Below are positions 1-64,000 of a DNA stretch of 64,000 nucleotides, in pieces. This stretch comes from Gammaproteobacteria bacterium. Lineage in GTDB: Bacteria; Pseudomonadota; Gammaproteobacteria; Burkholderiales; Rhodocyclaceae. Each line of letters starts with the position of its first letter. Positions within the stretch are counted from its first letter, which is position 1. The stretch covers positions 1-64,000 of the forward strand of contig JARFTZ010000029.1 in the NCBI GenBank assembly GCA_029289235.1. The letters are read 5' to 3'. The notes under the pieces were generated by a model. The model was not told the DNA's origin. It saw only the letters and a list, made by a program, of their open reading frames with translations, and ran no database searches. The position numbers and the translations under genes were made by a program.

Positions 1-57
1 TTGCTTGAACTCTTCCCGGTGATACCGCCTGCGCCGTATCGGTTTCTGTATTTCCAT
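1..57 (-). mobile_element. IS transposase OrfA N-terminus, cut by window edge
   Basis: The minus strand reads ATG followed by MEIQKPIRRRRYHREEFKQ up to the window edge. An arginine-rich start followed by YHREEFKQ is typical of the small helix-turn-helix OrfA (TnpA) of IS66- and IS3-type elements, which begin with variants of R(H/Y)SxEFK. Only 19 codons are visible, so the family cannot be fixed. Its position right after the nuclease gene and in the same direction suggests that an insertion sequence borders, and may have broken, the restriction-modification locus. Confidence 0.5.
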
Positions 58-58
58 C

Positions 59-93
59 GATCGTGTCCACCATGTTTTCTAGCGGACACGATC
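59..93. repeat. 10-bp perfect inverted repeat upstream of the transposase start
   Basis: GATCGTGTCC at 59-68 is exactly complementary to GGACACGATC at 84-93, with a 15-nt spacer. It sits 1 bp upstream of the transposase ATG (55-57). It could be an element end, a transposase binding site or a hairpin controlling transposase expression; the sequence alone does not decide. Confidence 0.5.
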
Positions 94-188
94 TTCCCGG
101 TCTAAACCCTCAATTCATAGATGACTTCGCCGGGGGCTTACTGGTTAACGCCCAAGTCGATGGAAGCTCATCCGGGTTCAGTGGGATA

Positions 189-1277
189 TCACTCATCCTC
201 GCCCCTCGCCAACAACACCCCCCGCCTCGCCAACCGCTCCCGTGCCTCCACCAGCGCCTCGTGCAGCCTTTGTTCCAACTCCGCCTTGGGCGGCAGTTCG
301 GTCCAGTATTCGGCGACGGTGATGCCGTCCTTGTGCATCTGCAGCAGTTCCACCTGTTCGCGGCTGGATTCGGCGCAGAGGATCAGGCCGATGGGGGCTT
401 CTTCGTCGGGCTGGCGCTCGTGCTTGTCCAGCCATTTGAGGTAGAGCTCCATCTGGCCCTTGTGGGCGGCCTTGAAGCGACCGAGCTTGAGTTCGATGGC
501 GACCAGCCGGCGCAGGCGGCGGTGGAAGAAGAGCAGGTCGAGGTAGAAATCCTCGCCGTCGATGACCATGCGCTTCTGGCGCTCGACGAAGGCGAAGCCG
601 CGGCCGAGTTCGAGGATGAAAGCTTCGAGCTGGCGCAGGATGGCGGTTTCCAGGTCGGCTTCGTCGTAGCCCTGGCGCAGGCCGAGGAAATCGAGGAAGT
701 AAGGGTCCTTGAAGACCTGTGCGGGTGATGTGCCGGCGGCGGCTGATGAGGGTGATAAGGCCGCGGCCGCGACCAAGGCGTTCGCTTCGGGCGCCTGGGC
801 GCTGGCAATGACCCGGCGCTCGAAGGCCTTGCGTTCGATCTGCTGGCGCAGTTCACGCACGCTCCAGCGCTCCAGGCTGGCTTGTTCGGCGTAGTGCTGC
901 CGGGCTTCGGCCGACTTGAGCGGCAACAGTGCGACGACATGGCTCCAGCTCAATTGTCGTGACAGCGTCGCGACAATTGCCCCATCGGTAAAAGCCTGGG
1001 CAAACTGCACCATGCGGCGCAGGTTCTTGGCTTCGAAGCCGCGGCCGAATTCGCCGGCCAGGCGCTCGCCCAAACGGTCCATCAACTGGGCGCCGTACTG
1101 GGCACGGGCGCCGCCCAGCACTTCACTGGCGAGGCGCTGGCCGATGCGCCAGTAAAGCAGGGTCAGTTCGGCGTTGACCGCCGCTGCCAGGCGTTGCCGG
1201 CTGGCGGCGATGAGGTCGCGCAGTTCGTCGTGCAGGGGTTCCAGCGGGACCGGCGACAGCAGTTCGGTTCCACTCAT
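189..1277 (-). CDS. YhcG-like DUF1016 / PDDEXK nuclease family protein
   Basis: A 362-residue protein. The N-terminal half (about 15-160) matches the DUF1016 N-terminal domain: LLYWRIGQRLA, then FGRGFEAKNLRRMVQFAQAF and SWSHVVALLPLK. The C-terminal half (about 190-340) matches the YhcG PDDEXK nuclease domain, with GEDFYLDLLFFHRRL followed by AIELKLGRFKAAHKGQ, i.e. a D...ExK catalytic core near residues 240-265. The start overlaps the hsdM stop by 4 bp, so the genes are translationally coupled. DUF1016 proteins are often carried in type I restriction-modification loci and defence islands; their exact role is not settled. It is not a specificity subunit: the repeated target-recognition domains of HsdS are absent. 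Confidence 0.85.
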   Translation of the reverse strand: MSGTELLSPVPLEPLHDELRDLIAASRQRLAAAVNAELTLLYWRIGQRLASEVLGGARAQYGAQLMDRLGERLAGEFGRGFEAKNLRRMVQFAQAFTDGAIVATLSRQLSWSHVVALLPLKSAEARQHYAEQASLERWSVRELRQQIERKAFERRVIASAQAPEANALVAAAALSPSSAAAGTSPAQVFKDPYFLDFLGLRQGYDEADLETAILRQLEAFILELGRGFAFVERQKRMVIDGEDFYLDLLFFHRRLRRLVAIELKLGRFKAAHKGQMELYLKWLDKHERQPDEEAPIGLILCAESSREQVELLQMHKDGITVAEYWTELPPKAELEQRLHEALVEARERLARRGVLLARGEDE

Positions 1278-2851
1278 GCCAAGACCTCGCTCTCCTCGTC
1301 GTCGGGCAGAACGTCGTCCAACACCAGGTCAGGGTCTTCACCGAGGTCGTCGAGCAGCGCACGCAGCTCGGCGACGGCGGCATTCAGCTCGCGTAGGGCC
1401 AGCCGGGCGACCAAGGCGGGTTCGTCGCGCTGGGCTTCGGCGGTTTCGGCACTGTCGTCCTTGAGCCAGCTGATGTCCAGGTTGTCGCCTCGGGCGGCGA
1501 TCTGCGCGCGGGTGAATTTGCGCCAGCGGCCGGTTTCGCCGGTATCGACGCGGCGGGCCAGGGCTGCAGGGCCGCCCTGCGGGTCGTCGCCGAAAACGTC
1601 CTCGAACTTGTCGCGCGGGGTGTCGGCGGGGGCATCGTCCGGAGTGCGGAAGTAGTCGCGGCTGAAGGGGGTGCGCTTGCCGAACTGGGGCATGTTGGCG
1701 CGCATGTCGTAAACCCAGACTTCCTTGGTGTTGCCCTTGTCCGTTTCCCCACGGGTGAAGAACAGCACGTTGGTCTTGACGCCCTGGGCGTAGAAGATGC
1801 CGGTGGGCAGGCGCAGGAGGGTGTGCAGGTTGCACTTGTCCATCAGGTCGCGGCGGATATCGGTGCCGACATTGCTTTCAAAGAGCACGTTGTCGGGCAG
1901 CACCACGGCGGCACGGCCGCCGGGCTTGAGGCCGCGGTAGATGTGCTGGAGGAAGGCGAACTGCTTGTTGCTGGTGATGTGGGTGAGGTCGCCACGGGTG
2001 GGCAGGCCGCCGCCTTTCTTGGTGCCGAAGGGCGGATTGGAGAGGATCAGCGAGGCCGGCGGCAGCTGCTTGTAGTCGTCGCTAAGGGTGTCGCCGTAGG
2101 TCACGCCGCCTTCGATGCCGTGCAAGAGCATGTTCATCAGGGCCAGACGGTGGGTGTCCTGAACCAGTTCCATGCCGTAGAAGGTCAGTTTGCGGTAGCG
2201 GCGCTGGGTGGCGTCGTCGAGGCCGTCAAAATCGTTGTGGCGGCGCAGGTAGTTGTTGGCGGCAATCAGGAAGCCGCAGGTGCCGGCCGCCGGGTCCTGG
2301 ATCACGTCGTCGAGTTGCGGCTTCATCACGGCAACGATGGCGTCGATCAGGTCGCGGGGCGTGAAGTACTGGCCGGCGCCGCTCTTCTTTTCTCTGGCAT
2401 TGCGCTCCAGCAGGTCTTCGTAGAGATCGCCGAGGTCGTCGCGGTCTACGCTGTACCAGTCCAGCGCATCGATGTCGGTGACCAGCTTGCTGAGCGTGGC
2501 CGGCTTGGTGATGAAAGTGTTGGCGTTGGCGTACACCTCCTGCACGGCGCCGCGCCCGTGCAGGCCGTAATCCAGCAGCATTTCCTTGTAGGTATCCAGC
2601 CGCTCGGGGGCGGAGGCGTTGAGCAGATCGTCCCAGCGGGTGCCGGGCTGTTCGACCGGCGGCTCGTTTTTCTTGGGGCGCTTCCAGACCTTGAGCCGGT
2701 CTTCCTGGCCGGTTTCCTTCATCATTTTAAGGAACAGCAGGTAGGTCAGCTCGCTGAGGTACTGGTGGTAGGTCACCCCGTCGTCGCGCAGTACATGGCA
2801 GAGCGACCAGAGTTTTGCGCCGATGTCGATGGCGGCAGTGCGGTTAGTCAT
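1274..2851 (-). CDS. hsdM: type I restriction-modification methyltransferase subunit HsdM
   Basis: 525 residues. This is the N6-adenine methyltransferase subunit of a type I system. The N-terminal helical HsdM_N domain (about 5-135) includes YLSELTYLLFLKMMKE. The SAM site DPAAGTCGFLI lies near 184-194 and the catalytic motif IV NPPF in LSNPPFGTKKGGG near 270. I chose the ATG giving MTNRTAAIDIGAKLW because family similarity begins there, although the frame is open 18 codons further upstream. It lies 26 bp downstream of hsdR and overlaps the nuclease gene by 4 bp, so the three form one operon. No HsdS is present between or next to them in the window. Confidence 0.93.
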   Translation of the reverse strand: MTNRTAAIDIGAKLWSLCHVLRDDGVTYHQYLSELTYLLFLKMMKETGQEDRLKVWKRPKKNEPPVEQPGTRWDDLLNASAPERLDTYKEMLLDYGLHGRGAVQEVYANANTFITKPATLSKLVTDIDALDWYSVDRDDLGDLYEDLLERNAREKKSGAGQYFTPRDLIDAIVAVMKPQLDDVIQDPAAGTCGFLIAANNYLRRHNDFDGLDDATQRRYRKLTFYGMELVQDTHRLALMNMLLHGIEGGVTYGDTLSDDYKQLPPASLILSNPPFGTKKGGGLPTRGDLTHITSNKQFAFLQHIYRGLKPGGRAAVVLPDNVLFESNVGTDIRRDLMDKCNLHTLLRLPTGIFYAQGVKTNVLFFTRGETDKGNTKEVWVYDMRANMPQFGKRTPFSRDYFRTPDDAPADTPRDKFEDVFGDDPQGGPAALARRVDTGETGRWRKFTRAQIAARGDNLDISWLKDDSAETAEAQRDEPALVARLALRELNAAVAELRALLDDLGEDPDLVLDDVLPDDEESEVLA

Positions 2852-2877
2852 GGGTCTGGGAATGGGTGGAATGGATG

Positions 2878-5800
2878 TTATGCAGACTCGGGCTGGGCGG
2901 CCCAAAGCGCGTCATTGAAGGCGGCCAGCACCGGCTGGAGCTGGCCGTTGAAAATCTTGTCGAGGCGACTGAAACCGCCGCCTTCGCGTTTGAAGATGAG
3001 GTCGGGGTCATCCAGCGCCGCGCAGTCTACCAGTACGTTGGCCTTGGTCTGCGCGGCGATGCGCTTGAGCCAATCGCGCTGCGGTGTAGTCCAGGGCGTA
3101 CCGCCGGGGGGATGGGCCAGCAGCTGTTGCAAGGCATGGTCGACCCGCTCGCCGTAGGGCAACAACGGATCGCCGATGGCGGCCTGACGGATGTAGCCGA
3201 CGATGCGAGCGGCGATGTCCTGGTTGGTGAGTTCGCGCCAGGCGGTGGCGAGGCTGGTTTCGGTGAAACCGGCGGCATCCAGCGCCAGCACCAGCTCGCG
3301 CAACTGGGCGCGGGTGAGGTCGCGCGGGCGGGTGAGTACGGTCAGCAGTGCGGGGATATCGTTACTGTGGCTCTTGAGGTAGTCGCCGAATTCGCGCAGG
3401 TAGTCTTCCGGCTTATGCGCCTTGCCGTAACCACGCTCGACACGCTCGAAGCGATCCGGGTGGTCGGAAACGTACATGGTGCGGGGCGTGCCGTTGGATT
3501 GGCGGTCGAGCAGTTCGCCGAGACCGGGGTGCTGAATGAACCAGTTGGCCACGTCAGCAAGCGGCAGGGTTTTCAGCTTCTGGATGAATTCCTGCGGCGC
3601 CATGCCTGCTTTGGTTTCAAAGTTCTGCATATCCTGCGTCGAAAGGTGACGTTTCTTGCGTTGCAGCTTGGCCAGGAACTGGTCGCGTGCCAGTGCCGTT
3701 GCCGCCTCGTCCTTGAGGGTGGCGAGTTCCTCGGCCAACTGGGTGAATCCGATCTTGGCATTGACCACCGGCTGCATGGCGGTCATGTTGCCCACGGCTT
3801 CGAAGATGCGCACGGCATCGAAGACGCGGAAGGACTCCTTGTCCTCGGCACCGCCAAAGTCGCACAGACGGGTGGCGCGCCCGAGCATCTGGTCGAACAG
3901 GATGCGGCTGTTCACCTGGCGCAGGAAAACCAGGTTGCAGATTTCGGGCACATCGACGCCGGTGGTCAGCAGATCGACGGTGACGGCGACATTGGGCAAA
4001 CGCTCGTTCTTGTAGCGGCGGATCAATTGCAGGGGCTTGTCGGCGGCGCCGGTGATCTTGATGACGGCGTCGTCCTCGACGCTGCCGTACTGCTTTTTGA
4101 AGGCTTGTTTGAGCAGATCGACGACCAGGTCGGCATGGCTGTCGCTGACGCAGAAGATCAGCGTCTTGCGGCGTAAGGCCGGGTCCAGTTCCTGGGCCAG
4201 ATAGTCACAGATGACCTCATTGAAGGCGCGGGTGATGACCTTGCGGTTGAAGTCCTCGACCTTGAGTTTGATTTCATCGGGCGCCTTGAAGAGCTCGATC
4301 TGCTGGCGACCGGTGTCATAGACCTTGACCGGTTCGCCGACCCGCCAGGTCATGCCGTGGGAGGAGAGCTCGGTATGGATTTGCACCGGTGGCTCGTAAT
4401 CGACCAGGTAGCCGTCGATCACCGCTTCACGGTAACTGTAGGTGAAGGCCGGCGCACCGAAAATCTGCGTGGTGTGCAGTGCGGGGGTGGCAGTGAGGCC
4501 GACCTTGACCGCGTCGAAGTAATCGAGAATGCGCCGGTATTTGGAGATGTAGTCGTCGTAGCCGCGGAAACTCAGCTCGGTTTCCGACAACTCGCGATCC
4601 AGCAGGTAGCCGCGATGGCATTCATCGACGACGATGCAGTCGTATTGGTCGATGGGCGGCGGCGCGTTTTCGTCTGCGTACAGAACGCGTTGCACCATCC
4701 CTTGCACGGTGGCGATATGCACGGCGGTATCGCCGTCCGGCTGTGGATGCTCCAGCTCCTTGATACCGAAGATGTCGGCGAAGGTTTGCAGCTTCTCCAT
4801 ACGCGTGTCCTTGAACGCGTTGGCGGCCTGTTCGCCCAGGGCGGAACGATCCACAAGAAACAGGATGCGGCGGAACCGCTGGGCCTTGAGCAGACGATAG
4901 ATCAGCGCGATGCAAGTCTTGGTCTTGCCGGTACCGGTGGCCATGGCCAGCAGAATGGCGCGCTGGTTATCGGCAATGGCAGCCTCGGCCGCGCGGATAG
5001 CCTGTTCCTGATACGGGCGCAAGGGAAAGCCGTAGTCAAAGCTGGTTCGGTCGAGTTCGGCATGGGCCTGGGCAAGGTCTTGTTGAAGCAGTGCCTTTAG
5101 GCCGTCGGGCGTATACCAGCCGTCCAGGGCGTGGCTCAGATTTTCCGGCTGGCGCAGGTCGCAGAACCAGACGCCGCTTTGTTGCGCCAACTGGCGCAGG
5201 TAGGGACGGCCGTTGGACGAAAAGGCAAACGGCACGCGAAAGGCGCCATCAGCACCGTAGTTGGTAAGAGGCAGTTCAGTTTCCGGGGACGGCTTGAATC
5301 CGCGGCTGTAGCGCTTGGCTTGTTGCAGTGCAGCGGAAACGTCCAGGTGTTTGCGTTTGGCTTCGACGACCGCGACCGGCTGCAGGCCGATGAACAGCAC
5401 GTAGTCTGCCGGGCCGGTTTCAGTGGGCCACTCGGCAATGGCCAGATTCTGGCTACGCTGCGGCCGGGCGCCTTTAGCAAAGGTCAGGTGAATTGAATCG
5501 ACGGTCCAGCCGGCGGCGGCGAGTTGCTCGTCAATGATTTTGCGGGTGTCCGATTCGCTTAGCTTGAGGGTGGTCGCCGCGCTGTTGGCCGCTTCGACCA
5601 GTTGAGCCACCACTTGCGGCGACTGGTTGCTGGCTTGTACCTGAATGGCCTCCAGTCGCTGCGCCAGTTGGTGCTTGGCGCTCTCTGCTTCGGCTGCCAT
5701 GGCTTCCCAGATGGCGCGCTCTTCCTCCGTCTGTTGCACACGCGCCTGGGTCGCCGCCAGTGCCTGCGTTGCATCCTGATGCGCTGCGCGAAATGCCGTG

Positions 5801-6282
5801 AGTTCCTGCCGTAAAGCCTCAAGTTCGGCCTTGAGTTCAGCGCTTTCATCAGCGGGCGGCACCGGCGGAATGAAGGGGCCGGACTTGAACTCAGGTTCTT
5901 TGAACGTCCGGTGAAACCAGATCCCCAACTGCCAGGCCAGACGCATCGCCATCAGGGCCGTGCGATGGTCCCCGGCCAGCGTGTGGTTGGCGTCGTTGCC
6001 AGCCTTGCGGATTTCGTGAAACAGCCCGCCGACTTCGCGCGGCAAAATACCGTGATCCTGCAGACGGCGCAGTAGATCGATCTGCCTTTCATCCGCCGAG
6101 GTGTACAGGCCAACCCTGGAGGCCACCGACTGAGCCATCCCCTCGGCAAGCTGGCGAAGTTTCAGAAGACAGGTATTCGGGTCGTCGGCAAAGTAACGCT
6201 CGGCCAGCATGCCCAGTCGCTCAAGCTGCTCGTCGTGGGTTCTGAGCTGCGAGAAATTGCTTCTCAGGCGAACGATGGTCAT
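2878..6282 (-). CDS. hsdR: type I restriction endonuclease subunit HsdR
   Basis: 1134 residues; the ATP-dependent translocase and nuclease subunit. The N-terminus (about 1-130) resembles a DUF4145-type domain (FHEIRKAGNDANH). A coiled-coil-like stretch (about 140-215) follows. The nuclease domain carries VAVVEAKRK near 302 (ExK). The SF2 helicase motor has Walker A ATGTGKT near 447, the DECH box (VVDECHRG) near 550, LTATP, and motif VI GRATRLCD. An EcoEI_R-type C-terminal domain follows. It is the first gene of the hsdR-hsdM-yhcG operon. All motor motifs look intact, so there is no sign of decay in this gene. The ATG gives MTIVRLRSNFSQL. Confidence 0.93.
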   Translation of the reverse strand: MTIVRLRSNFSQLRTHDEQLERLGMLAERYFADDPNTCLLKLRQLAEGMAQSVASRVGLYTSADERQIDLLRRLQDHGILPREVGGLFHEIRKAGNDANHTLAGDHRTALMAMRLAWQLGIWFHRTFKEPEFKSGPFIPPVPPADESAELKAELEALRQELTAFRAAHQDATQALAATQARVQQTEEERAIWEAMAAEAESAKHQLAQRLEAIQVQASNQSPQVVAQLVEAANSAATTLKLSESDTRKIIDEQLAAAGWTVDSIHLTFAKGARPQRSQNLAIAEWPTETGPADYVLFIGLQPVAVVEAKRKHLDVSAALQQAKRYSRGFKPSPETELPLTNYGADGAFRVPFAFSSNGRPYLRQLAQQSGVWFCDLRQPENLSHALDGWYTPDGLKALLQQDLAQAHAELDRTSFDYGFPLRPYQEQAIRAAEAAIADNQRAILLAMATGTGKTKTCIALIYRLLKAQRFRRILFLVDRSALGEQAANAFKDTRMEKLQTFADIFGIKELEHPQPDGDTAVHIATVQGMVQRVLYADENAPPPIDQYDCIVVDECHRGYLLDRELSETELSFRGYDDYISKYRRILDYFDAVKVGLTATPALHTTQIFGAPAFTYSYREAVIDGYLVDYEPPVQIHTELSSHGMTWRVGEPVKVYDTGRQQIELFKAPDEIKLKVEDFNRKVITRAFNEVICDYLAQELDPALRRKTLIFCVSDSHADLVVDLLKQAFKKQYGSVEDDAVIKITGAADKPLQLIRRYKNERLPNVAVTVDLLTTGVDVPEICNLVFLRQVNSRILFDQMLGRATRLCDFGGAEDKESFRVFDAVRIFEAVGNMTAMQPVVNAKIGFTQLAEELATLKDEAATALARDQFLAKLQRKKRHLSTQDMQNFETKAGMAPQEFIQKLKTLPLADVANWFIQHPGLGELLDRQSNGTPRTMYVSDHPDRFERVERGYGKAHKPEDYLREFGDYLKSHSNDIPALLTVLTRPRDLTRAQLRELVLALDAAGFTETSLATAWRELTNQDIAARIVGYIRQAAIGDPLLPYGERVDHALQQLLAHPPGGTPWTTPQRDWLKRIAAQTKANVLVDCAALDDPDLIFKREGGGFSRLDKIFNGQLQPVLAAFNDALWAAQPESA

Positions 6283-6660
6283 GAATGCCCTCTATCCCTT
6301 CTCGTTCCTGACACCCCGGCCGGCGCTGACGAAATCCAAGCGTCCTTGCTCAATCTGAGCCGAGAAATAGTACTTGAGCGCTTTGCGATTTCCATTGGGT
6401 TATCGAATTGAATTGCACATCGCGATGGATTCATGCTTACGTGCACGCTCGGCGAGTTTTATCCAAACGGCACTGGAGGGGCGTTGATGCCGATATTTCG
6501 TCCGTTTGCCGCCATTCTCCTCGGGCGAACAATCAACCACGGAATGCGTAATTTTACCCGGGGGATGGGTAATCGGCGCACAAGGGAAATATTCTGGGAA
6601 TGATCGCCACCGGCAGCTTCGGCCGATTTGCCACAACCACACGAACTCACTTCCGACCTT
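6283..6660. other. gene-free stretch upstream of hsdR, possible gene remnant
   Basis: 378 bp without a convincing gene. On the minus strand a short stop-bounded frame ending at about 6299 reads NRKALKYYFSAQIEQGRLDFVSAGRG and a few more residues; its composition is protein-like, but it has no start codon and a stop shortly upstream. This may be the 3' end of a deleted gene. The rest is less GC-rich than the neighbouring genes and must contain the hsdR promoter. I see no tRNA, attachment-site repeat or terminator. Confidence 0.4.
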
Positions 6661-7305
6661 TCACCAAACGCCAACAATCCGAATCGGAGACAGGAAAACT
6701 TCCACAACGGTGCCACTTTGATCTTCAATCCCGACGCTCAGCGCGATTTTCCGGGGTGGCCGGACGTACCACTGCTCGCAGATTCGAACGAGATCCATAT
6801 AGGCGGGCTTCTCGGTAAAACCTTTCATCAGTTCCGTAGTAAGTCGGTGGTTGGCTACGTGAAGATACGCACCGGGCGTGTCGAGGCTGATCGAACTTGC
6901 CTCGGCAATCAGCGGTTTCTGGAACATCCAGCGAGGGATCGCTACACCTTTTCGATCGATGGGAGCCATCTCGTCAAACAGGGGCGCCATCAGATCGATG
7001 ACCCAGCCATCCACTTCGATCCAGCAGTGATAGCGCGAGCTATCGGAGAAAACGCCATCGGCTTCCAGTCGCCCGAATACCAGCGAGAAGTTGGTCGGCG
7101 TCAGCAGGTTGTACCCGGCCACGCCGGCTACCGGGCATGCCGAAGCGATTTTGTGGTGCTTCTTGAGCAGGAACGCGCCGGCGACGGCTAAGAACAGGCT
7201 GGCCTTGGCCGGATCGACTTGCTCATTTTTCACTACCGCATGAATGGTCCGAAAAAGTCGCTCGTACTCGGGAAGGGTAATCGGCGGAGTGGCACGTTTT
7301 GGCAT
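6661..7305 (-). CDS. DUF2026 family protein
   Basis: 214 residues of unknown function. The layout matches DUF2026: a start like LPEYERLFRTIHAVV, then VAGAFLLKKHHKI, the segment YHCWIEVDGWVIDLMAPLF near 90-110, and WYVRPPRKIALSVGIED near the C-terminus. The His-Cys-Trp...Asp pattern recalls transglutaminase/papain-like folds, but no activity is known to me. It lies beyond the hsdR upstream gap on the same strand and appears to be a single-gene unit of the accessory region. The ATG at 7305 is the first in frame and gives MPKRATPPITLPEYERL. Confidence 0.75.
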   Translation of the reverse strand: MPKRATPPITLPEYERLFRTIHAVVKNEQVDPAKASLFLAVAGAFLLKKHHKIASACPVAGVAGYNLLTPTNFSLVFGRLEADGVFSDSSRYHCWIEVDGWVIDLMAPLFDEMAPIDRKGVAIPRWMFQKPLIAEASSISLDTPGAYLHVANHRLTTELMKGFTEKPAYMDLVRICEQWYVRPPRKIALSVGIEDQSGTVVEVFLSPIRIVGVW

Positions 7306-7410
7306 GTAAGGCTCTTGGTGGGGAAAGTCATGGGCGCGACATTATCCAGCGCCCGCGCGGTAACGCAAAACATCAGGGCAAATGCATGAAGTCCGTGAGC
7401 ACCGCTTGAT

Positions 7411-7480
7411 GTCATTCCGGCGAAGGCCGGAATCCAGGCTTTCGGAGCACAAACAGGATCCCGGCCTGCGCCGGGATGAC
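7411..7480. repeat. REP/MITE-like palindromic repeat, copy A (intergenic)
   Basis: Two imperfect palindromes face each other: GTCATTCCGGCGAAGGCCGG, AATCCAG, a variable middle, then AGGATCCCGGCCTGCGCCGG and GATGAC. The outer GTCAT/ATGAC pair closes the structure. The same core recurs at 30798-30864, 36461-36530 and 38765-38830. Here it lies in the 270-bp gap between the flavin reductase and the DUF2026 gene. Frames through it give the well-known spurious peptide type FRRKPESR / DSGLRRND, so it should not be annotated as a gene. Confidence 0.85.
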
Positions 7481-7575
7481 GGAGTACTCGCGATGCGTGC
7501 GTACGGCAGCCTCTTGAAAGAGGGTGAGAAGCTGTTCATGCAATTGACATAGCATAAATTCTCCCCCTTCCGGAA

Positions 7576-8127
7576 TCAGGTTGATAACAGATCCTGCGGC
7601 AGCTTCGAGGCCATCATTTTCTTCCGGTCGATGATGCGCCCATCGACGATGAAGGTGCCGTCGCCAACGGCGTGAACGGTGCGTTTCTCCTTGCGTTCGG
7701 TGTCGAGCCAGGCGGCAACGCCCTCGAGCACGACAATGTTGTGCTTTGGTATGAAATCGATGACCTTGCACTCGATGTTGGCAAGGCACTCCTTGATCAG
7801 GGGCGATTTGACATGTTTGGCCGGTGCCCGCGTGAGATTGAAGCGGGTGAACTTGTCCGTATCCGCCCCCGAGCAGGTGCCGATGCCAACCACCTTGTCC
7901 AGCAGGTCGACGGTGGGTATCGCGATGACGCACTCCTGATTCTTGTGCAAGGCCGCGAACGAGTAGTTCCAGCTTCCCGTCGTGATGGCGAATTGCGGCA
8001 TGAAGTCGATCACCATGGTCCACGAGATGGTCATGATGTTGTCTTTATCAGCATCATGGGTCGTAACCAGAACAACCGGCCCGGACTCCATCAGGGTGAA
8101 GGCCCTGCTCAGTTTCAACGGGCGCAT
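7576..8127 (-). CDS. flavin reductase family protein (FMN-binding split barrel)
   Basis: 183 residues. Flavin reductase-like fold that binds FMN: VVLVTTHDADKDNIMTISWTMVIDFMPQFAITTG near the start, then a cap region with ECVIAIPTVDLLDKVVGIG and later CKVIDFIPKHNIVVLEG. Such proteins reduce flavins with NAD(P)H or serve in small redox steps; the substrate is not evident. The start at 8127 (MRPLKLSRAF) is preferred over the ATG seven codons upstream, because a GGAGG site lies 7 nt before it. It is 90 bp downstream of the large oxidoreductase operon on the same strand and may be co-transcribed with it. Confidence 0.8.
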   Translation of the reverse strand: MRPLKLSRAFTLMESGPVVLVTTHDADKDNIMTISWTMVIDFMPQFAITTGSWNYSFAALHKNQECVIAIPTVDLLDKVVGIGTCSGADTDKFTRFNLTRAPAKHVKSPLIKECLANIECKVIDFIPKHNIVVLEGVAAWLDTERKEKRTVHAVGDGTFIVDGRIIDRKKMMASKLPQDLLST

Positions 8128-8217
8128 GAGAACACCTCCGATCGCCATTCCCGTAGCGAAACGGGGTGGCGACTCGCATCACCACCCCGCGTTCTTCCCC
8201 CCTTCACCAGGCGGACA

Positions 8218-11064
8218 TCACCCAAGCCCGTGCTTGGCCTTGCTGGCCTGCTCCTGCGGCTTGAACAGGTTGAAGCGCGGCAGGAACTTGTCCCAGTCGA
8301 TGATGTGGCCGTCGATCTCGGGGCCGTCGACGCAGGCGTGCTTGCGCACCAGCTTGCCTTCGAGATTCACCGGCACCATGCACGCGCCGCACATGCCCGT
8401 CGCATCGACCATGATCGAGTTGAGGCTGGCGACGGTCTTGACGCCGTAGGGACGGGTGAGATCGCTGACGGCGCGCATCATCAGCGGCGGGCCGATGGTG
8501 ACGACTTCGGCGATCTCGCGCCCCTTGCTCTTCTTGCCGTTCTTGAGCATTTCTTCGAGCGGCGTGGAGACGAAGCCCTTGATGCCGAAGCTGCCGTCGT
8601 TGCTGCAGTAGATCACGTCGAGCAGGTCGCCGAACTCGGCCTGCAGCTTGCCGACGCGCTCGTTCTCCTTGGTCCAGAACAGGAGGTCGGCGCTGCGGAA
8701 GCCGGCGATCAGGGTGACGTGGTTGCCCTTGCGCAAGTGCTCGCGAGCAATCGGGTACACCGGCGGCAGGCCAACGCCGCCGGCGGTGAACACCACCGTC
8801 TGTTTCTTCGCATCGTAGCTGTGCAGTTCGCTCGGCTGGCCGAGCGGCCCGGCGATACCGGTGAAGGCCTCGCCAATCTGCATCCGGTTGATCTCGATGC
8901 TGCTGGTGCCCATGCCCTGCACCACGAGACAGATGGTGCCGGCCTTGGCGTCCCAGTCGGCCAGCGTCAGCGGGATCAGCTCGCCGTTCGGCCAGGCCAG
9001 CACGCGCACGAACTGCCCGGCGCGGGCGGCGCGGGCGATCATCGGCGCATGCACGATGAACTCGACGATGCCGGTGCTGAGTTCGATCTTGTCGACGATC
9101 GTCTGCGGCGCCGCGCTGAGTTCGGTGTAGTGCCGGGCGCTCTCGACCCGTTTCCGGATTTCTTCCGGCGCCATGTCGATCTCGCCGACGATCTCGCGCG
9201 CCGCCGCCTGCCCGTCGCCGGCGGCACGGACCGCCGTGGAACCGCCGCGGGCCGCATCGCCGCCTGAGTAGATCCCCTCCAGCGACGTCTTCTGCGAACC
9301 CCGGGCGCCGAGGTCGATGGTGCCCCACTTGGTCGTCTTCAGGCTCGGCTCGGAATCCTTGATGATCGGGTTCGGATCGTTGCCGAGCGCCATGATCACC
9401 AGATCGGCCTTCATCAGTTCCCTCTCGCCGGTAGCGACGGGGCTGCGGCGGCCGGAAGCATCCGGCTCGCCGAGCGCCATCACTTCGAGCATCGCGCCGG
9501 TGACGAAGTTGGTCTTGTCGTCGCCGACGAACTCGCACGGCGAGCGCAGCACCTTGAGCTGGATGCCCTCCTCCAACGCGTGGTGCAGTTCCTCGACCCG
9601 TGCCGGCATCTCGCTCTGCGTGCGGCGATAGACGATGGTGACGTTGCCGCCGAGGCGCCGCGCGGTGCGCGACGCGTCCATCGCGGTGTTGCCGCCGCCG
9701 ATGATGATAACCTCCTTGCCCTTCGTTTCCGGCAGCGGCGTTTCATAGTCCTCGCGCAGCCCCTGCATGAGATTCACGCGCGTCAGGAACTCGTTGGCCG
9801 ACATGACGTTGAGCAGGTGCTCGCCGGGCACGTTCATGAAGCGCGGCAGTCCGGCGCCGGTGCCGACGAAGATCTTCCAGAAGCCGGCTTCGCGCAGGTC
9901 GTGCAAGGTCGCCGTCTTGCCGACGACGAAGTTGGAGACGAACTTGCCGCCGAGCAGCTTGATCTTGCCGACCACATCGTCGATCAGCTCGTTGGGCAGG
10001 CGGAACTCGGGGATGCCGTAGCGCAGCACGCCGCCGAGCGCGTGGAAGGCTTCGAAGATGGTGACCGGAAAGCCTTCCACGGCCAGCAGGTAGGCGTTGA
10101 TCAGGCCGGCCGGGCCGGAACCGACCACGGCGATCGGCGGCTTCTCGGCCTTGGCCCAAGGGTCGGGGAAGCCGGCAAAGCGCGCCGCGATGCCGTCCGG
10201 ATTGACCACCTTCTCGCGTTGCGGCAGGAACCATTCGAGCTGGCCGATCTCGATCGGCTGCTTGGCGTGCGCGCAAACGCCCTGGCACTGCAGTTCCTGC
10301 GGACAGACGCGCCCCGTCACGTTCGGCAGCGGGTTGCAGTTCTCGATCAGCTCCATCGCCTCGCGGAAGCGCCCGTTTCCGAGCAGGTTCAGCACCTCCG
10401 GAATGTGGATCTTGACCGGGCAACCTCCCTTCGGCTCGAACTTGCCGGGCACGTGCACGCCGACTTCGCAGGGCTTTTCGTCGCACTGCTTGTCGCGCAG
10501 CACTTCGAGCCAGACGATCATGTCGACTTCCCGCGCCGTGTAGCCGAGGTTCATGTAGCCGAGATAGCCCTGGTTGACCAGGTCGAAGTCGCTGGACCGC
10601 TCCTCCGGCGAGCGGATGTACGGCGGAATGAAGCTTTCCGCCGGCCAGTTCGCCGACAGCCCCTTGAACATCAGGTAGCGGCCCGAGAGATGCTTGTCGA
10701 GCGCCTTGATGAACTTGCGTTTCAGGCCGAGCGGCACTTTCCAGACGAAGCGCATGAGGATCTTGCTCATGTCGTCGTCGCGCAGCAGCAGGTCCCAGAA
10801 GACATGGATGAACTCGGCGGAGAGTTCGTCCTGCTGGAACTCGGCAACGATCGCGCCGGCGCCTTCGGAGATGAACAGCTCGCGGAACGCCTGCGGGTCG
10901 TTGAGCAGGCGCCGCCGCAGGAGATCCAGTTGCTTGTTGAAGGTGCCGACGGCGGGCGTCTGCTCGAGGGCCTCGACCTGCGAGCGCGTGGCGTCCAGCG
11001 CGTTGCTGGCCTCCCGGTAGCGCTGCAGGTCGTCCTGACCGAATTGAGAGGCTCCGTTGCTCAT
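8218..11064 (-). CDS. fused NfnAB/SudAB-like flavin oxidoreductase (GltD-type plus FNR-type halves)
   Basis: 948 residues. After an N-terminal segment of about 200 residues that I do not recognise comes a Fer4_20-type domain (GCPVKIHIP near 210; NPLPNVTGRVCPQELQCQGVC near 245-266). Next is a GltD-like FAD/NADPH module with VVGSGPAGLINAYLL near 308 and IIIGGGNTAMDASRTARR near 451. The C-terminal third (about 660-940) is a ferredoxin-NADP reductase/SudB-like module ending in ATGMCGACMVPVN and HACVDGPEIDGH. The pattern D-A-T-G-M-C-x-x-C ... C fits the Asp/Cys3 [2Fe-2S] site known from sulfide dehydrogenase/Nfn small subunits. These two halves are normally separate subunits. The ATG overlaps the stop of the upstream 2-oxoacid oxidoreductase (ATGA), which implies a joint complex passing electrons from ferredoxin-type clusters to NAD(P). 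Partner specificity is inferred. Confidence 0.85.
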   Translation of the reverse strand: MSNGASQFGQDDLQRYREASNALDATRSQVEALEQTPAVGTFNKQLDLLRRRLLNDPQAFRELFISEGAGAIVAEFQQDELSAEFIHVFWDLLLRDDDMSKILMRFVWKVPLGLKRKFIKALDKHLSGRYLMFKGLSANWPAESFIPPYIRSPEERSSDFDLVNQGYLGYMNLGYTAREVDMIVWLEVLRDKQCDEKPCEVGVHVPGKFEPKGGCPVKIHIPEVLNLLGNGRFREAMELIENCNPLPNVTGRVCPQELQCQGVCAHAKQPIEIGQLEWFLPQREKVVNPDGIAARFAGFPDPWAKAEKPPIAVVGSGPAGLINAYLLAVEGFPVTIFEAFHALGGVLRYGIPEFRLPNELIDDVVGKIKLLGGKFVSNFVVGKTATLHDLREAGFWKIFVGTGAGLPRFMNVPGEHLLNVMSANEFLTRVNLMQGLREDYETPLPETKGKEVIIIGGGNTAMDASRTARRLGGNVTIVYRRTQSEMPARVEELHHALEEGIQLKVLRSPCEFVGDDKTNFVTGAMLEVMALGEPDASGRRSPVATGERELMKADLVIMALGNDPNPIIKDSEPSLKTTKWGTIDLGARGSQKTSLEGIYSGGDAARGGSTAVRAAGDGQAAAREIVGEIDMAPEEIRKRVESARHYTELSAAPQTIVDKIELSTGIVEFIVHAPMIARAARAGQFVRVLAWPNGELIPLTLADWDAKAGTICLVVQGMGTSSIEINRMQIGEAFTGIAGPLGQPSELHSYDAKKQTVVFTAGGVGLPPVYPIAREHLRKGNHVTLIAGFRSADLLFWTKENERVGKLQAEFGDLLDVIYCSNDGSFGIKGFVSTPLEEMLKNGKKSKGREIAEVVTIGPPLMMRAVSDLTRPYGVKTVASLNSIMVDATGMCGACMVPVNLEGKLVRKHACVDGPEIDGHIIDWDKFLPRFNLFKPQEQASKAKHGLG

Positions 11065-14000
11065 CGAATGATCTCCGCATCGCAGTTGGCCGATACCCGC
11101 TTGATGCGGGCCTTCAGCTCGGGGGTCACGGTCACTTTCTCCAACGCCCCCGGGATCAGGCGGGCGACCTCGCGGCTCTCGCCGTCGATGACCATCCGCG
11201 TTTTCTCGAACAGTTCCGGGATGTCCTGGTAGCAGGTCTTGCAGTTGGTGCACTTGGACGAATCCTCGATCGTCACCAGCGCCTCGGCGACTGCAGTCGC
11301 GGCACCGGCCGCGGCTGGTACCGCCGTGCCACCGCCGACCGGAACGATCGGAATGGTCTTCGCGCCGCCAACGGGCGCCTTGCTCGACGCGGCGAGTTCC
11401 GACATCGCCCGGGCGATCGCGTCGAGCGAGGTATCGTGCTGCTTGGCGGACTCCTTGACCTGCGCCTGCAGCGCGTCGATCGCCGCGCGGTGGCTGGCGT
11501 CCATCGTCGCGACGTGGAAGCCGGCGAGGTATTGCAGCATCCGCCAGTTCTTGCGCCGCTCTTCGATGAGCGCGACGATCGACGGGGACACACTCATCCG
11601 GACCAACTTCCGGTTCGCATCGACCGAATACACGAACGGCGTCTTGCCTTCCCGCGCTTCGACCGGCAAATCGATGAACTCGACGACCGGCACGAGGTTT
11701 TGCGCATCGGCCGGCAACTTCCTGAACTGCTTCTTGAAGCGGATTTCGCCGAGAGCGAAGCTGGCCGGCGTGAGATCGATTTCCATCAGCTGCACGGCGC
11801 CGGCGTCGTCCAGATATTCCAGCGAGGTCTTCGCCCAAGTCTTGTCCGGGTCCGGGTTGCCGTCGAGCGAGAACCACTCGTGCAGCGTCTTGCCCTTGCG
11901 CGGGTCATGCACGAACACCGGGTTCATCCGGCTCTCCACGGCCAGGCGCGCCTGCCGCGCCGAGACGTTGTCGGCGATGCCGTGTTCGCCCTGGCACGGG
12001 GTGTAGACGTCGAGCACCGCCGGGCCGTCGGCGTAGGAGATCAGTTCCATGGTGTTCTTCAGGAAGTGCCCCTGCAGCGCCGTGGTCGTCGAGCAGACGA
12101 AGACGTTGGGGTGGAACGAGGCGATCAGGCCGAGTTCCTTGCGCGACTCCTGCTTGCCGCTGTGCGCCCCACCGTGCCGTGCCAGATCCGAGTCCTGCCC
12201 GGTAAAGCTTGACGTGGACGCCTGCCCGCCGGTGTTGGAATACGCCCCGGTATTGAGCACCAGCATCTTCACCGGCGTGTTGCTGGCGAGGATGCGCGAG
12301 AAGGCGCCGAAGCCGATGTCGTAGGTTGCGCCGTCGCCGCCGATGGTCAGCACCGTCGGCATCAGCGCCAGTTCCTCCTTGGAGAACTGGTTCCACGAAA
12401 GGAAGCGCAATTCCTTGTCGTGCTGCTCGGGCACGTAGGCGTCGTCCAGTTCGAGGCGCGCGAGGCGCATGGCCTTGACGTCCGGCGCGTTCTGCGCGGC
12501 GACCCCCTCGAAGATGCCCTTGGCGAGCGGCTGCGCGTCCTGGAACAGGCTATTCACCCACGGGTCGTTGTAGGCGTTGAACGGGAAGGTCGAGGCATAA
12601 ACGCTGCTGCAGCCCGTCGAGTTGGCGATGATCGCCCCGGCCGGGCCGTTGCCGGTCGGGCCACCTTCGTAGAGGTACAGGCGTTTCTCCAGCGTGGCGA
12701 GCAACTCGCCGATGCGCTGGCTGCGTTCGGTCTCCTTCTTGCCGAGCGTCTTCTGCTTGGCGACGAGATCGGCAATCAGCTCTTCCAGTTCGGCGATGTG
12801 GTCTTGCCGCCGCTTTTCTGTGATCGCATGGTTGGTCGCGACGACCAGACGGATCGCGGTGACCTCGCCGCAGCCGCGACAGCCGCCGTGGCCGCCGGTG
12901 GTCGAGTAGTAGTTGTCGCGGTCGAGCAGCATGCGCTTTATCTCGCCGCCGGACTGGACGGCGCCATCGACGAAGCGCGCCGGGGTGTTCGGCGTTTTGC
13001 TCATGAAATCGAAGCGGTGCTGCAGGGTGCTCTGCAACGCCGCGTCCTGCTCCTGCGCCGACAGCGCGCCGGGGCCACAGACGTCGATGCACTCGAGACA
13101 GCCCGTGCACTTCCACGGATCGACCGTCACCGAATACAGCCCGCCGCTGCCAGGGCTGGCCTTCTCGGCGGCGTCGAAGAACGGCCGCGTGCGGGCCACC
13201 GGATAGGCCGCCAGCAGATCGACGAGCTTGCTGAAGTTGCCGAGCAGGGTCGCCTGGCGTGTCGGCAGGCTGGACGCCGCCTCGGCGACCAGCTCGTGGA
13301 ACGGCCGTGCATCCTTGGTCCGGCGATAGGCCTCGCGCACCGCCTCGGCCACGGCGTAGACCTGCCCGCGCATCGCATCGCGCTGCGCCTCGGTGATGTC
13401 GAGCTGGCGGATGCCGGTGAACAGCAGTTCGTGGATTTCATGCACCGTGTTCGGAATCGCCGCATCCGGGCAGACCAGCGTGCATTCCATGCAGCCGGTG
13501 CACAGGTCGGGGTTGAACAGCGGCGCGTTGCGGCGGAACAGCCCCTTGTCCTTCGAGCCGGCGGTGCCGGCCGGCATGAACAGCCCGGCGCCCGGCAGCA
13601 CCGGCGCCTCGGCGATGGTGCCTTCGCGGAACGGTGTGGCGATCATGTCGTTGAAGTACTCGCGGTCGAACAGGCCACAGGCGGCAGCGCCGTCGGGCTG
13701 GCACATCGATGCGGAGAGCGAGACGTTGCGCAGGGCGATCGGTGCCGGCTTGGCGTCGATCTTGGTGAAGGCCGCCTTGTCGTAGTCGACGCGGATCGTC
13801 GCCTCGATGCCCTCCTTGATCACTTCCATGTTGCCTTCAACGACCGCCGCGCCCTTGCTGCCGAACTTCTTGGCGATCTGCTTGCGCACCTTCTCCAGGA
13901 TGGCCTTCGGCGTCGCGCCGGCCGAGACCTGCTTGACGTGCCCGGCGACGGCGCCGATGAAGGCGATGCCCATCATCCGCGTGGCCAGTTCCGGCGTCGG

Positions 14001-16058
14001 CGCGTGTTTCTTGGCCACGGCAAAGGCGTCGATGATAAAGAAGTTGATCTTCTTCTCGCGGATCGTCTGCCGGGCCTTCGCCGGCAGATCCTCCCACACC
14101 TGTTCCGGCGCGGCGTTCGACTGCAGGATGAAGGTACCCCCCTCGGCCAGCCCTTTCAGCGGGTTGGTATGCACGAACGAGCGGTGGTCCGGCGAGATGA
14201 CGACTTCCACGTCCTCCAGTTCGGCGTTGGTAATCTTGATCGGTTCAGGCGAGAGCGTGATGTAGAAGTTCGTCGGCGCGCCGCTCTTCTCCGAACCGTA
14301 CTTCGGCGCCGACTTCGAATGCATGTCGAGCACGCCGGCAAGGATGTCGGTGAGCAGTTTGCCGGAGGCAATCGTGCCGTAGCCACCGACCGAGTGGAAG
14401 CGCACGCGGAAGGCGGAATCCGGCAACAGGCGCGGATTAGGCTCGGTGTCCAGCGCCATCAGTTCGGTTTCCGGATACGCGGCCTTCAACTTCTTCTGCA
14501 GCTCGGCCATGCGCGGGTTCGGGTTCTTCGAGAAGAACTGCGAGCCGAGGTAGATCAATGAAGCGGTCTTGCCGGTTTCCATCGCCTTGAACGCGGCGAC
14601 GAGGTGGCGCGGTTGCAGGTCGTGGCCGCCGAGGCCGAAGATGGCCGTGGTGATCCGCGGCGTGGCCTTGATCGCCGGGATGCCGGCGTGGCGTTCGGCT
14701 TCGCCCTTCTTCAACTCGCCATTCTCACGGGCCTTGAACAACGCCTGGGTGACCAGCGGGGTCAGTGCCGCCTGATCGGAACGCTCCAGCACCGTAACGG
14801 CCTTCTTGCCGGCTAGCGCGGCGACCACTTCGGCTTCCGGGAACGGTTGCAGCAGCTTGATCGCCACGAGGCCGACCTTCTTGCCCTGGCTGCGCAGGTG
14901 GGTAACGACGGCTTCGACGTCGTCGCAGACCGAGCCGAGCCCGACCATCACGGTCTCGGCGTCATCGCACATGTAGGTGTGCACCGGCGAGTAGGTGCGG
15001 CCGGTCAGCGCCGAGTATTCGGCCATCGCCTGGCGCACCAGCGCCGGCACGGCGCTGGCGAAGTGCGTGCGGTGGTCTACGGCGCCAGCCTGGAAGTCCG
15101 GCTGGTTCTGGACCGGCCCGGTCAGGCCCGGGTTGTTGACGTCAACAAGCGCCGGCACGAGCTGGCGGGTGCCCTTCTCGAAAGCGTTGAGCCACTGGCG
15201 CCGCCACTGGCCGTGCAACTCTTCCGGTAGCCAGCCAAGGGTTTTCTCGACAAGCTTGCCGTCGTTGTCCTTCTCGACCTTGGCGGCGTTGCCGTCGAGG
15301 AACTTCTTCAGCGCGGCAAGGTTGGCTTCGGTGATGTCCGCCGCGTGGCGGGTAAGGTACTGGTTCAACTGGAACACGCGACCTTTGGAACCAAACAGAA
15401 TTTCTTGCGCCAAAGTCGGACAGGGGATTCGGCCCGCTGGATCGCCGAGGTAATCGCGAAGCAGTTCCGGTTCCGGCAGCAGCGCCTCGCTCATCATGTG
15501 GCTGGTGGCGAAACCGTCCATCGCATTGGCAACGGGGATCAGCGACAGCGCCGAGGTGCGGTAGGAGATCGCCGCCAGGTCCGCGGCTTCCTGCGGATTC
15601 GAACCGAAGAGAATGGTGTAGCCGGATTGCAGCAGGGCATAGACGTCGTCGTGCCCGGCCATCACGTTCAGCGAGTGCTTGGAAACGACGCGCGCCGCCA
15701 CCTGCAGCACGAAGCCGCCGACCTTCTTGCCGACCGTCACGAAGTGCGACTCCATGGCGTACAGGATGCCCTGGCTCGACGAGGCATTGGAGATGAACTG
15801 TCCTCCGGTCAAGGCCGCGCCCAGCGCCCCGCTCTGTGCCGAATGTTCCCCTTCGGGCTCGAAGAAGAAGGGGTGCTTGCCCCACACATTCACGCCGCCT
15901 TCCGCCCGGAACGCCTCGTAAAGTTCGGCGATCTCGGTCGACGGGGTAATCGGATAGCCGATCACGCCACCGCACACGTTGCTCATCACGTGCGCGACGG
16001 CGCCGTTGCCATGGATGACGCTGGGAATGCCGGGATACTTCGCTTTCTTGACTTTCAT
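11061..16058 (-). CDS. 2-oxoacid:ferredoxin (pyruvate-type) oxidoreductase, extended single-chain form
   Basis: 1665 residues, against about 1170-1200 for ordinary single-chain NifJ/PFOR. The PFOR domain order is kept: alpha domain with YPITPSTEIAE near 37; transketolase-like domain II; gamma domain with HSVGGYGTIASGKL near 560; two [4Fe-4S] motifs CTGCMECTLVCPD near 850 and CTGCLECIDVCGPG near 982; the TPP domain with GGHGGCRGCGE near 1050 and TIGGDGATYDIGFG near 1237. Extra parts are a spacer between the two cluster motifs, an Ala-rich linker, and a C-terminal ferredoxin-like domain with CTNCKTC near 1600 followed by YQDIPELFE. It would decarboxylate pyruvate or another 2-oxoacid to an acyl-CoA; the substrate cannot be read safely. 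The downstream Nfn-like gene overlaps by 4 bp. Cytoplasmic; oxygen-sensitive in most relatives. Confidence 0.88.
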   Translation of the reverse strand: MKVKKAKYPGIPSVIHGNGAVAHVMSNVCGGVIGYPITPSTEIAELYEAFRAEGGVNVWGKHPFFFEPEGEHSAQSGALGAALTGGQFISNASSSQGILYAMESHFVTVGKKVGGFVLQVAARVVSKHSLNVMAGHDDVYALLQSGYTILFGSNPQEAADLAAISYRTSALSLIPVANAMDGFATSHMMSEALLPEPELLRDYLGDPAGRIPCPTLAQEILFGSKGRVFQLNQYLTRHAADITEANLAALKKFLDGNAAKVEKDNDGKLVEKTLGWLPEELHGQWRRQWLNAFEKGTRQLVPALVDVNNPGLTGPVQNQPDFQAGAVDHRTHFASAVPALVRQAMAEYSALTGRTYSPVHTYMCDDAETVMVGLGSVCDDVEAVVTHLRSQGKKVGLVAIKLLQPFPEAEVVAALAGKKAVTVLERSDQAALTPLVTQALFKARENGELKKGEAERHAGIPAIKATPRITTAIFGLGGHDLQPRHLVAAFKAMETGKTASLIYLGSQFFSKNPNPRMAELQKKLKAAYPETELMALDTEPNPRLLPDSAFRVRFHSVGGYGTIASGKLLTDILAGVLDMHSKSAPKYGSEKSGAPTNFYITLSPEPIKITNAELEDVEVVISPDHRSFVHTNPLKGLAEGGTFILQSNAAPEQVWEDLPAKARQTIREKKINFFIIDAFAVAKKHAPTPELATRMMGIAFIGAVAGHVKQVSAGATPKAILEKVRKQIAKKFGSKGAAVVEGNMEVIKEGIEATIRVDYDKAAFTKIDAKPAPIALRNVSLSASMCQPDGAAACGLFDREYFNDMIATPFREGTIAEAPVLPGAGLFMPAGTAGSKDKGLFRRNAPLFNPDLCTGCMECTLVCPDAAIPNTVHEIHELLFTGIRQLDITEAQRDAMRGQVYAVAEAVREAYRRTKDARPFHELVAEAASSLPTRQATLLGNFSKLVDLLAAYPVARTRPFFDAAEKASPGSGGLYSVTVDPWKCTGCLECIDVCGPGALSAQEQDAALQSTLQHRFDFMSKTPNTPARFVDGAVQSGGEIKRMLLDRDNYYSTTGGHGGCRGCGEVTAIRLVVATNHAITEKRRQDHIAELEELIADLVAKQKTLGKKETERSQRIGELLATLEKRLYLYEGGPTGNGPAGAIIANSTGCSSVYASTFPFNAYNDPWVNSLFQDAQPLAKGIFEGVAAQNAPDVKAMRLARLELDDAYVPEQHDKELRFLSWNQFSKEELALMPTVLTIGGDGATYDIGFGAFSRILASNTPVKMLVLNTGAYSNTGGQASTSSFTGQDSDLARHGGAHSGKQESRKELGLIASFHPNVFVCSTTTALQGHFLKNTMELISYADGPAVLDVYTPCQGEHGIADNVSARQARLAVESRMNPVFVHDPRKGKTLHEWFSLDGNPDPDKTWAKTSLEYLDDAGAVQLMEIDLTPASFALGEIRFKKQFRKLPADAQNLVPVVEFIDLPVEAREGKTPFVYSVDANRKLVRMSVSPSIVALIEERRKNWRMLQYLAGFHVATMDASHRAAIDALQAQVKESAKQHDTSLDAIARAMSELAASSKAPVGGAKTIPIVPVGGGTAVPAAAGAATAVAEALVTIEDSSKCTNCKTCYQDIPELFEKTRMVIDGESREVARLIPGALEKVTVTPELKARIKRVSANCDAEIIR

Positions 16059-16155
16059 GGTTGGATATCCAGATGAAGGTTAGGAAATTCAACCGGGCAG
16101 GCGAACGCCTTCCGGTTTGCGCGGAACCAAACGACACAACAAAGGAAAAGGGAGC

Positions 16156-16176
16156 GCCTCGCGGTTGCCGCAAGGC
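16156..16176 (-). promoter_or_regulatory. leader hairpin upstream of the oxidoreductase operon
   Basis: GCCT-c-GCGG, loop TTG, CCGC-a-AGGC forms a 21-nt stem with one mismatched pair. It lies in the presumed 5' leader of the 2-oxoacid oxidoreductase gene. On the minus strand it is followed by GCTCCCTTTTCCTTTG, only a weak T-rich tail, so a terminator role is uncertain. Confidence 0.35.
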
Positions 16177-16281
16177 AAAAGAAGAGGTATCGCCACCGCC
16201 GTTGCAGCAGTGACGCTGATTGACCCACCGAAGCACACCCTGACCATATCGCCTCCGTATCTGAGTTTTCGGAGTTTCTGG

Positions 16282-16299
16282 GCACAAATGAATTTGTGC
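16282..16299. promoter_or_regulatory. 18-bp operator-like palindrome GCACAAATGAATTTGTGC
   Basis: Arms GCACAAAT and ATTTGTGC are perfectly complementary around a GA centre. Its size and two-fold symmetry fit a dimeric repressor or activator site. It lies about 225 bp upstream of the 2-oxoacid oxidoreductase start, the nearest gene reading away from it. The cognate regulator is unknown; no regulator gene is adjacent. Confidence 0.5.
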
Positions 16300-16414
16300 A
16301 AATATGGAACAACAATCTGACGCTTTGGAACGAGGCATTCTACTACCAAGCAGCGCCTTATCGTCCAGAAAAATCAGGAAGACGTTGCCGGACAATAACC
16401 GATAGCCACATAAA

Positions 16415-16443
16415 ACAAAACCGCGCAAGTGGCGCGGTTTTGT
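16415..16443 (-). terminator. Rho-independent terminator of the pil operon
   Basis: ACAAAACCGCGC and GCGCGGTTTTGT are perfect 12-bp arms around a 5-nt loop. On the minus strand the stem runs into TTTTGTTTTA. It lies 112 bp after the pilY1 stop and separates the pil operon from the oxidoreductase genes. The arms contain A and T runs on both sides, so it could also work on the plus strand. Confidence 0.85.
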
Positions 16444-16554
16444 GCTGTTGGTATCCACCACAGCATCCCCGGGTTTAGTATCCGGAAGCAGGAAACCAAA
16501 CCTGGCGAAAGGCAACAAAACGCACTTTGATGCAGTATCGAATATCCCTTCCGC

Positions 16555-19500
16555 TTATTTGGAGTCGATCTTTTGATATCTATACACTTGCTTCCTCGTC
16601 GGCTTGATGCTGATCGGCACCTTGCCCGCTTCCAGCGCCGACCCGCCCTTTCCGCCCAGGATGAACGGCACAAGACGCCCGTCATCGAGCCTGACAATCC
16701 CCGCAACGGGGGAGGGTGCGAATCCGCCTCCGGCAAATTCTGACCATCGAGAGGTATCGCCCGCGCGCAGCCCCCCCGTAAGGAAATCCACAGCATAGCC
16801 TCGCGCAGTTCCAAGGTTGGAACATTGGTTGGCCGCCGTGGTCGGATCCGTCGGCTGGAAGGTGCTGAAATAGGTTACGCCCCCCGTCGTCACCGGAGTC
16901 GTGATGACCTGCTCCTTGGTCGTACTACCCTCCGAGTAAAGCTTCATGACCCAGCCTTTCGCGCCCACCGGCATCGTCGAATAATCCTGGCTAGTGTCGG
17001 TCACGTCCACCAAGGAACATCCTGAAGTCAGCAAGTTGTCTCCAGCGGCATCACAATCGTTGCCGTTGATTGCCGTGGGCGTTGAACCGTAGTCATCGTA
17101 GATGCCGTAGAAACGGTTTCGCACCGTTGCCGCAGTGCTGGTCCCAAGCGGATGCTCCCTATCGCCGGTTCCCAGGAGGACCAGATTCACCGAACCCAGC
17201 GTTATAACGTCTGCGGCATACATGATCTTGCGAGCCGTGGCGGCGTCGCTCCAGTCTGCCAGGTAGGCAAGGCGATGGAGCGCCCAGCCAGCGGGTGCCA
17301 ACCCCGCAAAACTGGCACCGGAACTGACGTTGATACGCCACAAGCTTCCTCGCGTATCACCCGCATACACATAGTCCGTATAACCATCGAGATTGACATC
17401 GACCGGCGTGACATCGGAGATCACACGCCCAGCGACGACGGAACTGTCGTAACTCGTCAGGTCGATGTATTTGACCAGCGCACCGGTATCGGCGTTAAGC
17501 ACGAAAACCCCCTGTCCTTTCGTGCTCGTACCGCAACGCCCGGTGCCGGTCACCTGATTGTCAACATCCTCGCACGCGTCATAACCAGCACCGAAAACAA
17601 GGTAGATTGTCGAGTCCCCCTTCAGTCTCATGATTCGCGGCGTTGACCATGTCTGGCCAATGTTGGCGACTCCCGACCCCCCGATGCAACCCGAGTCGCT
17701 CGATGTCGGACAACCGAATTTCCACTTCAGCGCCGGCGTGCTTGCCTCCGTCCCAGCGGGCCGTGTTGTCGCATCGAATGCATAAATCATGCGGCCGCCA
17801 CGACGCATCGACGGATAAAGCCAGAGTCTCGATACGGCGCCGGCAGCATTGCGCTCCTGATAAGCACCAATGGAACCATCAAAGAAATAGTCGCGCTGCG
17901 TGGGCGTTGGGTCATCAGTCACCGTTGGGTACGCCACTTTCGGACTGTTTTCCTTCAGGCGGGCGAATTTCGGGAAAAACTCCGGAGCGACGAACGCCCA
18001 AAGTTCTCTCCCCGGCACCGTCCCCACCGGGGACGTAGTGCGGTTTCCGTCAACGGCATGCAGCATGCCGTCTCCTGCCCCGTAGTAAACAACAATGTCG
18101 TCCGTGGTTCCGGTGCCGTAGTTGATGGCGAGAGGACGCGAATGCACGACGTCGCCATGCGCCGTCGGACGCGTGTAGGACTGCGACGCCGACAAACCAT
18201 CCGTCGGCGGGCTTTGCGTCGCCCCGTTATAAAACTCGTAGAGGTTCCCGGTCACACTGGGAGGACCGTCACCCAAATTGCCGCCGGCGACCCAGTTCAC
18301 GAGATTGGCCGGGATCGAGTTGATATTGCCTGACGTGAAGTCCACAAGCGAGGCACAGTCCGTCGTCGCACAACTCTTGATGAGTCGTCCACAGTAGGTC
18401 GGTGATTGACCGGTGCCACAAATCTGTTTGCGCAGCCACAATCCAGCGCCGCCCTTTTCAACGAGGTTACCGTCCGGCCAGTCAGAAAACGATGAGAAAG
18501 TGGTGTTGACACCATCACTCGGCGGCGTCGTACATCCGTTCTCAGGGGTCTGGCTGGTCGGTACCCTAGTCCAATAGGCCGTTCCATTGACCGGCCAGTT
18601 GCTCGTGTCGGCATCCCAGAAGCTGACGGCGCACTGCCGGATAAACCCTGTCGTTGCCGTATCGATCGCCGGATTGTCTTTCGCGTCGGCCATATAAACG
18701 TTGTTGGCCGAATCGATGGCGAACTTGTACTGCTTGAGGTTGCCGTTCCAGCGCTGATATGCCTGCGCATTGGGCCGGAACATGCCGACGAAGACCTGGT
18801 TCAGATAGGTTCCCTGGGTATTCACGCTCACGGGCAACGACGCCGAGGCAAAGACGCTGTTCGTTGCGGCGATCGACAGGAAAATATCCTTGATGCCGTC
18901 GATCAGCTTCTTGAGATTGCCGTCAACTTCGTAATAACCAGCGGCGCCCGTCCCCCCTTCCTTGGCCATCGATTGGAGCAGTTTTTTCTGACTCAGCCAG
19001 TCGCTGTTCTGAACCGTTCCCGGTGCGTAGATGTTTACGGCAAAGGTGAAGACCGGCTGCTGGTCAATGACGCTGCTGACGTCGGTCGTCGCCAGAAACT
19101 TTGTCCAGACGTCACCAAGCCGGTGCGAGTTGACGTTGGAACCGGCGCAGCAGATGGGCGAAGCCGAAGTATTGTTCAGTCCGGTGAGCAGGCTCGGGCT
19201 GTCTGCATTCGGCCAGTTGTTTCCGAAAAAGATGATGTAATTCTTCCCGCAAGCGTTGTCACCGGAAATGGGACTTTGATAAAGGCCGGCGATTTTGTCG
19301 CCATTAACAAATGCGTCTTCATCGGCATACAACGTGTGGTCGGTATAGCGCTGGGGGCCAAACGCCGCCCGGCTAATCGGTGTCCCCTGGCCATCATTGG
19401 GCGTGGTCGGCGAGTCGTTGATGGCTCGCTTCGGGTCCGTATATCCCCCGAAGTACTTGAATGCCTCGAAAAGGGCCTCGCCGTACGAAGCGCTTGAGGC

Positions 19501-20037
19501 AGCCTTGAAGGCCGGTGCGTTGATGTTGGCAATAATTGCATCAAGGTCTTCAATGATGCTCTGACAATTTGCCGCATTGAGCGGCAAAATAGCCCGGCGG
19601 ATATACCCGGACAAAATCTGGTTGTTTCCGTTGGCACCTTTATCTGGCGAGAGGAATTCAAGTCCGACGTTGACGTCAAGCGGTGTGCTCGAATTGCAGA
19701 CAAGTTCATTGAGCACCAGTTTGATGGCCGCCGCCTCAACCTGTCCTTGCTTTAGCGTTGCGCTCGGGTCCGAGCCGAAAATCTGGTTGACGTACCCTTG
19801 GCACGCGGCATCGCCACCACAAGCTTCCCATGCGCCGATCGTTCCGCCCTGGGTATTGCGCCTCCAGCCGGCCTGCGCCCAGTTGGACGTATTGTCCAGA
19901 AGCATCAGGACCTTGGGAGCATTCTGGTTCGAACTGCCCGACACGTAGAGATCGATGTCTTCGGCACAAGCCGGAAAAACAAATCCGGCCAGCATCACAA
20001 CAGCGATGCGCATTTTTTTCTTGCAAACAGGCGTCAT
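16555..20037 (-). CDS. pilY1: type IV pilus tip/adhesin protein PilY1
   Basis: 1160 residues, the usual PilY1 size. The signal peptide MRIAVVMLAGFVFPACA is followed by a von Willebrand A-like region whose metal site is weak (KVLMLLDNTSNW near 42-53, not the full DxSxS). The C-terminal half is the PilY1 beta-propeller, with the calcium loop DVNLDGYTDYVYAGD near 878-892, as in the conserved DxNxDGxxDxxxxxD motif. PilY1 sits at the pilus tip, binds calcium, and controls pilus extension, adhesion and surface sensing. The ATG at 20037 is preferred over an upstream in-frame ATG, because GGAGAG precedes it by 5 nt. It is the last gene of the minor pilin operon, 34 bp after pilX. Confidence 0.93.
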   Translation of the reverse strand: MTPVCKKKMRIAVVMLAGFVFPACAEDIDLYVSGSSNQNAPKVLMLLDNTSNWAQAGWRRNTQGGTIGAWEACGGDAACQGYVNQIFGSDPSATLKQGQVEAAAIKLVLNELVCNSSTPLDVNVGLEFLSPDKGANGNNQILSGYIRRAILPLNAANCQSIIEDLDAIIANINAPAFKAASSASYGEALFEAFKYFGGYTDPKRAINDSPTTPNDGQGTPISRAAFGPQRYTDHTLYADEDAFVNGDKIAGLYQSPISGDNACGKNYIIFFGNNWPNADSPSLLTGLNNTSASPICCAGSNVNSHRLGDVWTKFLATTDVSSVIDQQPVFTFAVNIYAPGTVQNSDWLSQKKLLQSMAKEGGTGAAGYYEVDGNLKKLIDGIKDIFLSIAATNSVFASASLPVSVNTQGTYLNQVFVGMFRPNAQAYQRWNGNLKQYKFAIDSANNVYMADAKDNPAIDTATTGFIRQCAVSFWDADTSNWPVNGTAYWTRVPTSQTPENGCTTPPSDGVNTTFSSFSDWPDGNLVEKGGAGLWLRKQICGTGQSPTYCGRLIKSCATTDCASLVDFTSGNINSIPANLVNWVAGGNLGDGPPSVTGNLYEFYNGATQSPPTDGLSASQSYTRPTAHGDVVHSRPLAINYGTGTTDDIVVYYGAGDGMLHAVDGNRTTSPVGTVPGRELWAFVAPEFFPKFARLKENSPKVAYPTVTDDPTPTQRDYFFDGSIGAYQERNAAGAVSRLWLYPSMRRGGRMIYAFDATTRPAGTEASTPALKWKFGCPTSSDSGCIGGSGVANIGQTWSTPRIMRLKGDSTIYLVFGAGYDACEDVDNQVTGTGRCGTSTKGQGVFVLNADTGALVKYIDLTSYDSSVVAGRVISDVTPVDVNLDGYTDYVYAGDTRGSLWRINVSSGASFAGLAPAGWALHRLAYLADWSDAATARKIMYAADVITLGSVNLVLLGTGDREHPLGTSTAATVRNRFYGIYDDYGSTPTAINGNDCDAAGDNLLTSGCSLVDVTDTSQDYSTMPVGAKGWVMKLYSEGSTTKEQVITTPVTTGGVTYFSTFQPTDPTTAANQCSNLGTARGYAVDFLTGGLRAGDTSRWSEFAGGGFAPSPVAGIVRLDDGRLVPFILGGKGGSALEAGKVPISIKPTRKQVYRYQKIDSK

Positions 20038-20071
20038 GACGACTCTCCAGTATTGGCGGGCGAAACAAAAG

Positions 20072-20653
20072 CTAGTTGCATGACGACTGGGCATCCGGGA
20101 CCGTCAGTCGTTGTTCAAGCCCTTCTGCCATATTCAGCATGACGCCGGTGTTCACATCCGACGCAGCCGGAACAACACTCGCCTGCAACTCCCAAAGAGT
20201 GGCGGCGCACAACGACTCCCCTTCGGTGACTGCCGAGTTCGTACTCACTATCGTCAGGGGGGAAGAACTCGAACCGGTAAAACACGCGACATCATTCGGC
20301 GCAACGACGGGGATACCGCCGGAGACGACAACCAGTTCGGATTTCGGAATTACTCGATAGCGCTTGCAGTCGGGCTTGCTGATCGTAACGTTGTAGTTCG
20401 CCATGCCAACGTTGACCGTCGTGGTGGTCGGTCCCGTCGCCGACGCGAACGTCGACGTATTCGCCGCCGCATCGAACGCATAGACGGCGGCCGCTTCCGC
20501 TTCCTTGCGGATCTGTTCGTTCCCGACAATCTTGAGATTGGTGTTTGAAAGCCGAAAGGCCGAGATTGCGAGCAGCGTCATCAAGATCAGCATGATCAGG
20601 CCCACGATCAGCGTCGCTCCGGCTTGACGTCGGCACGGGGTTGGCTCGGTCAT
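20072..20653 (-). CDS. pilX: type IV pilus minor pilin PilX
   Basis: 193 residues. N-terminal PilX_N domain: a short basic leader, then GATLIVGLIMLILMTLLAISAFRLSNTNLKI, a membrane helix typical of PilX with a non-standard prepilin start (glycine followed by ATLIV and no Glu5). The rest is a small globular domain with several cysteines, closing with QSSCN. It is a minor pilin that helps prime pilus assembly together with PilV, PilW and PilY1. The ATG follows GGAGATTCAA and overlaps the pilW stop by 4 bp (ATGA), so translation is coupled. Confidence 0.88.
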   Translation of the reverse strand: MTEPTPCRRQAGATLIVGLIMLILMTLLAISAFRLSNTNLKIVGNEQIRKEAEAAAVYAFDAAANTSTFASATGPTTTTVNVGMANYNVTISKPDCKRYRVIPKSELVVVSGGIPVVAPNDVACFTGSSSSPLTIVSTNSAVTEGESLCAATLWELQASVVPAASDVNTGVMLNMAEGLEQRLTVPDAQSSCN

Positions 20654-21723
20654 TTGAATCTCCTTCCGGAAGAGTTGACGAAGCCGATGTAGCTCGAAAA
20701 GACATGGCGCTTGAACGAGTCGCTCGGTGTGACCGAATAGTCGTCCATGACAAGTTCCTTGTCGTTCGAGTACCCCGGGGTAGCTGTGGGGGCACGTACC
20801 AGAATCCAGATCCGGACACCCATCGCGTCGCTCCACGTGCAAGCGGTACTGCAAGCGCCGGGCGACTGATGAAATTCATCGGCAGTGCCATCGTTGTTGG
20901 TATCAAAACCGTATTGGAACTGGATGTTTTCGATGCCGTCCGCAAGCGTGGTGACTGTATAAGCCGGAGTACCCGCTACCGCCGCTGCCACCATGTCGGC
21001 GCGAACGAGATTATTCGACGTATCGACGTAGTACAGGCTCTTGTAGAACCGACGTATCGGCGCCGTACCATTTACATCACAGGCAATTCCTCCTGCGAGG
21101 CGTTTTTTCAGCGTCGCGAAGGTCGCCGCGCTGCCGAGATCGAGAACGAATGGTGTCGTAACGTACTCGCTGCCGCATTCGGAAACCTGAATATAGGCTT
21201 CACTAGCGCTCGACGTCTTGGGGTCGCATCCTGTTTCTGCCGTCGGTCCGGAAACGCAAGTGCTGGCACGATAAATGACTATGGCATCAGAATCGGCTTT
21301 TCGGGGGGGCAAGGTGGTACCCGAAAAACATGCATCGAGGTTGGTATCATTCTGATTGCTTCCACGCACATGAAACGTGAGAGAGTCACTCCAGTCCGCA
21401 ACACTATTGGAACATGAGGTGGTCGCAACTGTACCGGCAGGCGTGGCCAGCGTTCCATAATAGCCGGCGAGCGCGAGATCGTCCCGGAGCACGGATAACG
21501 CGTAGCGTCCGTTTTCAAGGATGCCCGCCGCGCGATCGATCTCCCGACGATTGGCACTGGTATTGACAAAGAGTGCCGTAAGTGCCGCGAGGACAAGCAA
21601 CCCCAAGGCGATGGCAACCATCAACTCGACCAGGGTGAGTCCACACTGGGCCGCCAAAAACGCTGGCGAGGAGCGACCTGCCAACTGACTGCGTGTGAAA
21701 CGACGAGGAGGTAGCTTGATCAT
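20650..21723 (-). CDS. pilW: type IV pilus minor pilin PilW
   Basis: 357 residues. Prepilin leader of about 27 residues ending in the cleavage motif CG|LTLVELMVAIALGLLVLAAL: glycine, hydrophobic residue, Glu at +5. This is followed by the PilW family stretch RREIDRAAGILENGRYAL and LRDDLALAGYYG. The PilW domain contains many paired cysteines in the C-terminal part. It works with PilX, PilV and FimT as the minor pilin complex in the inner membrane and pilus tip. It starts 3 bp after the pilV stop and overlaps pilX by 4 bp. Confidence 0.92.
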   Translation of the reverse strand: MIKLPPRRFTRSQLAGRSSPAFLAAQCGLTLVELMVAIALGLLVLAALTALFVNTSANRREIDRAAGILENGRYALSVLRDDLALAGYYGTLATPAGTVATTSCSNSVADWSDSLTFHVRGSNQNDTNLDACFSGTTLPPRKADSDAIVIYRASTCVSGPTAETGCDPKTSSASEAYIQVSECGSEYVTTPFVLDLGSAATFATLKKRLAGGIACDVNGTAPIRRFYKSLYYVDTSNNLVRADMVAAAVAGTPAYTVTTLADGIENIQFQYGFDTNNDGTADEFHQSPGACSTACTWSDAMGVRIWILVRAPTATPGYSNDKELVMDDYSVTPSDSFKRHVFSSYIGFVNSSGRRFK

Positions 21724-21726
21724 CTC

Positions 21727-22363
21727 TCACGCATCCAGTTTCGGAACCAATACACGCACCACTGCGGCACGCTTGAGTCCTGTGCCATAGTCATTATCCG
21801 AGGCACAACCGGCAGCATAGCTCCCGGTGGCCGGATCTGCGGTCGGCACCAACCCCTGCCACACGACTACCACGTAGTATTCACCCAAAGCATCAAGCTG
21901 CGACGGCGAAACACTGACGATACATCCTCTCGCGCCAAGCATGGCGCCGATCTTGGAGCCCGCAATTTGTTCTGCGGCGCCGGAGATGGCCAGCGCCCAC
22001 TGGCAGACCTGCAATTCCGCACCGGTCTCTGTCTCGCAGTCCGACACGCCGGTATATCCTGTGTCTCCATCCGGCCCCACCGTGGTCGTCATCGCCGCCC
22101 CCCCCGGAAGCGACGGGGGCCAGAGGGCCGGACAGTACGCCGCGCGACGACCGCAATCGGTTCTCCATGTCCTGAACCAACGACAAGGCTTGAGCGCGCT
22201 GATAGGACTCCATCTCCATGACACTCACTTTGGCTTGCAGTCCGCTGAGACCGAGCAATCCAATGGCAAGAATCACCAGCGTCACCAGGACCTCGATAAG
22301 CGAAAAGCCCGCTTCCCGGAGAAGTCTGGGCCGACAGACGAATCCATTGACTCCGATCAACAT
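21727..22363 (-). pseudogene. pilV: type IV pilus minor pilin PilV, frameshifted at a G8 run
   Basis: The gene starts at 22363 (MLIGVNGFVCRP, after GGAGACGGCTC) and shows a normal prepilin start: EAGFSLIEVLVTLVILAIGLLG, then LQAKVSVMEMESYQRAQALSLVQDMENRLRS. The frame then reaches a run of eight C at 22098-22105 (G8 on the coding strand) and runs out of frame to a stop near 21893. The other frame continues the PilV sequence with GGAAMTTTVGPDGDTGYTGV and WALAISGAAEQIAG to LVPKLDA at 21727. Removing one G joins both halves into a 211-residue PilV. This is either a homopolymer sequencing error, a real mutation, or a phase-variable tract. Neighbours are intact. Confidence 0.85.
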
Positions 22364-22839
22364 GAGCCGTCTCCTTCGGCCACACATATTCTGCCGGAAG
22401 CTTCCGCGCGGACTTTCCGTTGTTTCAACGTACCCTCAGCCGCAACAGTAATGATCTGAGTGCTTCCAGATAACCGCCCTAACGCCGTGTAGCCCAGTGC
22501 TGGCGAGGCCGGGGAAAACGTCACCGAGCCGAGGGATTCTTGCGTTCTCACCGAGGTAGTACCGTCCGCGAGCAGAACGCTCCATCCATTCGAAAGATCG
22601 GAAGAATTTGGCGACAAGGTAACGCTGCTGTTCCGTTTGATCGCCTCGGACCGCGCAAGCAACAAACTCTCATAGAGCGCGGATGCCGCCGCCCTGACCC
22701 GCTGCGCGGCGATCAGTTCCTGGAACGACGGGACGGCAAGAGAAGCCAGAATCGCCAAAACTGCGACGACGACCATCAACTCGACGAGCGAAAAACCCTG
22801 CATCGCCTTGGCATAGGGGATGCGATGGTCGGTTCTCAT
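22357..22839 (-). CDS. fimT: GspH/FimT family minor pseudopilin
   Basis: 160 residues. Prepilin motif MQGFSLVELMVVVAVLAILASLAVPSF near residues 14-40, followed by the GspH/FimT-type region: LIAAQRVRAAASALYESLLLARSEAIKRNSSVTL, then GWSVLLADG. It ends in a small disulphide-capable tail (RICVAEGDGSC). FimT/FimU proteins are minor pilins that start pilus assembly and, in some species, bind DNA during transformation. The ATG at 22839 is 5 bp after the pilE stop; the frame is open further upstream, but that stretch overlaps pilE. The stop overlaps the pilV start by 7 bp. Confidence 0.88.
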   Translation of the reverse strand: MRTDHRIPYAKAMQGFSLVELMVVVAVLAILASLAVPSFQELIAAQRVRAAASALYESLLLARSEAIKRNSSVTLSPNSSDLSNGWSVLLADGTTSVRTQESLGSVTFSPASPALGYTALGRLSGSTQIITVAAEGTLKQRKVRAEASGRICVAEGDGSC

Positions 22840-22844
22840 CGTAC

Positions 22845-23258
22845 TTACCAGCATGTTCCAGGGGTCTTGGCTCCCGCTTGCGACAGAGCCAGAGGAATCG
22901 AAGCCGACGTACCGCACTTGTCCGCCAGCATGGTTGCGGAAATCGGCGTTGCAGTCACACTGAATATCGGTGGCGATGCAGTGTTGTCCGCCGTCACTAC
23001 AAACTGATAATCGGAGCTTATCTCGGCGGGTGAAGAAAACGAGGGCACAAGCGCACCAAGTGAGGTCGCGTAGGCGCGTTTATCGTTCAGGTATGCCTGT
23101 TGCCGATTTGCCAGATCGGACAGTACGGCCTTGGCAGCCGCCCGCTTGCTTCGGCGAATGTAGTCCTGATAAGACGGAAATGCTATTGCGGCCAGAATGC
23201 CGATAACGGCTACGGCAACCATCAACTCGATCAGAGTAAATCCTGCCCGCTTTTTCAT
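22845..23258 (-). CDS. pilE: type IV pilin PilE
   Basis: 137 residues. Very short leader MKKRAG cleaved before [30 protein letters not shown], the classical PilE/PilA N-terminus with Glu5. The globular part is short, with a pair of cysteines near the C-terminus (ADKCGTSAS ... GTCW) that form the D-region disulphide. PilE-like minor pilins end the operon in Pseudomonas; here the gene is first. It may serve as a minor pilin rather than the major one, since the operon is the minor pilin set. A weak AGCGGCGG site precedes the ATG. Confidence 0.92.
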
Positions 23259-23399
23259 TACCGCCGCTCCCCAAACGCTCTCTTCTTAGCTTTCAATCGC
23301 CGGCACTACCACATGGACATGACGCGCAGCACTCATACTGGACAAGCCCTGCCCGCACCATTGCTGGTCTGGGACACCCGGGTCATCGACACTGCCAGT

Positions 23400-23428
23400 A
23401 TATAACGTTCCTAATATTACTTTAGCAA
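23400..23428 (-). promoter_or_regulatory. candidate sigma-70 promoter of the pil operon
   Basis: On the minus strand TTGCTA (23423-23428) is followed after 17 bp by TTATAT (23400-23405), in an AT-rich island unlike the surrounding GC-rich sequence. It lies about 140 bp upstream of pilE. No sigma-54 type GG-N10-GC element was found here. Confidence 0.4.
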
Positions 23429-23471
23429 TAATTCTCTGGAGCCCGCGCCACTTTTTTACTTCAGGGAAACA

Positions 23472-23500
23472 TAAAAAAATTGAGCATTTTCTTGAAAATG
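23472..23500 (-). terminator. candidate terminator after the dehydratase operon
   Basis: CATTTTC-AA-GAAAATG forms a 7-bp stem (23485-23500), followed on the minus strand by CTCAATTTTTTTATG. It lies 30 bp after the stop of the enolase-superfamily gene. The stem is AT-rich and weak, but the T run is good. Confidence 0.45.
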
Positions 23501-23529
23501 ACGCAAGCCGACCAGGCTCACCGCACAAT

Positions 23530-24696
23530 TCAGACGTAAAAATTCCTTTTTTCACCCAGATCGCGCACTCCGGGATGTTTCTCGAGTTCGTCCTCGAGAA
23601 GATCAACCCCAAGCCCCGGCCGGTCGGAGAGATGCAGTACGCCATCGCTGACATCCAGCGGATGGCTGATTACTTCATCACGCCAGGGCACGTCATTGAC
23701 CATGAACTCGCAGCGGAAGAAATTCGGGATGCTGGCGCAAACGTGCGCGCTGGCCAGCGTGCTCAACGGGCCGTTGGGATTGTGCGGCGCGACGAGCACG
23801 CCATAGGCCTCGGCCATGGTCGCGATGCGCTTCATCTCGCTGGGACCGCCGCAGCGCGTGATGTCCGGCATGATGACATCGCAGATGTGATTCTCCAGAA
23901 CCGGGCGGAAGCCATGCCGCGTGTAATGGCGTTCGCCGACGCAAATCGGCACCGCAGACGGAAGACGCTCGCGGAACGCCTTGAGCGTTTGCGCGCTTTC
24001 GGGGCCGGCGGGCTCCTCGTACCAGGTCACGCCCAAGGGCGCCAGGCGCTCGGCCATCTTCACCGCCACCTCGAAGTTCAGCATGGCGTGCGTCTCGATC
24101 ATCATGTCGAATTCCGGACCGACGGCGTCACGCACTGCCTTCGTCACTTCGAACGCCAGATCCTGCTGTTCCTTGGTCAGGGTCAGGTTGGTGTGCAGAT
24201 CCTCGCCGTAGAGGTAGTTGGTGTGGGCAAACGGATCGAATTTCAGACCGGTGAATCCAAGCTCCTTTACCCGTAGCGCCTGCCGCGCGTAATCCGCACC
24301 GGAATGACCTCCGCCGGTAAACCAGTAGTTCGCGTAGAGCAGGATGTCTTTCCTGAAGGCGCCGCCGAGCAGTTCGTAACAGGGCATCCCGTAGAACTTC
24401 GCCTTGAGATCGAGCAGCGCCATGTCGAGACCGCTGATCGCGCAGAGACTAGCGCCGTAAGGGCCGATCCAGTTGAGGTCGCGATAGAGCTTCGTCCAGA
24501 TGAAGTCGGTGCGCAAGGGATCGAGACCGATCACGCGCTCGCCAACGTGCTTTGCCGCCGCCTCGATGATCGGGCTGCCGGGCCAGTTCGTGGCTTCGCC
24601 GACGCCGGTGTGGCCGGTGTCGGTATAGACCTTCATCAGGGTCCAGTTGTATTTCACGCCCTCGACGAGCCAGACCTTCACTTCAGTAATTTTCAT
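23530..24696 (-). CDS. mandelate racemase/muconate lactonizing (enolase superfamily) sugar-acid dehydratase-like
   Basis: 388 residues. Enolase superfamily: N-terminal capping domain (MKITEVKVWLVEG; WPGSPIIEAAAKHV) and a TIM barrel. The order of metal ligands and acid/base residues resembles D-galactonate dehydratase-type enzymes: MMIETHAML (Glu ligand and His two residues on) near 195, WYEEP near 222, VGERHYTRHG near 248, and VLVAPHNPNGP with the barrel His near 300. The reaction is probably dehydration of a sugar acid; the substrate is not clear. It is the last gene of a gntR-rraA-dehydratase operon, 63 bp after the RraA-like gene, which supports a sugar-acid or aromatic catabolic role. The start at 24696 is where family similarity begins. 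Confidence 0.82.
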   Translation of the reverse strand: MKITEVKVWLVEGVKYNWTLMKVYTDTGHTGVGEATNWPGSPIIEAAAKHVGERVIGLDPLRTDFIWTKLYRDLNWIGPYGASLCAISGLDMALLDLKAKFYGMPCYELLGGAFRKDILLYANYWFTGGGHSGADYARQALRVKELGFTGLKFDPFAHTNYLYGEDLHTNLTLTKEQQDLAFEVTKAVRDAVGPEFDMMIETHAMLNFEVAVKMAERLAPLGVTWYEEPAGPESAQTLKAFRERLPSAVPICVGERHYTRHGFRPVLENHICDVIMPDITRCGGPSEMKRIATMAEAYGVLVAPHNPNGPLSTLASAHVCASIPNFFRCEFMVNDVPWRDEVISHPLDVSDGVLHLSDRPGLGVDLLEDELEKHPGVRDLGEKRNFYV

Positions 24697-24759
24697 GAGA
24701 TTCGATTCCGTTCCGTTGCCGTAAAACTCGGGATGGAGCGGCGGTGTGCCGCTCCGCAA

Positions 24760-25467
24760 TCACAGGATTCCGAACTTCTCCCACGCGGCCTGCGCCCCCA
24801 TTCCGCCCTTGATGGCTTCAAAGACCCGCTTCTCCCCGTACGCTTTTTGCCATGCCGCGTGGATCACCTCCTTCTCGATCTCCTGCGGAATCACGCAAAC
24901 GCCATCAAGGTCGCCAAAAATGATGTCACCCGGATTAACCGTCACCTCGCCCATCTTGATCGTGCATCGGTAGTCGATCACCTTGCCCCGCGGCCGTTGG
25001 TCCTGCGCGTAGCGGCCATAGGAAAACACCGGCAGGCCGACTTCCAGGATGCCGCGCGTGTCGCGGGAATAGCCATCGACCACCACACCGGCCGCACCCC
25101 GGTTCTTCGCGCAGGTACTCATCAGTTCCCCCCAGAGAGCATAGTCTGGCGAAGAGCCCGTACAGACATAGACCTCATTCTTTTTCAGGTTGTCGAGCGC
25201 CTGGAGCATCAGCCCGAATGGCCGGTTGAAAAGATCATTCCGTCGCCCCGGCCCTTCGCCGCCCCGGTCATCCGCTTCCAGGACGGGCATCGCCCGCCCG
25301 ACGACGACCATGTCCTCTCGGAGCGGCTGGATGCGTGGGGAAAGGAATTGATGCGTGCGCCCCATGATGTCCATCACATCGCCGATCACCGCGCTGAACA
25401 GCCCTGTGCGGCAAAGGGTAAAAAGCTCGTCATCATCGCGCCACTGGGGAATCGAAAAATCACTCAT
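24760..25467 (-). CDS. RraA family protein (4-hydroxy-4-methyl-2-oxoglutarate aldolase / oxaloacetate decarboxylase-like)
   Basis: 235 residues. The family signature GELMSTCAKNRGAAGVVVDG and YSRDTRGI lies near 120-147, with the Arg-Asp pair that binds the substrate carboxylate and the metal. GDIIFGDLDGVCVIP follows near 187. Members cleave 4-hydroxy-2-oxo acids to pyruvate or decarboxylate oxaloacetate. Next to a sugar-acid dehydratase it could cleave the dehydrated keto acid. It is longer at the C-terminus than RraA proper (about 160), so it belongs to the aldolase-like branch. The ATG at 25467 is chosen because GGAG precedes it by 5 nt; GTG two codons upstream is less likely. Confidence 0.82.
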   Translation of the reverse strand: MSDFSIPQWRDDDELFTLCRTGLFSAVIGDVMDIMGRTHQFLSPRIQPLREDMVVVGRAMPVLEADDRGGEGPGRRNDLFNRPFGLMLQALDNLKKNEVYVCTGSSPDYALWGELMSTCAKNRGAAGVVVDGYSRDTRGILEVGLPVFSYGRYAQDQRPRGKVIDYRCTIKMGEVTVNPGDIIFGDLDGVCVIPQEIEKEVIHAAWQKAYGEKRVFEAIKGGMGAQAAWEKFGIL

Positions 25468-25598
25468 GAACACTCCTTCCTACGGTTGATGGCCATAAAC
25501 TATCCACCTGTAGGATACCTTAAAAAGCATGAGAGATTCAGCTGGCAGGATCGACCCCGGGAAGAGCACGCCCCGGTTGTCTTCCCGTCGGCGGGCAC

Positions 25599-26339
25599 CT
25601 ACATCTGGACCGCGTCGCGCTGCGCAACGCCGTGATTGAGCATGGCGGATACCGGCGCCAGGAAATGTTGCTCCATGGCGTCGCTCGCGGCTGCCGCGTC
25701 GCGAGCGCAGATTGCCTGGACGAGGCGATCATGCAGCAACACGATGCTGCTGTCGGTATGGCTGTTGATCATGCTGCGCATCCCGATGCGCATCGACTCC
25801 TCGAGCGGCGCGCGCAAGGCAAGCAACTGGATCTTGAACAAGGGGTTGTGCACCGCTTCGGCAATCGCCACATGCAGGGCGAAGTCGCATTTGATCCATT
25901 CCGGGTCGGTCAACGGCAAATCATGCAAGCGCTTCCCGGCGTCACGAATCCGCGCCAGATCGTCGTCCGTGCCGTTCAGCGCGGCCAGCGCGGCCATCTG
26001 GGTCTCAATGGCGCGGCGCAGCTCCAGGATCTGTTGCGCCGTGACCTGGCTCGTCGCCGCAGCGTAGGAGAAGAACATCGCGAGGACGGCGGAATCGAGT
26101 TCCTTGATTCGCGGCTTCTTGCCGCTCTGGATCGAAAGCACGCCGATCGCCGCCAGCGCGCGATACGACTCCCGAACCACGTTGCGGCTGACGTTGAGGA
26201 GCTGCGAGACCTGGCCTTCACTGGGAACAACGTCGCCAACCCGCAACTGCCTGTCGGAGATCAGGCCGATGAGAAAACGGATGACCTGATCCGACAGCGT
26301 GTCCTTCTTCACCACGGGTACCGCGTAGTCTTCCATCAT
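25599..26339 (-). CDS. FadR-type GntR family transcriptional regulator
   Basis: 246 residues. Winged helix-turn-helix at about 12-80 (DQVIRFLIGLISDRQLRVGD, PSEGQVSQLLNVSRNVVRES, RALAAIGVLSIQSGKKPRI), then an all-helical FCD effector domain (about 95-230) with FALHVAIAEAVHNPLF and later LLHDRLVQAICARD, the usual positions of the metal-binding histidines. FCD regulators sense small acids. It lies 131 bp upstream of the RraA-like gene on the same strand and probably controls that operon and itself. The start MMEDYAVPVVKKDTLSD is preferred; the open frame upstream lacks similarity. Confidence 0.88.
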   Translation of the reverse strand: MMEDYAVPVVKKDTLSDQVIRFLIGLISDRQLRVGDVVPSEGQVSQLLNVSRNVVRESYRALAAIGVLSIQSGKKPRIKELDSAVLAMFFSYAAATSQVTAQQILELRRAIETQMAALAALNGTDDDLARIRDAGKRLHDLPLTDPEWIKCDFALHVAIAEAVHNPLFKIQLLALRAPLEESMRIGMRSMINSHTDSSIVLLHDRLVQAICARDAAAASDAMEQHFLAPVSAMLNHGVAQRDAVQM

Positions 26340-26410
26340 GTCCACGCCCAAATAGGGAGGGATTCTACTGAAAGACCCGGCACTTTCGCAGGGAACCAAC
26401 CGCCCCCGCC

Positions 26411-26444
26411 GATCGCAGGGCAGGAAAACTGCGATCCTGCCCTG
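26411..26444 (-). terminator. strong hairpin after ilvN
   Basis: CAGGGCAGGA (26416-26425) pairs perfectly with TCCTGCCCTG (26435-26444). An alternative stem, GATCGCAG (26411-26418) with CTGCGATC (26429-26436), overlaps it, so the two folds exclude each other. It begins 13 bp after the ilvN stop. There is no T run, so it may be an RNA-stabilising or Rho-linked 3' structure rather than a classical terminator. Confidence 0.5.
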
Positions 26445-26456
26445 TATTGCAACGCC

Positions 26457-26768
26457 TTACCGGAAAAACTCGCCAACCCGGTCGAACACTTCATGCGCCG
26501 CGCCGTGCCGGTTCACCTTCAGCACATCTTCCAGCTTCTCGATCTGGCGGATCATCTGTTCGAGGCGGGCATCTTCGTTGACGGTCAGCCAGATGCGGCT
26601 GGTCTTGCCACTGCCCACCGGCATGCAGAGAATGCCTTCGACGTTGTAGGCGCGCCGCGAGAACAGGCCGACGATATGCGACATCACGCCGGCATGGTTG
26701 TTGACGTCCAGTTCCAGAACGGCGTGCGCCTGGCCGGCATCGTGGTGTTTTTTGGTAATCGAGTTCAT
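26457..26768 (-). CDS. ilvN: acetolactate synthase I regulatory (small) subunit IlvN
   Basis: 103 residues: a single ACT domain (VLELDVNNHAGVMSHIVGLF, then AYNVEGILCMPV) and a short tail RLEQMIRQIEKLEDVLKV. This is the short form typical of enterobacterial IlvN (96 residues), not the roughly 160-residue IlvH type. It binds valine and imposes feedback inhibition on IlvB. The ATG at 26768 follows GGAGACTGAG; the frame also has a TTG four codons upstream inside the ilvB end. It starts 1 bp after the ilvB stop. Confidence 0.9.
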   Translation of the reverse strand: MNSITKKHHDAGQAHAVLELDVNNHAGVMSHIVGLFSRRAYNVEGILCMPVGSGKTSRIWLTVNEDARLEQMIRQIEKLEDVLKVNRHGAAHEVFDRVGEFFR

Positions 26769-26769
26769 C

Positions 26770-28452
26770 TCAGTCTCCAATCATGTCCTTGTTGGCGGCA
26801 CCGGGGGCGACCATCGGCAACACCTGTTCGTGGCGGTCGATGCTGGCGTGGATGAACATCGGTCCGCGCACCGCGAACGCCGCCTGCAATGCCGCCTTGG
26901 GATCGCTCGCGGTGTCGAGATCGAGCGTCTGCCAGCCGAAGCCTTCGGCGATCTTGAGAAAATCCGGCACGCCCTTGAACTTCGAGGAGAAGATGCGCTC
27001 GCCGTAGAACAGCGTCTGCTGCTGGAAGACGAGGCCCAGCGAGGCGTTGTTCATCAGCACGACCTTGACGTTGGCGTTCTCTTCCGCGGCCGTGGCGAGT
27101 TCCTGGATGTTCATCAGGATGCTGCCGTCGCCCGTGAAGCAGACCACCGTCCGTTCCGGCTGCGCCATCGCCGCGCCGATCGCCGCCGGCAGACCGAAGC
27201 CCATCGTGCCGAGGCCGCCGGACGTGAGCCACTGGTGCGGCCGGCGCAACGGGTAGGCCTGCGCCACCCACATCTGGTGCTGGCCAACGTCGGTGGCGAT
27301 GACCGCCTCGTCGTCCACGCATTCCGCGACGGCGCGAATCAGGCCGTACGGCGTGCGCGGATCGTCGGCGCCCGGCGTCTGCAGCGGACAGGTCGACTTC
27401 AGTTCGCCGACGCGGCCGAGCCACGCGGTGCGCAAATCCTGCTTGACCTGTGGCAGGAGGCGGCCGAGCACCTCCTTGACGTCACCTCGTATGCCGACAT
27501 GCGCGGTCTTGATCTTGTCCAGCTCGGCACGATCGATGTCGATGTGAATGATCTTGGCGCCCGGGCAGAACGCGGCCACCTTGCCGGTGGCGCGGTCGTC
27601 GAAACGCGCCCCAACGGCGATCAGCAGGTCGCACTCATCCAGCGCCAGGTTGGTACAGCGCGCGCCATGCATGCCGAGCATGCCGAGCGAGAGCGCGTGA
27701 TCGACCGGCATCGCCCCGAGCGCCATCAGCGTCATCACCGTCGGCAGGCTGGCCTTTTCGGCGAGTTGAACGGCCTCCGCCGAGCCGCCGGAATGCACCA
27801 CACCACCGCCAAGGTAGAGAATCGGCCGTTGCGCCGCGTTGATCATCGCCGCCGCCGCCGCAATCGACTCGGCGTCAGCTTCGGCGGCCGGATCGCGACG
27901 CCCCGGCTCGGGCCACTCCGTCACTTCGATGCGCTCGTTCTGCACGTCCTTGGGAATGTCGACCAGCACCGGCCCCGGACGCCCCGACGCGGCGATGCGG
28001 AAGGCCTTGGGGATCACCTCGAGCAGTTCCTGCGCGGAGCTGACGAGAAAATTGTGCTTGGTGATCGGAATCGTCAGGCCGTAGGCATCGACCTCCTGGA
28101 AAGCGTCGGTACCGATCAGCGAGGTCGCCACCTGCCCGGTGATCGCCACCATCGGAATCGAATCGAGCTTGGCGTCGGCGATCGCCGTCAGCAGGTTGGT
28201 CGCGCCGGGGCCGGAGGTCGCCAAGCAGACGGCCACCTCGCCGGTCGCCCGCGCCGCGCCCTGCGCCATGAAGCCGGCGCCCTGCTCGTGGCGGGTCAGC
28301 ACGTGCTCGATCAGTTTCGACTGTGACAGCGCGTCGTAGAACGGCAGGATTGCGCCGCCCGGGATGCCGGGAATGCGGCGGATGCCCTGCCGTTCCAGCA
28401 GGCGCACGACGATCTGTGACCCGGTCAGGGTTTCTGTGGTGTCTTGACTCAT
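26770..28452 (-). CDS. ilvB: acetolactate synthase I catalytic (large) subunit IlvB
   Basis: 560 residues. Thiamine diphosphate- and FAD-dependent enzyme that condenses pyruvate into 2-acetolactate, or pyruvate plus 2-oxobutyrate into acetohydroxybutyrate, for valine, leucine and isoleucine. Seen: GIPGGAILPFYDAL near 30, TRHEQGAGFMAQG with the catalytic Glu near 55, SGPGATNLLTAIADA near 82, and the TPP-binding GDGSILMNIQEL near 445. The wording around these motifs is closest to AHAS I (IlvB) of enterobacteria. The second ATG (28452) is used because AAGGAG lies 6 nt before it and touches the first. It is preceded by a leader peptide and attenuator and followed directly by ilvN. Confidence 0.93.
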   Translation of the reverse strand: MSQDTTETLTGSQIVVRLLERQGIRRIPGIPGGAILPFYDALSQSKLIEHVLTRHEQGAGFMAQGAARATGEVAVCLATSGPGATNLLTAIADAKLDSIPMVAITGQVATSLIGTDAFQEVDAYGLTIPITKHNFLVSSAQELLEVIPKAFRIAASGRPGPVLVDIPKDVQNERIEVTEWPEPGRRDPAAEADAESIAAAAAMINAAQRPILYLGGGVVHSGGSAEAVQLAEKASLPTVMTLMALGAMPVDHALSLGMLGMHGARCTNLALDECDLLIAVGARFDDRATGKVAAFCPGAKIIHIDIDRAELDKIKTAHVGIRGDVKEVLGRLLPQVKQDLRTAWLGRVGELKSTCPLQTPGADDPRTPYGLIRAVAECVDDEAVIATDVGQHQMWVAQAYPLRRPHQWLTSGGLGTMGFGLPAAIGAAMAQPERTVVCFTGDGSILMNIQELATAAEENANVKVVLMNNASLGLVFQQQTLFYGERIFSSKFKGVPDFLKIAEGFGWQTLDLDTASDPKAALQAAFAVRGPMFIHASIDRHEQVLPMVAPGAANKDMIGD

Positions 28453-28511
28453 TGACATCTCCTTTCGATGGGACGGGGATGCCGGTTTGACGTTTGCGGG
28501 GGCAGAAACGA

Positions 28512-28544
28512 AAACCCCCGCTCGGTTTGCACCGGCGGGGGTTT
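28512..28544 (-). terminator. attenuator hairpin between the leader peptide and ilvB
   Basis: AAACCCCCGC (28512-28521) pairs perfectly with GCGGGGGTTT (28535-28544). Inside, CGGT/ACCG continues the stem past one bulged T to a TTGC loop. On the minus strand the stem is followed by TTCGTTTC. It lies 31 bp after the stop of a valine-rich leader peptide and 60 bp before ilvB, which is the classical attenuator arrangement. Confidence 0.85.
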
Positions 28545-28575
28545 GTGAAGTATTTGGTTTCGGTCTCTGTTTCGC

Positions 28576-28734
28576 TTACCTTCTTCTGCCCCTCGACGGT
28601 GCGCGCGGTACTACTACGCGTACTACTTCTACTACGCGTACTACCGGTACTGCACGAATCGAAATGACCAGCGCCATCGACGCCAGTGCGGCGACGAGGA
28701 AGGAAACAGTGGCGATCAGGTCAAGTGCGGGCAT
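28576..28734 (-). CDS. ivbL: ilvBN operon leader peptide, valine-rich (IvbL-like)
   Basis: 52 residues if started at 28734 (MPALDLIATVSFL). The tail reads AVPVVRVVEVVRVVVPRAPS followed by GRRR and a stop, with eleven valines in seventeen residues. This closely resembles the end of E. coli IvbL (VVVVRVVVVVGNAP). Ribosome stalling at the valine codons when charged tRNA-Val is scarce would prevent the attenuator at 28512-28544 from forming and allow ilvBN transcription. A shorter start at 28677 (MALVISIRAVP, 33 residues, close to IvbL length) is possible; the ATG at 28794 is unlikely because it overlaps the promoter. The control codons are mostly GTA. Confidence 0.8.
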   Translation of the reverse strand: MPALDLIATVSFLVAALASMALVISIRAVPVVRVVEVVRVVVPRAPSRGRRR

Positions 28735-28767
28735 TTCCGTGATCCAGAAAAGTGCGTGTGGAGCGAT

Positions 28768-28794
28768 TAGATACGAGGTCGGCGAAAAAAACAA
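28768..28794 (-). promoter_or_regulatory. candidate promoter of the ilvBN leader transcript
   Basis: On the minus strand TTGTTT (28789-28794) is followed after 15 bp by TATCTA (28768-28773), about 35 bp before the leader peptide ATG at 28734. The spacing is short for sigma-70, so confidence is low. Confidence 0.35.
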
Positions 28795-28813
28795 CCACTT
28801 TCTATACGTGGTT

Positions 28814-29101
28814 TCAGCTGACCATATGGAACATCGCGAAGCGCTTGTCGAGGATGAAGGGCTCGATCACCCGGTTGACCGTGGCGAAATGATCCATCGT
28901 CATATGCTTCTGGAACGCCGCCTCGTCGTCATAGACCTCGAAGAGGAAGAAATGCGCTGGGTCCTTTTCGTCGACGGTCACGTCGAAGCGACGGCAGCCG
29001 GGCTCCTTCTCGACGGAGCTGCGGGCATTGATCAGCATGGCCGCCTGGAAATCGGCAACGTGCTCGGGTTTGACCTGGAAATGGACGGTGACAACGTACA
29101 T
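28814..29101 (-). CDS. antibiotic biosynthesis monooxygenase (ABM) domain protein
   Basis: 95 residues, a single ferredoxin-like ABM domain: MYVVTVHFQVKPEHVADFQAAM, EKEPGCRRFDVTVDEKD, FFLFEVYDDEAAFQKHM, FHMVS. This size and pattern match the YgiN/LsrG group, which act on quinols, AI-2-phosphate or other small molecules, usually as dimers without cofactor. Substrate unknown. The ATG at 29101 is where similarity starts and has AAGGAATG upstream. It lies between the ATPase and the ilv leader on the same strand; the 34-bp gap to the ATPase gene suggests they may be one transcript. Confidence 0.82.
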   Translation of the reverse strand: MYVVTVHFQVKPEHVADFQAAMLINARSSVEKEPGCRRFDVTVDEKDPAHFFLFEVYDDEAAFQKHMTMDHFATVNRVIEPFILDKRFAMFHMVS

Positions 29102-29135
29102 GGCTGCATTCCTTCGGAGTGGGTGAGTGGGAAAG

Positions 29136-31961
29136 TCAGTGCCGGGCGATTCTATCACCCCGCCGGACGAGGATTTTCCTCCCTTCCTCAAGCCCTCCGA
29201 AGCAAACCGACAGGATGAGGATCGGCCACCAGAACGAAGCATCGAAGGCCTGCGTCGAGAACATCCATTGCCCCGGCGGCGAAAAGACGATCAGCAGCAG
29301 CAAGCCGATCTCGGAAATCAGCCCTGGCAACAGGAAGCGGTTCCCCGACAGCGAAAACGAGAAGACCGATTCCCGCGGATGCCGGCAAAGGAAGACGTTG
29401 ACCACCTGCGCGGCAACGATCGCGGCCAGGCAGGCCGTCGTCGCCTGCAGATAGAGCGGGTCGTGCGCGGCCAACGGAGAACCGTAGCTCCAGCCGCCTG
29501 CCCGGAGCACGAGGAAGAACGCAATCAGCGACACCGCCGCCTGCAACGGCCCGAGCCACAGATAGGCGCGTGCGACCAGCGCCCAGGAGAGCAGGCGCTC
29601 ATCCGGCCGGCGCGGTGGCTGACGCATTACTTCCGGATCGGGTTTCTCCGCGCCGAGGGCCAGCGCCGGCAGCATGTCCGTGCCGAGGTCGACGGCCAGT
29701 ATCTGGATCACGGTCAGCGGCAAGGGGATGCGCAGCAGGACGTAGGCGAGATAGGGGACGATCTCCGGGATGTTCGAGGTGAGGATGTAGGTCATGAACT
29801 TGCGGATGTTCTCGAACACCGCCCGCCCCTCCTCCACGGCATTGACGATGCTCGCGAAGTTGTCGTCGAGCAGGATCATGTCGGCGGCCGACTTGGCCAC
29901 ATCGGTTCCGGCCAGCCCCATGGCCACGCCGATGTGCGCGGATTTGAGCGCCGGCGCGTCATTGACCCCGTCGCCGGTCACCGCGACGATTTCGCCCTTG
30001 CGCTTCAGGGCTTCGACGACGAGCATCTTCTGCTCGGCGGTGACGCGGGCGAAGATCACGTGCGGGCTGTCGAGCACCATCTGTAGCTGCGAACGACTCA
30101 TCTTGCGCAGCGCTTCGCCGAGCACTACCCGCGTCCGCTCGCCATTCCTCTCGCCATTTTTGCTTCCGTTGCCGACGGGAGGCACCAGTCCGATCTCGCG
30201 GGCGATCGCCAGCGCGGTATGCGGATGATCGCCGGTAATCATGATCACCTTGATGCCCGCCGACTGGCAGCGGGCGATGGCTTCCGGCACTTCCGGGCGC
30301 GGCGGATCGTAGAGCCCGATCAACCCGGAGAGCACCAGCCCTGACTCCCGCGCATCCTCGTCCGGACCGAGCCGGCGCCAGGCGAAAGCCAGCACGCGCA
30401 GGCCGGCATCAGCCATGCGCTGTTGCGCATCGACCGCATGATGGCGGCCGTGCCGGTCGAGTGATATTTCCTCACCGTCGATCTCGATCGACTCGCACAA
30501 CGGCAGTAACGTCTCGGGCGCGCCCTTGCAGAACAGCCAGCGCTCGCCGGCATGCTCGACAACGACCGACATGCGCCGTCGCTCGCTGTCAAAAGGGATC
30601 TCGCCGGTCGTGGCGAACCCGTCCGCAGGCAACGCCGCCTGGCCGAATTCGAACAACGCCACCTCCATCGGATCGCCGAGCCAGACGGTCTGACCATCGC
30701 GCACCCCCTGCTTCAGGCTGTGGCAACTCGCGGCGTTGCGTTGCAGGCATACCATCCCCGGCGTTTCCATAGGAATGTGCTGATTTAGTGAAGATTCGTC
30801 ATTCCGGCGAAGGCCGGAATCCAGAAAACTCAACGAACTGAACCCCGGCCTTCGCCCGGGTGACGAAGATATCAGTGCTTCCCTGGACATCCCTTCAACC
30901 GCCTGCCCGTTGACCCACACCTCGCGCACGGCCATCCGGTTCTGCGTCAGTGTGCCCGTCTTGTCGCTGCAGATCACTGTCGTCGCGCCGAGCGTCTCCA
31001 CCGCCGGCAGGTGGCGGATCAGTGCGTTGCGCCGCGCCATGCGCTGGGTGGCCATCGCCAGTGACAGGGTGACGGTCGGCAACAAGCCTTCCGGCACATT
31101 GGCGACGATGATGCCGATGGCGAACATCAGGTTGGCCCAGAACGGAAAACCGAGCGCCACGCCGACGACGAAGAAGAACACACCGAGGCCCGTGGCGAAG
31201 ATGGCCACCAGCCGCGAAAGTCGACGGATTTCCTGCTGCAGGTGCGACACGCTCTTGTCGGCCGTCTGCGTCAGGTGGGCGATCTTGCCGAACTCGGTGT
31301 GCATGCCGGTGGCGAAGACCACCGCCAGCCCTTCACCGGACACCAGCGACGTGCCGGCGAGCAAGACGTTGCGCGTTTCCAGCATGCCGGCCCCCTCGCC
31401 TTCTTCGCCTTCTTCCGCGCTGCGCGCCTTGGGCCGTGACTCGCCGGTGATCGTCGCGGCATTGACCCGGATGCCGTTGCCGGAAATCAGGCGGCAGTCG
31501 GCCGGCACGTTGTCGCCGGCTTCGAGAACAATGATGTCGCCGGGCACCAGTTGCTCGCCGGGAACGGTGGTCAGCTGCCCGTCGCGCATCACCTTGACTT
31601 CCTGCGGCAACAGCTGGCGCAGCGCGTCGATCGCCTTCTCGGCGCGGTATTCCTGCCAGAAGGAGAACGAGCCGTTGATCAGGATGACGGTGACGATCGC
31701 CGCGCCGAGTTGCCACATGCCCTCGCCCGGACTGTAGCTTTCGGCAAAAAAAGCCAGTCCCGCCGCCACCCACAGGATGAGGGCGAAGAAGTGCGTGAAC
31801 TCACGGGCGAACCGCCGCCACTCGGCTTCGCCGCCAATCTCGGCCAGGCGGTTTTCCCCGTATTCACGCAGGCGTCGTGCGGCCTCGCCGGACGACAGGC
31901 CGGTTTCCGCTGTGCGCAAGCTCTGCAGCGCGTCGAGGATGGATAGGTGGGCCAGATGCAT
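29136..31961 (-). CDS. P2-type cation ATPase, Na,K-ATPase-like (P2C), with in-frame repeat insertion
   Basis: 941 residues. Cation-pumping P-type ATPase of the inner membrane. N-terminal cation-ATPase domain, actuator motif TGES near 171, M4 VANVPEGLLPTVTLSLA, phosphorylation motif ICSDKTGTLTQNRM near 330, hinge TGDGVNDAPALKSA near 660, M5-M6 TSNIPEIVPYLAYVLLRIPL and AVDLGTDMLPALALGAEKP, and a conserved GDIIVLEAGDNVPADCRL. NVPEGLL and the IDLGTDM-like stretch are hallmarks of the P2C group (Na,K- and H,K-ATPase) rather than SERCA-type calcium pumps. About 37 residues near 360-397 (SSPGRRPGFSSLSF, LDSGLRRNDESS) come from a repeat element in frame at the start of the nucleotide-binding domain. 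The transported ion is inferred, not proven. Confidence 0.9.
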   Translation of the reverse strand: MHLAHLSILDALQSLRTAETGLSSGEAARRLREYGENRLAEIGGEAEWRRFAREFTHFFALILWVAAGLAFFAESYSPGEGMWQLGAAIVTVILINGSFSFWQEYRAEKAIDALRQLLPQEVKVMRDGQLTTVPGEQLVPGDIIVLEAGDNVPADCRLISGNGIRVNAATITGESRPKARSAEEGEEGEGAGMLETRNVLLAGTSLVSGEGLAVVFATGMHTEFGKIAHLTQTADKSVSHLQQEIRRLSRLVAIFATGLGVFFFVVGVALGFPFWANLMFAIGIIVANVPEGLLPTVTLSLAMATQRMARRNALIRHLPAVETLGATTVICSDKTGTLTQNRMAVREVWVNGQAVEGMSREALISSSPGRRPGFSSLSFLDSGLRRNDESSLNQHIPMETPGMVCLQRNAASCHSLKQGVRDGQTVWLGDPMEVALFEFGQAALPADGFATTGEIPFDSERRRMSVVVEHAGERWLFCKGAPETLLPLCESIEIDGEEISLDRHGRHHAVDAQQRMADAGLRVLAFAWRRLGPDEDARESGLVLSGLIGLYDPPRPEVPEAIARCQSAGIKVIMITGDHPHTALAIAREIGLVPPVGNGSKNGERNGERTRVVLGEALRKMSRSQLQMVLDSPHVIFARVTAEQKMLVVEALKRKGEIVAVTGDGVNDAPALKSAHIGVAMGLAGTDVAKSAADMILLDDNFASIVNAVEEGRAVFENIRKFMTYILTSNIPEIVPYLAYVLLRIPLPLTVIQILAVDLGTDMLPALALGAEKPDPEVMRQPPRRPDERLLSWALVARAYLWLGPLQAAVSLIAFFLVLRAGGWSYGSPLAAHDPLYLQATTACLAAIVAAQVVNVFLCRHPRESVFSFSLSGNRFLLPGLISEIGLLLLIVFSPPGQWMFSTQAFDASFWWPILILSVCFGGLEEGRKILVRRGDRIARH
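30772..30883. repeat. REP/MITE-like repeat, copy B, inside the P-type ATPase gene
   Basis: Core 30798-30864 (GTCATTCCGGCGAAGGCCGG ... CGCCCGGGTGAC). The flanks suggest a longer element with terminal inverted repeats: GTGCTGATT on the left and ATCAGTGCTTCCC on the right, about 112 bp in all. The left flank (GCTGATT..TGAAGATTCGTCATTCC) is shared with copy D. It keeps the ATPase reading frame open and encodes about 37 residues. Confidence 0.85.
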
Positions 31962-32111
31962 ACTGCCAGCTTAGGCCACGCCGAAGGGGCTTTCCACGGA
32001 GCAGTTACAATCGAAGCACCCGCCGCAAAGGTTTGCGGTTATCTGATGCGCGGAAACCGGCGCTTCAGCAACTACCCACGCCAGAAATCACAAACTGCCG
32101 CAGCAATGCAA

Positions 32112-35100
32112 TCAGCGTGCGTTGTCGTGCGCCAGGAAACGCAGCGCCTCGGTCAGTTCAACGCTCAGGTCGTGCAGGGTGTTGAGTCCCAGCTCGACCT
32201 CGGCGCTTTCGCCGCGCGCATGCAGCAGGAGCAGTTCTTCGGCCTGTTGATGCACCCGTTCGTGCCGCGCCATGACGCCCCGCAAGCCCGGATCGGTCGC
32301 GTACCAGGCGAAGCCCTCGTTTCCGAACCAGGCACAGAATCGGCACGCCTGACGATCAAGCAGCGGCGGCTCGCGGCGTTCACCGCGGAGAAAACGCTGC
32401 AGCGCGGACAGCCAGTGGCGATGCTCGACGATGGCGAACAGCAGCGGAACCGTGCCCGGCCCAGGCGCACGCGCCCGCCACTGTATCCATGCCGGGTCCG
32501 GTTGCCAGGTCCGCACCCACGCAGTGAGATCGTCTGCCGGCATCGGTCGCGCGATCCCGAATCCCTGCGCTTGTTCGCAGCCCATCAGGATCAACAATTC
32601 GCCGTGCTCGACCGTCTCCACCCCCTCGGCAACCACATCGCGCCGGAAGGCCTTCGCCAGACTCAGCACGCCCTGGATGATGGCCAGGTCCTCGGGATCG
32701 TCGAGCATGTCGCGCACGAAGCTCTGGTCGATCTTCAGGATGTCGGCCGGCAGGCGACGCAGGTAGGTCAGCGAGGAATAGCCGGTACCGAAATCATCGA
32801 GGGCGAAGCGCACGCCGAGTTCGCGGCAGGCGTTCATGATCTCGCGGGCGTGCATCAGGTCGTCGAGCAGGCTCGTCTCGAGCACCTCCAGTTCCAGGCG
32901 CGACGGCGGCACGTCGGGATGGACGGCCAGCGATTCGCGCAGGCCGGCAACGAAATCGGGGTGCTGCATCTGGCGCGAAGCGATATTGACGCTGACCGGA
33001 ATATCCAGCCCGAGATGCCGCCAGGCGGCCATCTGCCGCAGCGCAGTGTTGATCACCCAGCCCCCGATAGCAACACCGAGCGGACGATTTTCAACCACCG
33101 GCAGGAATTCGCCGGGCAGCAACAGGCCGCGCTGCGGGTGCTGCCAGCGGATCAACGCTTCGGCGCCGACGACGCGCCCGGTCTTCATGTTCACTCGCGG
33201 CTGGTAGTGGAGGACGAACTCGCCGCGATCGAAGGCGCGGCGGATATGCTCGATCGTCTCGCGCTGACTCTGGAGTTCGGCATCCTGATCCACGTCGAAC
33301 AGGCAGGTGCAGTTCTTGCCAAGTTGCTTGGCCGAGTACATGGCCTGGTCGGCATGGCGCAGAAGTTGGTCGGCATCGGCTCCGTCATGGGGATAGAGCG
33401 TGTAGCCGATGCTCGCCGATACGCGCAACACGACCTCGTCGATTTCCACCGGATCGGCCGCGGCACGCAACAGACGGGCGAGTACAGGCTGGCATTCGGC
33501 CGCCGAATTCAGATCGACGAGAACGGCGGCGAATTCGTCGCCGCCCAGCCGCGCCAGGATGTCGCCCTCGCGCAGCACGCCACGCATGCGGTGCGCCAGC
33601 GCGACGAGCAGGCTGTCGCCGACGTTGTGGCCATGCTGGTCGTTGATCGCCTTGAAGCCGTCGAGATCGAGATAGATCACAGCCAGCTGGTTGTCGCGCC
33701 GCACCGCCTGGGCCATGGCCTGGTGCAGATGCTCGCCGAAGAGCAATCGGTTCGGCAGGTTGGTCAGCACGTCGTAGTGCGCGATGTGCTCAAGCTGCTG
33801 CTGGTGGCTCTTGAGTTGGGTGATGTCGGAAAACAGCCCGACGTAGTGCCGGATCTTGCCGCTCGCGTCGCGCACCGCGCTGATATTCAGCATTTCGGGA
33901 TATATTTCGCCGCCCTTGCGCCGGTTCCAGACCTCGCCGTACCAGTGACCTTTCTCGAGCAGAGTCCGCCACATCTCGGCATAGAAATCCGCCGTCTGCC
34001 AGCCGGAGTTGAGCAGGCGCGGGTTGCGTCCGAGGACCTCCTCCCGGGCATAGCCGGTAATCCCGGTAAAGGCCTGATTGACGTCGAGAATGTTGGCGTT
34101 CGCGTCGGTGATCACGATTCCCTCGCGGGCGTGGGAAAAGACGCTGGCGGCCAGTTGCAGGCGGGCTTCGGCCTGCCGCTGCTGGGTGATATCGACGTAG
34201 GCCATGACCATGCCGTAGCGGGGATGCTCTATTGGCGTGGCGCTGACGCTGAGCCAGCGGCTCCCGGTCGGCGAACGCACCTCGAAGGTGACATCCTGGA
34301 CCGGGCGTCCCTCGGCAAACGCGCGGACACTGGCGTAGGCTCCCTGTGGCATCGGCTTACCGTCGGGCAGGAACAGTTCCACGTCCCCGCCTTCGAGCTT
34401 GTGCACCAGAAACTCGGCGCGGCCCAGCCCGAGCATCTGTTCCGACGCCGCGTTGCATTCGATGATTCGCCCTTCGCGGTCGAGCAACGCCACGCCGATG
34501 GGCAAAATGCCGAAGATGGTGCGCAGACGCGCCTCGCTGCCGGCGATCACCGCCTCGCTTTCCTTGCGCGCGGAGATGTCCTGATGCGTCCCGGACATGC
34601 GCAACGGTTTGCCGTCAGGCGTCCATTCCACGACGCGTCCGCGGTCCTGCACCCAGACCCAGTGCCCGTCGCGATGGCGCATGCGCACCTCGCAGTCGTA
34701 GGTTTCCGTTTCCCGCCGGAAGCAACGGCGCAGCAGCTCGTTCGCGCGATCGAGGTCGTCCGGGTGCGCCAGCCGGTTCCAGGCATCAATACTCAAGGGG
34801 CCGAGATCAGCGAGGTTGTGACCGACAATCTCCGCCCAGCGCTCGTTGAATGTAACCTCGCCGCTCTGCACGTTCCACTCCCACGTCCCGACATCGGTCG
34901 CCCAGATCACGTCGGCAAGATGCTGCTTCTCTTGCCGCAGCTGCGATTCGGCGAGACGCAATTGCCGGCGCTGCCAGCCGAGGCGCGCCAGCGCAGCGGT
35001 CAACAGCAAGAGAAGAATCGACAGGGCAACGATCCAGTCTCGATGCTGTTGCCACAGATCGAGCAGCGTGATCTCCGGTGTCGGGGTATCGGCAAACGCA

Positions 35101-35147
35101 GGTAACGCTTCAAGGAACAACAACAAAAACGCGGGAAGGCACTTCAT
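32112..35147 (-). CDS. membrane PAS-PAS-PAS-GGDEF-EAL protein with C-terminal CZB zinc domain
   Basis: 1011 residues. Signal/membrane region: MKCLPAFLLLFLEALPAFA, then a helix WIVALSILLLLLTAALARLG near 38-57. Three PAS domains (about 75-205, 210-330, 335-460). GGDEF near 528-533 with the inhibitory RxxD (REGD) five residues upstream; EAL domain with EALIRW near 660, LDDFGTGYSSL near 780, ILKIDQSF and AEGVET, so both catalytic sites look complete. The tail (about 905-965) has EHRHW, CRFCAWF and HERVH, matching the CZB zinc site (His, Cys, His, His), although the usual C-x-L-G-x-W is changed to C-R-F-C-A-W. CZB domains sense zinc or hypochlorous acid. It probably makes or degrades c-di-GMP in response to these signals. 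No operon partner; 150 bp after the ATPase start. Confidence 0.9.
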   Translation of the reverse strand: MKCLPAFLLLFLEALPAFADTPTPEITLLDLWQQHRDWIVALSILLLLLTAALARLGWQRRQLRLAESQLRQEKQHLADVIWATDVGTWEWNVQSGEVTFNERWAEIVGHNLADLGPLSIDAWNRLAHPDDLDRANELLRRCFRRETETYDCEVRMRHRDGHWVWVQDRGRVVEWTPDGKPLRMSGTHQDISARKESEAVIAGSEARLRTIFGILPIGVALLDREGRIIECNAASEQMLGLGRAEFLVHKLEGGDVELFLPDGKPMPQGAYASVRAFAEGRPVQDVTFEVRSPTGSRWLSVSATPIEHPRYGMVMAYVDITQQRQAEARLQLAASVFSHAREGIVITDANANILDVNQAFTGITGYAREEVLGRNPRLLNSGWQTADFYAEMWRTLLEKGHWYGEVWNRRKGGEIYPEMLNISAVRDASGKIRHYVGLFSDITQLKSHQQQLEHIAHYDVLTNLPNRLLFGEHLHQAMAQAVRRDNQLAVIYLDLDGFKAINDQHGHNVGDSLLVALAHRMRGVLREGDILARLGGDEFAAVLVDLNSAAECQPVLARLLRAAADPVEIDEVVLRVSASIGYTLYPHDGADADQLLRHADQAMYSAKQLGKNCTCLFDVDQDAELQSQRETIEHIRRAFDRGEFVLHYQPRVNMKTGRVVGAEALIRWQHPQRGLLLPGEFLPVVENRPLGVAIGGWVINTALRQMAAWRHLGLDIPVSVNIASRQMQHPDFVAGLRESLAVHPDVPPSRLELEVLETSLLDDLMHAREIMNACRELGVRFALDDFGTGYSSLTYLRRLPADILKIDQSFVRDMLDDPEDLAIIQGVLSLAKAFRRDVVAEGVETVEHGELLILMGCEQAQGFGIARPMPADDLTAWVRTWQPDPAWIQWRARAPGPGTVPLLFAIVEHRHWLSALQRFLRGERREPPLLDRQACRFCAWFGNEGFAWYATDPGLRGVMARHERVHQQAEELLLLHARGESAEVELGLNTLHDLSVELTEALRFLAHDNAR

Positions 35148-35258
35148 TCAATCGACCCTGCAGGCGTTGAAGTCAGCGACTTCACGCCAGTGCGGCACGG
35201 GGGCGGTTCTCCGCCTTCTTGGCGTGCCTGGAAAAACGAAAGGGCGGATTCTCCCATT

Positions 35259-35289
35259 GCGCGGGCAGGAAAGAAAGTCCTGCCCGCGC
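35259..35289. terminator. 12-bp perfect hairpin downstream of pepN
   Basis: GCGCGGGCAGGA pairs perfectly with TCCTGCCCGCGC around a 7-nt loop. It lies between the end of pepN (35354) and the start of the GGDEF/EAL gene (35147), both on the minus strand. No T run follows, so it may act as a Rho-assisted end or an mRNA stabiliser. Confidence 0.45.
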
Positions 35290-35353
35290 CGCTGCCCAGC
35301 CCGACTGCGCCCCTATCGCCGGCGCGCAGCCGGAATCCTCTCCGCAGCAGCGC

Positions 35354-38065
35354 TTACCGCAACGCCTTATCCACCACCTCGAACACGTCGCGCGACAATC
35401 CGTCCTGTCGATGCAGGCTCTCGAGAGCTGCCCGCGCCTGCGCCTGCCGGCCGGCGTCGAACTTCTTCCAGCGATCGAAACAGCGGGCGAGACGCGCGGC
35501 GACCTGCGGATTGACAGGATCGAGCGCGGCGATGCGGCCAGCGAGGAAGCGGTAGCCGCTGCCGTCGGCGGCATGAAAGTGCCGGTGGTTGCCACCGAAC
35601 GTGCGCAGCAGCGAATAAACCTTGTTCGGATTCTTCAGATCGAAGGCCGGGTGCCGCGTGAGTTCTTCCACGCGCTGCGGCGTATCCGGCAGACAGCTCG
35701 CGGCCTGCACCGCCAGCCACTTGTCGACGACCAGCGCCTCGTGCTGCCAGCGCCGGTAAAAATCGGCCAGCGCCTGCCCGCCCTCGTCGCCCGGATTGTT
35801 CGCCAGCACGGCAAGCGCGGCGAACTGGTCGGTCATGTTATCGGCGGTGAGGAATTGGCCGAAGGCCAGCGCGCGATTACCGGAAGTATCGGTGCGGTTC
35901 AGGTAATCGAGGCAGAGGTTGCGCAGGCGCCGCCGCCCGGCCTCGGCCGTTTCCGCCCGATAGTCGCCAACCGGCGCCAGACGCGTGTACAGCGTGCGGA
36001 AATCGGCTTCCAGCGCCACTGCCAGCGTTCGCGCCAGGCCGCTGCGTGCGAGGAACAGCGCCTCGGGGTCGACCACCTCCATCTGTTCGGCCAGCGTCGC
36101 TTCGCCCGGCAAGGTCAGCGCTTCGGCGATGAACGCCGGATCGCTGTCGCCGAGCAGCACCTTGCGCGCCGCGTCTATGACGCTGGCGGGGCAGTCGGCT
36201 GTTGCTCCTTCGCTGATTCGTTGCGCATTGGCCAGGATCAGCCGCCCGAACAGGCGTTGCCCGGCCTCCCAGCGGTTGAACGGGTCGCTGTCGTGCGCCA
36301 GCAGGTGCGCGAGGTCGGCGTCGCTGTACGGGTAGTCGAGGACGACCGGCGCCGAGAAGTTGCGCAGCAGCGAGGGCACCGGCGCGGCGGGAACGTTTTC
36401 GAAGACGAAGGTTTGCTCGGGCTCGGTGAGTTGCAATACAACGGTTTGCCTTGATTCTCCGTCATCCCGGCGAAGGCCGGGATCCAGTTCGTTCTCCGCA
36501 ATCCTGGATTCCGGCTTCCGCCGGAATGACGGTGTTTGAACCGTCAGATCGAGATTTTCACCGTCCGGCCCGACCAGGCCGACGGCGACGGGAATCAGGT
36601 ACGGCGTTTTCTCGGGCTGCCCCGGCGTCGGCGCACAGGATTGGGCCAGCGTCAGCATGTAGCGGCGGTTCCCTGCGTCGTACGTGCCGCGTGCCGTGAC
36701 GCGCGGCGTTCCGGCCTGGTGATACCAGGCCATGAACGGGGTGAAGTCGAAGCCTGACGCCGCCGCCATCGCCGCGACGAAGTCGTCGCAGGTCACCGCC
36801 TGCCCGTCGTGCCGCTCGAAGTAGATGTCCATTCCCTTGCGGAAGGCTTCGCGGCCGATCAGCGTCTGGATCATGCGCACGACCTCGGCACCCTTCTCAT
36901 ACACCGTCGCCGTGTAGAAGTTGTTGATCTCGACGTAGGTCGACGGGCGTACCGGATGCGCCATCGGGCCGGCATCCTCGGGGAACTGCATGGCGCGCAG
37001 GCCGCGCACCTCGCGGATGCGGGCAACCTGCCGACTGTGCGTGTCGGCGCCGAACTCCTGGTCGCGGAACACCGTCAGCCCTTCCTTCAGCGAAAGCTGG
37101 AACCAGTCGCGGCAGGTGACGCGGTTGCCAGTCCAGTTGTGGAAGTATTCGTGCGCGACGACGCGGTCGATGTTCTCGAAGTCCGTGTCCGTCGCCAGAT
37201 CGGCGCGCGCCAGCACGTACTTGGTGTTGAAGATGTTGAGGCCCTTGTTCTCCATCGCCCCCATGTTGAAGTCGCCGACGGCGACGATCATGTAGTGGTC
37301 GAGGTCGCATTCGAGGCCGAAACGCTGCTCGTCCCAGCGCATCGATTTCTTCAAGGCCTCCATCGCGTGCGCGCACTGGTCGAGCTTGCCGGGTTCGACG
37401 AAGATCGCCAGCAGCACGTCGCGGCCCGACGCCGTGCGGTAGGTATCACGCAACACGTCGAGCTTGCCGGCGACCATCGCGAACAGGTAGCTCGGCTTGC
37501 GGAACGGATCTTCCCAGGTGGCGAAATGGCGACCTTCGTCCTCACCTCCCTCGTCGCCGGAAGCCACCGGGTTGCCGTTGGCCAGCAGGATCGGGAACGT
37601 CGCCTTGTCCGCATGCAGCGTCACCGTGTAGCGCGCCATCACGTCAGGACGATCGATGAACCAGGTGATGCGCCGGAAGCCTTCCGGCTCGCACTGCGTG
37701 AAGTAGCCGTCGCGCGAGCGGTAAAAACCGGAAAGCTGCGTGTTCTTGTCGGGCTGGATGCGTACCGTCGTTTTCAGCACGAAGCGGTCGGGCACCTCGG
37801 CGATCGTCAGCCGGTTGCCCTCGATGCTGAATTCGCTCGCCGCCAGAGTCCGGCCATCAATATCGACCGCCAACGTCTCAAGATCCTCGCCATCGAGCGC
37901 CAGCGGAACACGCGCGGCAAGCGCAGGATTGCGCTGGACGTCGAGCAGCGCCGTGGTGATCGTTCCCGTCTCGCGGACATCGACATCGAGCTTGACTGCA
38001 TCGATCAGGAACGGCGGCGGCGTGTAGTCTTCAAGACGGATCGGGGTAGGCGTATCGTGGGACAT
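35354..38065 (-). CDS. pepN: aminopeptidase N with in-frame repeat insertion
   Basis: 903 residues, against about 870-880 for E. coli-type PepN. Zinc M1 metallopeptidase that removes N-terminal residues from peptides in the cytoplasm. Exopeptidase motif [15 protein letters not shown] near 268; zinc site [20 protein letters not shown] near 305 with the third ligand in [14 protein letters not shown]-terminal DUF3458 helices ending [10 protein letters not shown]. The ATG at 38065 ([14 protein letters not shown]) is the best start; 19 open codons upstream lack similarity. Residues near 510-540 ([26 protein letters not shown]) are encoded by a REP-like repeat in frame, inside the Ig-like/DUF3458 part between NLDLTVQ and [11 protein letters not shown]. 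Divergent from tpx. Confidence 0.93.
36461..36530. repeat. REP/MITE-like repeat, copy C, inside pepN
   Basis: GTCATCCCGGCGAAGGCCGGGATCCAG ends the left arm, then a middle of about 20 bp, then CTGGATTCCGGCTTCCGCCGG and AATGAC. Same family as the copies at 7411, 30798 and 38765. The pepN frame passes through it without a stop. Confidence 0.88.
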
Positions 38066-38225
38066 GTCGGCAACATCGAAAAAAATCGGGAAGGCCGGAA
38101 TGATACCGGAACCCGGCGTCACGAACTTTTCTGCAAGGTGGCTGACAAAGAGCCATCGGCCGCGCCGAACCCGCTGGCGTGCCGAGTCAGGAATCCATTA
38201 CAACCAGACAGTTAGAGGAAATAAT

Positions 38226-38732
38226 ATGACAACCAACATCGTCACCCTCGGCGGCAACCCCATCAAGGTCGTCGGCAACTTCCCGCAAAAAGGCCAGACC
38301 GCTCCCGATTTCTCGCTCGTCGCCAACGACCTCACCGACGTCCCGCTCAAGCAGTTCGACGACAAGCGCAAGGTGCTGAACATCTTCCCGAGCATCGACA
38401 CGCCGACCTGCGCCACCTCGGTGCGCACCTTCAACAAGCGCGCCAGCGAACTGCCGAATACCGTCGTGCTGTGCATTTCCGCCGACCTGCCGTTCGCCCA
38501 GAAACGTTTCTGCGGCGCCGAAGGACTGACCAATGTCATCTCCCTGTCGACGATGCGCGGCCGCGAGTTCATCCATGACTACGGCGTCGAGCTTTCGACC
38601 GGCCCGCTGGTCGGCGTCGCCGCGCGCGCCGTCATCGTCCTCGACGAGCACAACAAGGTGCTGCACAGCGAACTGGTTTCGGAAATCAAGAACGAGCCGG
38701 ATTACGATGCGGCCGTAAAGGCGCTGGTCTGA
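38226..38732 (+). CDS. tpx: thiol peroxidase Tpx (atypical 2-Cys peroxiredoxin)
   Basis: 168 residues. Reduces hydrogen and alkyl peroxides with thioredoxin as donor. Peroxidatic cysteine in TPTCATSV at residue 62 and resolving cysteine in KRFCGAEG at residue 96, the spacing of E. coli Tpx (61/95). N-terminal [21 protein letters not shown] and end YDAAVKALV match the full family length. The ATG at 38226 follows AGAGGAAATAAT. Divergent from pepN with 160 bp between the starts, where both promoters should lie. Followed by a REP-like repeat. Confidence 0.96.
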
Positions 38733-38738
38733 ACCTTC

Positions 38739-38830
38739 GGGAAGCGCTGATTCATTGAAGATTCGTCATTCCGGCGAAGGCCGGAATCCAGGAATTCAAT
38801 GCACTGGACCCCGGCCGTCGCCGGGGTGAC
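38739..38830. repeat. REP/MITE-like repeat, copy D (after tpx)
   Basis: Left end GGGAAGCGCTGATTCA, then TGAAGATTC, then core GTCATTCCGGCGAAGGCCGG ... CCGGCCGTCGCCGGGGTGAC. The left end is complementary to the right end of copy B (ATCAGTGCTTCCC), which supports terminal inverted repeats. Lies between tpx and the convergent binding-protein gene and may act as their shared transcription end. Confidence 0.85.
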
Positions 38831-38871
38831 GAACAGTTCGAGTCTGCCGGTTTTCTTGTTTTCCTTATCGG

Positions 38872-39924
38872 TCAGCGCGCCGCCCAGGCGTTGAAACGCT
38901 GCTCCAGGGACTCTCCATACTCCGTCCAGAAACGCGTATCGACGACGACGGCGTGGGCGTTGTTCTGCGGCGCATTGGGCAGTTCGCCAAGCGGCTTCTT
39001 GCTGACCAGCGTCAGAGCCTTCTTGCTCGCCGGCCCGTAGGCAATCGTCTCCGAAAACACCTTCTGGTTCTCCGGCCGGCTGGCGAAGGCGATGAATTTC
39101 TGCGCCTCCGCGACATTGCGGCTGCCCCGCGGGATTGCCCAATAATCGAAATCGTAGATGTTGCCGTCCCAGACGATCTTCAGGTTCTTGCCTTCCTTCT
39201 GCGCGTTCGCAATGCGCCCGTTGTAGGCGGTACTCATCACCACATCGCCGGCAACGAGATATTGCGCCGGTTGCGCACCCGCCTCCCACCACTGGATGTG
39301 GGGCTTCAGCTGATCAAGCTTCTTGAAGGCGCGATCCACACCGGCCGACGTGCCCAGGGTTTTGTACACTTCCTTGCGATCCACGCCGTCAGCCAGCAGG
39401 GCAATTTCCAGGGAGTAAAGCGCGCCCTTGTGCATCGCCCTCTTGCCCGGGAATTTCTTCACGTCCCAGAAATCCTTCCAGCTCGTCGGCCCCTTCTTGA
39501 GTCGATCGCCGTCGTAGGCGAGCACGGTCGACCAGACAAATATGCCCGCACCGCAGGGCTGGACGGCGCCGTCAATCAGATCTTTGCCCTCACCGATCTT
39601 TGCTGGGTCGATCTGCTCGAACAAACCTTCCTCGCAACCGCGCGCGAGTTCGGACGAACCGACCTCGACGACGTCCCAGTTGACGCTGCGCGTATCGACC
39701 ATCGCCTTGATCTTCGCCAATTCGCCGCTGTACTCGCCGGCGACCAGTTTGACGCCCGTTGTTTTCTGGTAAGGCTCGTAGAAGGCTTTGGTCTGGGCAT
39801 CCTTGTTGTTGCCGCCGAACGAGACGACGACCAGATCGGCGGCCAGGACCGGTGCCGCCGCGCAAGCAAGGGTGAAGAAAAAAGAAACGGAAGCGGAAAG
39901 AACAGCTTTTTTCATGCGATTCAT
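38872..39924 (-). CDS. ABC transporter substrate-binding protein, spermidine/putrescine (PotD) type
   Basis: 350 residues. Signal peptide MNRMKKAVLSASVSFFFTLA ending ...APVLA|AD, then a periplasmic binding protein of the PotD/PotF class: DLVVVSFGGNNKDAQTKAF, VVEVGSSELARGCEEGLFE, PCGAGIFVWSTVLAYD, YNGRIANAQKEGKNLKIVWD, YDFDYWAIPRGSRN. The ligand is likely a small cation such as a polyamine, agmatine or another guanidino/amine compound. The ATG at 39924 follows AAGGGAG; an ATG seven codons upstream is less likely. It starts 17 bp after an agmatinase-family gene and is probably co-transcribed. No permease or ATPase gene is nearby, so it must use a system encoded elsewhere. Confidence 0.88.
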   Translation of the reverse strand: MNRMKKAVLSASVSFFFTLACAAAPVLAADLVVVSFGGNNKDAQTKAFYEPYQKTTGVKLVAGEYSGELAKIKAMVDTRSVNWDVVEVGSSELARGCEEGLFEQIDPAKIGEGKDLIDGAVQPCGAGIFVWSTVLAYDGDRLKKGPTSWKDFWDVKKFPGKRAMHKGALYSLEIALLADGVDRKEVYKTLGTSAGVDRAFKKLDQLKPHIQWWEAGAQPAQYLVAGDVVMSTAYNGRIANAQKEGKNLKIVWDGNIYDFDYWAIPRGSRNVAEAQKFIAFASRPENQKVFSETIAYGPASKKALTLVSKKPLGELPNAPQNNAHAVVVDTRFWTEYGESLEQRFNAWAAR

Positions 39925-39941
39925 GCGGACTCCCTTACGGT

Positions 39942-40934
39942 TCACGAAACATTACAGGAAGAGCGGAACGTCGACTCCCGTTCCCGATAAAGAACGCCGG
40001 GCATCACGCACAGCATCTCGAAAGCCAGGTTGGCGGCCAGCAGGGCCGTCGTGCCGTACGGGTCGTAGGGCGGGGACACCTCGACGACATCCGCACCGAC
40101 GAGATTCAGCCCGCGCAGCCCGCGGACGATTTGCAGCGCCTGCGGCGCAGTCAGCCCGCCCACTTCCGGCGTCCCTGTTCCGGGGGCGAAGGCCGGATCG
40201 ACGCCGTCGATATCGAAACTCAGATACACCGGCCCGTCGCCGAGTTGCGCAACCACCTCGCGCATCAGCGGCGCCAGCGACCTGAACCAGCATTCTTCGG
40301 CCGGCACAACGCGAAATCCCCGTTCCCGGCTCCAGTCGAAATCCTCCGCGGTATAGCCGCTGCCGCGCAAGCCGATCTGCACGACCCGGTGACAATCCAG
40401 CAAGCCCTCCTCGACGGCGCGGCGGAAGGTAGTCCCGTGCGCGATCTTCTCGCCGAACATCGTGTCGTTGATATCCGAATGCGCATCGACGTGAACCAGG
40501 CCGACCTTGCCGTGACGCTCATGCATCGCGCGCAGCAGCGGCAGGGTAATGGTATGGTCGCCACCGAGGGTGATCGGGCGGCATCCGTTGGCGATCAGCG
40601 CCGAGGCGCCCTCCTCGATGCGCGCGATCGAGTCGTGCAGCGAATAGGGATTGATCGCGATATCGCCGACATCGGCCACGCGCAGCGAATCGAACGGCGC
40701 CGCCCGCGTCGCCATGTTGTAGGGACGAATCAGCGCCGATTCGGCACGAATCTGGCGCGGTCCGAGCCGCGTGCCCGAGCGGTTCGACGTGCCGAGATCG
40801 AAAGGCACCCCGACGAAACACACATCGAGGTTCTCTGTGTTCTCGACGAGCGGCAAACGCAACATCGTCGCCACGCCGCCGAAACGCGGCATGGCATTGC
40901 CGCTGAGCGGCTGAAACAATCCTTCGACTGGCAT
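39942..40934 (-). CDS. speB: agmatinase / ureohydrolase family protein
   Basis: 330 residues. Dimanganese ureohydrolase with the family metal motifs GGDHTI near 124, HVDAHSDIND near 145 and SFDIDGVDP near 240, plus GGLTAPQALQIVRGL. It hydrolyses agmatine to putrescine and urea, or a related guanidino acid (guanidinobutyrate, guanidinopropionate); these cannot be told apart here. The ATG at 40934 (MPVEGLFQPLSGNAMPRFGG) follows GGAGAAGGAA. The frame is also open from a GTG five codons upstream. Upstream of, and likely co-transcribed with, the binding-protein gene; divergent from a LysR regulator with a palindrome between them, suggesting inducible guanidino/polyamine use. Confidence 0.87.
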   Translation of the reverse strand: MPVEGLFQPLSGNAMPRFGGVATMLRLPLVENTENLDVCFVGVPFDLGTSNRSGTRLGPRQIRAESALIRPYNMATRAAPFDSLRVADVGDIAINPYSLHDSIARIEEGASALIANGCRPITLGGDHTITLPLLRAMHERHGKVGLVHVDAHSDINDTMFGEKIAHGTTFRRAVEEGLLDCHRVVQIGLRGSGYTAEDFDWSRERGFRVVPAEECWFRSLAPLMREVVAQLGDGPVYLSFDIDGVDPAFAPGTGTPEVGGLTAPQALQIVRGLRGLNLVGADVVEVSPPYDPYGTTALLAANLAFEMLCVMPGVLYRERESTFRSSCNVS

Positions 40935-41017
40935 TTCCTTCTCCAACACCCAACAAGGTTGACGCGAGCCAGTCTACGTCCCGAAACAACCGGATTGAAT
41001 GACGAACAGCAAACGTT

Positions 41018-41039
41018 TACATTGATTCCTTTCAATGTA
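41018..41039. promoter_or_regulatory. LysR-type operator palindrome TACATTGA-N6-TCAATGTA
   Basis: Perfect 8-bp arms around TTCCTT in the 114-bp divergent region between the agmatinase-family gene and the LysR gene, ending 9 bp before the LysR start. It contains the T-N11-A pattern of LysR sites. Expected role: binding site for the adjacent regulator, controlling itself and the divergent operon. Confidence 0.65.
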
Positions 41040-41048
41040 TTTACCCCC

Positions 41049-41951
41049 ATGATCGGACAACTGAGCGACCTTGACCTGCGCCTGATCCGCGTCTTCCTGA
41101 CGGTCGTCCAGGCCGGCGGCATCAGCCAGGCGCAGACGCTGCTCAACGTCGGCCAGCCGACAATCAGCACGCAATTGGCGACGCTCGAAACGCGGCTCGG
41201 CTTCCGGCTGTGCCAGCGCGGCCGCAGTGGTTTCCAGTTGACCGACAAGGGCCGGTGGTTCGTCGAAATGAGCCGCGAGCTGCTGCGCACCGTCGAGAAT
41301 TTCGAACGCCAGGCGCGGAATATCGGCAAGCAGCTGGTCGGCACGCTGGACATCGGCTTGATCGGGCACACGCCGATCGCCCAGAACATCCGCCTCAGCC
41401 AGGCCATCCGCCGCTTCCGGGAACGCAACGAGGCCGTCCGCTTCAACATCGGCATCCACGCCCCGCGTGATCTCGAGGAGCGCCTGCTCAACGGCAGCAT
41501 CCAGATCGCCATCGGCTATTTCTGGCACCGCGCGCCGGCGCTCGACTACACGCCGCTGTTCATCGAACGGCAGATCGCCTACTGCGGACATACCCACCCG
41601 CTCTTTCCGGACGCCGGCCAACTCGCCGCAAGCGATGTCAGCGACCACGACTGGGCGTGGCGCAGCTACGCGCTTCCGGCCTCGATGCCGGCCACGCCGC
41701 CGCACCGCACCACGGCCATCGCCGACAACATGGAGGCCATCGCGCTGCTGATCATGTCCGGCCATCTCGGCTATCTGCCACAGCACTTCGCCGAACCCTA
41801 CGTATCGCTCGGGCTGATGGCGCCGCTCAACCCGTCGCTCTTCCAGTACGACGTCACCTTCCACCTCGTTTGCAGAAAACCTCGCCGCCTCGACGAGATC
41901 ACCAGGGCTTTCCTGGCCGACCTGAAAACGACCTACCTCGACACCCCATGA
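41049..41951 (+). CDS. LysR family transcriptional regulator
   Basis: 300 residues. N-terminal winged helix-turn-helix: LRLIRVFLTVVQAGGISQAQ, LLNVGQPTISTQLATLETRL, FRLCQRGRSGFQLTDKG. The effector domain starts at about residue 92 (GTLDIGLIGHTP) and runs to the end. Ligand unknown; the divergent agmatinase-family and binding-protein genes suggest a guanidino compound or polyamine. The ATG at 41049 is the plausible start, as upstream codons run through the operator. The stop overlaps the start of the next gene by 4 bp. Confidence 0.9.
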   Translation: MIGQLSDLDLRLIRVFLTVVQAGGISQAQTLLNVGQPTISTQLATLETRLGFRLCQRGRSGFQLTDKGRWFVEMSRELLRTVENFERQARNIGKQLVGTLDIGLIGHTPIAQNIRLSQAIRRFRERNEAVRFNIGIHAPRDLEERLLNGSIQIAIGYFWHRAPALDYTPLFIERQIAYCGHTHPLFPDAGQLAASDVSDHDWAWRSYALPASMPATPPHRTTAIADNMEAIALLIMSGHLGYLPQHFAEPYVSLGLMAPLNPSLFQYDVTFHLVCRKPRRLDEITRAFLADLKTTYLDTP

Positions 41952-42520
41952 CGCCCCCCACGCCCGCCTTCCCGCTTGTTCCGCACCCGGCAACCCCGGC
42001 CCCGGCGATCCGCTGCATAGAAGCGACGGTCGTTTTCCGTCAGCGCCGCATCGTCTTCCACTACTGCCTGCGCGGCGACATCGCCCGCCTGCGCATTCCG
42101 GCGCAACAAGGTCCGGCTCGCGTCGACAATCTCTGGGAACACACGTGTTTCGAGGCCTTCGTCGGGAGCGACGGCGAAACCGCTTATCGCGAATTCAATT
42201 TTTCCCCGTCCGGGCAATGGGCCGCCTACGACTTCAGCGACTACCGCCAGCGATTGCCCCGCGAGGTGGCGATGCCGGTGCCGGAAATCTCCTTCTGCCA
42301 GACCGATGGCCGACTCGAACTGGAAGCCGCCCTCACCTTATCGGCGCTGCCGGCCGCGCCAGCCGGGGGCGCCTGGCGTATCGGCCTCACGGCGGTCGTC
42401 GAATCCGCCGACACGATCGACGGCGGCCACAGTTACTGGGCGCTGAAACACCCCGCCGCACGCCCGGATTTCCATGACCGCGAGGGATTCATTGTTGAAC
42501 TCCCAGGGTCCGCGGAATAA
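41948..42520 (+). CDS. DOMON-like domain protein
   Basis: 190 residues. A beta-rich protein with IRCIEATVVFRQRRIVFHYCLRG, LWEHTCFEAFVGSDGETAYREFNFSPSGQWAAYDF and a late SYWALKHPAARPDFHDREGF. This matches the DOMON-like type 9 carbohydrate-binding fold found in small cytoplasmic proteins of proteobacteria. No signal peptide and no heme motif are visible. Function unknown. The ATGA overlap with the LysR gene indicates translational coupling, perhaps only because of compaction. Confidence 0.72.
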   Translation: MTPPTPAFPLVPHPATPAPAIRCIEATVVFRQRRIVFHYCLRGDIARLRIPAQQGPARVDNLWEHTCFEAFVGSDGETAYREFNFSPSGQWAAYDFSDYRQRLPREVAMPVPEISFCQTDGRLELEAALTLSALPAAPAGGAWRIGLTAVVESADTIDGGHSYWALKHPAARPDFHDREGFIVELPGSAE

Positions 42521-42766
42521 CGCTGGTCATGCACCGCGCCGTATCAACACTGCCAGAAGAACCGGGCCGGAAGGGACTCTTCGCTGCCCCAGTCATCAAC
42601 CCGGCAACCGAATCCGGTACGGCGCACCTGAACCATCGCTTGCCGCCTTGCTCAAATACGGCAATCAAAGGCGTCCTGTGAAGCAGCATAGCCACAAACT
42701 TCACCTGGGGTGGCGCGGCCTCAGGACCTCGCGTCATCACCGTTTGCCGGAACAGGGAAACAACCC

Positions 42767-43240
42767 ATGCTCGATCACGACCTTGCCGCCTTCATCCAGT
42801 CCGGCGTCAGCATCACCCTGGCCGCGTGCGCGCCGGGAAGGTTGCCGAGCATGAGCCGCGGCTATGCCTGCATGCCGCTCGACAGCGACGCAATCGGAAT
42901 TGTTCTTCCCCGTTCGCAAGCTGCTGAAGCGCTCGACAACATCCGCCTGACGGGGCGAGTCGCGGTGGCCTTCAGCCAGCCGACCACCAACCGGACGACC
43001 CAACTCAAGGGCACCGATGCCCGCATCGCCGCCTTCGACCCGGCTGACGAGCCTCTGGTCCGCAAGCACATCAACGACTTCGTGCCCGAGGCCATCGCGC
43101 TGGGGACGCCGGAAGAAATGGTGCGCGCGCTGCTCTCCTACGAGCGCAACGATCTGGTGATGGTTGTCTTCACGCCGACCAGCAGTTTCGACCAGACGCC
43201 GGGACCGAAGGCCGGCCAACCCTTGCTGGCCACGCTATGA
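42767..43240 (+). CDS. pyridoxamine 5'-phosphate oxidase-like FMN-binding protein
   Basis: 157 residues. Split-barrel fold: LAAFIQSGVSITLAACAPGR, LPSMSRGYACMPLDSDAIG, NIRLTGRVAVAFSQPTTNRT, QLKGTDARI. Members bind FMN, heme or F420; there is too little to fix the cofactor or role. The ATG at 42767 follows CAGGGAAA. The stop overlaps the next gene (PNPOx-GAF fusion) by 4 bp, so the two related proteins are made together. The 246 bp upstream contains nothing I can identify. Confidence 0.75.
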   Translation: MLDHDLAAFIQSGVSITLAACAPGRLPSMSRGYACMPLDSDAIGIVLPRSQAAEALDNIRLTGRVAVAFSQPTTNRTTQLKGTDARIAAFDPADEPLVRKHINDFVPEAIALGTPEEMVRALLSYERNDLVMVVFTPTSSFDQTPGPKAGQPLLATL

Positions 43241-44574
43241 CACTCCGCCTCGATTCCCTCCGCGAATGCCTGGAAGGGATCATTCCCGGCCACATCGTCA
43301 CCTGCGATCCGGGCGGAATGCCCAACGTCGCCTTCCTGTCGCAGGCCGAGTACGTCGACAACGAGCACATCGCCCTCTCCTATCAGTTTTTCAACACCAC
43401 CCGGCGCAACGTGCTCGCCGGCTCGCCCGTCCGCCTGCTGCTGACCAGCCATCTGACCGCCCGGCAATACCGCCTCTCGCTGCAATACCTGCGGACCGAA
43501 ACAGCCGGGCCGCTGTTCGAGCGGATGAAGGCAAAACTCGCGGGCATTGCCGCGCACAGCGGCATGGCCGGCATCTTTCGCCTGCTCGGCGCCGACATCT
43601 ACCGCGTGCTGGACATCGCCCCCGTTCCGGGCGGCTCCATCAGCCCGCCTCAACCGGCCGTCAACTGCCTGAACGCCCTGCGGCGCTCGACCGATCGCCT
43701 GGGCAACTGCGCCAACCTCGAATGCCTGCTCGAAAAGGCCGTGGACTGCCTGGAAAAGGAATTCGGCATCAATCATCTGATGCTGCTGATGCACGACGAG
43801 GCACGCGGCTGCCTGTTCACGCTGGCGAGCCGCGGTTACGCGCAATCCGGCATCGGCTCGGAAATCCCGGTCGGTTCCGGCCTGATCGGCATCTGCGCCC
43901 GCGAGCGCTCGCCGATCCGCATCGGCTTCATGACCAGCGAGTATGCCTACGGCCGCACCGTGCGCGACGGACTGGCCGCCGCCGGCCAGATCGACGCACT
44001 GGAAACTGCCATCCCGCTGCCCGGCCTGCCCAACGCCGCCAGCCAGATGGCCATCCCCATCGTCGCCGACGACCGGCTGCTCGGCGTCATTTACGTCGAA
44101 AGCCTCGCCGATCTGCATTTCGGTTACGACGAGGAAGATGCGCTGGTCGTCTTCGCCGGCCACCTCGGCCTGGCGATGCTGCATCACCAGATAACGGACG
44201 AAACGCCGGACGAAACGCCTGTCAACGAGCGCCCGCCGGTGCAGCTCCAGGGCACGCCGCTGACCGTGCGCCACTTTGCCACCAACGACAGCATCTTTCT
44301 CGACGACGACTACCTGATCAAGGGCGTGGCCGGCGCCATCCTCTGGGCGCTGCTCGACGACTTCACCCAGCGCGGGCGCACCAGCTTCACCAACAAGGGC
44401 CTGCGGGTCGATTCCCGCATCCGCCTGCCGGGCGCCAGCGATAACCTCGAAGCCCGCCTCGTTCTGCTGCAACGCCGACTGGCGGAACGCAACGCCGGCA
44501 TCGCCATCGACAAGACCGGACGCGGTCGTTTCACGCTGACCGTCGAGCGCCCGCTGACTCTTGCTGAGAGCTGA
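43237..44574 (+). CDS. PNPOx-like / GAF / winged-helix-like fusion protein
   Basis: 445 residues. The N-terminus (about 1-130) is a pyridoxamine-oxidase-like barrel (GHIVTCDPGGMPNVAFLS, HIALSYQFFNTTRRNVL). A GAF domain covers about 165-325 (CLEKEFGINHLMLLMHDEAR, VGSGLIGICARERSPIRI, QMAIPIVADDRLLGVIYVES). The last 100 residues (LIKGVAGAILWALLDDF, RTSFTNKGLRVDSRIRLP, NLEARLVLLQRRLAE) look like a winged-helix output region ending in a basic RGRFTLTVERPL strand. It may sense a flavin- or redox-related ligand through the first two domains and act on DNA or a partner. Overlaps the small PNPOx gene by 4 bp. The domain roles are inferred. Confidence 0.72.
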   Translation: MTLRLDSLRECLEGIIPGHIVTCDPGGMPNVAFLSQAEYVDNEHIALSYQFFNTTRRNVLAGSPVRLLLTSHLTARQYRLSLQYLRTETAGPLFERMKAKLAGIAAHSGMAGIFRLLGADIYRVLDIAPVPGGSISPPQPAVNCLNALRRSTDRLGNCANLECLLEKAVDCLEKEFGINHLMLLMHDEARGCLFTLASRGYAQSGIGSEIPVGSGLIGICARERSPIRIGFMTSEYAYGRTVRDGLAAAGQIDALETAIPLPGLPNAASQMAIPIVADDRLLGVIYVESLADLHFGYDEEDALVVFAGHLGLAMLHHQITDETPDETPVNERPPVQLQGTPLTVRHFATNDSIFLDDDYLIKGVAGAILWALLDDFTQRGRTSFTNKGLRVDSRIRLPGASDNLEARLVLLQRRLAERNAGIAIDKTGRGRFTLTVERPLTLAES

Positions 44575-44596
44575 TTTTTCACGCCAGGCAACCGCC

Positions 44597-44626
44597 TTTC
44601 TTAAATCTTCATTCAGCATTTCTTAA
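44597..44626. promoter_or_regulatory. TTTCTTAA direct repeats, 22 bp apart
   Basis: TTTCTTAA occurs at 44597-44604 and 44619-44626, two helical turns apart, about 85-105 bp before the E1 alpha start. This is the spacing seen for regulators that bind direct repeats. No known box is recognised with certainty. Confidence 0.3.
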
Positions 44627-44709
44627 AAGATTCGTAAGCGGGCGCCGCGCCCCTTGTCCGGTTTTCTTGCCCGCCTAGACTTCCGTCCACACCAACGACA
44701 GGAGTCGCC

Positions 44710-45672
44710 ATGAACACTTTTTCAAACGCCGTCGAGCCGCTGAGGCTGTACGAACAGCTGCTGCTGATCCGTGCCTACGAGAACGCCATCGTCCGGGGCA
44801 GTACGGAGGGCCGCATTCCCGGCACCTGCACTTCGGTCGGTCAGGAAGCCGCCGCCGTGGGCGCCATCAATGCGCTCAGTGCAGACGACCTGATCCTGAC
44901 CAATCACCGCAGCGCCGGCCACCTGCTGGCGCGCGGCGCGGACCCCGGCCGCATGCTGGCCGAAGTCATGGGCCGTCGCGACGGCTATTGCATGGGCAAG
45001 AGCGGATCGCTGCACATCTCAGTCAAGGAACTCGGTGTCGTGCTGACGACAACGATCGTCGGCGGCGAACTCTCCCTCGCGCCCGGCGTCGCCCTCGCCC
45101 AAACGATGCAGGGGCGCCCCGGCATCGTCGCCTGTTTCTTCGGTGATGGCGCCGCCTGCGAAGGCAGTTTCCACGAGTCGCTTAACCTCGCTGCCCTGTG
45201 GAACCTGCCGGTGCTTTACATCTGTGAGAACAACCAGTGGCAGGCTTTCGTCCATCGGCGCGAAGCGATGAGCCGGGAACGCGTCGCCGACTGGGGCGCC
45301 GGCTACGGCATCCCGGTACGAACCGTCGACGGCAACGACGTCTTCGCCGTGCTCGAGGCTACCCGCGAAGCCGCCTCGCAAGTACGCGACACCCGCCGCC
45401 CGGCGCTGCTCGAAATGACGACATACCGGACGCGCGGCCATTTCGAGCCGGATGATCAGGGTTACGTCGACAAGGCTGAACTGGCTGCCTGGCTGGCGCG
45501 CGACCCGATCGCTATCTGCCGCGATCGGCTGATCGCCGCCGGCCGCCTCGCCCCGGCCGCCGACGCAGAGCTTGCCGCCCGGGTCGACTCCCGCATCGCC
45601 ACGGCCGTCGCATTTGCCGCCGCCTCCCCCTTCCCCGCTGTCGAGGAACTCACCCTCGATGTCTACGCCTGA
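44710..45672 (+). CDS. thiamine-dependent 2-oxoacid/acetoin dehydrogenase E1 alpha subunit
   Basis: 320 residues. The TPP-binding motif GDGAACEGSFHESLNLAALW runs into NLPVLYICENNQW near 145-180. Also seen: PGTCTSVGQEAAAVGAINAL, LTNHRSAGHLLARGAD, GRRDGYCMGKSGSLHIS and EMTTYRTRGHFEPDDQ. The set matches the AcoA/PdhA alpha family. It forms a heterotetramer with the next gene. Substrate (acetoin, pyruvate or a branched oxoacid) is uncertain; AcoA-like is my preference. RBS CAGGAGTCGCC. The partner E2 and E3 genes are not in the window. Confidence 0.88.
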   Translation: MNTFSNAVEPLRLYEQLLLIRAYENAIVRGSTEGRIPGTCTSVGQEAAAVGAINALSADDLILTNHRSAGHLLARGADPGRMLAEVMGRRDGYCMGKSGSLHISVKELGVVLTTTIVGGELSLAPGVALAQTMQGRPGIVACFFGDGAACEGSFHESLNLAALWNLPVLYICENNQWQAFVHRREAMSRERVADWGAGYGIPVRTVDGNDVFAVLEATREAASQVRDTRRPALLEMTTYRTRGHFEPDDQGYVDKAELAAWLARDPIAICRDRLIAAGRLAPAADAELAARVDSRIATAVAFAAASPFPAVEELTLDVYA

Positions 45673-45679
45673 GGACACC

Positions 45680-46648
45680 ATGCCCACACTGACCCTTAAT
45701 GATGCCGTCGGCCTCGCACTGGCCGAAGAAATGCGCCGCGACCACAAGGTCATCGCCTTCGGCGAAGGTATCGCCACCAAGCGCCATGAACTCGTCACCG
45801 AGTTCGGCGCCCTCCGTGTCCGCAACACGCCGCTGGCCGAAGGCATCATCGCCGGAACGGCGGTTGGCGCCGCAGCCGGCGGCCTGCGCCCGGTCGCCGA
45901 CCTGCTCTTCGCTCCCTTCCTCTGCTACGCCATGGACGAACTGGTGAACAGCGCCGGCAAGCTTCGCTACATGTCGGGCGGCCAATTCAGCTTTCCGCTG
46001 GTTACCCTGGCCATGACCGGTGCCGGCTGGGGAATCGGCGCCCAGCACAACCACAACATCGAAGCCTGGTTCGTGCATAGCCCGGGGCTCAAGGTCGTCA
46101 TGCCGAGCACCCCGGCCGACGCCCGCGGACTGCTCAAGGCCGCCATACGCGACGACAACCCGGTCGTGTTCCTGCTCGACATCGGCCTGCTCTACCAGCC
46201 GGGAGAAGTGCCGCACGAGGCCGACCCAATGCCGCTCGGCCAGGCGGCCACGTTACGCTCCGGCAACGATGTCAGCCTCATTTCCTACGGCAAGACCGTG
46301 CATCACTGCGAGCAGGCGGCGGAGTCCCTGGCGACCGAAGGAATCACAGCCGAAGTCATCGACCTGCGCAGCCTCAAGCCGCTCGACGAAGCAGCCATCC
46401 TCGCCACCGCCCGCAAAACCGGCCGCGTCGTGGTCGTGCACGAAGCCAACCGCCTGTGCGGCGTCGGTGCCGAAGTCGCAGCACTGCTCGCCGAGCAAGC
46501 CTTTACCCGCCTCAAGGCCCCCGTTATCCGCCTCGGCGGCCCGGACGCCCCCGTGCCATCCAGTTTCCCTCTCGAACAGGCCACTGTTCCGCAAGCCGAC
46601 GCCATTGCCGCTGCTGCCCGGCGGCTTAGCGCGCCACAACCCGCATAA
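45680..46648 (+). CDS. thiamine-dependent 2-oxoacid/acetoin dehydrogenase E1 beta subunit
   Basis: 322 residues. Transketolase central and C-terminal domains: LNDAVGLALAEEMRRDHKVIAFGEGI, NTPLAEGIIAGTAVGAAAGG, HNHNIEAWFVHSPGLKVVMP, STPADARGLLKAAIRDDNPV, then EVIDLRSLKPLDEAAILATA and VVVHEANRLCGVGAEV. The ATG at 45680 follows GAGGACACC and is 7 bp after the alpha subunit stop; an ATG 18 nt upstream lies inside the alpha gene. Acts with E1 alpha to decarboxylate a 2-oxoacid or cleave acetoin and pass the acyl unit to a lipoyl E2, which is not encoded here. Confidence 0.88.
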   Translation: MPTLTLNDAVGLALAEEMRRDHKVIAFGEGIATKRHELVTEFGALRVRNTPLAEGIIAGTAVGAAAGGLRPVADLLFAPFLCYAMDELVNSAGKLRYMSGGQFSFPLVTLAMTGAGWGIGAQHNHNIEAWFVHSPGLKVVMPSTPADARGLLKAAIRDDNPVVFLLDIGLLYQPGEVPHEADPMPLGQAATLRSGNDVSLISYGKTVHHCEQAAESLATEGITAEVIDLRSLKPLDEAAILATARKTGRVVVVHEANRLCGVGAEVAALLAEQAFTRLKAPVIRLGGPDAPVPSSFPLEQATVPQADAIAAAARRLSAPQPA

Positions 46649-46669
46649 CCCGAACAAAAGGAGAAAGCC

Positions 46670-47227
46670 ATGAACCCCAGCCCCCAGACACTGACAGCTA
46701 CCCTGATCACCTGCGTCCTCGTTAGCGGCACAGCCCTGGCTGGCGAGGCCGATACTGCACGCGTGAAGCGAGGGGCCCAATTGGCAGCCTTCGGCGGCTG
46801 CGTCGACTGCCACACACCGTTCAAACCCGGCCCCAACGGACCGGAAAAGGACATGGCACGGGGCCTCTCCGGCCACCCGGCCGAGCTCGCACTGCCGCCG
46901 CCACCCAGGCTCGACGGCCCCTGGAACTGGGGCGGCTCCGGCAGCATGACCGCCTTCGTCGGACCCTGGGGTATTTCCTACTCCACAAACCTGACGCCGG
47001 ACCGGGAAACTGGCATCGGCGCCTGGAGCGAAAAGGACTTCATCCAGGCCATGCGCAAGGGCAAGCACCTCGGCGTCGGCCGCCCGATCATGCCGCCGAT
47101 GCCCTGGCAATCGGTGGGCTCGCTGCCCGATTCGGATCTGCGCGCACTCTTCGCCTATCTCAAGGCGCAACCGCCGTTAAAGAACAAGGTGCCGGAGTAC
47201 GTTCCGCCGGCAACGAGAGAGCGTTGA
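46670..47227 (+). CDS. exported monoheme cytochrome c
   Basis: 185 residues. Signal peptide ending SGTALA|GEAD, then one heme c motif CVDCH near 43-48. Possible Met ligands are in RPIMPPMPWQSVG, followed by SLPDSDLRALFAYLKAQPPL, the usual C-terminal helix of class I cytochromes. Periplasmic electron carrier. RBS AAAGGAGAAAGCC. It follows E1 beta by 21 bp, so it looks co-transcribed with a cytoplasmic dehydrogenase E1, an unusual pairing. Related to the small subunit or stand-alone cytochromes of alcohol/aldehyde oxidising systems. Confidence 0.85.
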   Translation: MNPSPQTLTATLITCVLVSGTALAGEADTARVKRGAQLAAFGGCVDCHTPFKPGPNGPEKDMARGLSGHPAELALPPPPRLDGPWNWGGSGSMTAFVGPWGISYSTNLTPDRETGIGAWSEKDFIQAMRKGKHLGVGRPIMPPMPWQSVGSLPDSDLRALFAYLKAQPPLKNKVPEYVPPATRER

Positions 47228-47390
47228 CGCCTGTTCTGCACGTCTTCACCTGAGCGACCGGATTTGCCTCCGCAACATCAGGCCGGCGGGAAGGAGGGTT
47301 TTCGTTTCCTCTGACGAAGGTTATATTGGCTAAAAGGCGTTCCGGAAAACGTTCGGTCATTGCCAAAAAGACCTTTTCAAGGGGGAAGGG

Positions 47391-48536
47391 ATGCGCGCAG
47401 TCTCCGCCAGCACCTCGAATCTCGATCCGTACAGGGCAGGTGTCGAATTGGGGGAGTCCGTCGCCTCGATCGAGCCCGAGGTGGTTTTTCTGTTTTCGTC
47501 AATCCAGTACGCCGTCCCGGACCTGCTCGAAGGTTTGCACGACGCCGTCGGCCGGGACGACCTGATCGTTTTCGGCAACAGCGGCGACGGCTGTTTCGAG
47601 ACGGCGGGGGTTTTCGACTTCGGCGCCGCCGTCCTGGCGCTCACCTCGAAGGGGCATGTGCGCTGGAAAATCGACGTCTTGACCGGCCTGAAGGATGGTT
47701 TCGTTGAAAGACTCGGCAGCTTGCTCAGCCATTTGGCAAGCGCGTCCGAGGTGCCGCAGTTTGCCTATCTCGTAACGGACTTCAGGGTCGACGCCGGACA
47801 GATCGAGACGACGCTGCAAAAATACGCCACTTTCCCGATCGTCGGCGGGCTCGCCATGGACGACCGCCGGGGCCTGGGCAGCTACGTCTACATCAATCGC
47901 GAGGTCCGCAGCGATACGCTGGCGCTGCTTTCGGCGTACGGCGACATCGGTTTCTCGATTGCGCTCGGCAATGCGCAGCGCCCGATCGGGCACCCCGGGC
48001 ACATCGACGCCGCTGCCGCCAACCAGGTCAGGCAGATCGACGGCATCAGCGCCGCCGCCTTCATCGAGCGGGAGACCGGCAAGCCGGTTCTCCAGTCCGA
48101 TCGCGGCGTGCTTTCGGTCAGGCTTATGGATTCCGCCGCCCTCGATGAAGGCCGCCTGCGTTCGATCATGCTGAAGGCTCAGTCCTCGCCGGGCGCCATC
48201 GGCTTTTTCGGCGGCATGGAGAGCGGCGACTGGCTGCAGGTCTGCCAGGCGAACCCGGAACAGATGCTTGGCGAAGTCGAACAGATCGCCGTGTCGCTGC
48301 GTGAGCGGGGCAAGGCGCCGGCCGGCGCGCTGATCGTGAGCTGCACCGGACGGAAATCCTTTCTCGGGAAGGAAATCGAACGCGAGGTCGACGCACTAAA
48401 CCGTGCCTTTCCGCCTGGACTTCCGCTGGCCGGTTTCCCGTCACGGGGAGAAATCGCGCCGTTACCGCGCCATGACGGTTACACGCACACCCTGTTCCAC
48501 AACATGACCTACGTCGTGCTGCTCATCTGGCAGTGA
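47391..48536 (+). CDS. FIST domain sensor protein
   Basis: 381 residues. FIST_N (about 25-205: VVFLFSSIQYAVPDLLEGLH, VFGNSGDGCFETAG, FPIVGGLAMDD) and FIST_C (about 215-365: ADNQ-like IDGISAAAFIERETG, GAIGFFGGMESGDWL, GALIVSCTGRKSFLG, LPLAGFPSRGEIAP). FIST proteins are proposed small-ligand sensors, possibly of amino acids, working with signalling partners. No membrane segment. RBS AAGGGGGAAGGG. It is 4 bp upstream of a PAS-GGDEF-EAL-CZB gene, so it probably feeds that c-di-GMP enzyme. Preceded by 163 bp of intergenic DNA. Confidence 0.88.
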   Translation: MRAVSASTSNLDPYRAGVELGESVASIEPEVVFLFSSIQYAVPDLLEGLHDAVGRDDLIVFGNSGDGCFETAGVFDFGAAVLALTSKGHVRWKIDVLTGLKDGFVERLGSLLSHLASASEVPQFAYLVTDFRVDAGQIETTLQKYATFPIVGGLAMDDRRGLGSYVYINREVRSDTLALLSAYGDIGFSIALGNAQRPIGHPGHIDAAAANQVRQIDGISAAAFIERETGKPVLQSDRGVLSVRLMDSAALDEGRLRSIMLKAQSSPGAIGFFGGMESGDWLQVCQANPEQMLGEVEQIAVSLRERGKAPAGALIVSCTGRKSFLGKEIEREVDALNRAFPPGLPLAGFPSRGEIAPLPRHDGYTHTLFHNMTYVVLLIWQ

Positions 48537-48540
48537 ACGC

Positions 48541-51009
48541 ATGAAGCCGCGCTATCTCAGCCTGATCCCGGCGCCGCCCGCCGGCTTCGAAACCGGACCG
48601 GTCGGCAAGCGGGAACTGCTCTCGGGCATCGTCGTGCTTCTCGCGCCGGATCGCGAGACGGCGTGCGCGCTTCTGCCGGACTTTTGCGCGCGGGTCGAGG
48701 GCATTGTTGTCACCTTCGGTGCCCCGGCGGTCGAACAACTCGGCCCCCTGCTCTGGCACGTCAGCCTGCCCCGGGAGGCGGCAGATCAGGGAACGCCGCT
48801 CCTCCAGATTGCGCGCGAGGCGATCGATCGCGCGAGTCAGTTCCGCAACGCGGCGCGCGTGGCCACGCTGGCGCAGGAGCGCCTCGTCGCCGAACAGGCC
48901 TTGCGTTCGGAGGATTACCAACGCGTGACCAACGCGCTGCACGAACAGGTCAACCTGCTGGCGGAAAGCGAAAAAAAGCTGCAGACCATTCTCGACAGCG
49001 TCGACGCCTGCATCTACCTCAAGGACGACCGTTATCGCTATCTGTTCGCCAACCGTGCCGTCAGGCTGCTGCTCGGCCGGGAAGCCGCCGGTATCATCGG
49101 ATTCGAAGACAGCGAGTTTTTCGACCCGGCCACGGCGGAGGCGATCAGGAGGAACGACGCGCGAGTCATCGACTATGGGGAAACGCTGGTAACGGAGGAA
49201 ACCAACACGATCCTCGCCTCGGGGAAGACGATCACCTACCGCTCGACGAAGATCCCCCTCATCGACGGCGAAGGCCGCATCTACGCGCTCTGCGGCATAT
49301 CGACCGACATCACGCTGCTGAAGGAGCGCGAGGCGCATCTCCAGTATCTCGCCCACTACGACATGCTCACCGCGCTGCCCAACCGGGTACTGCTCGCCGA
49401 CCGGCTGAACCTGGCGATGACGCAGGCACGGCGGCGCGGCCAGTTGCTCGCGGTCGCCTACCTCGATCTCGACGGCTTCAAGGTCGTCAATGACCGCTAC
49501 GGGCACGGCATCGGCGATCAGTTTCTCGTGGCGCTGGCCGGACGGTTGAAACAGATGTTGCGGGAAGGCGACACGTTCGCCCGGCTCGGAGGCGACGAGT
49601 TCATCGCCGTGCTGCCCGACCTGCCGGACAGTGCGGCCGGAGTGCCTCTGCTGACGCGCCTGCTCGCCAACGCCGCGGAGCCGGTGCAACTCGGCGACCT
49701 GACGCTGAGCGTCACGGCCAGCCTCGGCGCCACCTTCTATCCGCAAGCCGACGAAGTCGACGCCGACCAGTTGCTGCGCCAGGCCGACCAGGCGATGTAT
49801 CAGGCCAAGCTCGCCGGGAAAAACCGCTTTCATCTCTTCGACACCGAGAAGGACCGTTCGGCACGCGGCATGCACGAGAGTCTCGAACACATTCGCCAGG
49901 CCCTGGCCGCGCGGCAGTTCCTCCTCCACTACCAGCCCAAGGTCAACATGCGATCCGGGGAGATCATCGGCGTCGAGGCGCTGATCCGCTGGCAGCAGCC
50001 GCAGCGGGGATTGCTTCCACCCGGCGTTTTCCTGCCGGTCATCGAAAACCACGCAATGGCCGTCGACCTCGGCGAATGGGTCATCGACACCGCGCTTGCC
50101 CAGATCGATACTTGGCGAAGCGCGGGTCTGGACATGCCGGTCAGCGTCAACGTCTGCGCCCGGCATCTTCTGCATCCGGCTTTTTCCCCGCGACTCTTCG
50201 AACTCCTCGCGCAACACCCGGCGATTCCGCCCGACCGGCTGGAAATCGAGATCCTCGAAACGAGCGCGCTGGAAGACCTCGCGCAGGTTTCCCGCGTGAT
50301 CGACGAATGCCGGAGCCGCGGTGTCCGCTTTTCGCTCGACGATTTCGGGACCGGCTATTCGTCGCTGAGCTACCTCAAACGCCTGCCCGTCGATCAGATC
50401 AAGCTCGACCGGAGCTTCGTCAACGACATGCTCGTCGATCCCGACGACCTCACCATTCTCGACGGTGTAATCAGCCTGGCCACCGCCTTCGACCTCCAGA
50501 TCATCGCCGAAGGCGTCGAATCGACGGAGCACGGCAGCATGCTGCTGCAACTGGGCTGCGAATTCGGCCAGGGGTATGGAATCGCCAAGCCCATGCCGGG
50601 AAACGAGTTGCAGGACTGGGTGGAGAACTGGCGCCCCGACACGCTGTGGCGCAACACCCGCCCGGTCCCGCGCGACGCCTTGCCGCTGCTCTACGCCATC
50701 ACCGAACACCGCGCCTGGGCCAAGGACGTCGAGGCCGCCGCCAGGATCAACCGGCAGGACATTCCGGCGCTCCGCCACCCCTGCCAACTCGGCGACTGGT
50801 TACGCTCCGCCCGCGCGGAAAGAAAGATCAGCCAGACTACCCGGCGGGAACTGGAACGCCTGCACGACAAAGTACACCGACTGGCCAACGAACTTGCATC
50901 CGGCGAAGCCGCCGGTTTGCCCGATCAAGAACAGCGCCTCGATGCTTTCACGGACGCCGTGGATGCGCTGGTCACCGGCCTCCAGCGCGCAATGGAAAAG
51001 CGACGGTGA
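48541..51009 (+). CDS. PAS-GGDEF-EAL protein with C-terminal CZB zinc domain
   Basis: 822 residues, no membrane segment. The N-terminus (about 1-110) is unassigned, with a coiled-coil-like stretch before a PAS domain (about 145-265: TILDSVDACIYLKDDRYRYL). GGDEF near 350 with RxxD (REGD) upstream; EAL domain with EALIRW near 479, LDDFGTGYSSL near 599, IKLDRSF and AEGVES, both apparently active. The CZB domain at about 720-780 has EHRAW, CQLGDWL and LHDKVH, the standard zinc site. Co-transcribed with the FIST gene, it probably turns a FIST ligand and a zinc/oxidant signal into c-di-GMP changes. Its stop directly abuts the stop of the convergent efflux gene, without a terminator. Confidence 0.92.
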   Translation: MKPRYLSLIPAPPAGFETGPVGKRELLSGIVVLLAPDRETACALLPDFCARVEGIVVTFGAPAVEQLGPLLWHVSLPREAADQGTPLLQIAREAIDRASQFRNAARVATLAQERLVAEQALRSEDYQRVTNALHEQVNLLAESEKKLQTILDSVDACIYLKDDRYRYLFANRAVRLLLGREAAGIIGFEDSEFFDPATAEAIRRNDARVIDYGETLVTEETNTILASGKTITYRSTKIPLIDGEGRIYALCGISTDITLLKEREAHLQYLAHYDMLTALPNRVLLADRLNLAMTQARRRGQLLAVAYLDLDGFKVVNDRYGHGIGDQFLVALAGRLKQMLREGDTFARLGGDEFIAVLPDLPDSAAGVPLLTRLLANAAEPVQLGDLTLSVTASLGATFYPQADEVDADQLLRQADQAMYQAKLAGKNRFHLFDTEKDRSARGMHESLEHIRQALAARQFLLHYQPKVNMRSGEIIGVEALIRWQQPQRGLLPPGVFLPVIENHAMAVDLGEWVIDTALAQIDTWRSAGLDMPVSVNVCARHLLHPAFSPRLFELLAQHPAIPPDRLEIEILETSALEDLAQVSRVIDECRSRGVRFSLDDFGTGYSSLSYLKRLPVDQIKLDRSFVNDMLVDPDDLTILDGVISLATAFDLQIIAEGVESTEHGSMLLQLGCEFGQGYGIAKPMPGNELQDWVENWRPDTLWRNTRPVPRDALPLLYAITEHRAWAKDVEAAARINRQDIPALRHPCQLGDWLRSARAERKISQTTRRELERLHDKVHRLANELASGEAAGLPDQEQRLDAFTDAVDALVTGLQRAMEKRR

Positions 51010-52380
51010 TCACCCCCCGCCCAGCACCTTGAACAGCGTCATGCGGTTGCTCTGCTCGGTCAGTTGCAGGGCGATCAGACTCTTTTGCGCGGTGTAGAGC
51101 GAGCGCTGCGAATCGAGAACGTTCAGGTAGCTGTCGGCACCGGAACGGTAGCGCTCGGTCGACAGCTTCAGGCTGCTGGCATAGGCGTCGACTTCCGCCT
51201 TTTGCGCCGCCATGCGCTCGGCCAGCGTCCCGCGCACCGACAAGGCGTCGCTCACCTCGCGGAATGCCGTCTGCACGGCTTTTTCGTAGGTCGCCACCTG
51301 GATGTCGCGGGTCGTTTCGGCCACCGACAACGCGGCGCTCAGCTTGCCGGCGTTGAAAATCGGCAGCGTCAGCGTCGGCACGAAGGTCCACGCGCGCGTT
51401 GCCGCGTCGAAAAGACTGTTGAGACTGGAACTGCTGCTACCGACGCTACCGGTCAGCGTGATCGACGGGAAGAAGGCCGCCCGCGCCGCGCCGATGTCGG
51501 CGTTGGAGCCGATCAACGTGTGCTCGGCCGAGACGATGTCGGGACGGCGCAGCAGTACCTCCGACGACACCCCGCCTGGCACCTCCAGCAGCGCCAGGGC
51601 GCTGGCACCGACACCACTATCCGGCGCTGGCAGGAGATCCTTCGGCACGGTCGTCCCGACCAGCAGGTTCAACGCATTGCCGGCCTGTTCGACCAGCCCC
51701 TGGTAATTCGCCACGTCGCCGCGCGCCGCTTCGGTCGTCGCCTGCGCCTGCACGACCGTCAGGCGCGACGAACCGCCGAGTTCCTGCTGTTTGCGCGTCA
51801 GCTCCAGCGTCTTGCTGCGGCTCTCGTAGGTTTCCTGCGCCAGTTTCAGCAAGTCCAGATCCGCCGCCAGCGTCAGCCAGGCGTTGGTCACCTCGGCGAT
51901 CAGGCTGGTGCGCACGCTGCGCTGCGTCGCTTCGGTGGCGAGGAAATCCTGCAGCGCGGCGTCCTTCAGATTCGTCAGTCGCCCGAAGAAATCGAGCTCG
52001 TACGAGGTAACGCCCAGTCCGACGCTGTACTTGCGCGAGATGGCGCCCTCGTAGCGCGACGAACTGCCGCCGGCCGAGGCGCTGACCGAGGGCAACAGCG
52101 CGGCGCCTTCGATCTGATACTGCGCCCGCGCCTTTTCGATGTTCAGCGCGGCGATACGCAGATCGCGATTGTTTTCCAGCGCCAGCGCGACGACTTTCTT
52201 CAGCCGTTCGTTGGTGATCACGCGCTGCCAGTCGAGTCCTTCAATGGCTTGCGTGGCAACGGAATCCCCATTGACGGCGGCGGGCACCGGCAGCTCCGGC
52301 CGCAGATAGTCCGGCGCGAGGTTGGCGCAGCCGCCAAGCAGGGCGAGGCAGAGCGAAAGGGCAATGACATGAGGACGCAT
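51010..52380 (-). CDS. RND efflux outer membrane lipoprotein (OprM/NodT family)
   Basis: 456 residues. Lipoprotein signal MRPHVIALSLCLALLGGC|ANLAPDY, then two OEP repeats with long helices (YELDFFGRLTNLKDAALQDF, DLLKLAQETYESRSKTLEL, RRPDIVSAEHTLIGSNADIG, ARAAFFPSITLTGSVG). Forms the trimeric outer-membrane channel of the efflux pump. The ATG overlaps the pump stop by one base (TGATG), showing translational coupling in the order MFP-RND-OMF. Confidence 0.93.
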   Translation of the reverse strand: MRPHVIALSLCLALLGGCANLAPDYLRPELPVPAAVNGDSVATQAIEGLDWQRVITNERLKKVVALALENNRDLRIAALNIEKARAQYQIEGAALLPSVSASAGGSSSRYEGAISRKYSVGLGVTSYELDFFGRLTNLKDAALQDFLATEATQRSVRTSLIAEVTNAWLTLAADLDLLKLAQETYESRSKTLELTRKQQELGGSSRLTVVQAQATTEAARGDVANYQGLVEQAGNALNLLVGTTVPKDLLPAPDSGVGASALALLEVPGGVSSEVLLRRPDIVSAEHTLIGSNADIGAARAAFFPSITLTGSVGSSSSSLNSLFDAATRAWTFVPTLTLPIFNAGKLSAALSVAETTRDIQVATYEKAVQTAFREVSDALSVRGTLAERMAAQKAEVDAYASSLKLSTERYRSGADSYLNVLDSQRSLYTAQKSLIALQLTEQSNRMTLFKVLGGG

Positions 52381-55300
52381 CAGGCATCTCCTTCGGCGTT
52401 CGCGGCTACCAGACCCGGGACATCGGACGCCTTGCGCCGCCGCTCGAACAACCGGCAAACGAGGACAAAGAACAGCGGCACGAAGATCAGCCCGAGCACC
52501 GTGGCCGTCGCCATGCCGCCGAGCACGCCGGTGCCGATGGCGCGGCGGCTGGCCGAACCGGCGCCGCTGCTGAAAGCCAGCGGCAGCACGCCGAACATGA
52601 AGGCCAGCGAGGTCATCAGGATCGGCCGCAGGCGCAGGCGCACCGCTTCCAGGGTCGCGTCGACCAGCGACTTGCCCTGCTCGCGCAGCGCCTTGGCGAA
52701 CTCGACGATGAGGATCGCGTTCTTCGCCGACAGGCCGACGGTGGTCAGCAGGCCGATCTGGAAGTAGACGTCGTTCTCCAGTCCGGCCAGCCAGGTCGCC
52801 AGCACCGCGCCGATGACCCCGAGCGGCACCACGAGCAACACCGAGAACGGCACCGTCCAGCTCTCGTACAGCGCGGCGAGACAAAGGAAGACAAAGAGGA
52901 TCGAGATGGCGTAGAGCGCCGGCGCCTGCGATCCGGCGAGGCGTTCCTGGTACGACTGCCCGGCCCACTCGTAACCGATGCCCTGCGGCAACTGCTTGAC
53001 GATCTCCTCGACCGCCGCCATGGCGTCGCCGGAGCTCACGCCTTCGGCCGCCGAACCGACGATTTCGTAGGAGGACATGCCGCTGTAGCGTTCCAGGCGG
53101 GGCGAGCCGTAGGTCCAGCGGGTACTGGCGAAGGTGGTCATCGGCACCATTTCGCCGACGCTGTTGCGGACGTGCCAGCGGCGCAGGTCGTCCGGATTCA
53201 TGCGGAACGGGGCATCGCCCTGCACATACACCCGCTTGACGCGGGAGCGGTCGATGAAGTCATTGACGTAGGTCCCGCCGAGCGCCGTCGACAACGTGCT
53301 GTTGATGTCGCTCGTCGCGAGTTTCATCGCCGAGGCCTTGCGGTCGTCGATGTCCACCGCGAACTGGGCAACGTCGTCCAGCCCGCTCAGGCGCACCTGC
53401 GCCAGCCGCTTGTCCTGTCGCGCCAGTTGCAGAAACTGGTCGCGCGCCTTCACCAGGGCATCATGGCCGCTGCCGGCGAGATCCTGCAGTTCGACCGTGA
53501 AACCGGCGCTCGACCCGAGGCCGCGGATCGCCGCCGGGAGGAAGACGAAGACGCGGGCGTCGCGAATCCGGGAGAGGTCGGCGGTCATCTTGCGGGCAAG
53601 CGACGCGGCGTCCTGCCCCTTGCCCTCGCGCTCGCCCCAGTCCTTGAGCTTGATGAAACCATTGGCGGAGGCCTGATCGCCGTTGAGGCCGACGATCGTC
53701 AGGTACTCCGTAACCTCCGGCTGTTGGGAGAAATAGCTTTCGACCTCGCGCAACACCGCGTCCGTGCGGGTGTACGACGACCCCGCCGGCATCTGGACCA
53801 TCATCATCAAACGCCCCTGGTCCTCGTCCGGGAGGAACGACGTCGGCAACTTGACGAAGGAGACGCCGAGCACGCCGAGGATCAGCGCATAGATCAGCAT
53901 GAAGCGCTTGCCGCGCTGCAGGATGCCGCCCACGCCCCGCTCGTAGCGTCCGCTTCCTGCGGTGAACGAGCGGTTGAACCAGGCGAAGAAACGCTGCACC
54001 GGGCCGTGCGGCTTGGTGTCTTCATGATGATCGACATCCGACAGGCGCAGCAGCGACGCGCACAGCGCCGGCGTCAGCGTCATGGCGACGAAGACCGAGA
54101 GCAGCATCGAGGAAACGATGGTGATCGAGAACTGGCGGTAGATGACGCCGGTCGAGCCGCCGAAGAAGGCCATCGGGATGAATACCGCCGAGAGCACCAG
54201 CGCGATGCCGACCAGCGCGCCCGTGATTTCCTGCATCGATTCGCGCGTCGCCTCCCTCGCCTGCAGGCCGCGCTCGGTCATCAGTCGCTCGACGTTCTCG
54301 ACGACGACGATCGCGTCATCGACCAGCAGGCCGATCGCCAGCACCATGCCGAACATGGTCAGCGTGTTGATCGAGTAGCCGAACGCCGCCAGCACGCCGA
54401 AGGTGCCGAGCAGTACGACGGGTACCGTAATCGCCGGGATCAGTGTGGCACGCAGGTTCTGCATGAACAGGTACATGACCGCGACGACGAGGATGATCGC
54501 CTCGATCAGCGTGATCGCCACTTCCTCGATCGACACCTTGATGAACGGCGTCGTGTCGTAGGGGACGACGGCGCGCATCTGGTCTGGGAAGTACGGCTCC
54601 ATTTCCGCAATCTTCGCTTTCACCGCCTCGGCGACGCCGAGCTCGTTGGCCCCGGTCGCCAGCTTGATGCCCATTCCGGTCATCGGCTTGCCGTTGAGGC
54701 GCCCCTGGATCGAGTAGCTCTCGGCACCCAGTTCGACACGCGCCACGTCGCCGAGGCGCACCACCGTGCCGTCGCTCGCCGACTTGATCACCACGTTCCT
54801 GAATTCCTCGACGGACGTCAGCCGGCTGCGCGCCGAGATCGTCGCGTTGATCAACTGCCCCGGCGCCGCCGGCAGGCCGCCGAGTTGCCCGGCCGACACC
54901 TGGGTGTTCTGCGCCGTCAGCGCGCTGCTGATGTCGGACGGCATCAGCGCGTACTTCTCCAGCTTGCCCGGATCGAGCCAGATGCGCATCGCGTAGCCGG
55001 AGCCGAAGGTCTGCACCTCGCCGACGCCGTCGATGCGGCTGATCACATCGACGAGGTTCGAGGCCACGTAGTCGCCGATATCGACCGCCGTCACGTTGGG
55101 GTTGTCGGACACCAGCGAGACGACGAGCAGGTTGTCCGTCCCGGCCTTGGTCACCGTCACGCCCTGGTTCTGCACCGATTGCGGCAGGCGCGACATCGCC
55201 TGCTGCACCTTGTTCTGCACCTGCATCAGCGCAACGTCGGAATTGGTGCCGGCGGTGAAGCTGAGCGTCACCCGCGCCCGGCCGTTCGAGTCGCTGGTCG

Positions 55301-55538
55301 AGGACATCGACTGCATGCGGTCGAGCCCCTTCATTTGCTGTTCGATGATCTGCGTCACCGAGTCCTCGACGGTCTTGGCCGACGCGCCGGAATACGTCGC
55401 GGAGACCGAAATCTGCGTCGGCGCGATGTCCGGGTACTGCTCCAGCGACAGGCGCCCGATCGACAGCGCGCCGGCGAGCATGATGACGATCGCGATCACC
55501 CAGGCGAAGATCGGACGGTCGATAAAGAAACGGGCCAT
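52380..55538 (-). CDS. RND multidrug efflux pump, inner membrane HAE1 subunit (AcrB-like)
   Basis: 1052 residues. Starts MARFFIDRPIFAWVIAIVIM; porter domain motifs DIAPTQISVSATYSGASAKTVEDSV; TM4 proton-relay Asp pair in GLLVDDAIVVVENVERLM near 400; LSAVFIPMAFFGGSTGVIYRQF; second half GLSAKNAILIVEFAKAL. Twelve transmembrane helices and two large periplasmic loops are expected and consistent. Proton-driven drug or lipophile export. The ATG at 55538 follows GGAGAGAACG, 10 bp after the membrane-fusion gene. No local regulator gene is present. Confidence 0.95.
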   Translation of the reverse strand: MARFFIDRPIFAWVIAIVIMLAGALSIGRLSLEQYPDIAPTQISVSATYSGASAKTVEDSVTQIIEQQMKGLDRMQSMSSTSDSNGRARVTLSFTAGTNSDVALMQVQNKVQQAMSRLPQSVQNQGVTVTKAGTDNLLVVSLVSDNPNVTAVDIGDYVASNLVDVISRIDGVGEVQTFGSGYAMRIWLDPGKLEKYALMPSDISSALTAQNTQVSAGQLGGLPAAPGQLINATISARSRLTSVEEFRNVVIKSASDGTVVRLGDVARVELGAESYSIQGRLNGKPMTGMGIKLATGANELGVAEAVKAKIAEMEPYFPDQMRAVVPYDTTPFIKVSIEEVAITLIEAIILVVAVMYLFMQNLRATLIPAITVPVVLLGTFGVLAAFGYSINTLTMFGMVLAIGLLVDDAIVVVENVERLMTERGLQAREATRESMQEITGALVGIALVLSAVFIPMAFFGGSTGVIYRQFSITIVSSMLLSVFVAMTLTPALCASLLRLSDVDHHEDTKPHGPVQRFFAWFNRSFTAGSGRYERGVGGILQRGKRFMLIYALILGVLGVSFVKLPTSFLPDEDQGRLMMMVQMPAGSSYTRTDAVLREVESYFSQQPEVTEYLTIVGLNGDQASANGFIKLKDWGEREGKGQDAASLARKMTADLSRIRDARVFVFLPAAIRGLGSSAGFTVELQDLAGSGHDALVKARDQFLQLARQDKRLAQVRLSGLDDVAQFAVDIDDRKASAMKLATSDINSTLSTALGGTYVNDFIDRSRVKRVYVQGDAPFRMNPDDLRRWHVRNSVGEMVPMTTFASTRWTYGSPRLERYSGMSSYEIVGSAAEGVSSGDAMAAVEEIVKQLPQGIGYEWAGQSYQERLAGSQAPALYAISILFVFLCLAALYESWTVPFSVLLVVPLGVIGAVLATWLAGLENDVYFQIGLLTTVGLSAKNAILIVEFAKALREQGKSLVDATLEAVRLRLRPILMTSLAFMFGVLPLAFSSGAGSASRRAIGTGVLGGMATATVLGLIFVPLFFVLVCRLFERRRKASDVPGLVAANAEGDA

Positions 55539-55548
55539 CGTTCTCTCC

Positions 55549-56778
55549 TCAACCCGCCGCTGCCGGCGCTTTGGTGGCAGATGCAGGCGCCGGCTTGGCA
55601 TTCACCTTTGCGTTCAAATCAACGGCGACTGCACTCACCGCCTGCCCTGGCCGTACCTTGCCCGAACCCTCGACGATCACTTTGTCCCCGGCAGCCAGCC
55701 CGGCCGTCACGCGCCAGCTTTTATCCACGGTTTCGGCGACAGTGACGCTGCGCAACTCGACCTTGCCGTCGTCGCCCACCACCAGCGCGGTCGCCCGCCC
55801 GGCGTTGTCGCGGCCGATGCCTTGCTGCGGCACCAGCAACGCCTCCGGATCGGTACCCAGCCCGAGCGTCGCCCGCACGTACATCCCCGGCATCAGCAAA
55901 CGCTCCGGGTTTGGCACCAGCGCCCGCAGGGTCACCGTGCCGGTGCCCTCATTGACCGTCACGCCGCTGAACTGCAGCTTGCCTTCATGCTTGTAGACGC
56001 TGCCGTCCTCGAGCACCAGCCGGATGCGCGCCGAGCTGTCGCCATCGGTCTTCAACCGCCCGCTCGCCGCGGCCTTGCGCAACTGCAGCACTTCGGCGCT
56101 CGACTGCGGGATATCGACGTAGATCGGGTCGAGTTGCTGCACCGTGGTCAGAGCCGTCTCCTGATTGGCCGTCACCAGCGCGCCTTGCGTCACTGACGAA
56201 GTTTCGACCCGGCCGCCGATCGGCGAGGTGATGCGCGTTCGTTCCAGATTGATGCTCGCCGTTTCCAGCGCCGCTTTTGCCGCGGCGAGATCGGCTTCCG
56301 CCTGATGCAGGCTGGCCTGCGCATCCTCGTGATCCTGCTTGCTGATCGCCTCGATCGCGAGCAGCTCGGCCTGCCGTTGCGCCTTCAACCGTGCCGCGTT
56401 GAGCGTCGCCTCGGCGCGCGCCACGCTGGCCTTGGCGCTGGCGTGCGCGGCTTGGTAACTCGCCGGGTCGATCTGGTAGAGCAGTTCGCCCGCCTTGACC
56501 ATCGCCCCCTCGGTGAAAGCGCGCTTCTGCACGATGCCGCCGACCTGCGGGCGAATCTGCGCAACCATATACGCCGTCGTCCGTCCCGACAGTTCGGTGC
56601 TCAGGGCCAATGGTTGCGTGGCCAGCGTCACGACGCCGACTTCGGGCGGCTTGGTCGCCGTACTCACGGCCGACTGGCTCTCGTTGCAACCAGAGAGGGA
56701 AAGACTGCCCAGCGCCAGCGCAGCGACCAGGGCAAGGGAGGAAAAACGAAATGACTTCGGGACGCGCTCGACGCTCAC
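55549..56778 (-). CDS. RND efflux periplasmic adaptor (membrane fusion) lipoprotein
   Basis: 409 residues with a GTG start at 56778 (GAGGAG 6 nt upstream), giving a proper lipoprotein signal FSSLALVAALALGSLSLSGC|NES. ATG codons further upstream lack a ribosome site and would extend beyond the signal. HlyD/AcrA domains: biotinyl-lipoyl half EVGVVTLATQPLALSTELSG and QIRPQVGGIVQKRAFTEG, a helical hairpin of about 70 residues, then ITSPIGGRVETSSVTQGALV and the barrel PGMYVRATLGLG. The Ala/Lys/Pro-rich tail is low complexity. Links the inner-membrane pump to the outer-membrane channel. Confidence 0.93.
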   Translation of the reverse strand: MSVERVPKSFRFSSLALVAALALGSLSLSGCNESQSAVSTATKPPEVGVVTLATQPLALSTELSGRTTAYMVAQIRPQVGGIVQKRAFTEGAMVKAGELLYQIDPASYQAAHASAKASVARAEATLNAARLKAQRQAELLAIEAISKQDHEDAQASLHQAEADLAAAKAALETASINLERTRITSPIGGRVETSSVTQGALVTANQETALTTVQQLDPIYVDIPQSSAEVLQLRKAAASGRLKTDGDSSARIRLVLEDGSVYKHEGKLQFSGVTVNEGTGTVTLRALVPNPERLLMPGMYVRATLGLGTDPEALLVPQQGIGRDNAGRATALVVGDDGKVELRSVTVAETVDKSWRVTAGLAAGDKVIVEGSGKVRPGQAVSAVAVDLNAKVNAKPAPASATKAPAAAG

Positions 56779-57187
56779 GGAAAGCTCCTCGATGACCGGT
56801 TTCGCCGTGATGCCATCCGCCAACACCGCGAACGATGAATGCATCACGATCATGAACAGAGAAGGAGTCGGAACACTGCACAGCGGCAAGGCACGCTCCG
56901 ACGGAAAACCACCCCCGCCATTATCGGGGCGGCACGGTTGCAAACGATTACGCTTGGAGCAGTAAATATTTCCAAACGTTTCAATCGCGGGGAGGCTTAA
57001 CGGAAATTGACCGGCGGCGGAACCGCTGCCATCGCCCCGCCATCGCCGCAAAACTCGCTGCAAAAGCCGCCTCCCGAACGTGTATCATGCGAACCTTTCC
57101 GGCACGCTGGGTCCGCGGCCGGGATTCCTTTTTTCTGCCGCCAGCCATCCAAAAACACCCTAAGCCAACCGCCCTGCCGGAGCACGC
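56779..57187. other. 409-bp divergent promoter region between efflux and ABC operons
   Basis: No gene is supported. The part near 56935-56990 is AT-rich (GCAGTAAATATTTCC and the small palindrome AAACGTTT) and probably contains the efflux or ABC promoter. I found no clear operator. The frame of the membrane-fusion gene stays open through much of it, but the strong GTG start argues against extension. Confidence 0.5.
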
Positions 57188-58747
57188 ATGTCCCATACCG
57201 TTCCCCGCCTGGAATTGATCGGAATCACCAAGCGCTACCCGACCATCGTCGCCAACGAGGACGTGAGCCTCACCGTGCTGCCGGGCGAGATCCACGCGGT
57301 GCTGGGCGAGAACGGCGCGGGCAAGAGCACGCTGATGAAGATCATCTACGGGGCAGTGAAGGCCGACGCCGGCACGGTGCTGCTCGACGGGCACGAGGTG
57401 AACATCGCCAACCCGGCGCAGGCCCGGCGACTCGGCATCGGCATGGTCTTCCAGCATTTCTCGCTGTTCGAGACGCTGACCGTCGCCGAGAACATCGCGC
57501 TGGTGCTCGACGAACCGTTCGACCTGCCGGCGCTGGCCACGCGTGTCAAGGAAGTGTCGGAACACTACGGCCTGCCGCTCGACCCGAACCGGATGGTGCA
57601 TAGCCTCTCCGTCGGCGAACGGCAGCGGGTGGAGATCGTGCGCTGCCTGCTGCAGAAGCCGAAGCTGCTGATCCTCGACGAGCCGACCTCGGTGCTTACG
57701 CCGCAGGCGGTCGTCAAGCTGTTCGAGACGCTGCGCCAATTGGCCTCCGAAGGCGTGTCGATCCTCTACATCAGCCACAAGCTGCACGAAATCCAGTCGC
57801 TCTGCGACCACGCGACGATCCTGCGCAACGGCAAGGTCACCGGCAAGGCCGTCCCGCGGGAGGAAACGCCCGGCAGCCTGGCGCGGATGATGATCGGCCG
57901 CGAACTGCCGGTGTGCGAGGCGCCGATCTACGAGGGGGAACACCGCCCGGTGCTGACCGTGGAAGGCCTCACTCTGGAACCGACTTCGCCGTTCGGCACG
58001 GCGCTGAAGGACATCTCGCTGACCGTCAACGCGGGCGAGATTCTCGGCATCGCCGGCATCTCGGGCAACGGGCAGGCCGAACTGCTCTTGGCGCTGTCCG
58101 GCGAAGTGACGGTCGAGAAGGAAACGATCCGCCTCGACGGCAAGCCGATCGGCCACCTCAATTCCGGCCAGCGGCGCAACCGCGGCATCGTCTACGTGCC
58201 GGAAGAACGCCTCGGCCGCGGCGCGGTACCGCCGCTGTCGCTCTCGCACAACGCACTGCTCACCGCGCACCGCCAGGGCATGAAGAACTGGGGCCTGGTG
58301 CGCTACGGCAAGGCGCGGGACTACGCCGACGAATGCGTCAACCGCTTCGACGTGCGCGGTGCCGACGCCTCGACCAATGCCCGCTCGCTTTCCGGCGGCA
58401 ACCTGCAGAAGTTCATCGTCGGTCGCGAGATCATGCTGAAGCCCGAGGTAATGATCGTCGCCCAGCCGACCTGGGGTGTCGACGTCGGCGCTTCCGCGAT
58501 CCTGCGCCAGGCGCTGCTCGACCTCTCGCGCACCGGGGTGGCGATCCTGGTGGTTTCCGAGGAACTGGAGGAACTGTTCGAGATCGCCGACCGCATCGCC
58601 GTGCTCGCCCAGGGCCGCCTGTCGCCGGCACAGCCGCGCGCGGAACTCAACGCGGAGAAGGTCGGCCTGCAGATGGCCGGCCTGTTCGATCATGCTGACG
58701 ACGGCCGCACCGCCGCATCGATGGAGTTGAATAATGCATCTGCTTGA
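57188..58747 (+). CDS. nucleoside/simple-sugar type ABC importer, double ATP-binding subunit
   Basis: 519 residues with two ABC cassettes. First: Walker A GENGAGKST near 44, signature LSVGERQRVEIVRCL near 140, Walker B LLILDEPTSVLTPQ. Second is degenerate: the P-loop is replaced by GISGNGQAEL and the Walker B end by VMIVAQPTWGVDVGA, with signature LSGGNLQKFIVGREI. This is the layout of NupO/YufO and RbsA-type proteins; similarity favours the nucleoside (BmpA-linked) branch. Drives import by the two permeases that follow; overlaps the first permease by 14 bp. No binding protein is present in the window. Confidence 0.88.
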   Translation: MSHTVPRLELIGITKRYPTIVANEDVSLTVLPGEIHAVLGENGAGKSTLMKIIYGAVKADAGTVLLDGHEVNIANPAQARRLGIGMVFQHFSLFETLTVAENIALVLDEPFDLPALATRVKEVSEHYGLPLDPNRMVHSLSVGERQRVEIVRCLLQKPKLLILDEPTSVLTPQAVVKLFETLRQLASEGVSILYISHKLHEIQSLCDHATILRNGKVTGKAVPREETPGSLARMMIGRELPVCEAPIYEGEHRPVLTVEGLTLEPTSPFGTALKDISLTVNAGEILGIAGISGNGQAELLLALSGEVTVEKETIRLDGKPIGHLNSGQRRNRGIVYVPEERLGRGAVPPLSLSHNALLTAHRQGMKNWGLVRYGKARDYADECVNRFDVRGADASTNARSLSGGNLQKFIVGREIMLKPEVMIVAQPTWGVDVGASAILRQALLDLSRTGVAILVVSEELEELFEIADRIAVLAQGRLSPAQPRAELNAEKVGLQMAGLFDHADDGRTAASMELNNASA

Positions 58748-59789
58748 ACCCCGGCCCCATCCCTCGCGCGTGATGCGCTGGACCGCGCCGCTGATCGCCG
58801 TGGCGGCGACCCTGTTGACCGGCTCCTTCCTCTTCTGGACGCTCGGCAAACCGGTGTTGACCTCGTTCCACGTCTTCTTCATCCAGCCGCTGGAAACCGG
58901 CTACGGCTGGAGCGAACTGCTGATCAAGGCCTGCCCGCTGATCCTCATCGCGCAGGGACTGGCCATCGGCTTCAAGGCGCGCATCTACAACATCGGCGCA
59001 GAGGGGCAGCTGATCGTCGGCGCGCTCTTCGGCGGCGGCGTGGCGATCACCACCGAGGGGATGGACGCCGCCTGGATCGTCCCGGCGATGGTCGTCGCCG
59101 GCGCCATCGGCGGCGCGCTGTGGGGCGCGATTCCGGCGCTGCTGAGGACGCGCTTCAATGCCTCGGAAACGCTGACCACGCTGATGCTCAGCTACGTCGC
59201 CAGCCTGATCCTCGCCTACATGGTCAACGGCCCCTGGCGCGACCCGGAGGGGATGAACTTCCCGCAGTCGATCATGTTCGGCGACAGCGCCCTCTTCTCG
59301 ATCCTCCTTGAAGGTTCGCGGGTCAATACCTCGCTGTTCATCACCCTCGCCGCCGTGCTGCTGTTCTGGATCTTCAACGCCAAGAGCTTCATGCACTTCC
59401 AGATCGAAGTCGGCGGACTGGCGCCAGCCGCCTCGCACTACGCCGGTTTCTCGGCCAAGCAGACGGTGTGGTTCTGCCTCGTGATGTCGGGCCTCACAGC
59501 GGGGATTGCCGGCGTTGGCGAAATCGCCGGGCCGGTCGGGCAACTGAACCTGAACATCTCGCCGGGCTACGGCTTCGCCGCGATCATCGTTGCCTACCTC
59601 GGCCGGCTGCACGCGCTCGGCATCGTCCTCGCCGGTTTCCTGATGGCGCTGATCTACCTCGGCGGCGAAGCCGCGCAGGTCAGCCTCCAAATGCCCTACG
59701 CCATCACCGGCATCTTCCAGGGCATGCTGCTTTTCTTCCTGCTCGGCTCGGACGTGTTCATCGACAACCGCATTCGCCGCCTCGTATAA
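58734..59789 (+). CDS. nucleoside-type ABC transporter permease (first)
   Basis: 351 residues. BPD_transp_2 family: about eight to ten hydrophobic segments (LIAVAATLLTGSFLFWTLG, LILIAQGLAIGFKARIYNIG, AEGQLIVGALFGGGVAI and others). GAEGQLIVG and GLTAGIAGVGEIAGPVGQLN are typical of the YufP/NupP group. Translated from an ATG 14 bp inside the end of the ATPase gene, with GGAG upstream. Probably moves nucleosides or nucleobases. Confidence 0.88.
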   Translation: MHLLEPRPHPSRVMRWTAPLIAVAATLLTGSFLFWTLGKPVLTSFHVFFIQPLETGYGWSELLIKACPLILIAQGLAIGFKARIYNIGAEGQLIVGALFGGGVAITTEGMDAAWIVPAMVVAGAIGGALWGAIPALLRTRFNASETLTTLMLSYVASLILAYMVNGPWRDPEGMNFPQSIMFGDSALFSILLEGSRVNTSLFITLAAVLLFWIFNAKSFMHFQIEVGGLAPAASHYAGFSAKQTVWFCLVMSGLTAGIAGVGEIAGPVGQLNLNISPGYGFAAIIVAYLGRLHALGIVLAGFLMALIYLGGEAAQVSLQMPYAITGIFQGMLLFFLLGSDVFIDNRIRRLV

Positions 59790-59817
59790 CCGGGACGCGT
59801 ATCACATTCCACAAGCC

Positions 59818-60738
59818 ATGATCGAACATCTCATCCCCATCCTGGCCGGCACCCTTGGCGCCGCCGTGCCGCTCATCTTCGCCGGCCTCGGCGAACTCGT
59901 CGCCGAACGCACCGGCGTGATCAACCTCGGCGTCGAAGGCATGATGCTGGTCGGAGCCATCGCCGGCTTCGCCGCCGCCGCCGAAAGCGGCTACGGTGTC
60001 ACGGCCGGCCTGCCCGCGGGCGCATTGGCCGGCGCGGCCACGGCGATGATCTTCGGCTTCTTCGCGCTCTCGCTGGCGGCCAACCAGGCGGCCTGCGGCC
60101 TGGCGCTGACGATCTTCGGCATCGGCCTTTCGGCGTTCATCGGCCAGCACTACGTCGCCTACAGCCTGCCGGGCCTGAAGCCGATCGCCATCCCGCTGCT
60201 CTCAGACATCCCGCTGCTCGGCCCGATCCTGTTCAAGCAGGACTGGGTCGTCTATCTCTCGTTCCTGGCCTTTGCCGGCATCGCCTGGACGCTGGCAAAA
60301 ACCCGTCTCGGCCTGCTGCTCAAGGCCATCGGCGAATCGCCGGAATCGGCGCACGCCATCGGCTACCCGGTAATCAGCATCCGTTTCGGCGCGGTGGCCT
60401 TTGGCGGCGCGATGGCAGGGATCGCGGGTGCGTATCTTTCCACCGTCTACACGCCGCTGTGGGTGCAAAACATGAGCGCCGGTCGCGGCTGGATCGCCGT
60501 CGCGCTGGTCGTCTTCGCCTCGTGGAAGCCGGCCCGGCTGATGCTCGGCGCCTACCTGTTCGGCGCGGTGACGATCCTGCAGTTCCATGCGCAGGGCCTC
60601 GGCATCATGGTCCCGGTGCAGTTTCTCGCCGCCCTGCCCTACGTGGCGACGATCGTCGTGCTGGTCGTCATCTCGCGCGACCGCCGCGTTCTGCAGAACA
60701 ACCTGCCGGCGTCGCTCGGCAAGCCGTTTCTGCCGTAA
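59818..60738 (+). CDS. nucleoside-type ABC transporter permease (second)
   Basis: 306 residues. BPD_transp_2 family partner of the previous gene: LGAAVPLIFAGLGELVAERT, GVINLGVEGMMLVGAIAGFA, then VAFGGAMAGIAGAYLSTVYT and NMSAGRGWIAVALVVFASWK. The GVINLGVEGMML signature is the YufQ/NupQ type. 28 bp after the first permease. With the ATPase it forms a complete inner-membrane importer lacking only the binding protein. Confidence 0.9.
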   Translation: MIEHLIPILAGTLGAAVPLIFAGLGELVAERTGVINLGVEGMMLVGAIAGFAAAAESGYGVTAGLPAGALAGAATAMIFGFFALSLAANQAACGLALTIFGIGLSAFIGQHYVAYSLPGLKPIAIPLLSDIPLLGPILFKQDWVVYLSFLAFAGIAWTLAKTRLGLLLKAIGESPESAHAIGYPVISIRFGAVAFGGAMAGIAGAYLSTVYTPLWVQNMSAGRGWIAVALVVFASWKPARLMLGAYLFGAVTILQFHAQGLGIMVPVQFLAALPYVATIVVLVVISRDRRVLQNNLPASLGKPFLP

Positions 60739-60753
60739 CCCCGCAAGGCCCGC

Positions 60754-60838
60754 CACAGAGACGCTGAGGCGCAGAGGAAACGCGGAGAAAAACCATGGTT
60801 TTCAGAATTTTTCTCTGCGAAAACTCTGCGTCTCTGTG
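60754..60838. repeat. nested inverted repeat (CACAGAGACGC ... GCGTCTCTGTG) between convergent genes
   Basis: The outer arms CACAGAGACGC (60754-60764) and GCGTCTCTGTG (60828-60838) are perfect. Inside, CGCGGAGAAAAA pairs with TTTTTCTCTGCG with one mismatch, around the palindrome AAAACCATGGTTTT. It lies between the ABC permease and the convergent hydrolase, and so probably works as a two-way transcription end; sequences of this type recur in many proteobacterial intergenic regions. Confidence 0.75.
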
Positions 60839-60877
60839 ACTCTATGGTAGGTGTTCATCCGTTCACAATCTTGCCGT

Positions 60878-61801
60878 TCACGCAAGATGCTTGCGGAAAT
60901 GCGCCAGCGTCCGCTCCCATGAAAGCTTGGCGGCCTCGGCGTTGTAGCGCGGAGTCGAGTCGTTGTGGAAACCATGCTGTGTGCCCGGATAGGTGTGCAC
61001 CTGGTAATCCACCCCGGCAGCCTTCAGTGCCGCCTCGAATGCCGGATAGGTGGCATTGATCCGCTCGTCGTGTTCGGCCAGGTGGCACACCAGCGGCGCC
61101 TTGATGTTGGCGACACTGGCCGTGTCCGCCGCAACCCCGTAGTAAGGCGCGCCGGCCTGCATGTCGGCGCCGAGCGTCGCCGCAAGATAATTGACAATGC
61201 CGCCGCCGTAGCAGAACCCTGTCACGCCGAGCTTTTTCGTCGACAGCGCGTGGTTCTTCAGGAAAACCGCGCTGTTCAGCAGATCGGTGCGCAGCTTTGG
61301 CTGATCCAGCTTCGCCTGCATGGCACGCCCGTCGTCGTCATTGCCGGGATAGCCGCCGAGCGGATGCAGGCCGTCCGGCGCGAGCGCCAGAAAACCTTCG
61401 ACGGCCAGCCGGCGAGCCACATCCTCGATATAGGGGTTGAGGCCACGGTTTTCATGCACCACCAGGACGGCCGGGAACGGCCCATTGCCCGTCGGCTGGA
61501 CGAGATAGCCGCGCATCGTGCCCGAATTGCCGCCCGGCGACGGATAAGTCACATACGAGCCCTTCAGGCGGGTATCGGCAAAGGAAATCGTCTGCGCCTG
61601 CGCATAGTTCGGCAGCAGCGACTCGGCCATGGCCAGCGCGGACCCGCCGACGACGACCATCGCGGCTGCGCGCGAGAGGAACTCGCGCCGGTCGATGCGG
61701 CCGTGGCAGTACTCGTCGTAAAGATCGAAAACCCGCTGGTCGATTTCCTGCTGGGTGATACCTTGCGGCGATGCCGCAGTTTCATTGCGCGATTCGCTCA
61801 T
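60878..61801 (-). CDS. Tat-exported dienelactone hydrolase family protein
   Basis: 307 residues. Alpha/beta hydrolase of the DLH family: HENRGLNPYIEDVARRLA (Glu), nucleophile FCYGGG with Cys near 206, EHDERIN (Asp) and TQHGFHND (His near 285). A twin-arginine motif DRREFLSRAAAM at about 37-48 followed by VVVGGSALAMAESLLPNYAQAQ indicates export by Tat after an unusually long N-terminal region, which is seen in this subgroup. Substrate unknown. RBS CAGGAG. Convergent with the ABC operon and divergent from the diguanylate cyclase. Confidence 0.88.
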   Translation of the reverse strand: MSESRNETAASPQGITQQEIDQRVFDLYDEYCHGRIDRREFLSRAAAMVVVGGSALAMAESLLPNYAQAQTISFADTRLKGSYVTYPSPGGNSGTMRGYLVQPTGNGPFPAVLVVHENRGLNPYIEDVARRLAVEGFLALAPDGLHPLGGYPGNDDDGRAMQAKLDQPKLRTDLLNSAVFLKNHALSTKKLGVTGFCYGGGIVNYLAATLGADMQAGAPYYGVAADTASVANIKAPLVCHLAEHDERINATYPAFEAALKAAGVDYQVHTYPGTQHGFHNDSTPRYNAEAAKLSWERTLAHFRKHLA

Positions 61802-61923
61802 GGTTCGGCTCCTGGATAGGTGGTTGACCGGTGGTACACATCGCCAGCGCTAGACAACTTTTTTTTCCGGAAGTGCCTCCGTCAGACCCTATCGTCGGGC
61901 AGGCGATCATCTATGCTTAATCC

Positions 61924-62766
61924 ATGAACTACAGCAAACTCTCCCGCTATTTTCTACCCGGCGACAAATCAACGCGAAGGGCACTCCCCACTGGGCTGGT
62001 GGCGCTTATCGCGCTCGCCGCGGCGGACTTTTCCCTTGGAGAAGATTACCGCCTGCATAGCCTTTATCTGTTCCCGTTCGCCTATATCGCGATACACTGC
62101 GCCCGTCCCGGCATGGCGGTTTTCGCTGGCGCAGTAACGTTCGGCCTGCAATCAACGGTTCTGCTCCAGTATCCGATCCCGCTGCACACGAAGCTGGTCT
62201 CGTTGCTGGTGTCGCTGAGCGTCGTATGCCTGACCGGAGGTCTGGCCCGGTCATTGCGAAACACTCTGCGCACCACTTATCACAACGCGACTCACGACAC
62301 ACTGACCGGTTTGCACAACCGACGCAGCTTCGATGATCTTCTGGCCATGGAAATCTCCCGCCAAAAGCGCTTCGGTTCGTGTTTCTCGCTGTTGCTTCTC
62401 GACCTTGACCGGTTCAAGGAGCTCAACGACACGCACGGCCATGCTGCTGGCGACCACGCCCTGCGCCTGACAGCCGAAGCATTGAAACGCTGCACGCGCG
62501 AATCGGACACGGTGGCCCGACTCGGCGGAGACGAATTCATCGTCCTGCTGCCCAACGCCTCCCAGGCCGATTGCGCCACAATTGTCGCGCACATTGCGCA
62601 ACGCATCAGGGAAGCCATGGCCACTGCGGGCTACACGATTACCGCCAGCATGGGCACGAAGACATTCGACACACAACCCGATAGCGCAGAAAACGCCCTT
62701 AGGCAGGTCGACGATGCGCTCTACGCAGCCAAGGCAGGCGGCCGCAACCTGTGCGTCAACCGGTAG
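61924..62766 (+). CDS. membrane-bound diguanylate cyclase (GGDEF)
   Basis: 280 residues. Three to four membrane segments at about 22-110 (GLVALIALAAADFSL, LYLFPFAYIAIHC, MAVFAGAVTFGLQS, LVSLLVSLSVVCLTG) form a small sensory domain of unknown ligand. The GGDEF domain spans about 120-278: DTLTGLHNRRSF, LLLLDLDRFKELNDTHGHAAGD, and RESDTVARLGGDEF with the inhibitory RxxD site five residues before GGDEF. So an active, product-inhibited c-di-GMP synthase. It stands alone, 55 bp before the protease gene. Confidence 0.93.
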   Translation: MNYSKLSRYFLPGDKSTRRALPTGLVALIALAAADFSLGEDYRLHSLYLFPFAYIAIHCARPGMAVFAGAVTFGLQSTVLLQYPIPLHTKLVSLLVSLSVVCLTGGLARSLRNTLRTTYHNATHDTLTGLHNRRSFDDLLAMEISRQKRFGSCFSLLLLDLDRFKELNDTHGHAAGDHALRLTAEALKRCTRESDTVARLGGDEFIVLLPNASQADCATIVAHIAQRIREAMATAGYTITASMGTKTFDTQPDSAENALRQVDDALYAAKAGGRNLCVNR

Positions 62767-62821
62767 AATCGGACGCTACACTCCACCTCCCGATAACCCG
62801 GCCACCAAGTTTTCCGATCGC

Positions 62822-63976
62822 ATGACATTTCCCTCCTCCCGCGAACCCTCCCGCTTCCAATCCCGCCTGCTCTGGCTGACCGCGGCCGCCGCCCTGCTGA
62901 TCCTGCTCAACCACTTCCTGCCGCACATCGAGGCCTGGCTGGCGCCGAGCGATGCCACGCCACGGATCGTCACCGCGCGCGGCGATCTCGCCGCCGATGA
63001 AAAGGCGACGATCGAACTGTTCGAGAAGGCCAGGGACTCGGTGGTGTTCATCACGACGCGGTCGCAGGTGCGCGACTTCTGGACGCGCAACGTGTTCACC
63101 GTGCCGCGCGGTACCGGCTCCGGTTTCATCTGGGACGACGCCGGTCATGTCATCACCAATTTCCACGTCATCGAGAATGCCAGCGAAGCGATCGTCCGCC
63201 TGGCCGACGGGCGCGACTACCAGGCCGGGCTGGTCGGCACCAGTCCGGCGCACGACATTGCGGTGTTGCGCATCGGCGTCGGCTTCAAGCGGCCGCCTCC
63301 GGTACCGCTCGGCACCAGCAACGACTTGCGCGTCGGCCAGAAGGTGTTCGCCATCGGCAACCCCTTCGGTCTCGACTGGACGCTGACCAGCGGCATCGTT
63401 TCGGCGCTCGACCGCTCGCTCGGCGGGAATGATGGCAACAGCGGAGGCCGTAGCGTCGAACACCTGATCCAGACCGACGCGGCGATCAACCCCGGCAACT
63501 CGGGCGGCCCGCTGCTCGATTCAGCCGGCCGGCTGATCGGCATCAACACCGCCATCTACAGCCCGAGCGGCGCCTCGGCCGGCATCGGTTTCGCCGTCCC
63601 GGTCGACACCGTCGCCCGCGTCGTGCCGCAACTGATCGCCAAGGGGAAATACATCCGGCCGGTGCTGGGCATCCAGATCGACGACGGGCTCAACGAACGC
63701 CTGATTCGCACGTTCGGCACGCAGGGCGTCTATGTCCTCAAGGTCAGCCCGGGATCGGCCGCGGATACTGCAGGTCTCAAGGGGGCGCAAGTTACCCGGG
63801 ATGGGCGGATCGCCCCCGGCGACATCATCACGGCGATCAACGGCAAGCTGGTGGACAGTGTGGCCCGTTACCTGTCGCGCATGGACGATCTCCAGATCGG
63901 CGAAACGGTCAGCCTGTCCGTCACGCGCGGTGAGCAGAAGCTGGAAATCCAGGCCACCCTGCAGCCGGAATCCTAG
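62822..63976 (+). CDS. HtrA/DegP-type trypsin-like serine protease with one PDZ domain
   Basis: 384 residues. Membrane anchor LLWLTAAAALLILLNHFLPH near 16-35, then the protease domain with triad His in ITNFHVIEN near 119, Asp in AHDIAVLRI near 149 and Ser in NPGNSGGPL near 227. One PDZ domain (about 280-380: GIQIDDGLNERLIRTFGTQG, VYVLKVSPGSAADTAGLKGA, GDIITAINGKLVDS). The anchor plus a single PDZ resembles the DegS-like layout, but the protease may act in periplasmic quality control rather than sigma-E signalling. The ATG at 62822 is the first in the expected place; codons upstream overlap the diguanylate cyclase in another frame. Confidence 0.93.
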   Translation: MTFPSSREPSRFQSRLLWLTAAAALLILLNHFLPHIEAWLAPSDATPRIVTARGDLAADEKATIELFEKARDSVVFITTRSQVRDFWTRNVFTVPRGTGSGFIWDDAGHVITNFHVIENASEAIVRLADGRDYQAGLVGTSPAHDIAVLRIGVGFKRPPPVPLGTSNDLRVGQKVFAIGNPFGLDWTLTSGIVSALDRSLGGNDGNSGGRSVEHLIQTDAAINPGNSGGPLLDSAGRLIGINTAIYSPSGASAGIGFAVPVDTVARVVPQLIAKGKYIRPVLGIQIDDGLNERLIRTFGTQGVYVLKVSPGSAADTAGLKGAQVTRDGRIAPGDIITAINGKLVDSVARYLSRMDDLQIGETVSLSVTRGEQKLEIQATLQPES

Positions 63977-64000
63977 CCATTCAGGAAGATTCGGGCTCCC

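Follow-up and report, generated by a model that had tools for sequence, protein, structure and literature searches.

Fused Nfn proteins of the type named Pattern C are recorded in Proteobacteria and Actinobacteria as an uncharacterised class, whose members have the FAD/NAD/[2Fe-2S] half C-terminal and are about 200 amino acids longer (Liang et al. 2019, PMC6405883, accessible sections). According to the same sections, the functions of Nfn homologues are not deducible from sequence alone, and the legend of Fig. 2 places PFOR among the nfn neighbours in several microbes (PMC6405883). AadN of Rhodopseudomonas palustris is another Nfn-like fusion, and genetics links it to the supply of electrons; however, its authors assign it to Pattern B, and it is tied to benzoyl-CoA reductase, not to PFOR (PMC9973337, accessible part). 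A GltD-type clade called “Large homologs in Proteobacteria”, for which the accessible part of PMC10134865 gives no function, may include the flavoprotein described below. The pyruvate:NADP+ oxidoreductase (PNO) of Euglena and Cryptosporidium likewise passes PFOR electrons to NAD(P) without a soluble ferredoxin; it is one chain with a FAD-FMN-NAD domain (PMC6732389, accessible part), whereas our locus has a separate Nfn-type chain, with a tethered ferredoxin as the putative link. A flavodoxin-like domain was absent from the Pfam scan of both our chains. The 2-oxoglutarate:NADP+ and phenylglyoxylate:NAD+ oxidoreductases of Azoarcus evansii are referenced in the accessible parts of PMC10134865 and PMC5109826. 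Similar-looking gene sets occur in the genome analyzed here. The Azoarcus enzymes are reportedly multi-subunit 2-oxoacid oxidoreductases with a GltD-like NAD(P) flavoprotein, and we know of no tethered ferredoxin or FNR-like half in them.

The window, i.e., the whole stretch of 64,000 nucleotides analyzed here (contig JARFTZ010000029.1, positions 1 to 64,000), carries two genes of interest on its minus strand. Chain 1 (11061..16058, ATG start) is a long single-chain PFOR-type 2-oxoacid oxidoreductase of 1665 amino acids, and chain 2 (8218..11064, ATG at 11064) is a fused Nfn-like flavoprotein of the Pattern C type, with 948 amino acids. The stop codon of chain 1 and the start codon of chain 2 share the four bases ATGA (11061..11064, minus strand), in agreement with the 4-bp overlap of the earlier note, and an overlap of the same 4 bp was found in 39 of 76 loci; the mechanical list of open reading frames begins chain 2 271 codons upstream of this ATG. 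A terminator-like hairpin upstream of chain 1 (16415..16443, minus strand) separates it from pilus genes; this is a pattern match only, and the pattern has 8 sites in the region versus 7.2 expected.

The Pfam scan of chain 1 recovered the domain order of PFOR: POR_N (residues 32-201), PFOR_II (367-429), POR (558-752), Fer4-type domains (847-873 and 973-997), TPP_enzyme_C (1235-1292) and Fer4_15 (1599-1665). Canonical PFOR (NifJ; 6cin, 1b0p) has the same domain order, TPP site and three [4Fe-4S] clusters, and the best Foldseek match of an AlphaFold model of residues 466-1665 (mean pLDDT 73) was the Moorella PFOR 6cin (E = 2.8e-32, TM 0.47). The TPP motif GDG...YSNTGGQ (residues 1241-1281; 12216..12338, minus strand) and the twelve cysteines of the three clusters are present in all 67 chain 1 sequences, including the two CxxCxxCxxxC motifs at residues 853-863 (13470..13502, minus strand; 67/67) and 984-994 (13077..13109, minus strand; 67/67). 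The residues T38, E71, R123 and N1275, aligned with the Thr, Glu, Arg and Asn of PFOR that we take to be catalytic active-site residues, are equally invariant (67/67). The cluster cysteines do not vary among 67 chain 1 and 66 chain 2 sequences, the exception being the last four in one truncated chain 1 sequence (L022); therefore, the cluster motifs are not due to chance. Chain 1 scores 417.5 bits against TIGR02176, below the cut-off of 911, so that its substrate is uncertified; by this score, it is a divergent relative of that family and not the named equivalog.

A PFOR about 470 residues longer than usual, with an added C-terminal ferredoxin-like domain, had been proposed for chain 1. The length estimate is fair, because the chain has 1665 residues compared to 1171 in the Moorella and 1231 in the Desulfovibrio enzyme (lengths from the PDB list; the canonical proteins are 434-494 residues shorter), and the ferredoxin is present; however, the linker and the ferredoxin make up only about 105 of the extra residues. 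The remainder consists of inserts near residues 206-305, 870-970, 1064-1140 and 1480-1560, placed by a length map. In the two canonical PFORs compared, the inserts, the linker and the terminal ferredoxin are either shorter or absent. The insert at 206-305 (15144..15443, minus strand; length map) is special to the type paired with Nfn, having 100 residues versus 28 in a sister type paired with Rnf (see below) and 12 in the two canonical PFORs. The insert at 870-970 (13149..13451, minus strand; length map), within the two-cluster ferredoxin domain, is common to the Rnf-paired type. A helical hairpin insert (residues 1064-1131; 12666..12869, minus strand), drawn from AlphaFold helices and the length map, sits between the TPP-side cluster ligands C1063 and C1150.

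The tether is a variable linker rich in Ala, Pro, Gly and Ser (residues 1561-1598; 11265..11378, minus strand), 32-53 amino acids long across the relatives of chain 1. Its mean identity to the window is 32%, compared to 68% for the whole of chain 1; its median content of the residues AGPSTNQ is 68%, compared to 44%; and the AlphaFold pLDDT around residues 1556-1605 is 29-40. It is followed by a single-cluster ferredoxin domain (residues 1599-1665; 11064..11264, minus strand), whose cluster cysteines C1603, C1606, C1609 and C1659 are conserved in every sequence except the truncated one (66/67). The Fer4_15 match of this C-terminus has E = 9.9e-7 and 29.8 bits versus a cut-off of 22.4, with no single stretch reaching E = 0.01 alone. 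The domain is weakly similar to the ferredoxin 7m1o (E = 3.5e-5), and its pLDDT is just 45-68.

Chain 2 matches NCBIfam NF009415 over residues 10-947 of 948 (1789.5 bits; cut-off 1519) and thus fits the fused type; the accessible text of PMC6405883 makes no tie of this type to PFOR, whereas chain 2 is tied to a PFOR with a tethered ferredoxin and has Asp191 at its distal cluster. The reading of GltD-like and FNR/SudB-like halves in one polypeptide holds, according to the Pfam domains (Fer4_20, 213-283; Pyr_redox_2, 311-618; NAD_binding_1, 761-867; DHODB_Fe-S_bind, 882-922) and the matches to solved NfnI (5jca_L, E = 2.4e-105; 5jca_S, E = 3.3e-66). The halves, with their FAD, NADP and NAD sites, are a GltD/NfnB-like FAD and NADP(H) unit (residues 308-626; 9187..10143, minus strand) and an NfnA/SudB-like FAD and NAD(H) unit (655-945; 8230..9102, minus strand) containing the [2Fe-2S] ligands. 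An N-terminal extension (residues 1-180; 10525..11064, minus strand) is all-helical in the model; residues 1-210 (mean pLDDT 72) gave no fold match in the PDB (best E = 1.7), and the extension gave no PDB match by sequence better than E = 0.14.

The ligand sets Asp(Cys)3 and Glu(Cys)3 are described for Nfn (PMC8097209, accessible part). Both are present in 66 of 66 chain 2 sequences, as D887, C892, C895 and C911 for the [2Fe-2S] cluster and as C215, C254, C260 and E277 for the proximal [4Fe-4S] cluster of the Fe-S region (residues 191-277; 10234..10494, minus strand; 66/66). The distal [4Fe-4S] cluster departs from the four-cysteine set of Nfn: its residues are D191, C194, C199 and C264 (each 66/66), with aspartate replacing the first cysteine, and the Nfn-type proteins of loci L006 and L100 have cysteine at this position. 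This cluster presumably marks the ferredoxin side of chain 2, where there is also a 12-residue insert, and Asp191 may alter its potential. We take the assignment of residues to clusters to follow that of the GltD/DPD structures, supplemented by the accessible part of PMC8097209.

The two genes are paired more closely than the earlier note could tell. Of 80 loci, 76 have chain 2 directly downstream of chain 1, and in the other four the contig stops inside or shortly after chain 1; two of these 80 genomes (L014 and L082) have no chain 2 at E = 1e-100, but there the contig breaks off within chain 1 or at its end. In 75 of the 80 loci, chain 2 could start no farther than 190 bp from the stop codon of chain 1; in one further locus, which is frameshifted, this distance is 840 bp. 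A natural fusion of the chains was found in none of the 76. Among 398 genomes sampled from the phylum, the nine with chain 2 above the cut-off are the same nine with a true chain 1, eight of them belonging to one genus. In the class sample, 2 of 369 genomes were positive (the window's own and one contig beginning inside the gene), and the single positive among 246 genomes sampled from the Actinobacteria phylum was the seed genome. Plasmids contained no chain 2 at E = 1e-100, and viral contigs no relative of chain 1. The distances of the two chains are correlated (r = 0.927 for 58 pairs; maximum of 0.175 in 1000 permutations), which is expected for any co-inherited neighbours. Chain 1 and chain 2 are a conserved module. 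When 845 neighbouring ORFs were clustered, no other family stood beside the pair in more than 6 of 80 loci; the longest frame was chosen, which picks wrong frames in GC-rich DNA, so that weak conservation could be missed. We rejected gene neighbours as evidence for substrate or direction, the largest shared family covering only 6 loci. No description of the pair was found in the openly accessible literature searched.

A sister long PFOR, with a similar tether and ferredoxin, is encoded between rnfB and rnfC inside rnf operons of Pseudomonadota, Gemmatimonadota and Bacteroidota. Its last ferredoxin cysteine is out of line with C1659, and a fourth cysteine is visible in each C-terminus. Because of the like tether and the position between rnfB and rnfC, the same kind of module occurs with two different ferredoxin:NAD(P) enzymes. 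A PFOR beside Nfn or GltD-type genes is not itself unusual, and NfnA-, NfnB-, KorA- and KorB-like genes also adjoin one another in the window's genome. The joining of such fusions in one operon, which had been put forward as the unusual point, loses that standing, since the fusion is already known (Pattern C, NF009415) and 2-oxoacid oxidoreductases with Nfn or GltD neighbours are not rare. What is unusual is the tethered ferredoxin together with the Asp191 cluster position, and what is new is a tethered ferredoxin with two alternative partners, Nfn-type or Rnf.

We infer, with a probability of roughly 0.7, that the pair is a two-chain 2-oxoacid:NAD(P)+ oxidoreductase with a tethered ferredoxin, the substrate being most likely pyruvate; the contact of the chains, the substrate, the direction and bifurcation are all part of this inference. 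Chain 1 would bind pyruvate, TPP and CoA, and release acetyl-CoA and CO2, while single electrons would pass through its three PFOR clusters to the fourth cluster, in the C-terminal ferredoxin domain. This domain would swing on the flexible linker and dock at the distal cluster of the GltD-like half of chain 2, from which electrons would reach the central FAD and exit there as NADPH; the FNR-like half and the [2Fe-2S] cluster would exchange electrons with NAD(H). Bifurcation by chain 2 is possible. If the chemistry of Nfn is kept, the reaction would be pyruvate + CoA + NADH + 2 NADP+ -> acetyl-CoA + CO2 + NAD+ + 2 NADPH, or its reverse. The need for the pair is not obvious, because the same genome encodes PDH E1 and pyruvate formate-lyase.

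A narrower form of this explanation, a non-bifurcating pyruvate:NAD(P)+ oxidoreductase in which chain 2 reduces one nucleotide or both, as in the GltD-type enzymes of Azoarcus, is a possibility of some weight, although we do not favour it. Of the five POR_N loci in the window's genome, four, among them the present one, adjoin a GltD-type gene, an FNR-like half was not found at two of them (L102 and L103), and Asp191 may shift the potential of the distal cluster; nevertheless, the FNR-like half and its [2Fe-2S] ligands are kept in 66 of 66 sequences and would be needless for a one-nucleotide enzyme. A second form of the main explanation, that the pair acts as a pyruvate synthase, is unlikely. 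Here chain 2 would bifurcate the electrons of NADPH, using NAD+ as the high-potential acceptor, and chain 1 would thereby be driven to carboxylate acetyl-CoA reductively for acetate assimilation. This is the reverse of the confurcating reaction, and several holders, by their genome names, are purple phototrophs or relatives of Accumulibacter, which live on acetate; however, the pair also occurs in marine Vibrio, Photobacterium and Psychromonas, sugar fermenters in which oxidation fits better, and no neighbouring gene indicates a direction. Less probable still are two independent enzymes of one operon, with chain 1 reducing a common ferredoxin pool and chain 2 using it as an ordinary Nfn: an untethered NfnA-like, gltA and nifJ cluster with an adjoining flavodoxin gene does occur on an Enterococcus plasmid, and our gene order may be compatible with free ferredoxin or flavodoxin, but the close pairing, the conserved tethered ferredoxin, the Asp191 ligand change and 12-residue insert where chain 2 presumably faces ferredoxin, and the tethered counterpart found with Rnf all argue against it.

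Beyond the two-chain oxidoreductase with a tethered ferredoxin, we tentatively propose, as a conjecture we would not yet bet on, that the swinging ferredoxin arm makes long PFORs a plug-in module, by which pyruvate chemistry is coupled directly to either a soluble bifurcating flavoprotein or the membrane ion pump Rnf, the Nfn-form pair being a ferredoxin-free, reversible and bifurcating pyruvate oxidase/synthase with its equilibrium set by NAD(H) and NADP(H). To our knowledge, no electron-bifurcating 2-oxoacid oxidoreductase has been described. The uncharacterised fused Nfn class gains a testable partner and function, and protein-tethered electron transfer can be studied in a natural system, a PFOR that brings along its electron shuttle and has two alternative partners. 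If the proposal is true, facultative anaerobes such as Accumulibacter relatives and purple bacteria would oxidize or synthesize pyruvate without a ferredoxin pool, and the direct counterbalance to this chemistry would be NADPH or, for the sister form, an ion gradient.

Both reading frames claimed in the earlier note are present in the window as given. The upstream gene (11061-16058, minus strand) encodes a 1665-aa protein (chain 1) in which we found the domains of PFOR and, at the C-terminus, a match to Fer4_15, in agreement with the proposed PFOR-like enzyme with an added C-terminal ferredoxin-like domain; its extra length is made up of several scattered inserts, and the linker with the terminal ferredoxin contributes only ~105 residues. 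The second gene (8218-11064, minus strand), the start of which lies inside the stop codon of the first (ATGA), encodes a 948-aa protein (chain 2), and domain and structure-database matches concur with the earlier proposal that a GltD/NfnB-like half is joined to an FNR/NfnA-like half in one polypeptide. A gene for a flavin-reductase-like protein (PF01613; 7576-8148, also minus strand) begins ~70 bp past the end of chain 2. The surroundings comprise type I restriction-modification genes HsdM and HsdR, with a YhcG/DUF1016-type nuclease gene adjoining HsdM (189-6282, minus strand), and type IV pilus genes for PilY1-like, PilW, prepilin-like and ComP-like minor pilin proteins (16555-23258, minus strand).

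In 67 chain 1 sequences, C29, C853/856/859/863, C984/987/990/994 and C1060/1063/1150/1355 are invariant, and C1603/1606/1609/1659 are found in 66, the exception being the truncated sequence of locus L022. T38, E71, R123 and N1275, which correspond to catalytic residues of Desulfovibrio PFOR, consistent with our alignments, are conserved in 67/67. The linker (residues 1561-1598) varies in length from 32 to 53 residues in 66 sequences, with a mean identity to the window of 32% versus 68% for the whole chain, and a median AGPSTNQ content of 68% versus 44%. The best PDB match of an AlphaFold model of residues 466-1665 is Moorella PFOR; pLDDT is 29-40 over about 1556-1605 and only 45-68 in the terminal domain, so that the identification of the latter as a ferredoxin rests on the Pfam match, the conserved cysteines and a resemblance to ferredoxin 7m1o (E 3.5e-5).

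Chain 2 matches the NCBIfam family NF009415 with 1789.5 bits, and the two subunits of Pyrococcus NfnI, large and small, each align with one of its halves. The first ~180 residues of chain 2 are helical, and neither sequence nor fold searches gave a PDB relative for them. The motif RDKQC differs from RCLFC and RCIQC in the Nfn-type proteins of loci L006 and L100 at D191 (66/66 chain 2 sequences), presumably a ligand of the distal cluster, towards ferredoxin, as in GltD and DPD structures; the C199-C215 spacing is 15 residues versus 3 in those two proteins, i.e., a 12-residue insert. Nfn clusters include Asp(Cys)3 and Glu(Cys)3, as described in PMC8097209, and the predicted residues for both are kept in chain 2. 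C194, C199, C215, C254, C260, C264, E277, D887, C892, C895 and C911 are present in 66/66 sequences.

Chain 1, used in one scan of genome contigs, retrieved 102 relatives, and the best 80 of these include Propionivibrio, Accumulibacter, Paludibacterium, Rhodoplanes, Rhodopila, Blastochloris, Vibrio, Photobacterium, Psychromonas, Thiosymbion, Cohaesibacter and two Propionibacterium MAGs. In 76 of these 80 loci, chain 2 comes directly after chain 1 and is read from the same strand; the contigs of the remaining four (L014, L037, L044, L082) stop inside chain 1 or <400 bp behind it, and two of the four genomes carry chain 2 on another contig, while two show no match at E 1e-100. Taking the nearest possible start codon, the genes overlap in 49/76 loci (39 by 4 bp, 9 by 11, 1 by 14), and they are fused in 0/76. 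In a sample of 398 genomes of the phylum, 9 have a chain 2 above the NF009415 cut-off, all with the two genes adjacent, although 8 of the 9 belong to one genus and independent cases are thus far fewer; chain 1 at E 1e-120 matches 11, namely these 9 at >=59% identity and two of the Rnf-paired sister type at 34 and 37%. No third gene conserved beside the pair was found by clustering neighbouring ORFs, where the choice of the longest frame, which picks wrong frames in GC-rich DNA, may miss weak conservation. The correlated distances of the two chains are no evidence of contact.

It should be noted that the pairing as such has precedents. In the window's genome, 4/5 POR_N loci, the window's included, lie beside a GltD-type gene; the contig that carries the fifth gave no reported chain 2 relative. 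At L101 (G000:C46:303000-313000), NfnA- and NfnB-like genes directly precede KorA- and KorB-like genes for a two-subunit 2-oxoacid oxidoreductase, an unfused form of the same pairing; L102 has GltD-like and KorA-like genes with a 4-bp overlap, and L103 has PorG-, PorA-, PorB- and GltD-like genes, several names at these three loci being matches under equivalog cut-offs. On an Enterococcus plasmid, flavodoxin, NfnA-like, gltA and nifJ genes follow one another; on a Phenylobacterium plasmid, nifJ is preceded by a gene for an NAD(P)-binding protein. The name Pattern C Nfn was given in 2019 (PMC6405883), the Nfn tree of a 2018 survey (PMC6085437) has homologues from Actinobacteria and Proteobacteria, e.g., those of Mobiluncus and Shewanella, at its base, and eukaryotic PNO is described as already channelling PFOR electrons to NADP (PMC6732389).

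The most economical reading, with a probability of about 0.7, is that the pair would be a pyruvate:NAD(P)+ oxidoreductase, in which the ferredoxin arm of chain 1 would swing and link pyruvate oxidation to NAD(P). The pyruvate couple lies near -500 mV, and NADPH near -370 mV and NADH near -280 mV in cells, which puts a confurcating reaction close to reversibility, so both oxidation and synthesis are possible; other pyruvate routes in this genome are AceE and pyruvate formate-lyase. Bifurcation or confurcation may occur: the sites are kept in chain 2, but sequence alone does not decide the matter (PMC6405883). A non-bifurcating pyruvate:NAD(P)+ oxidoreductase and a pyruvate synthase are narrower forms of the swinging-arm oxidoreductase, and therefore their odds overlap.

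The best evidence on the tether comes from a sister type. In L076, a Rhodocyclaceae MAG, a second long PFOR (7435-12354; 1639 aa, 36% identity) lies between RnfB- and RnfC-like genes, behind that locus's own chain 1/chain 2 pair. Rnf-paired PFORs with tethered ferredoxin are also seen in L124 (7494-12425), L123 (8237-13165), L139 and L140. In a search of 300 genomes of the window's order, 14 have this type, the window's genome not among them, giving 15 distinct loci with L076. An rnfB match is upstream in 14/15, the exception being L138, which begins within the PFOR gene, and all 15 have an rnfC match downstream (for L138, its start only), each no more than about 300 bp away; rnfD, rnfE and rnfA follow in L124, and rnfE and rnfA in L123, above NCBIfam subfamily cut-offs, with the RnfB-like proteins below most equivalog cut-offs. 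Plasmids of Gemmatirosa and Persicobacter carry this PFOR with rnfC and rnfD downstream, and rnfB upstream in the former and some 6 kb downstream in the latter. Tethered PFORs in rnf clusters, mostly rnfB-PFOR-rnfC, occur in three phyla. C29, just before the YPITPST motif of the Nfn-paired type, corresponds to Ser in the Rnf-paired type (15/15 readable rows, one genome counted twice).

We compared 29 sequences (16 Nfn-type, 11 Rnf-type and 2 canonical NifJ), which fall into three separate groups in a FastTree phylogeny (local support 1.0). Compared to the two canonical NifJ, both tethered types have two long inserts, one in the ferredoxin domain and one helical, as well as an extended C-terminus, the linker and the terminal single-cluster ferredoxin; insert 206-305 is particular to the Nfn-paired type. 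The retention of one kind of tethered PFOR alongside two unrelated ferredoxin:NAD(P) enzymes is the strongest argument that the tether serves the partner.
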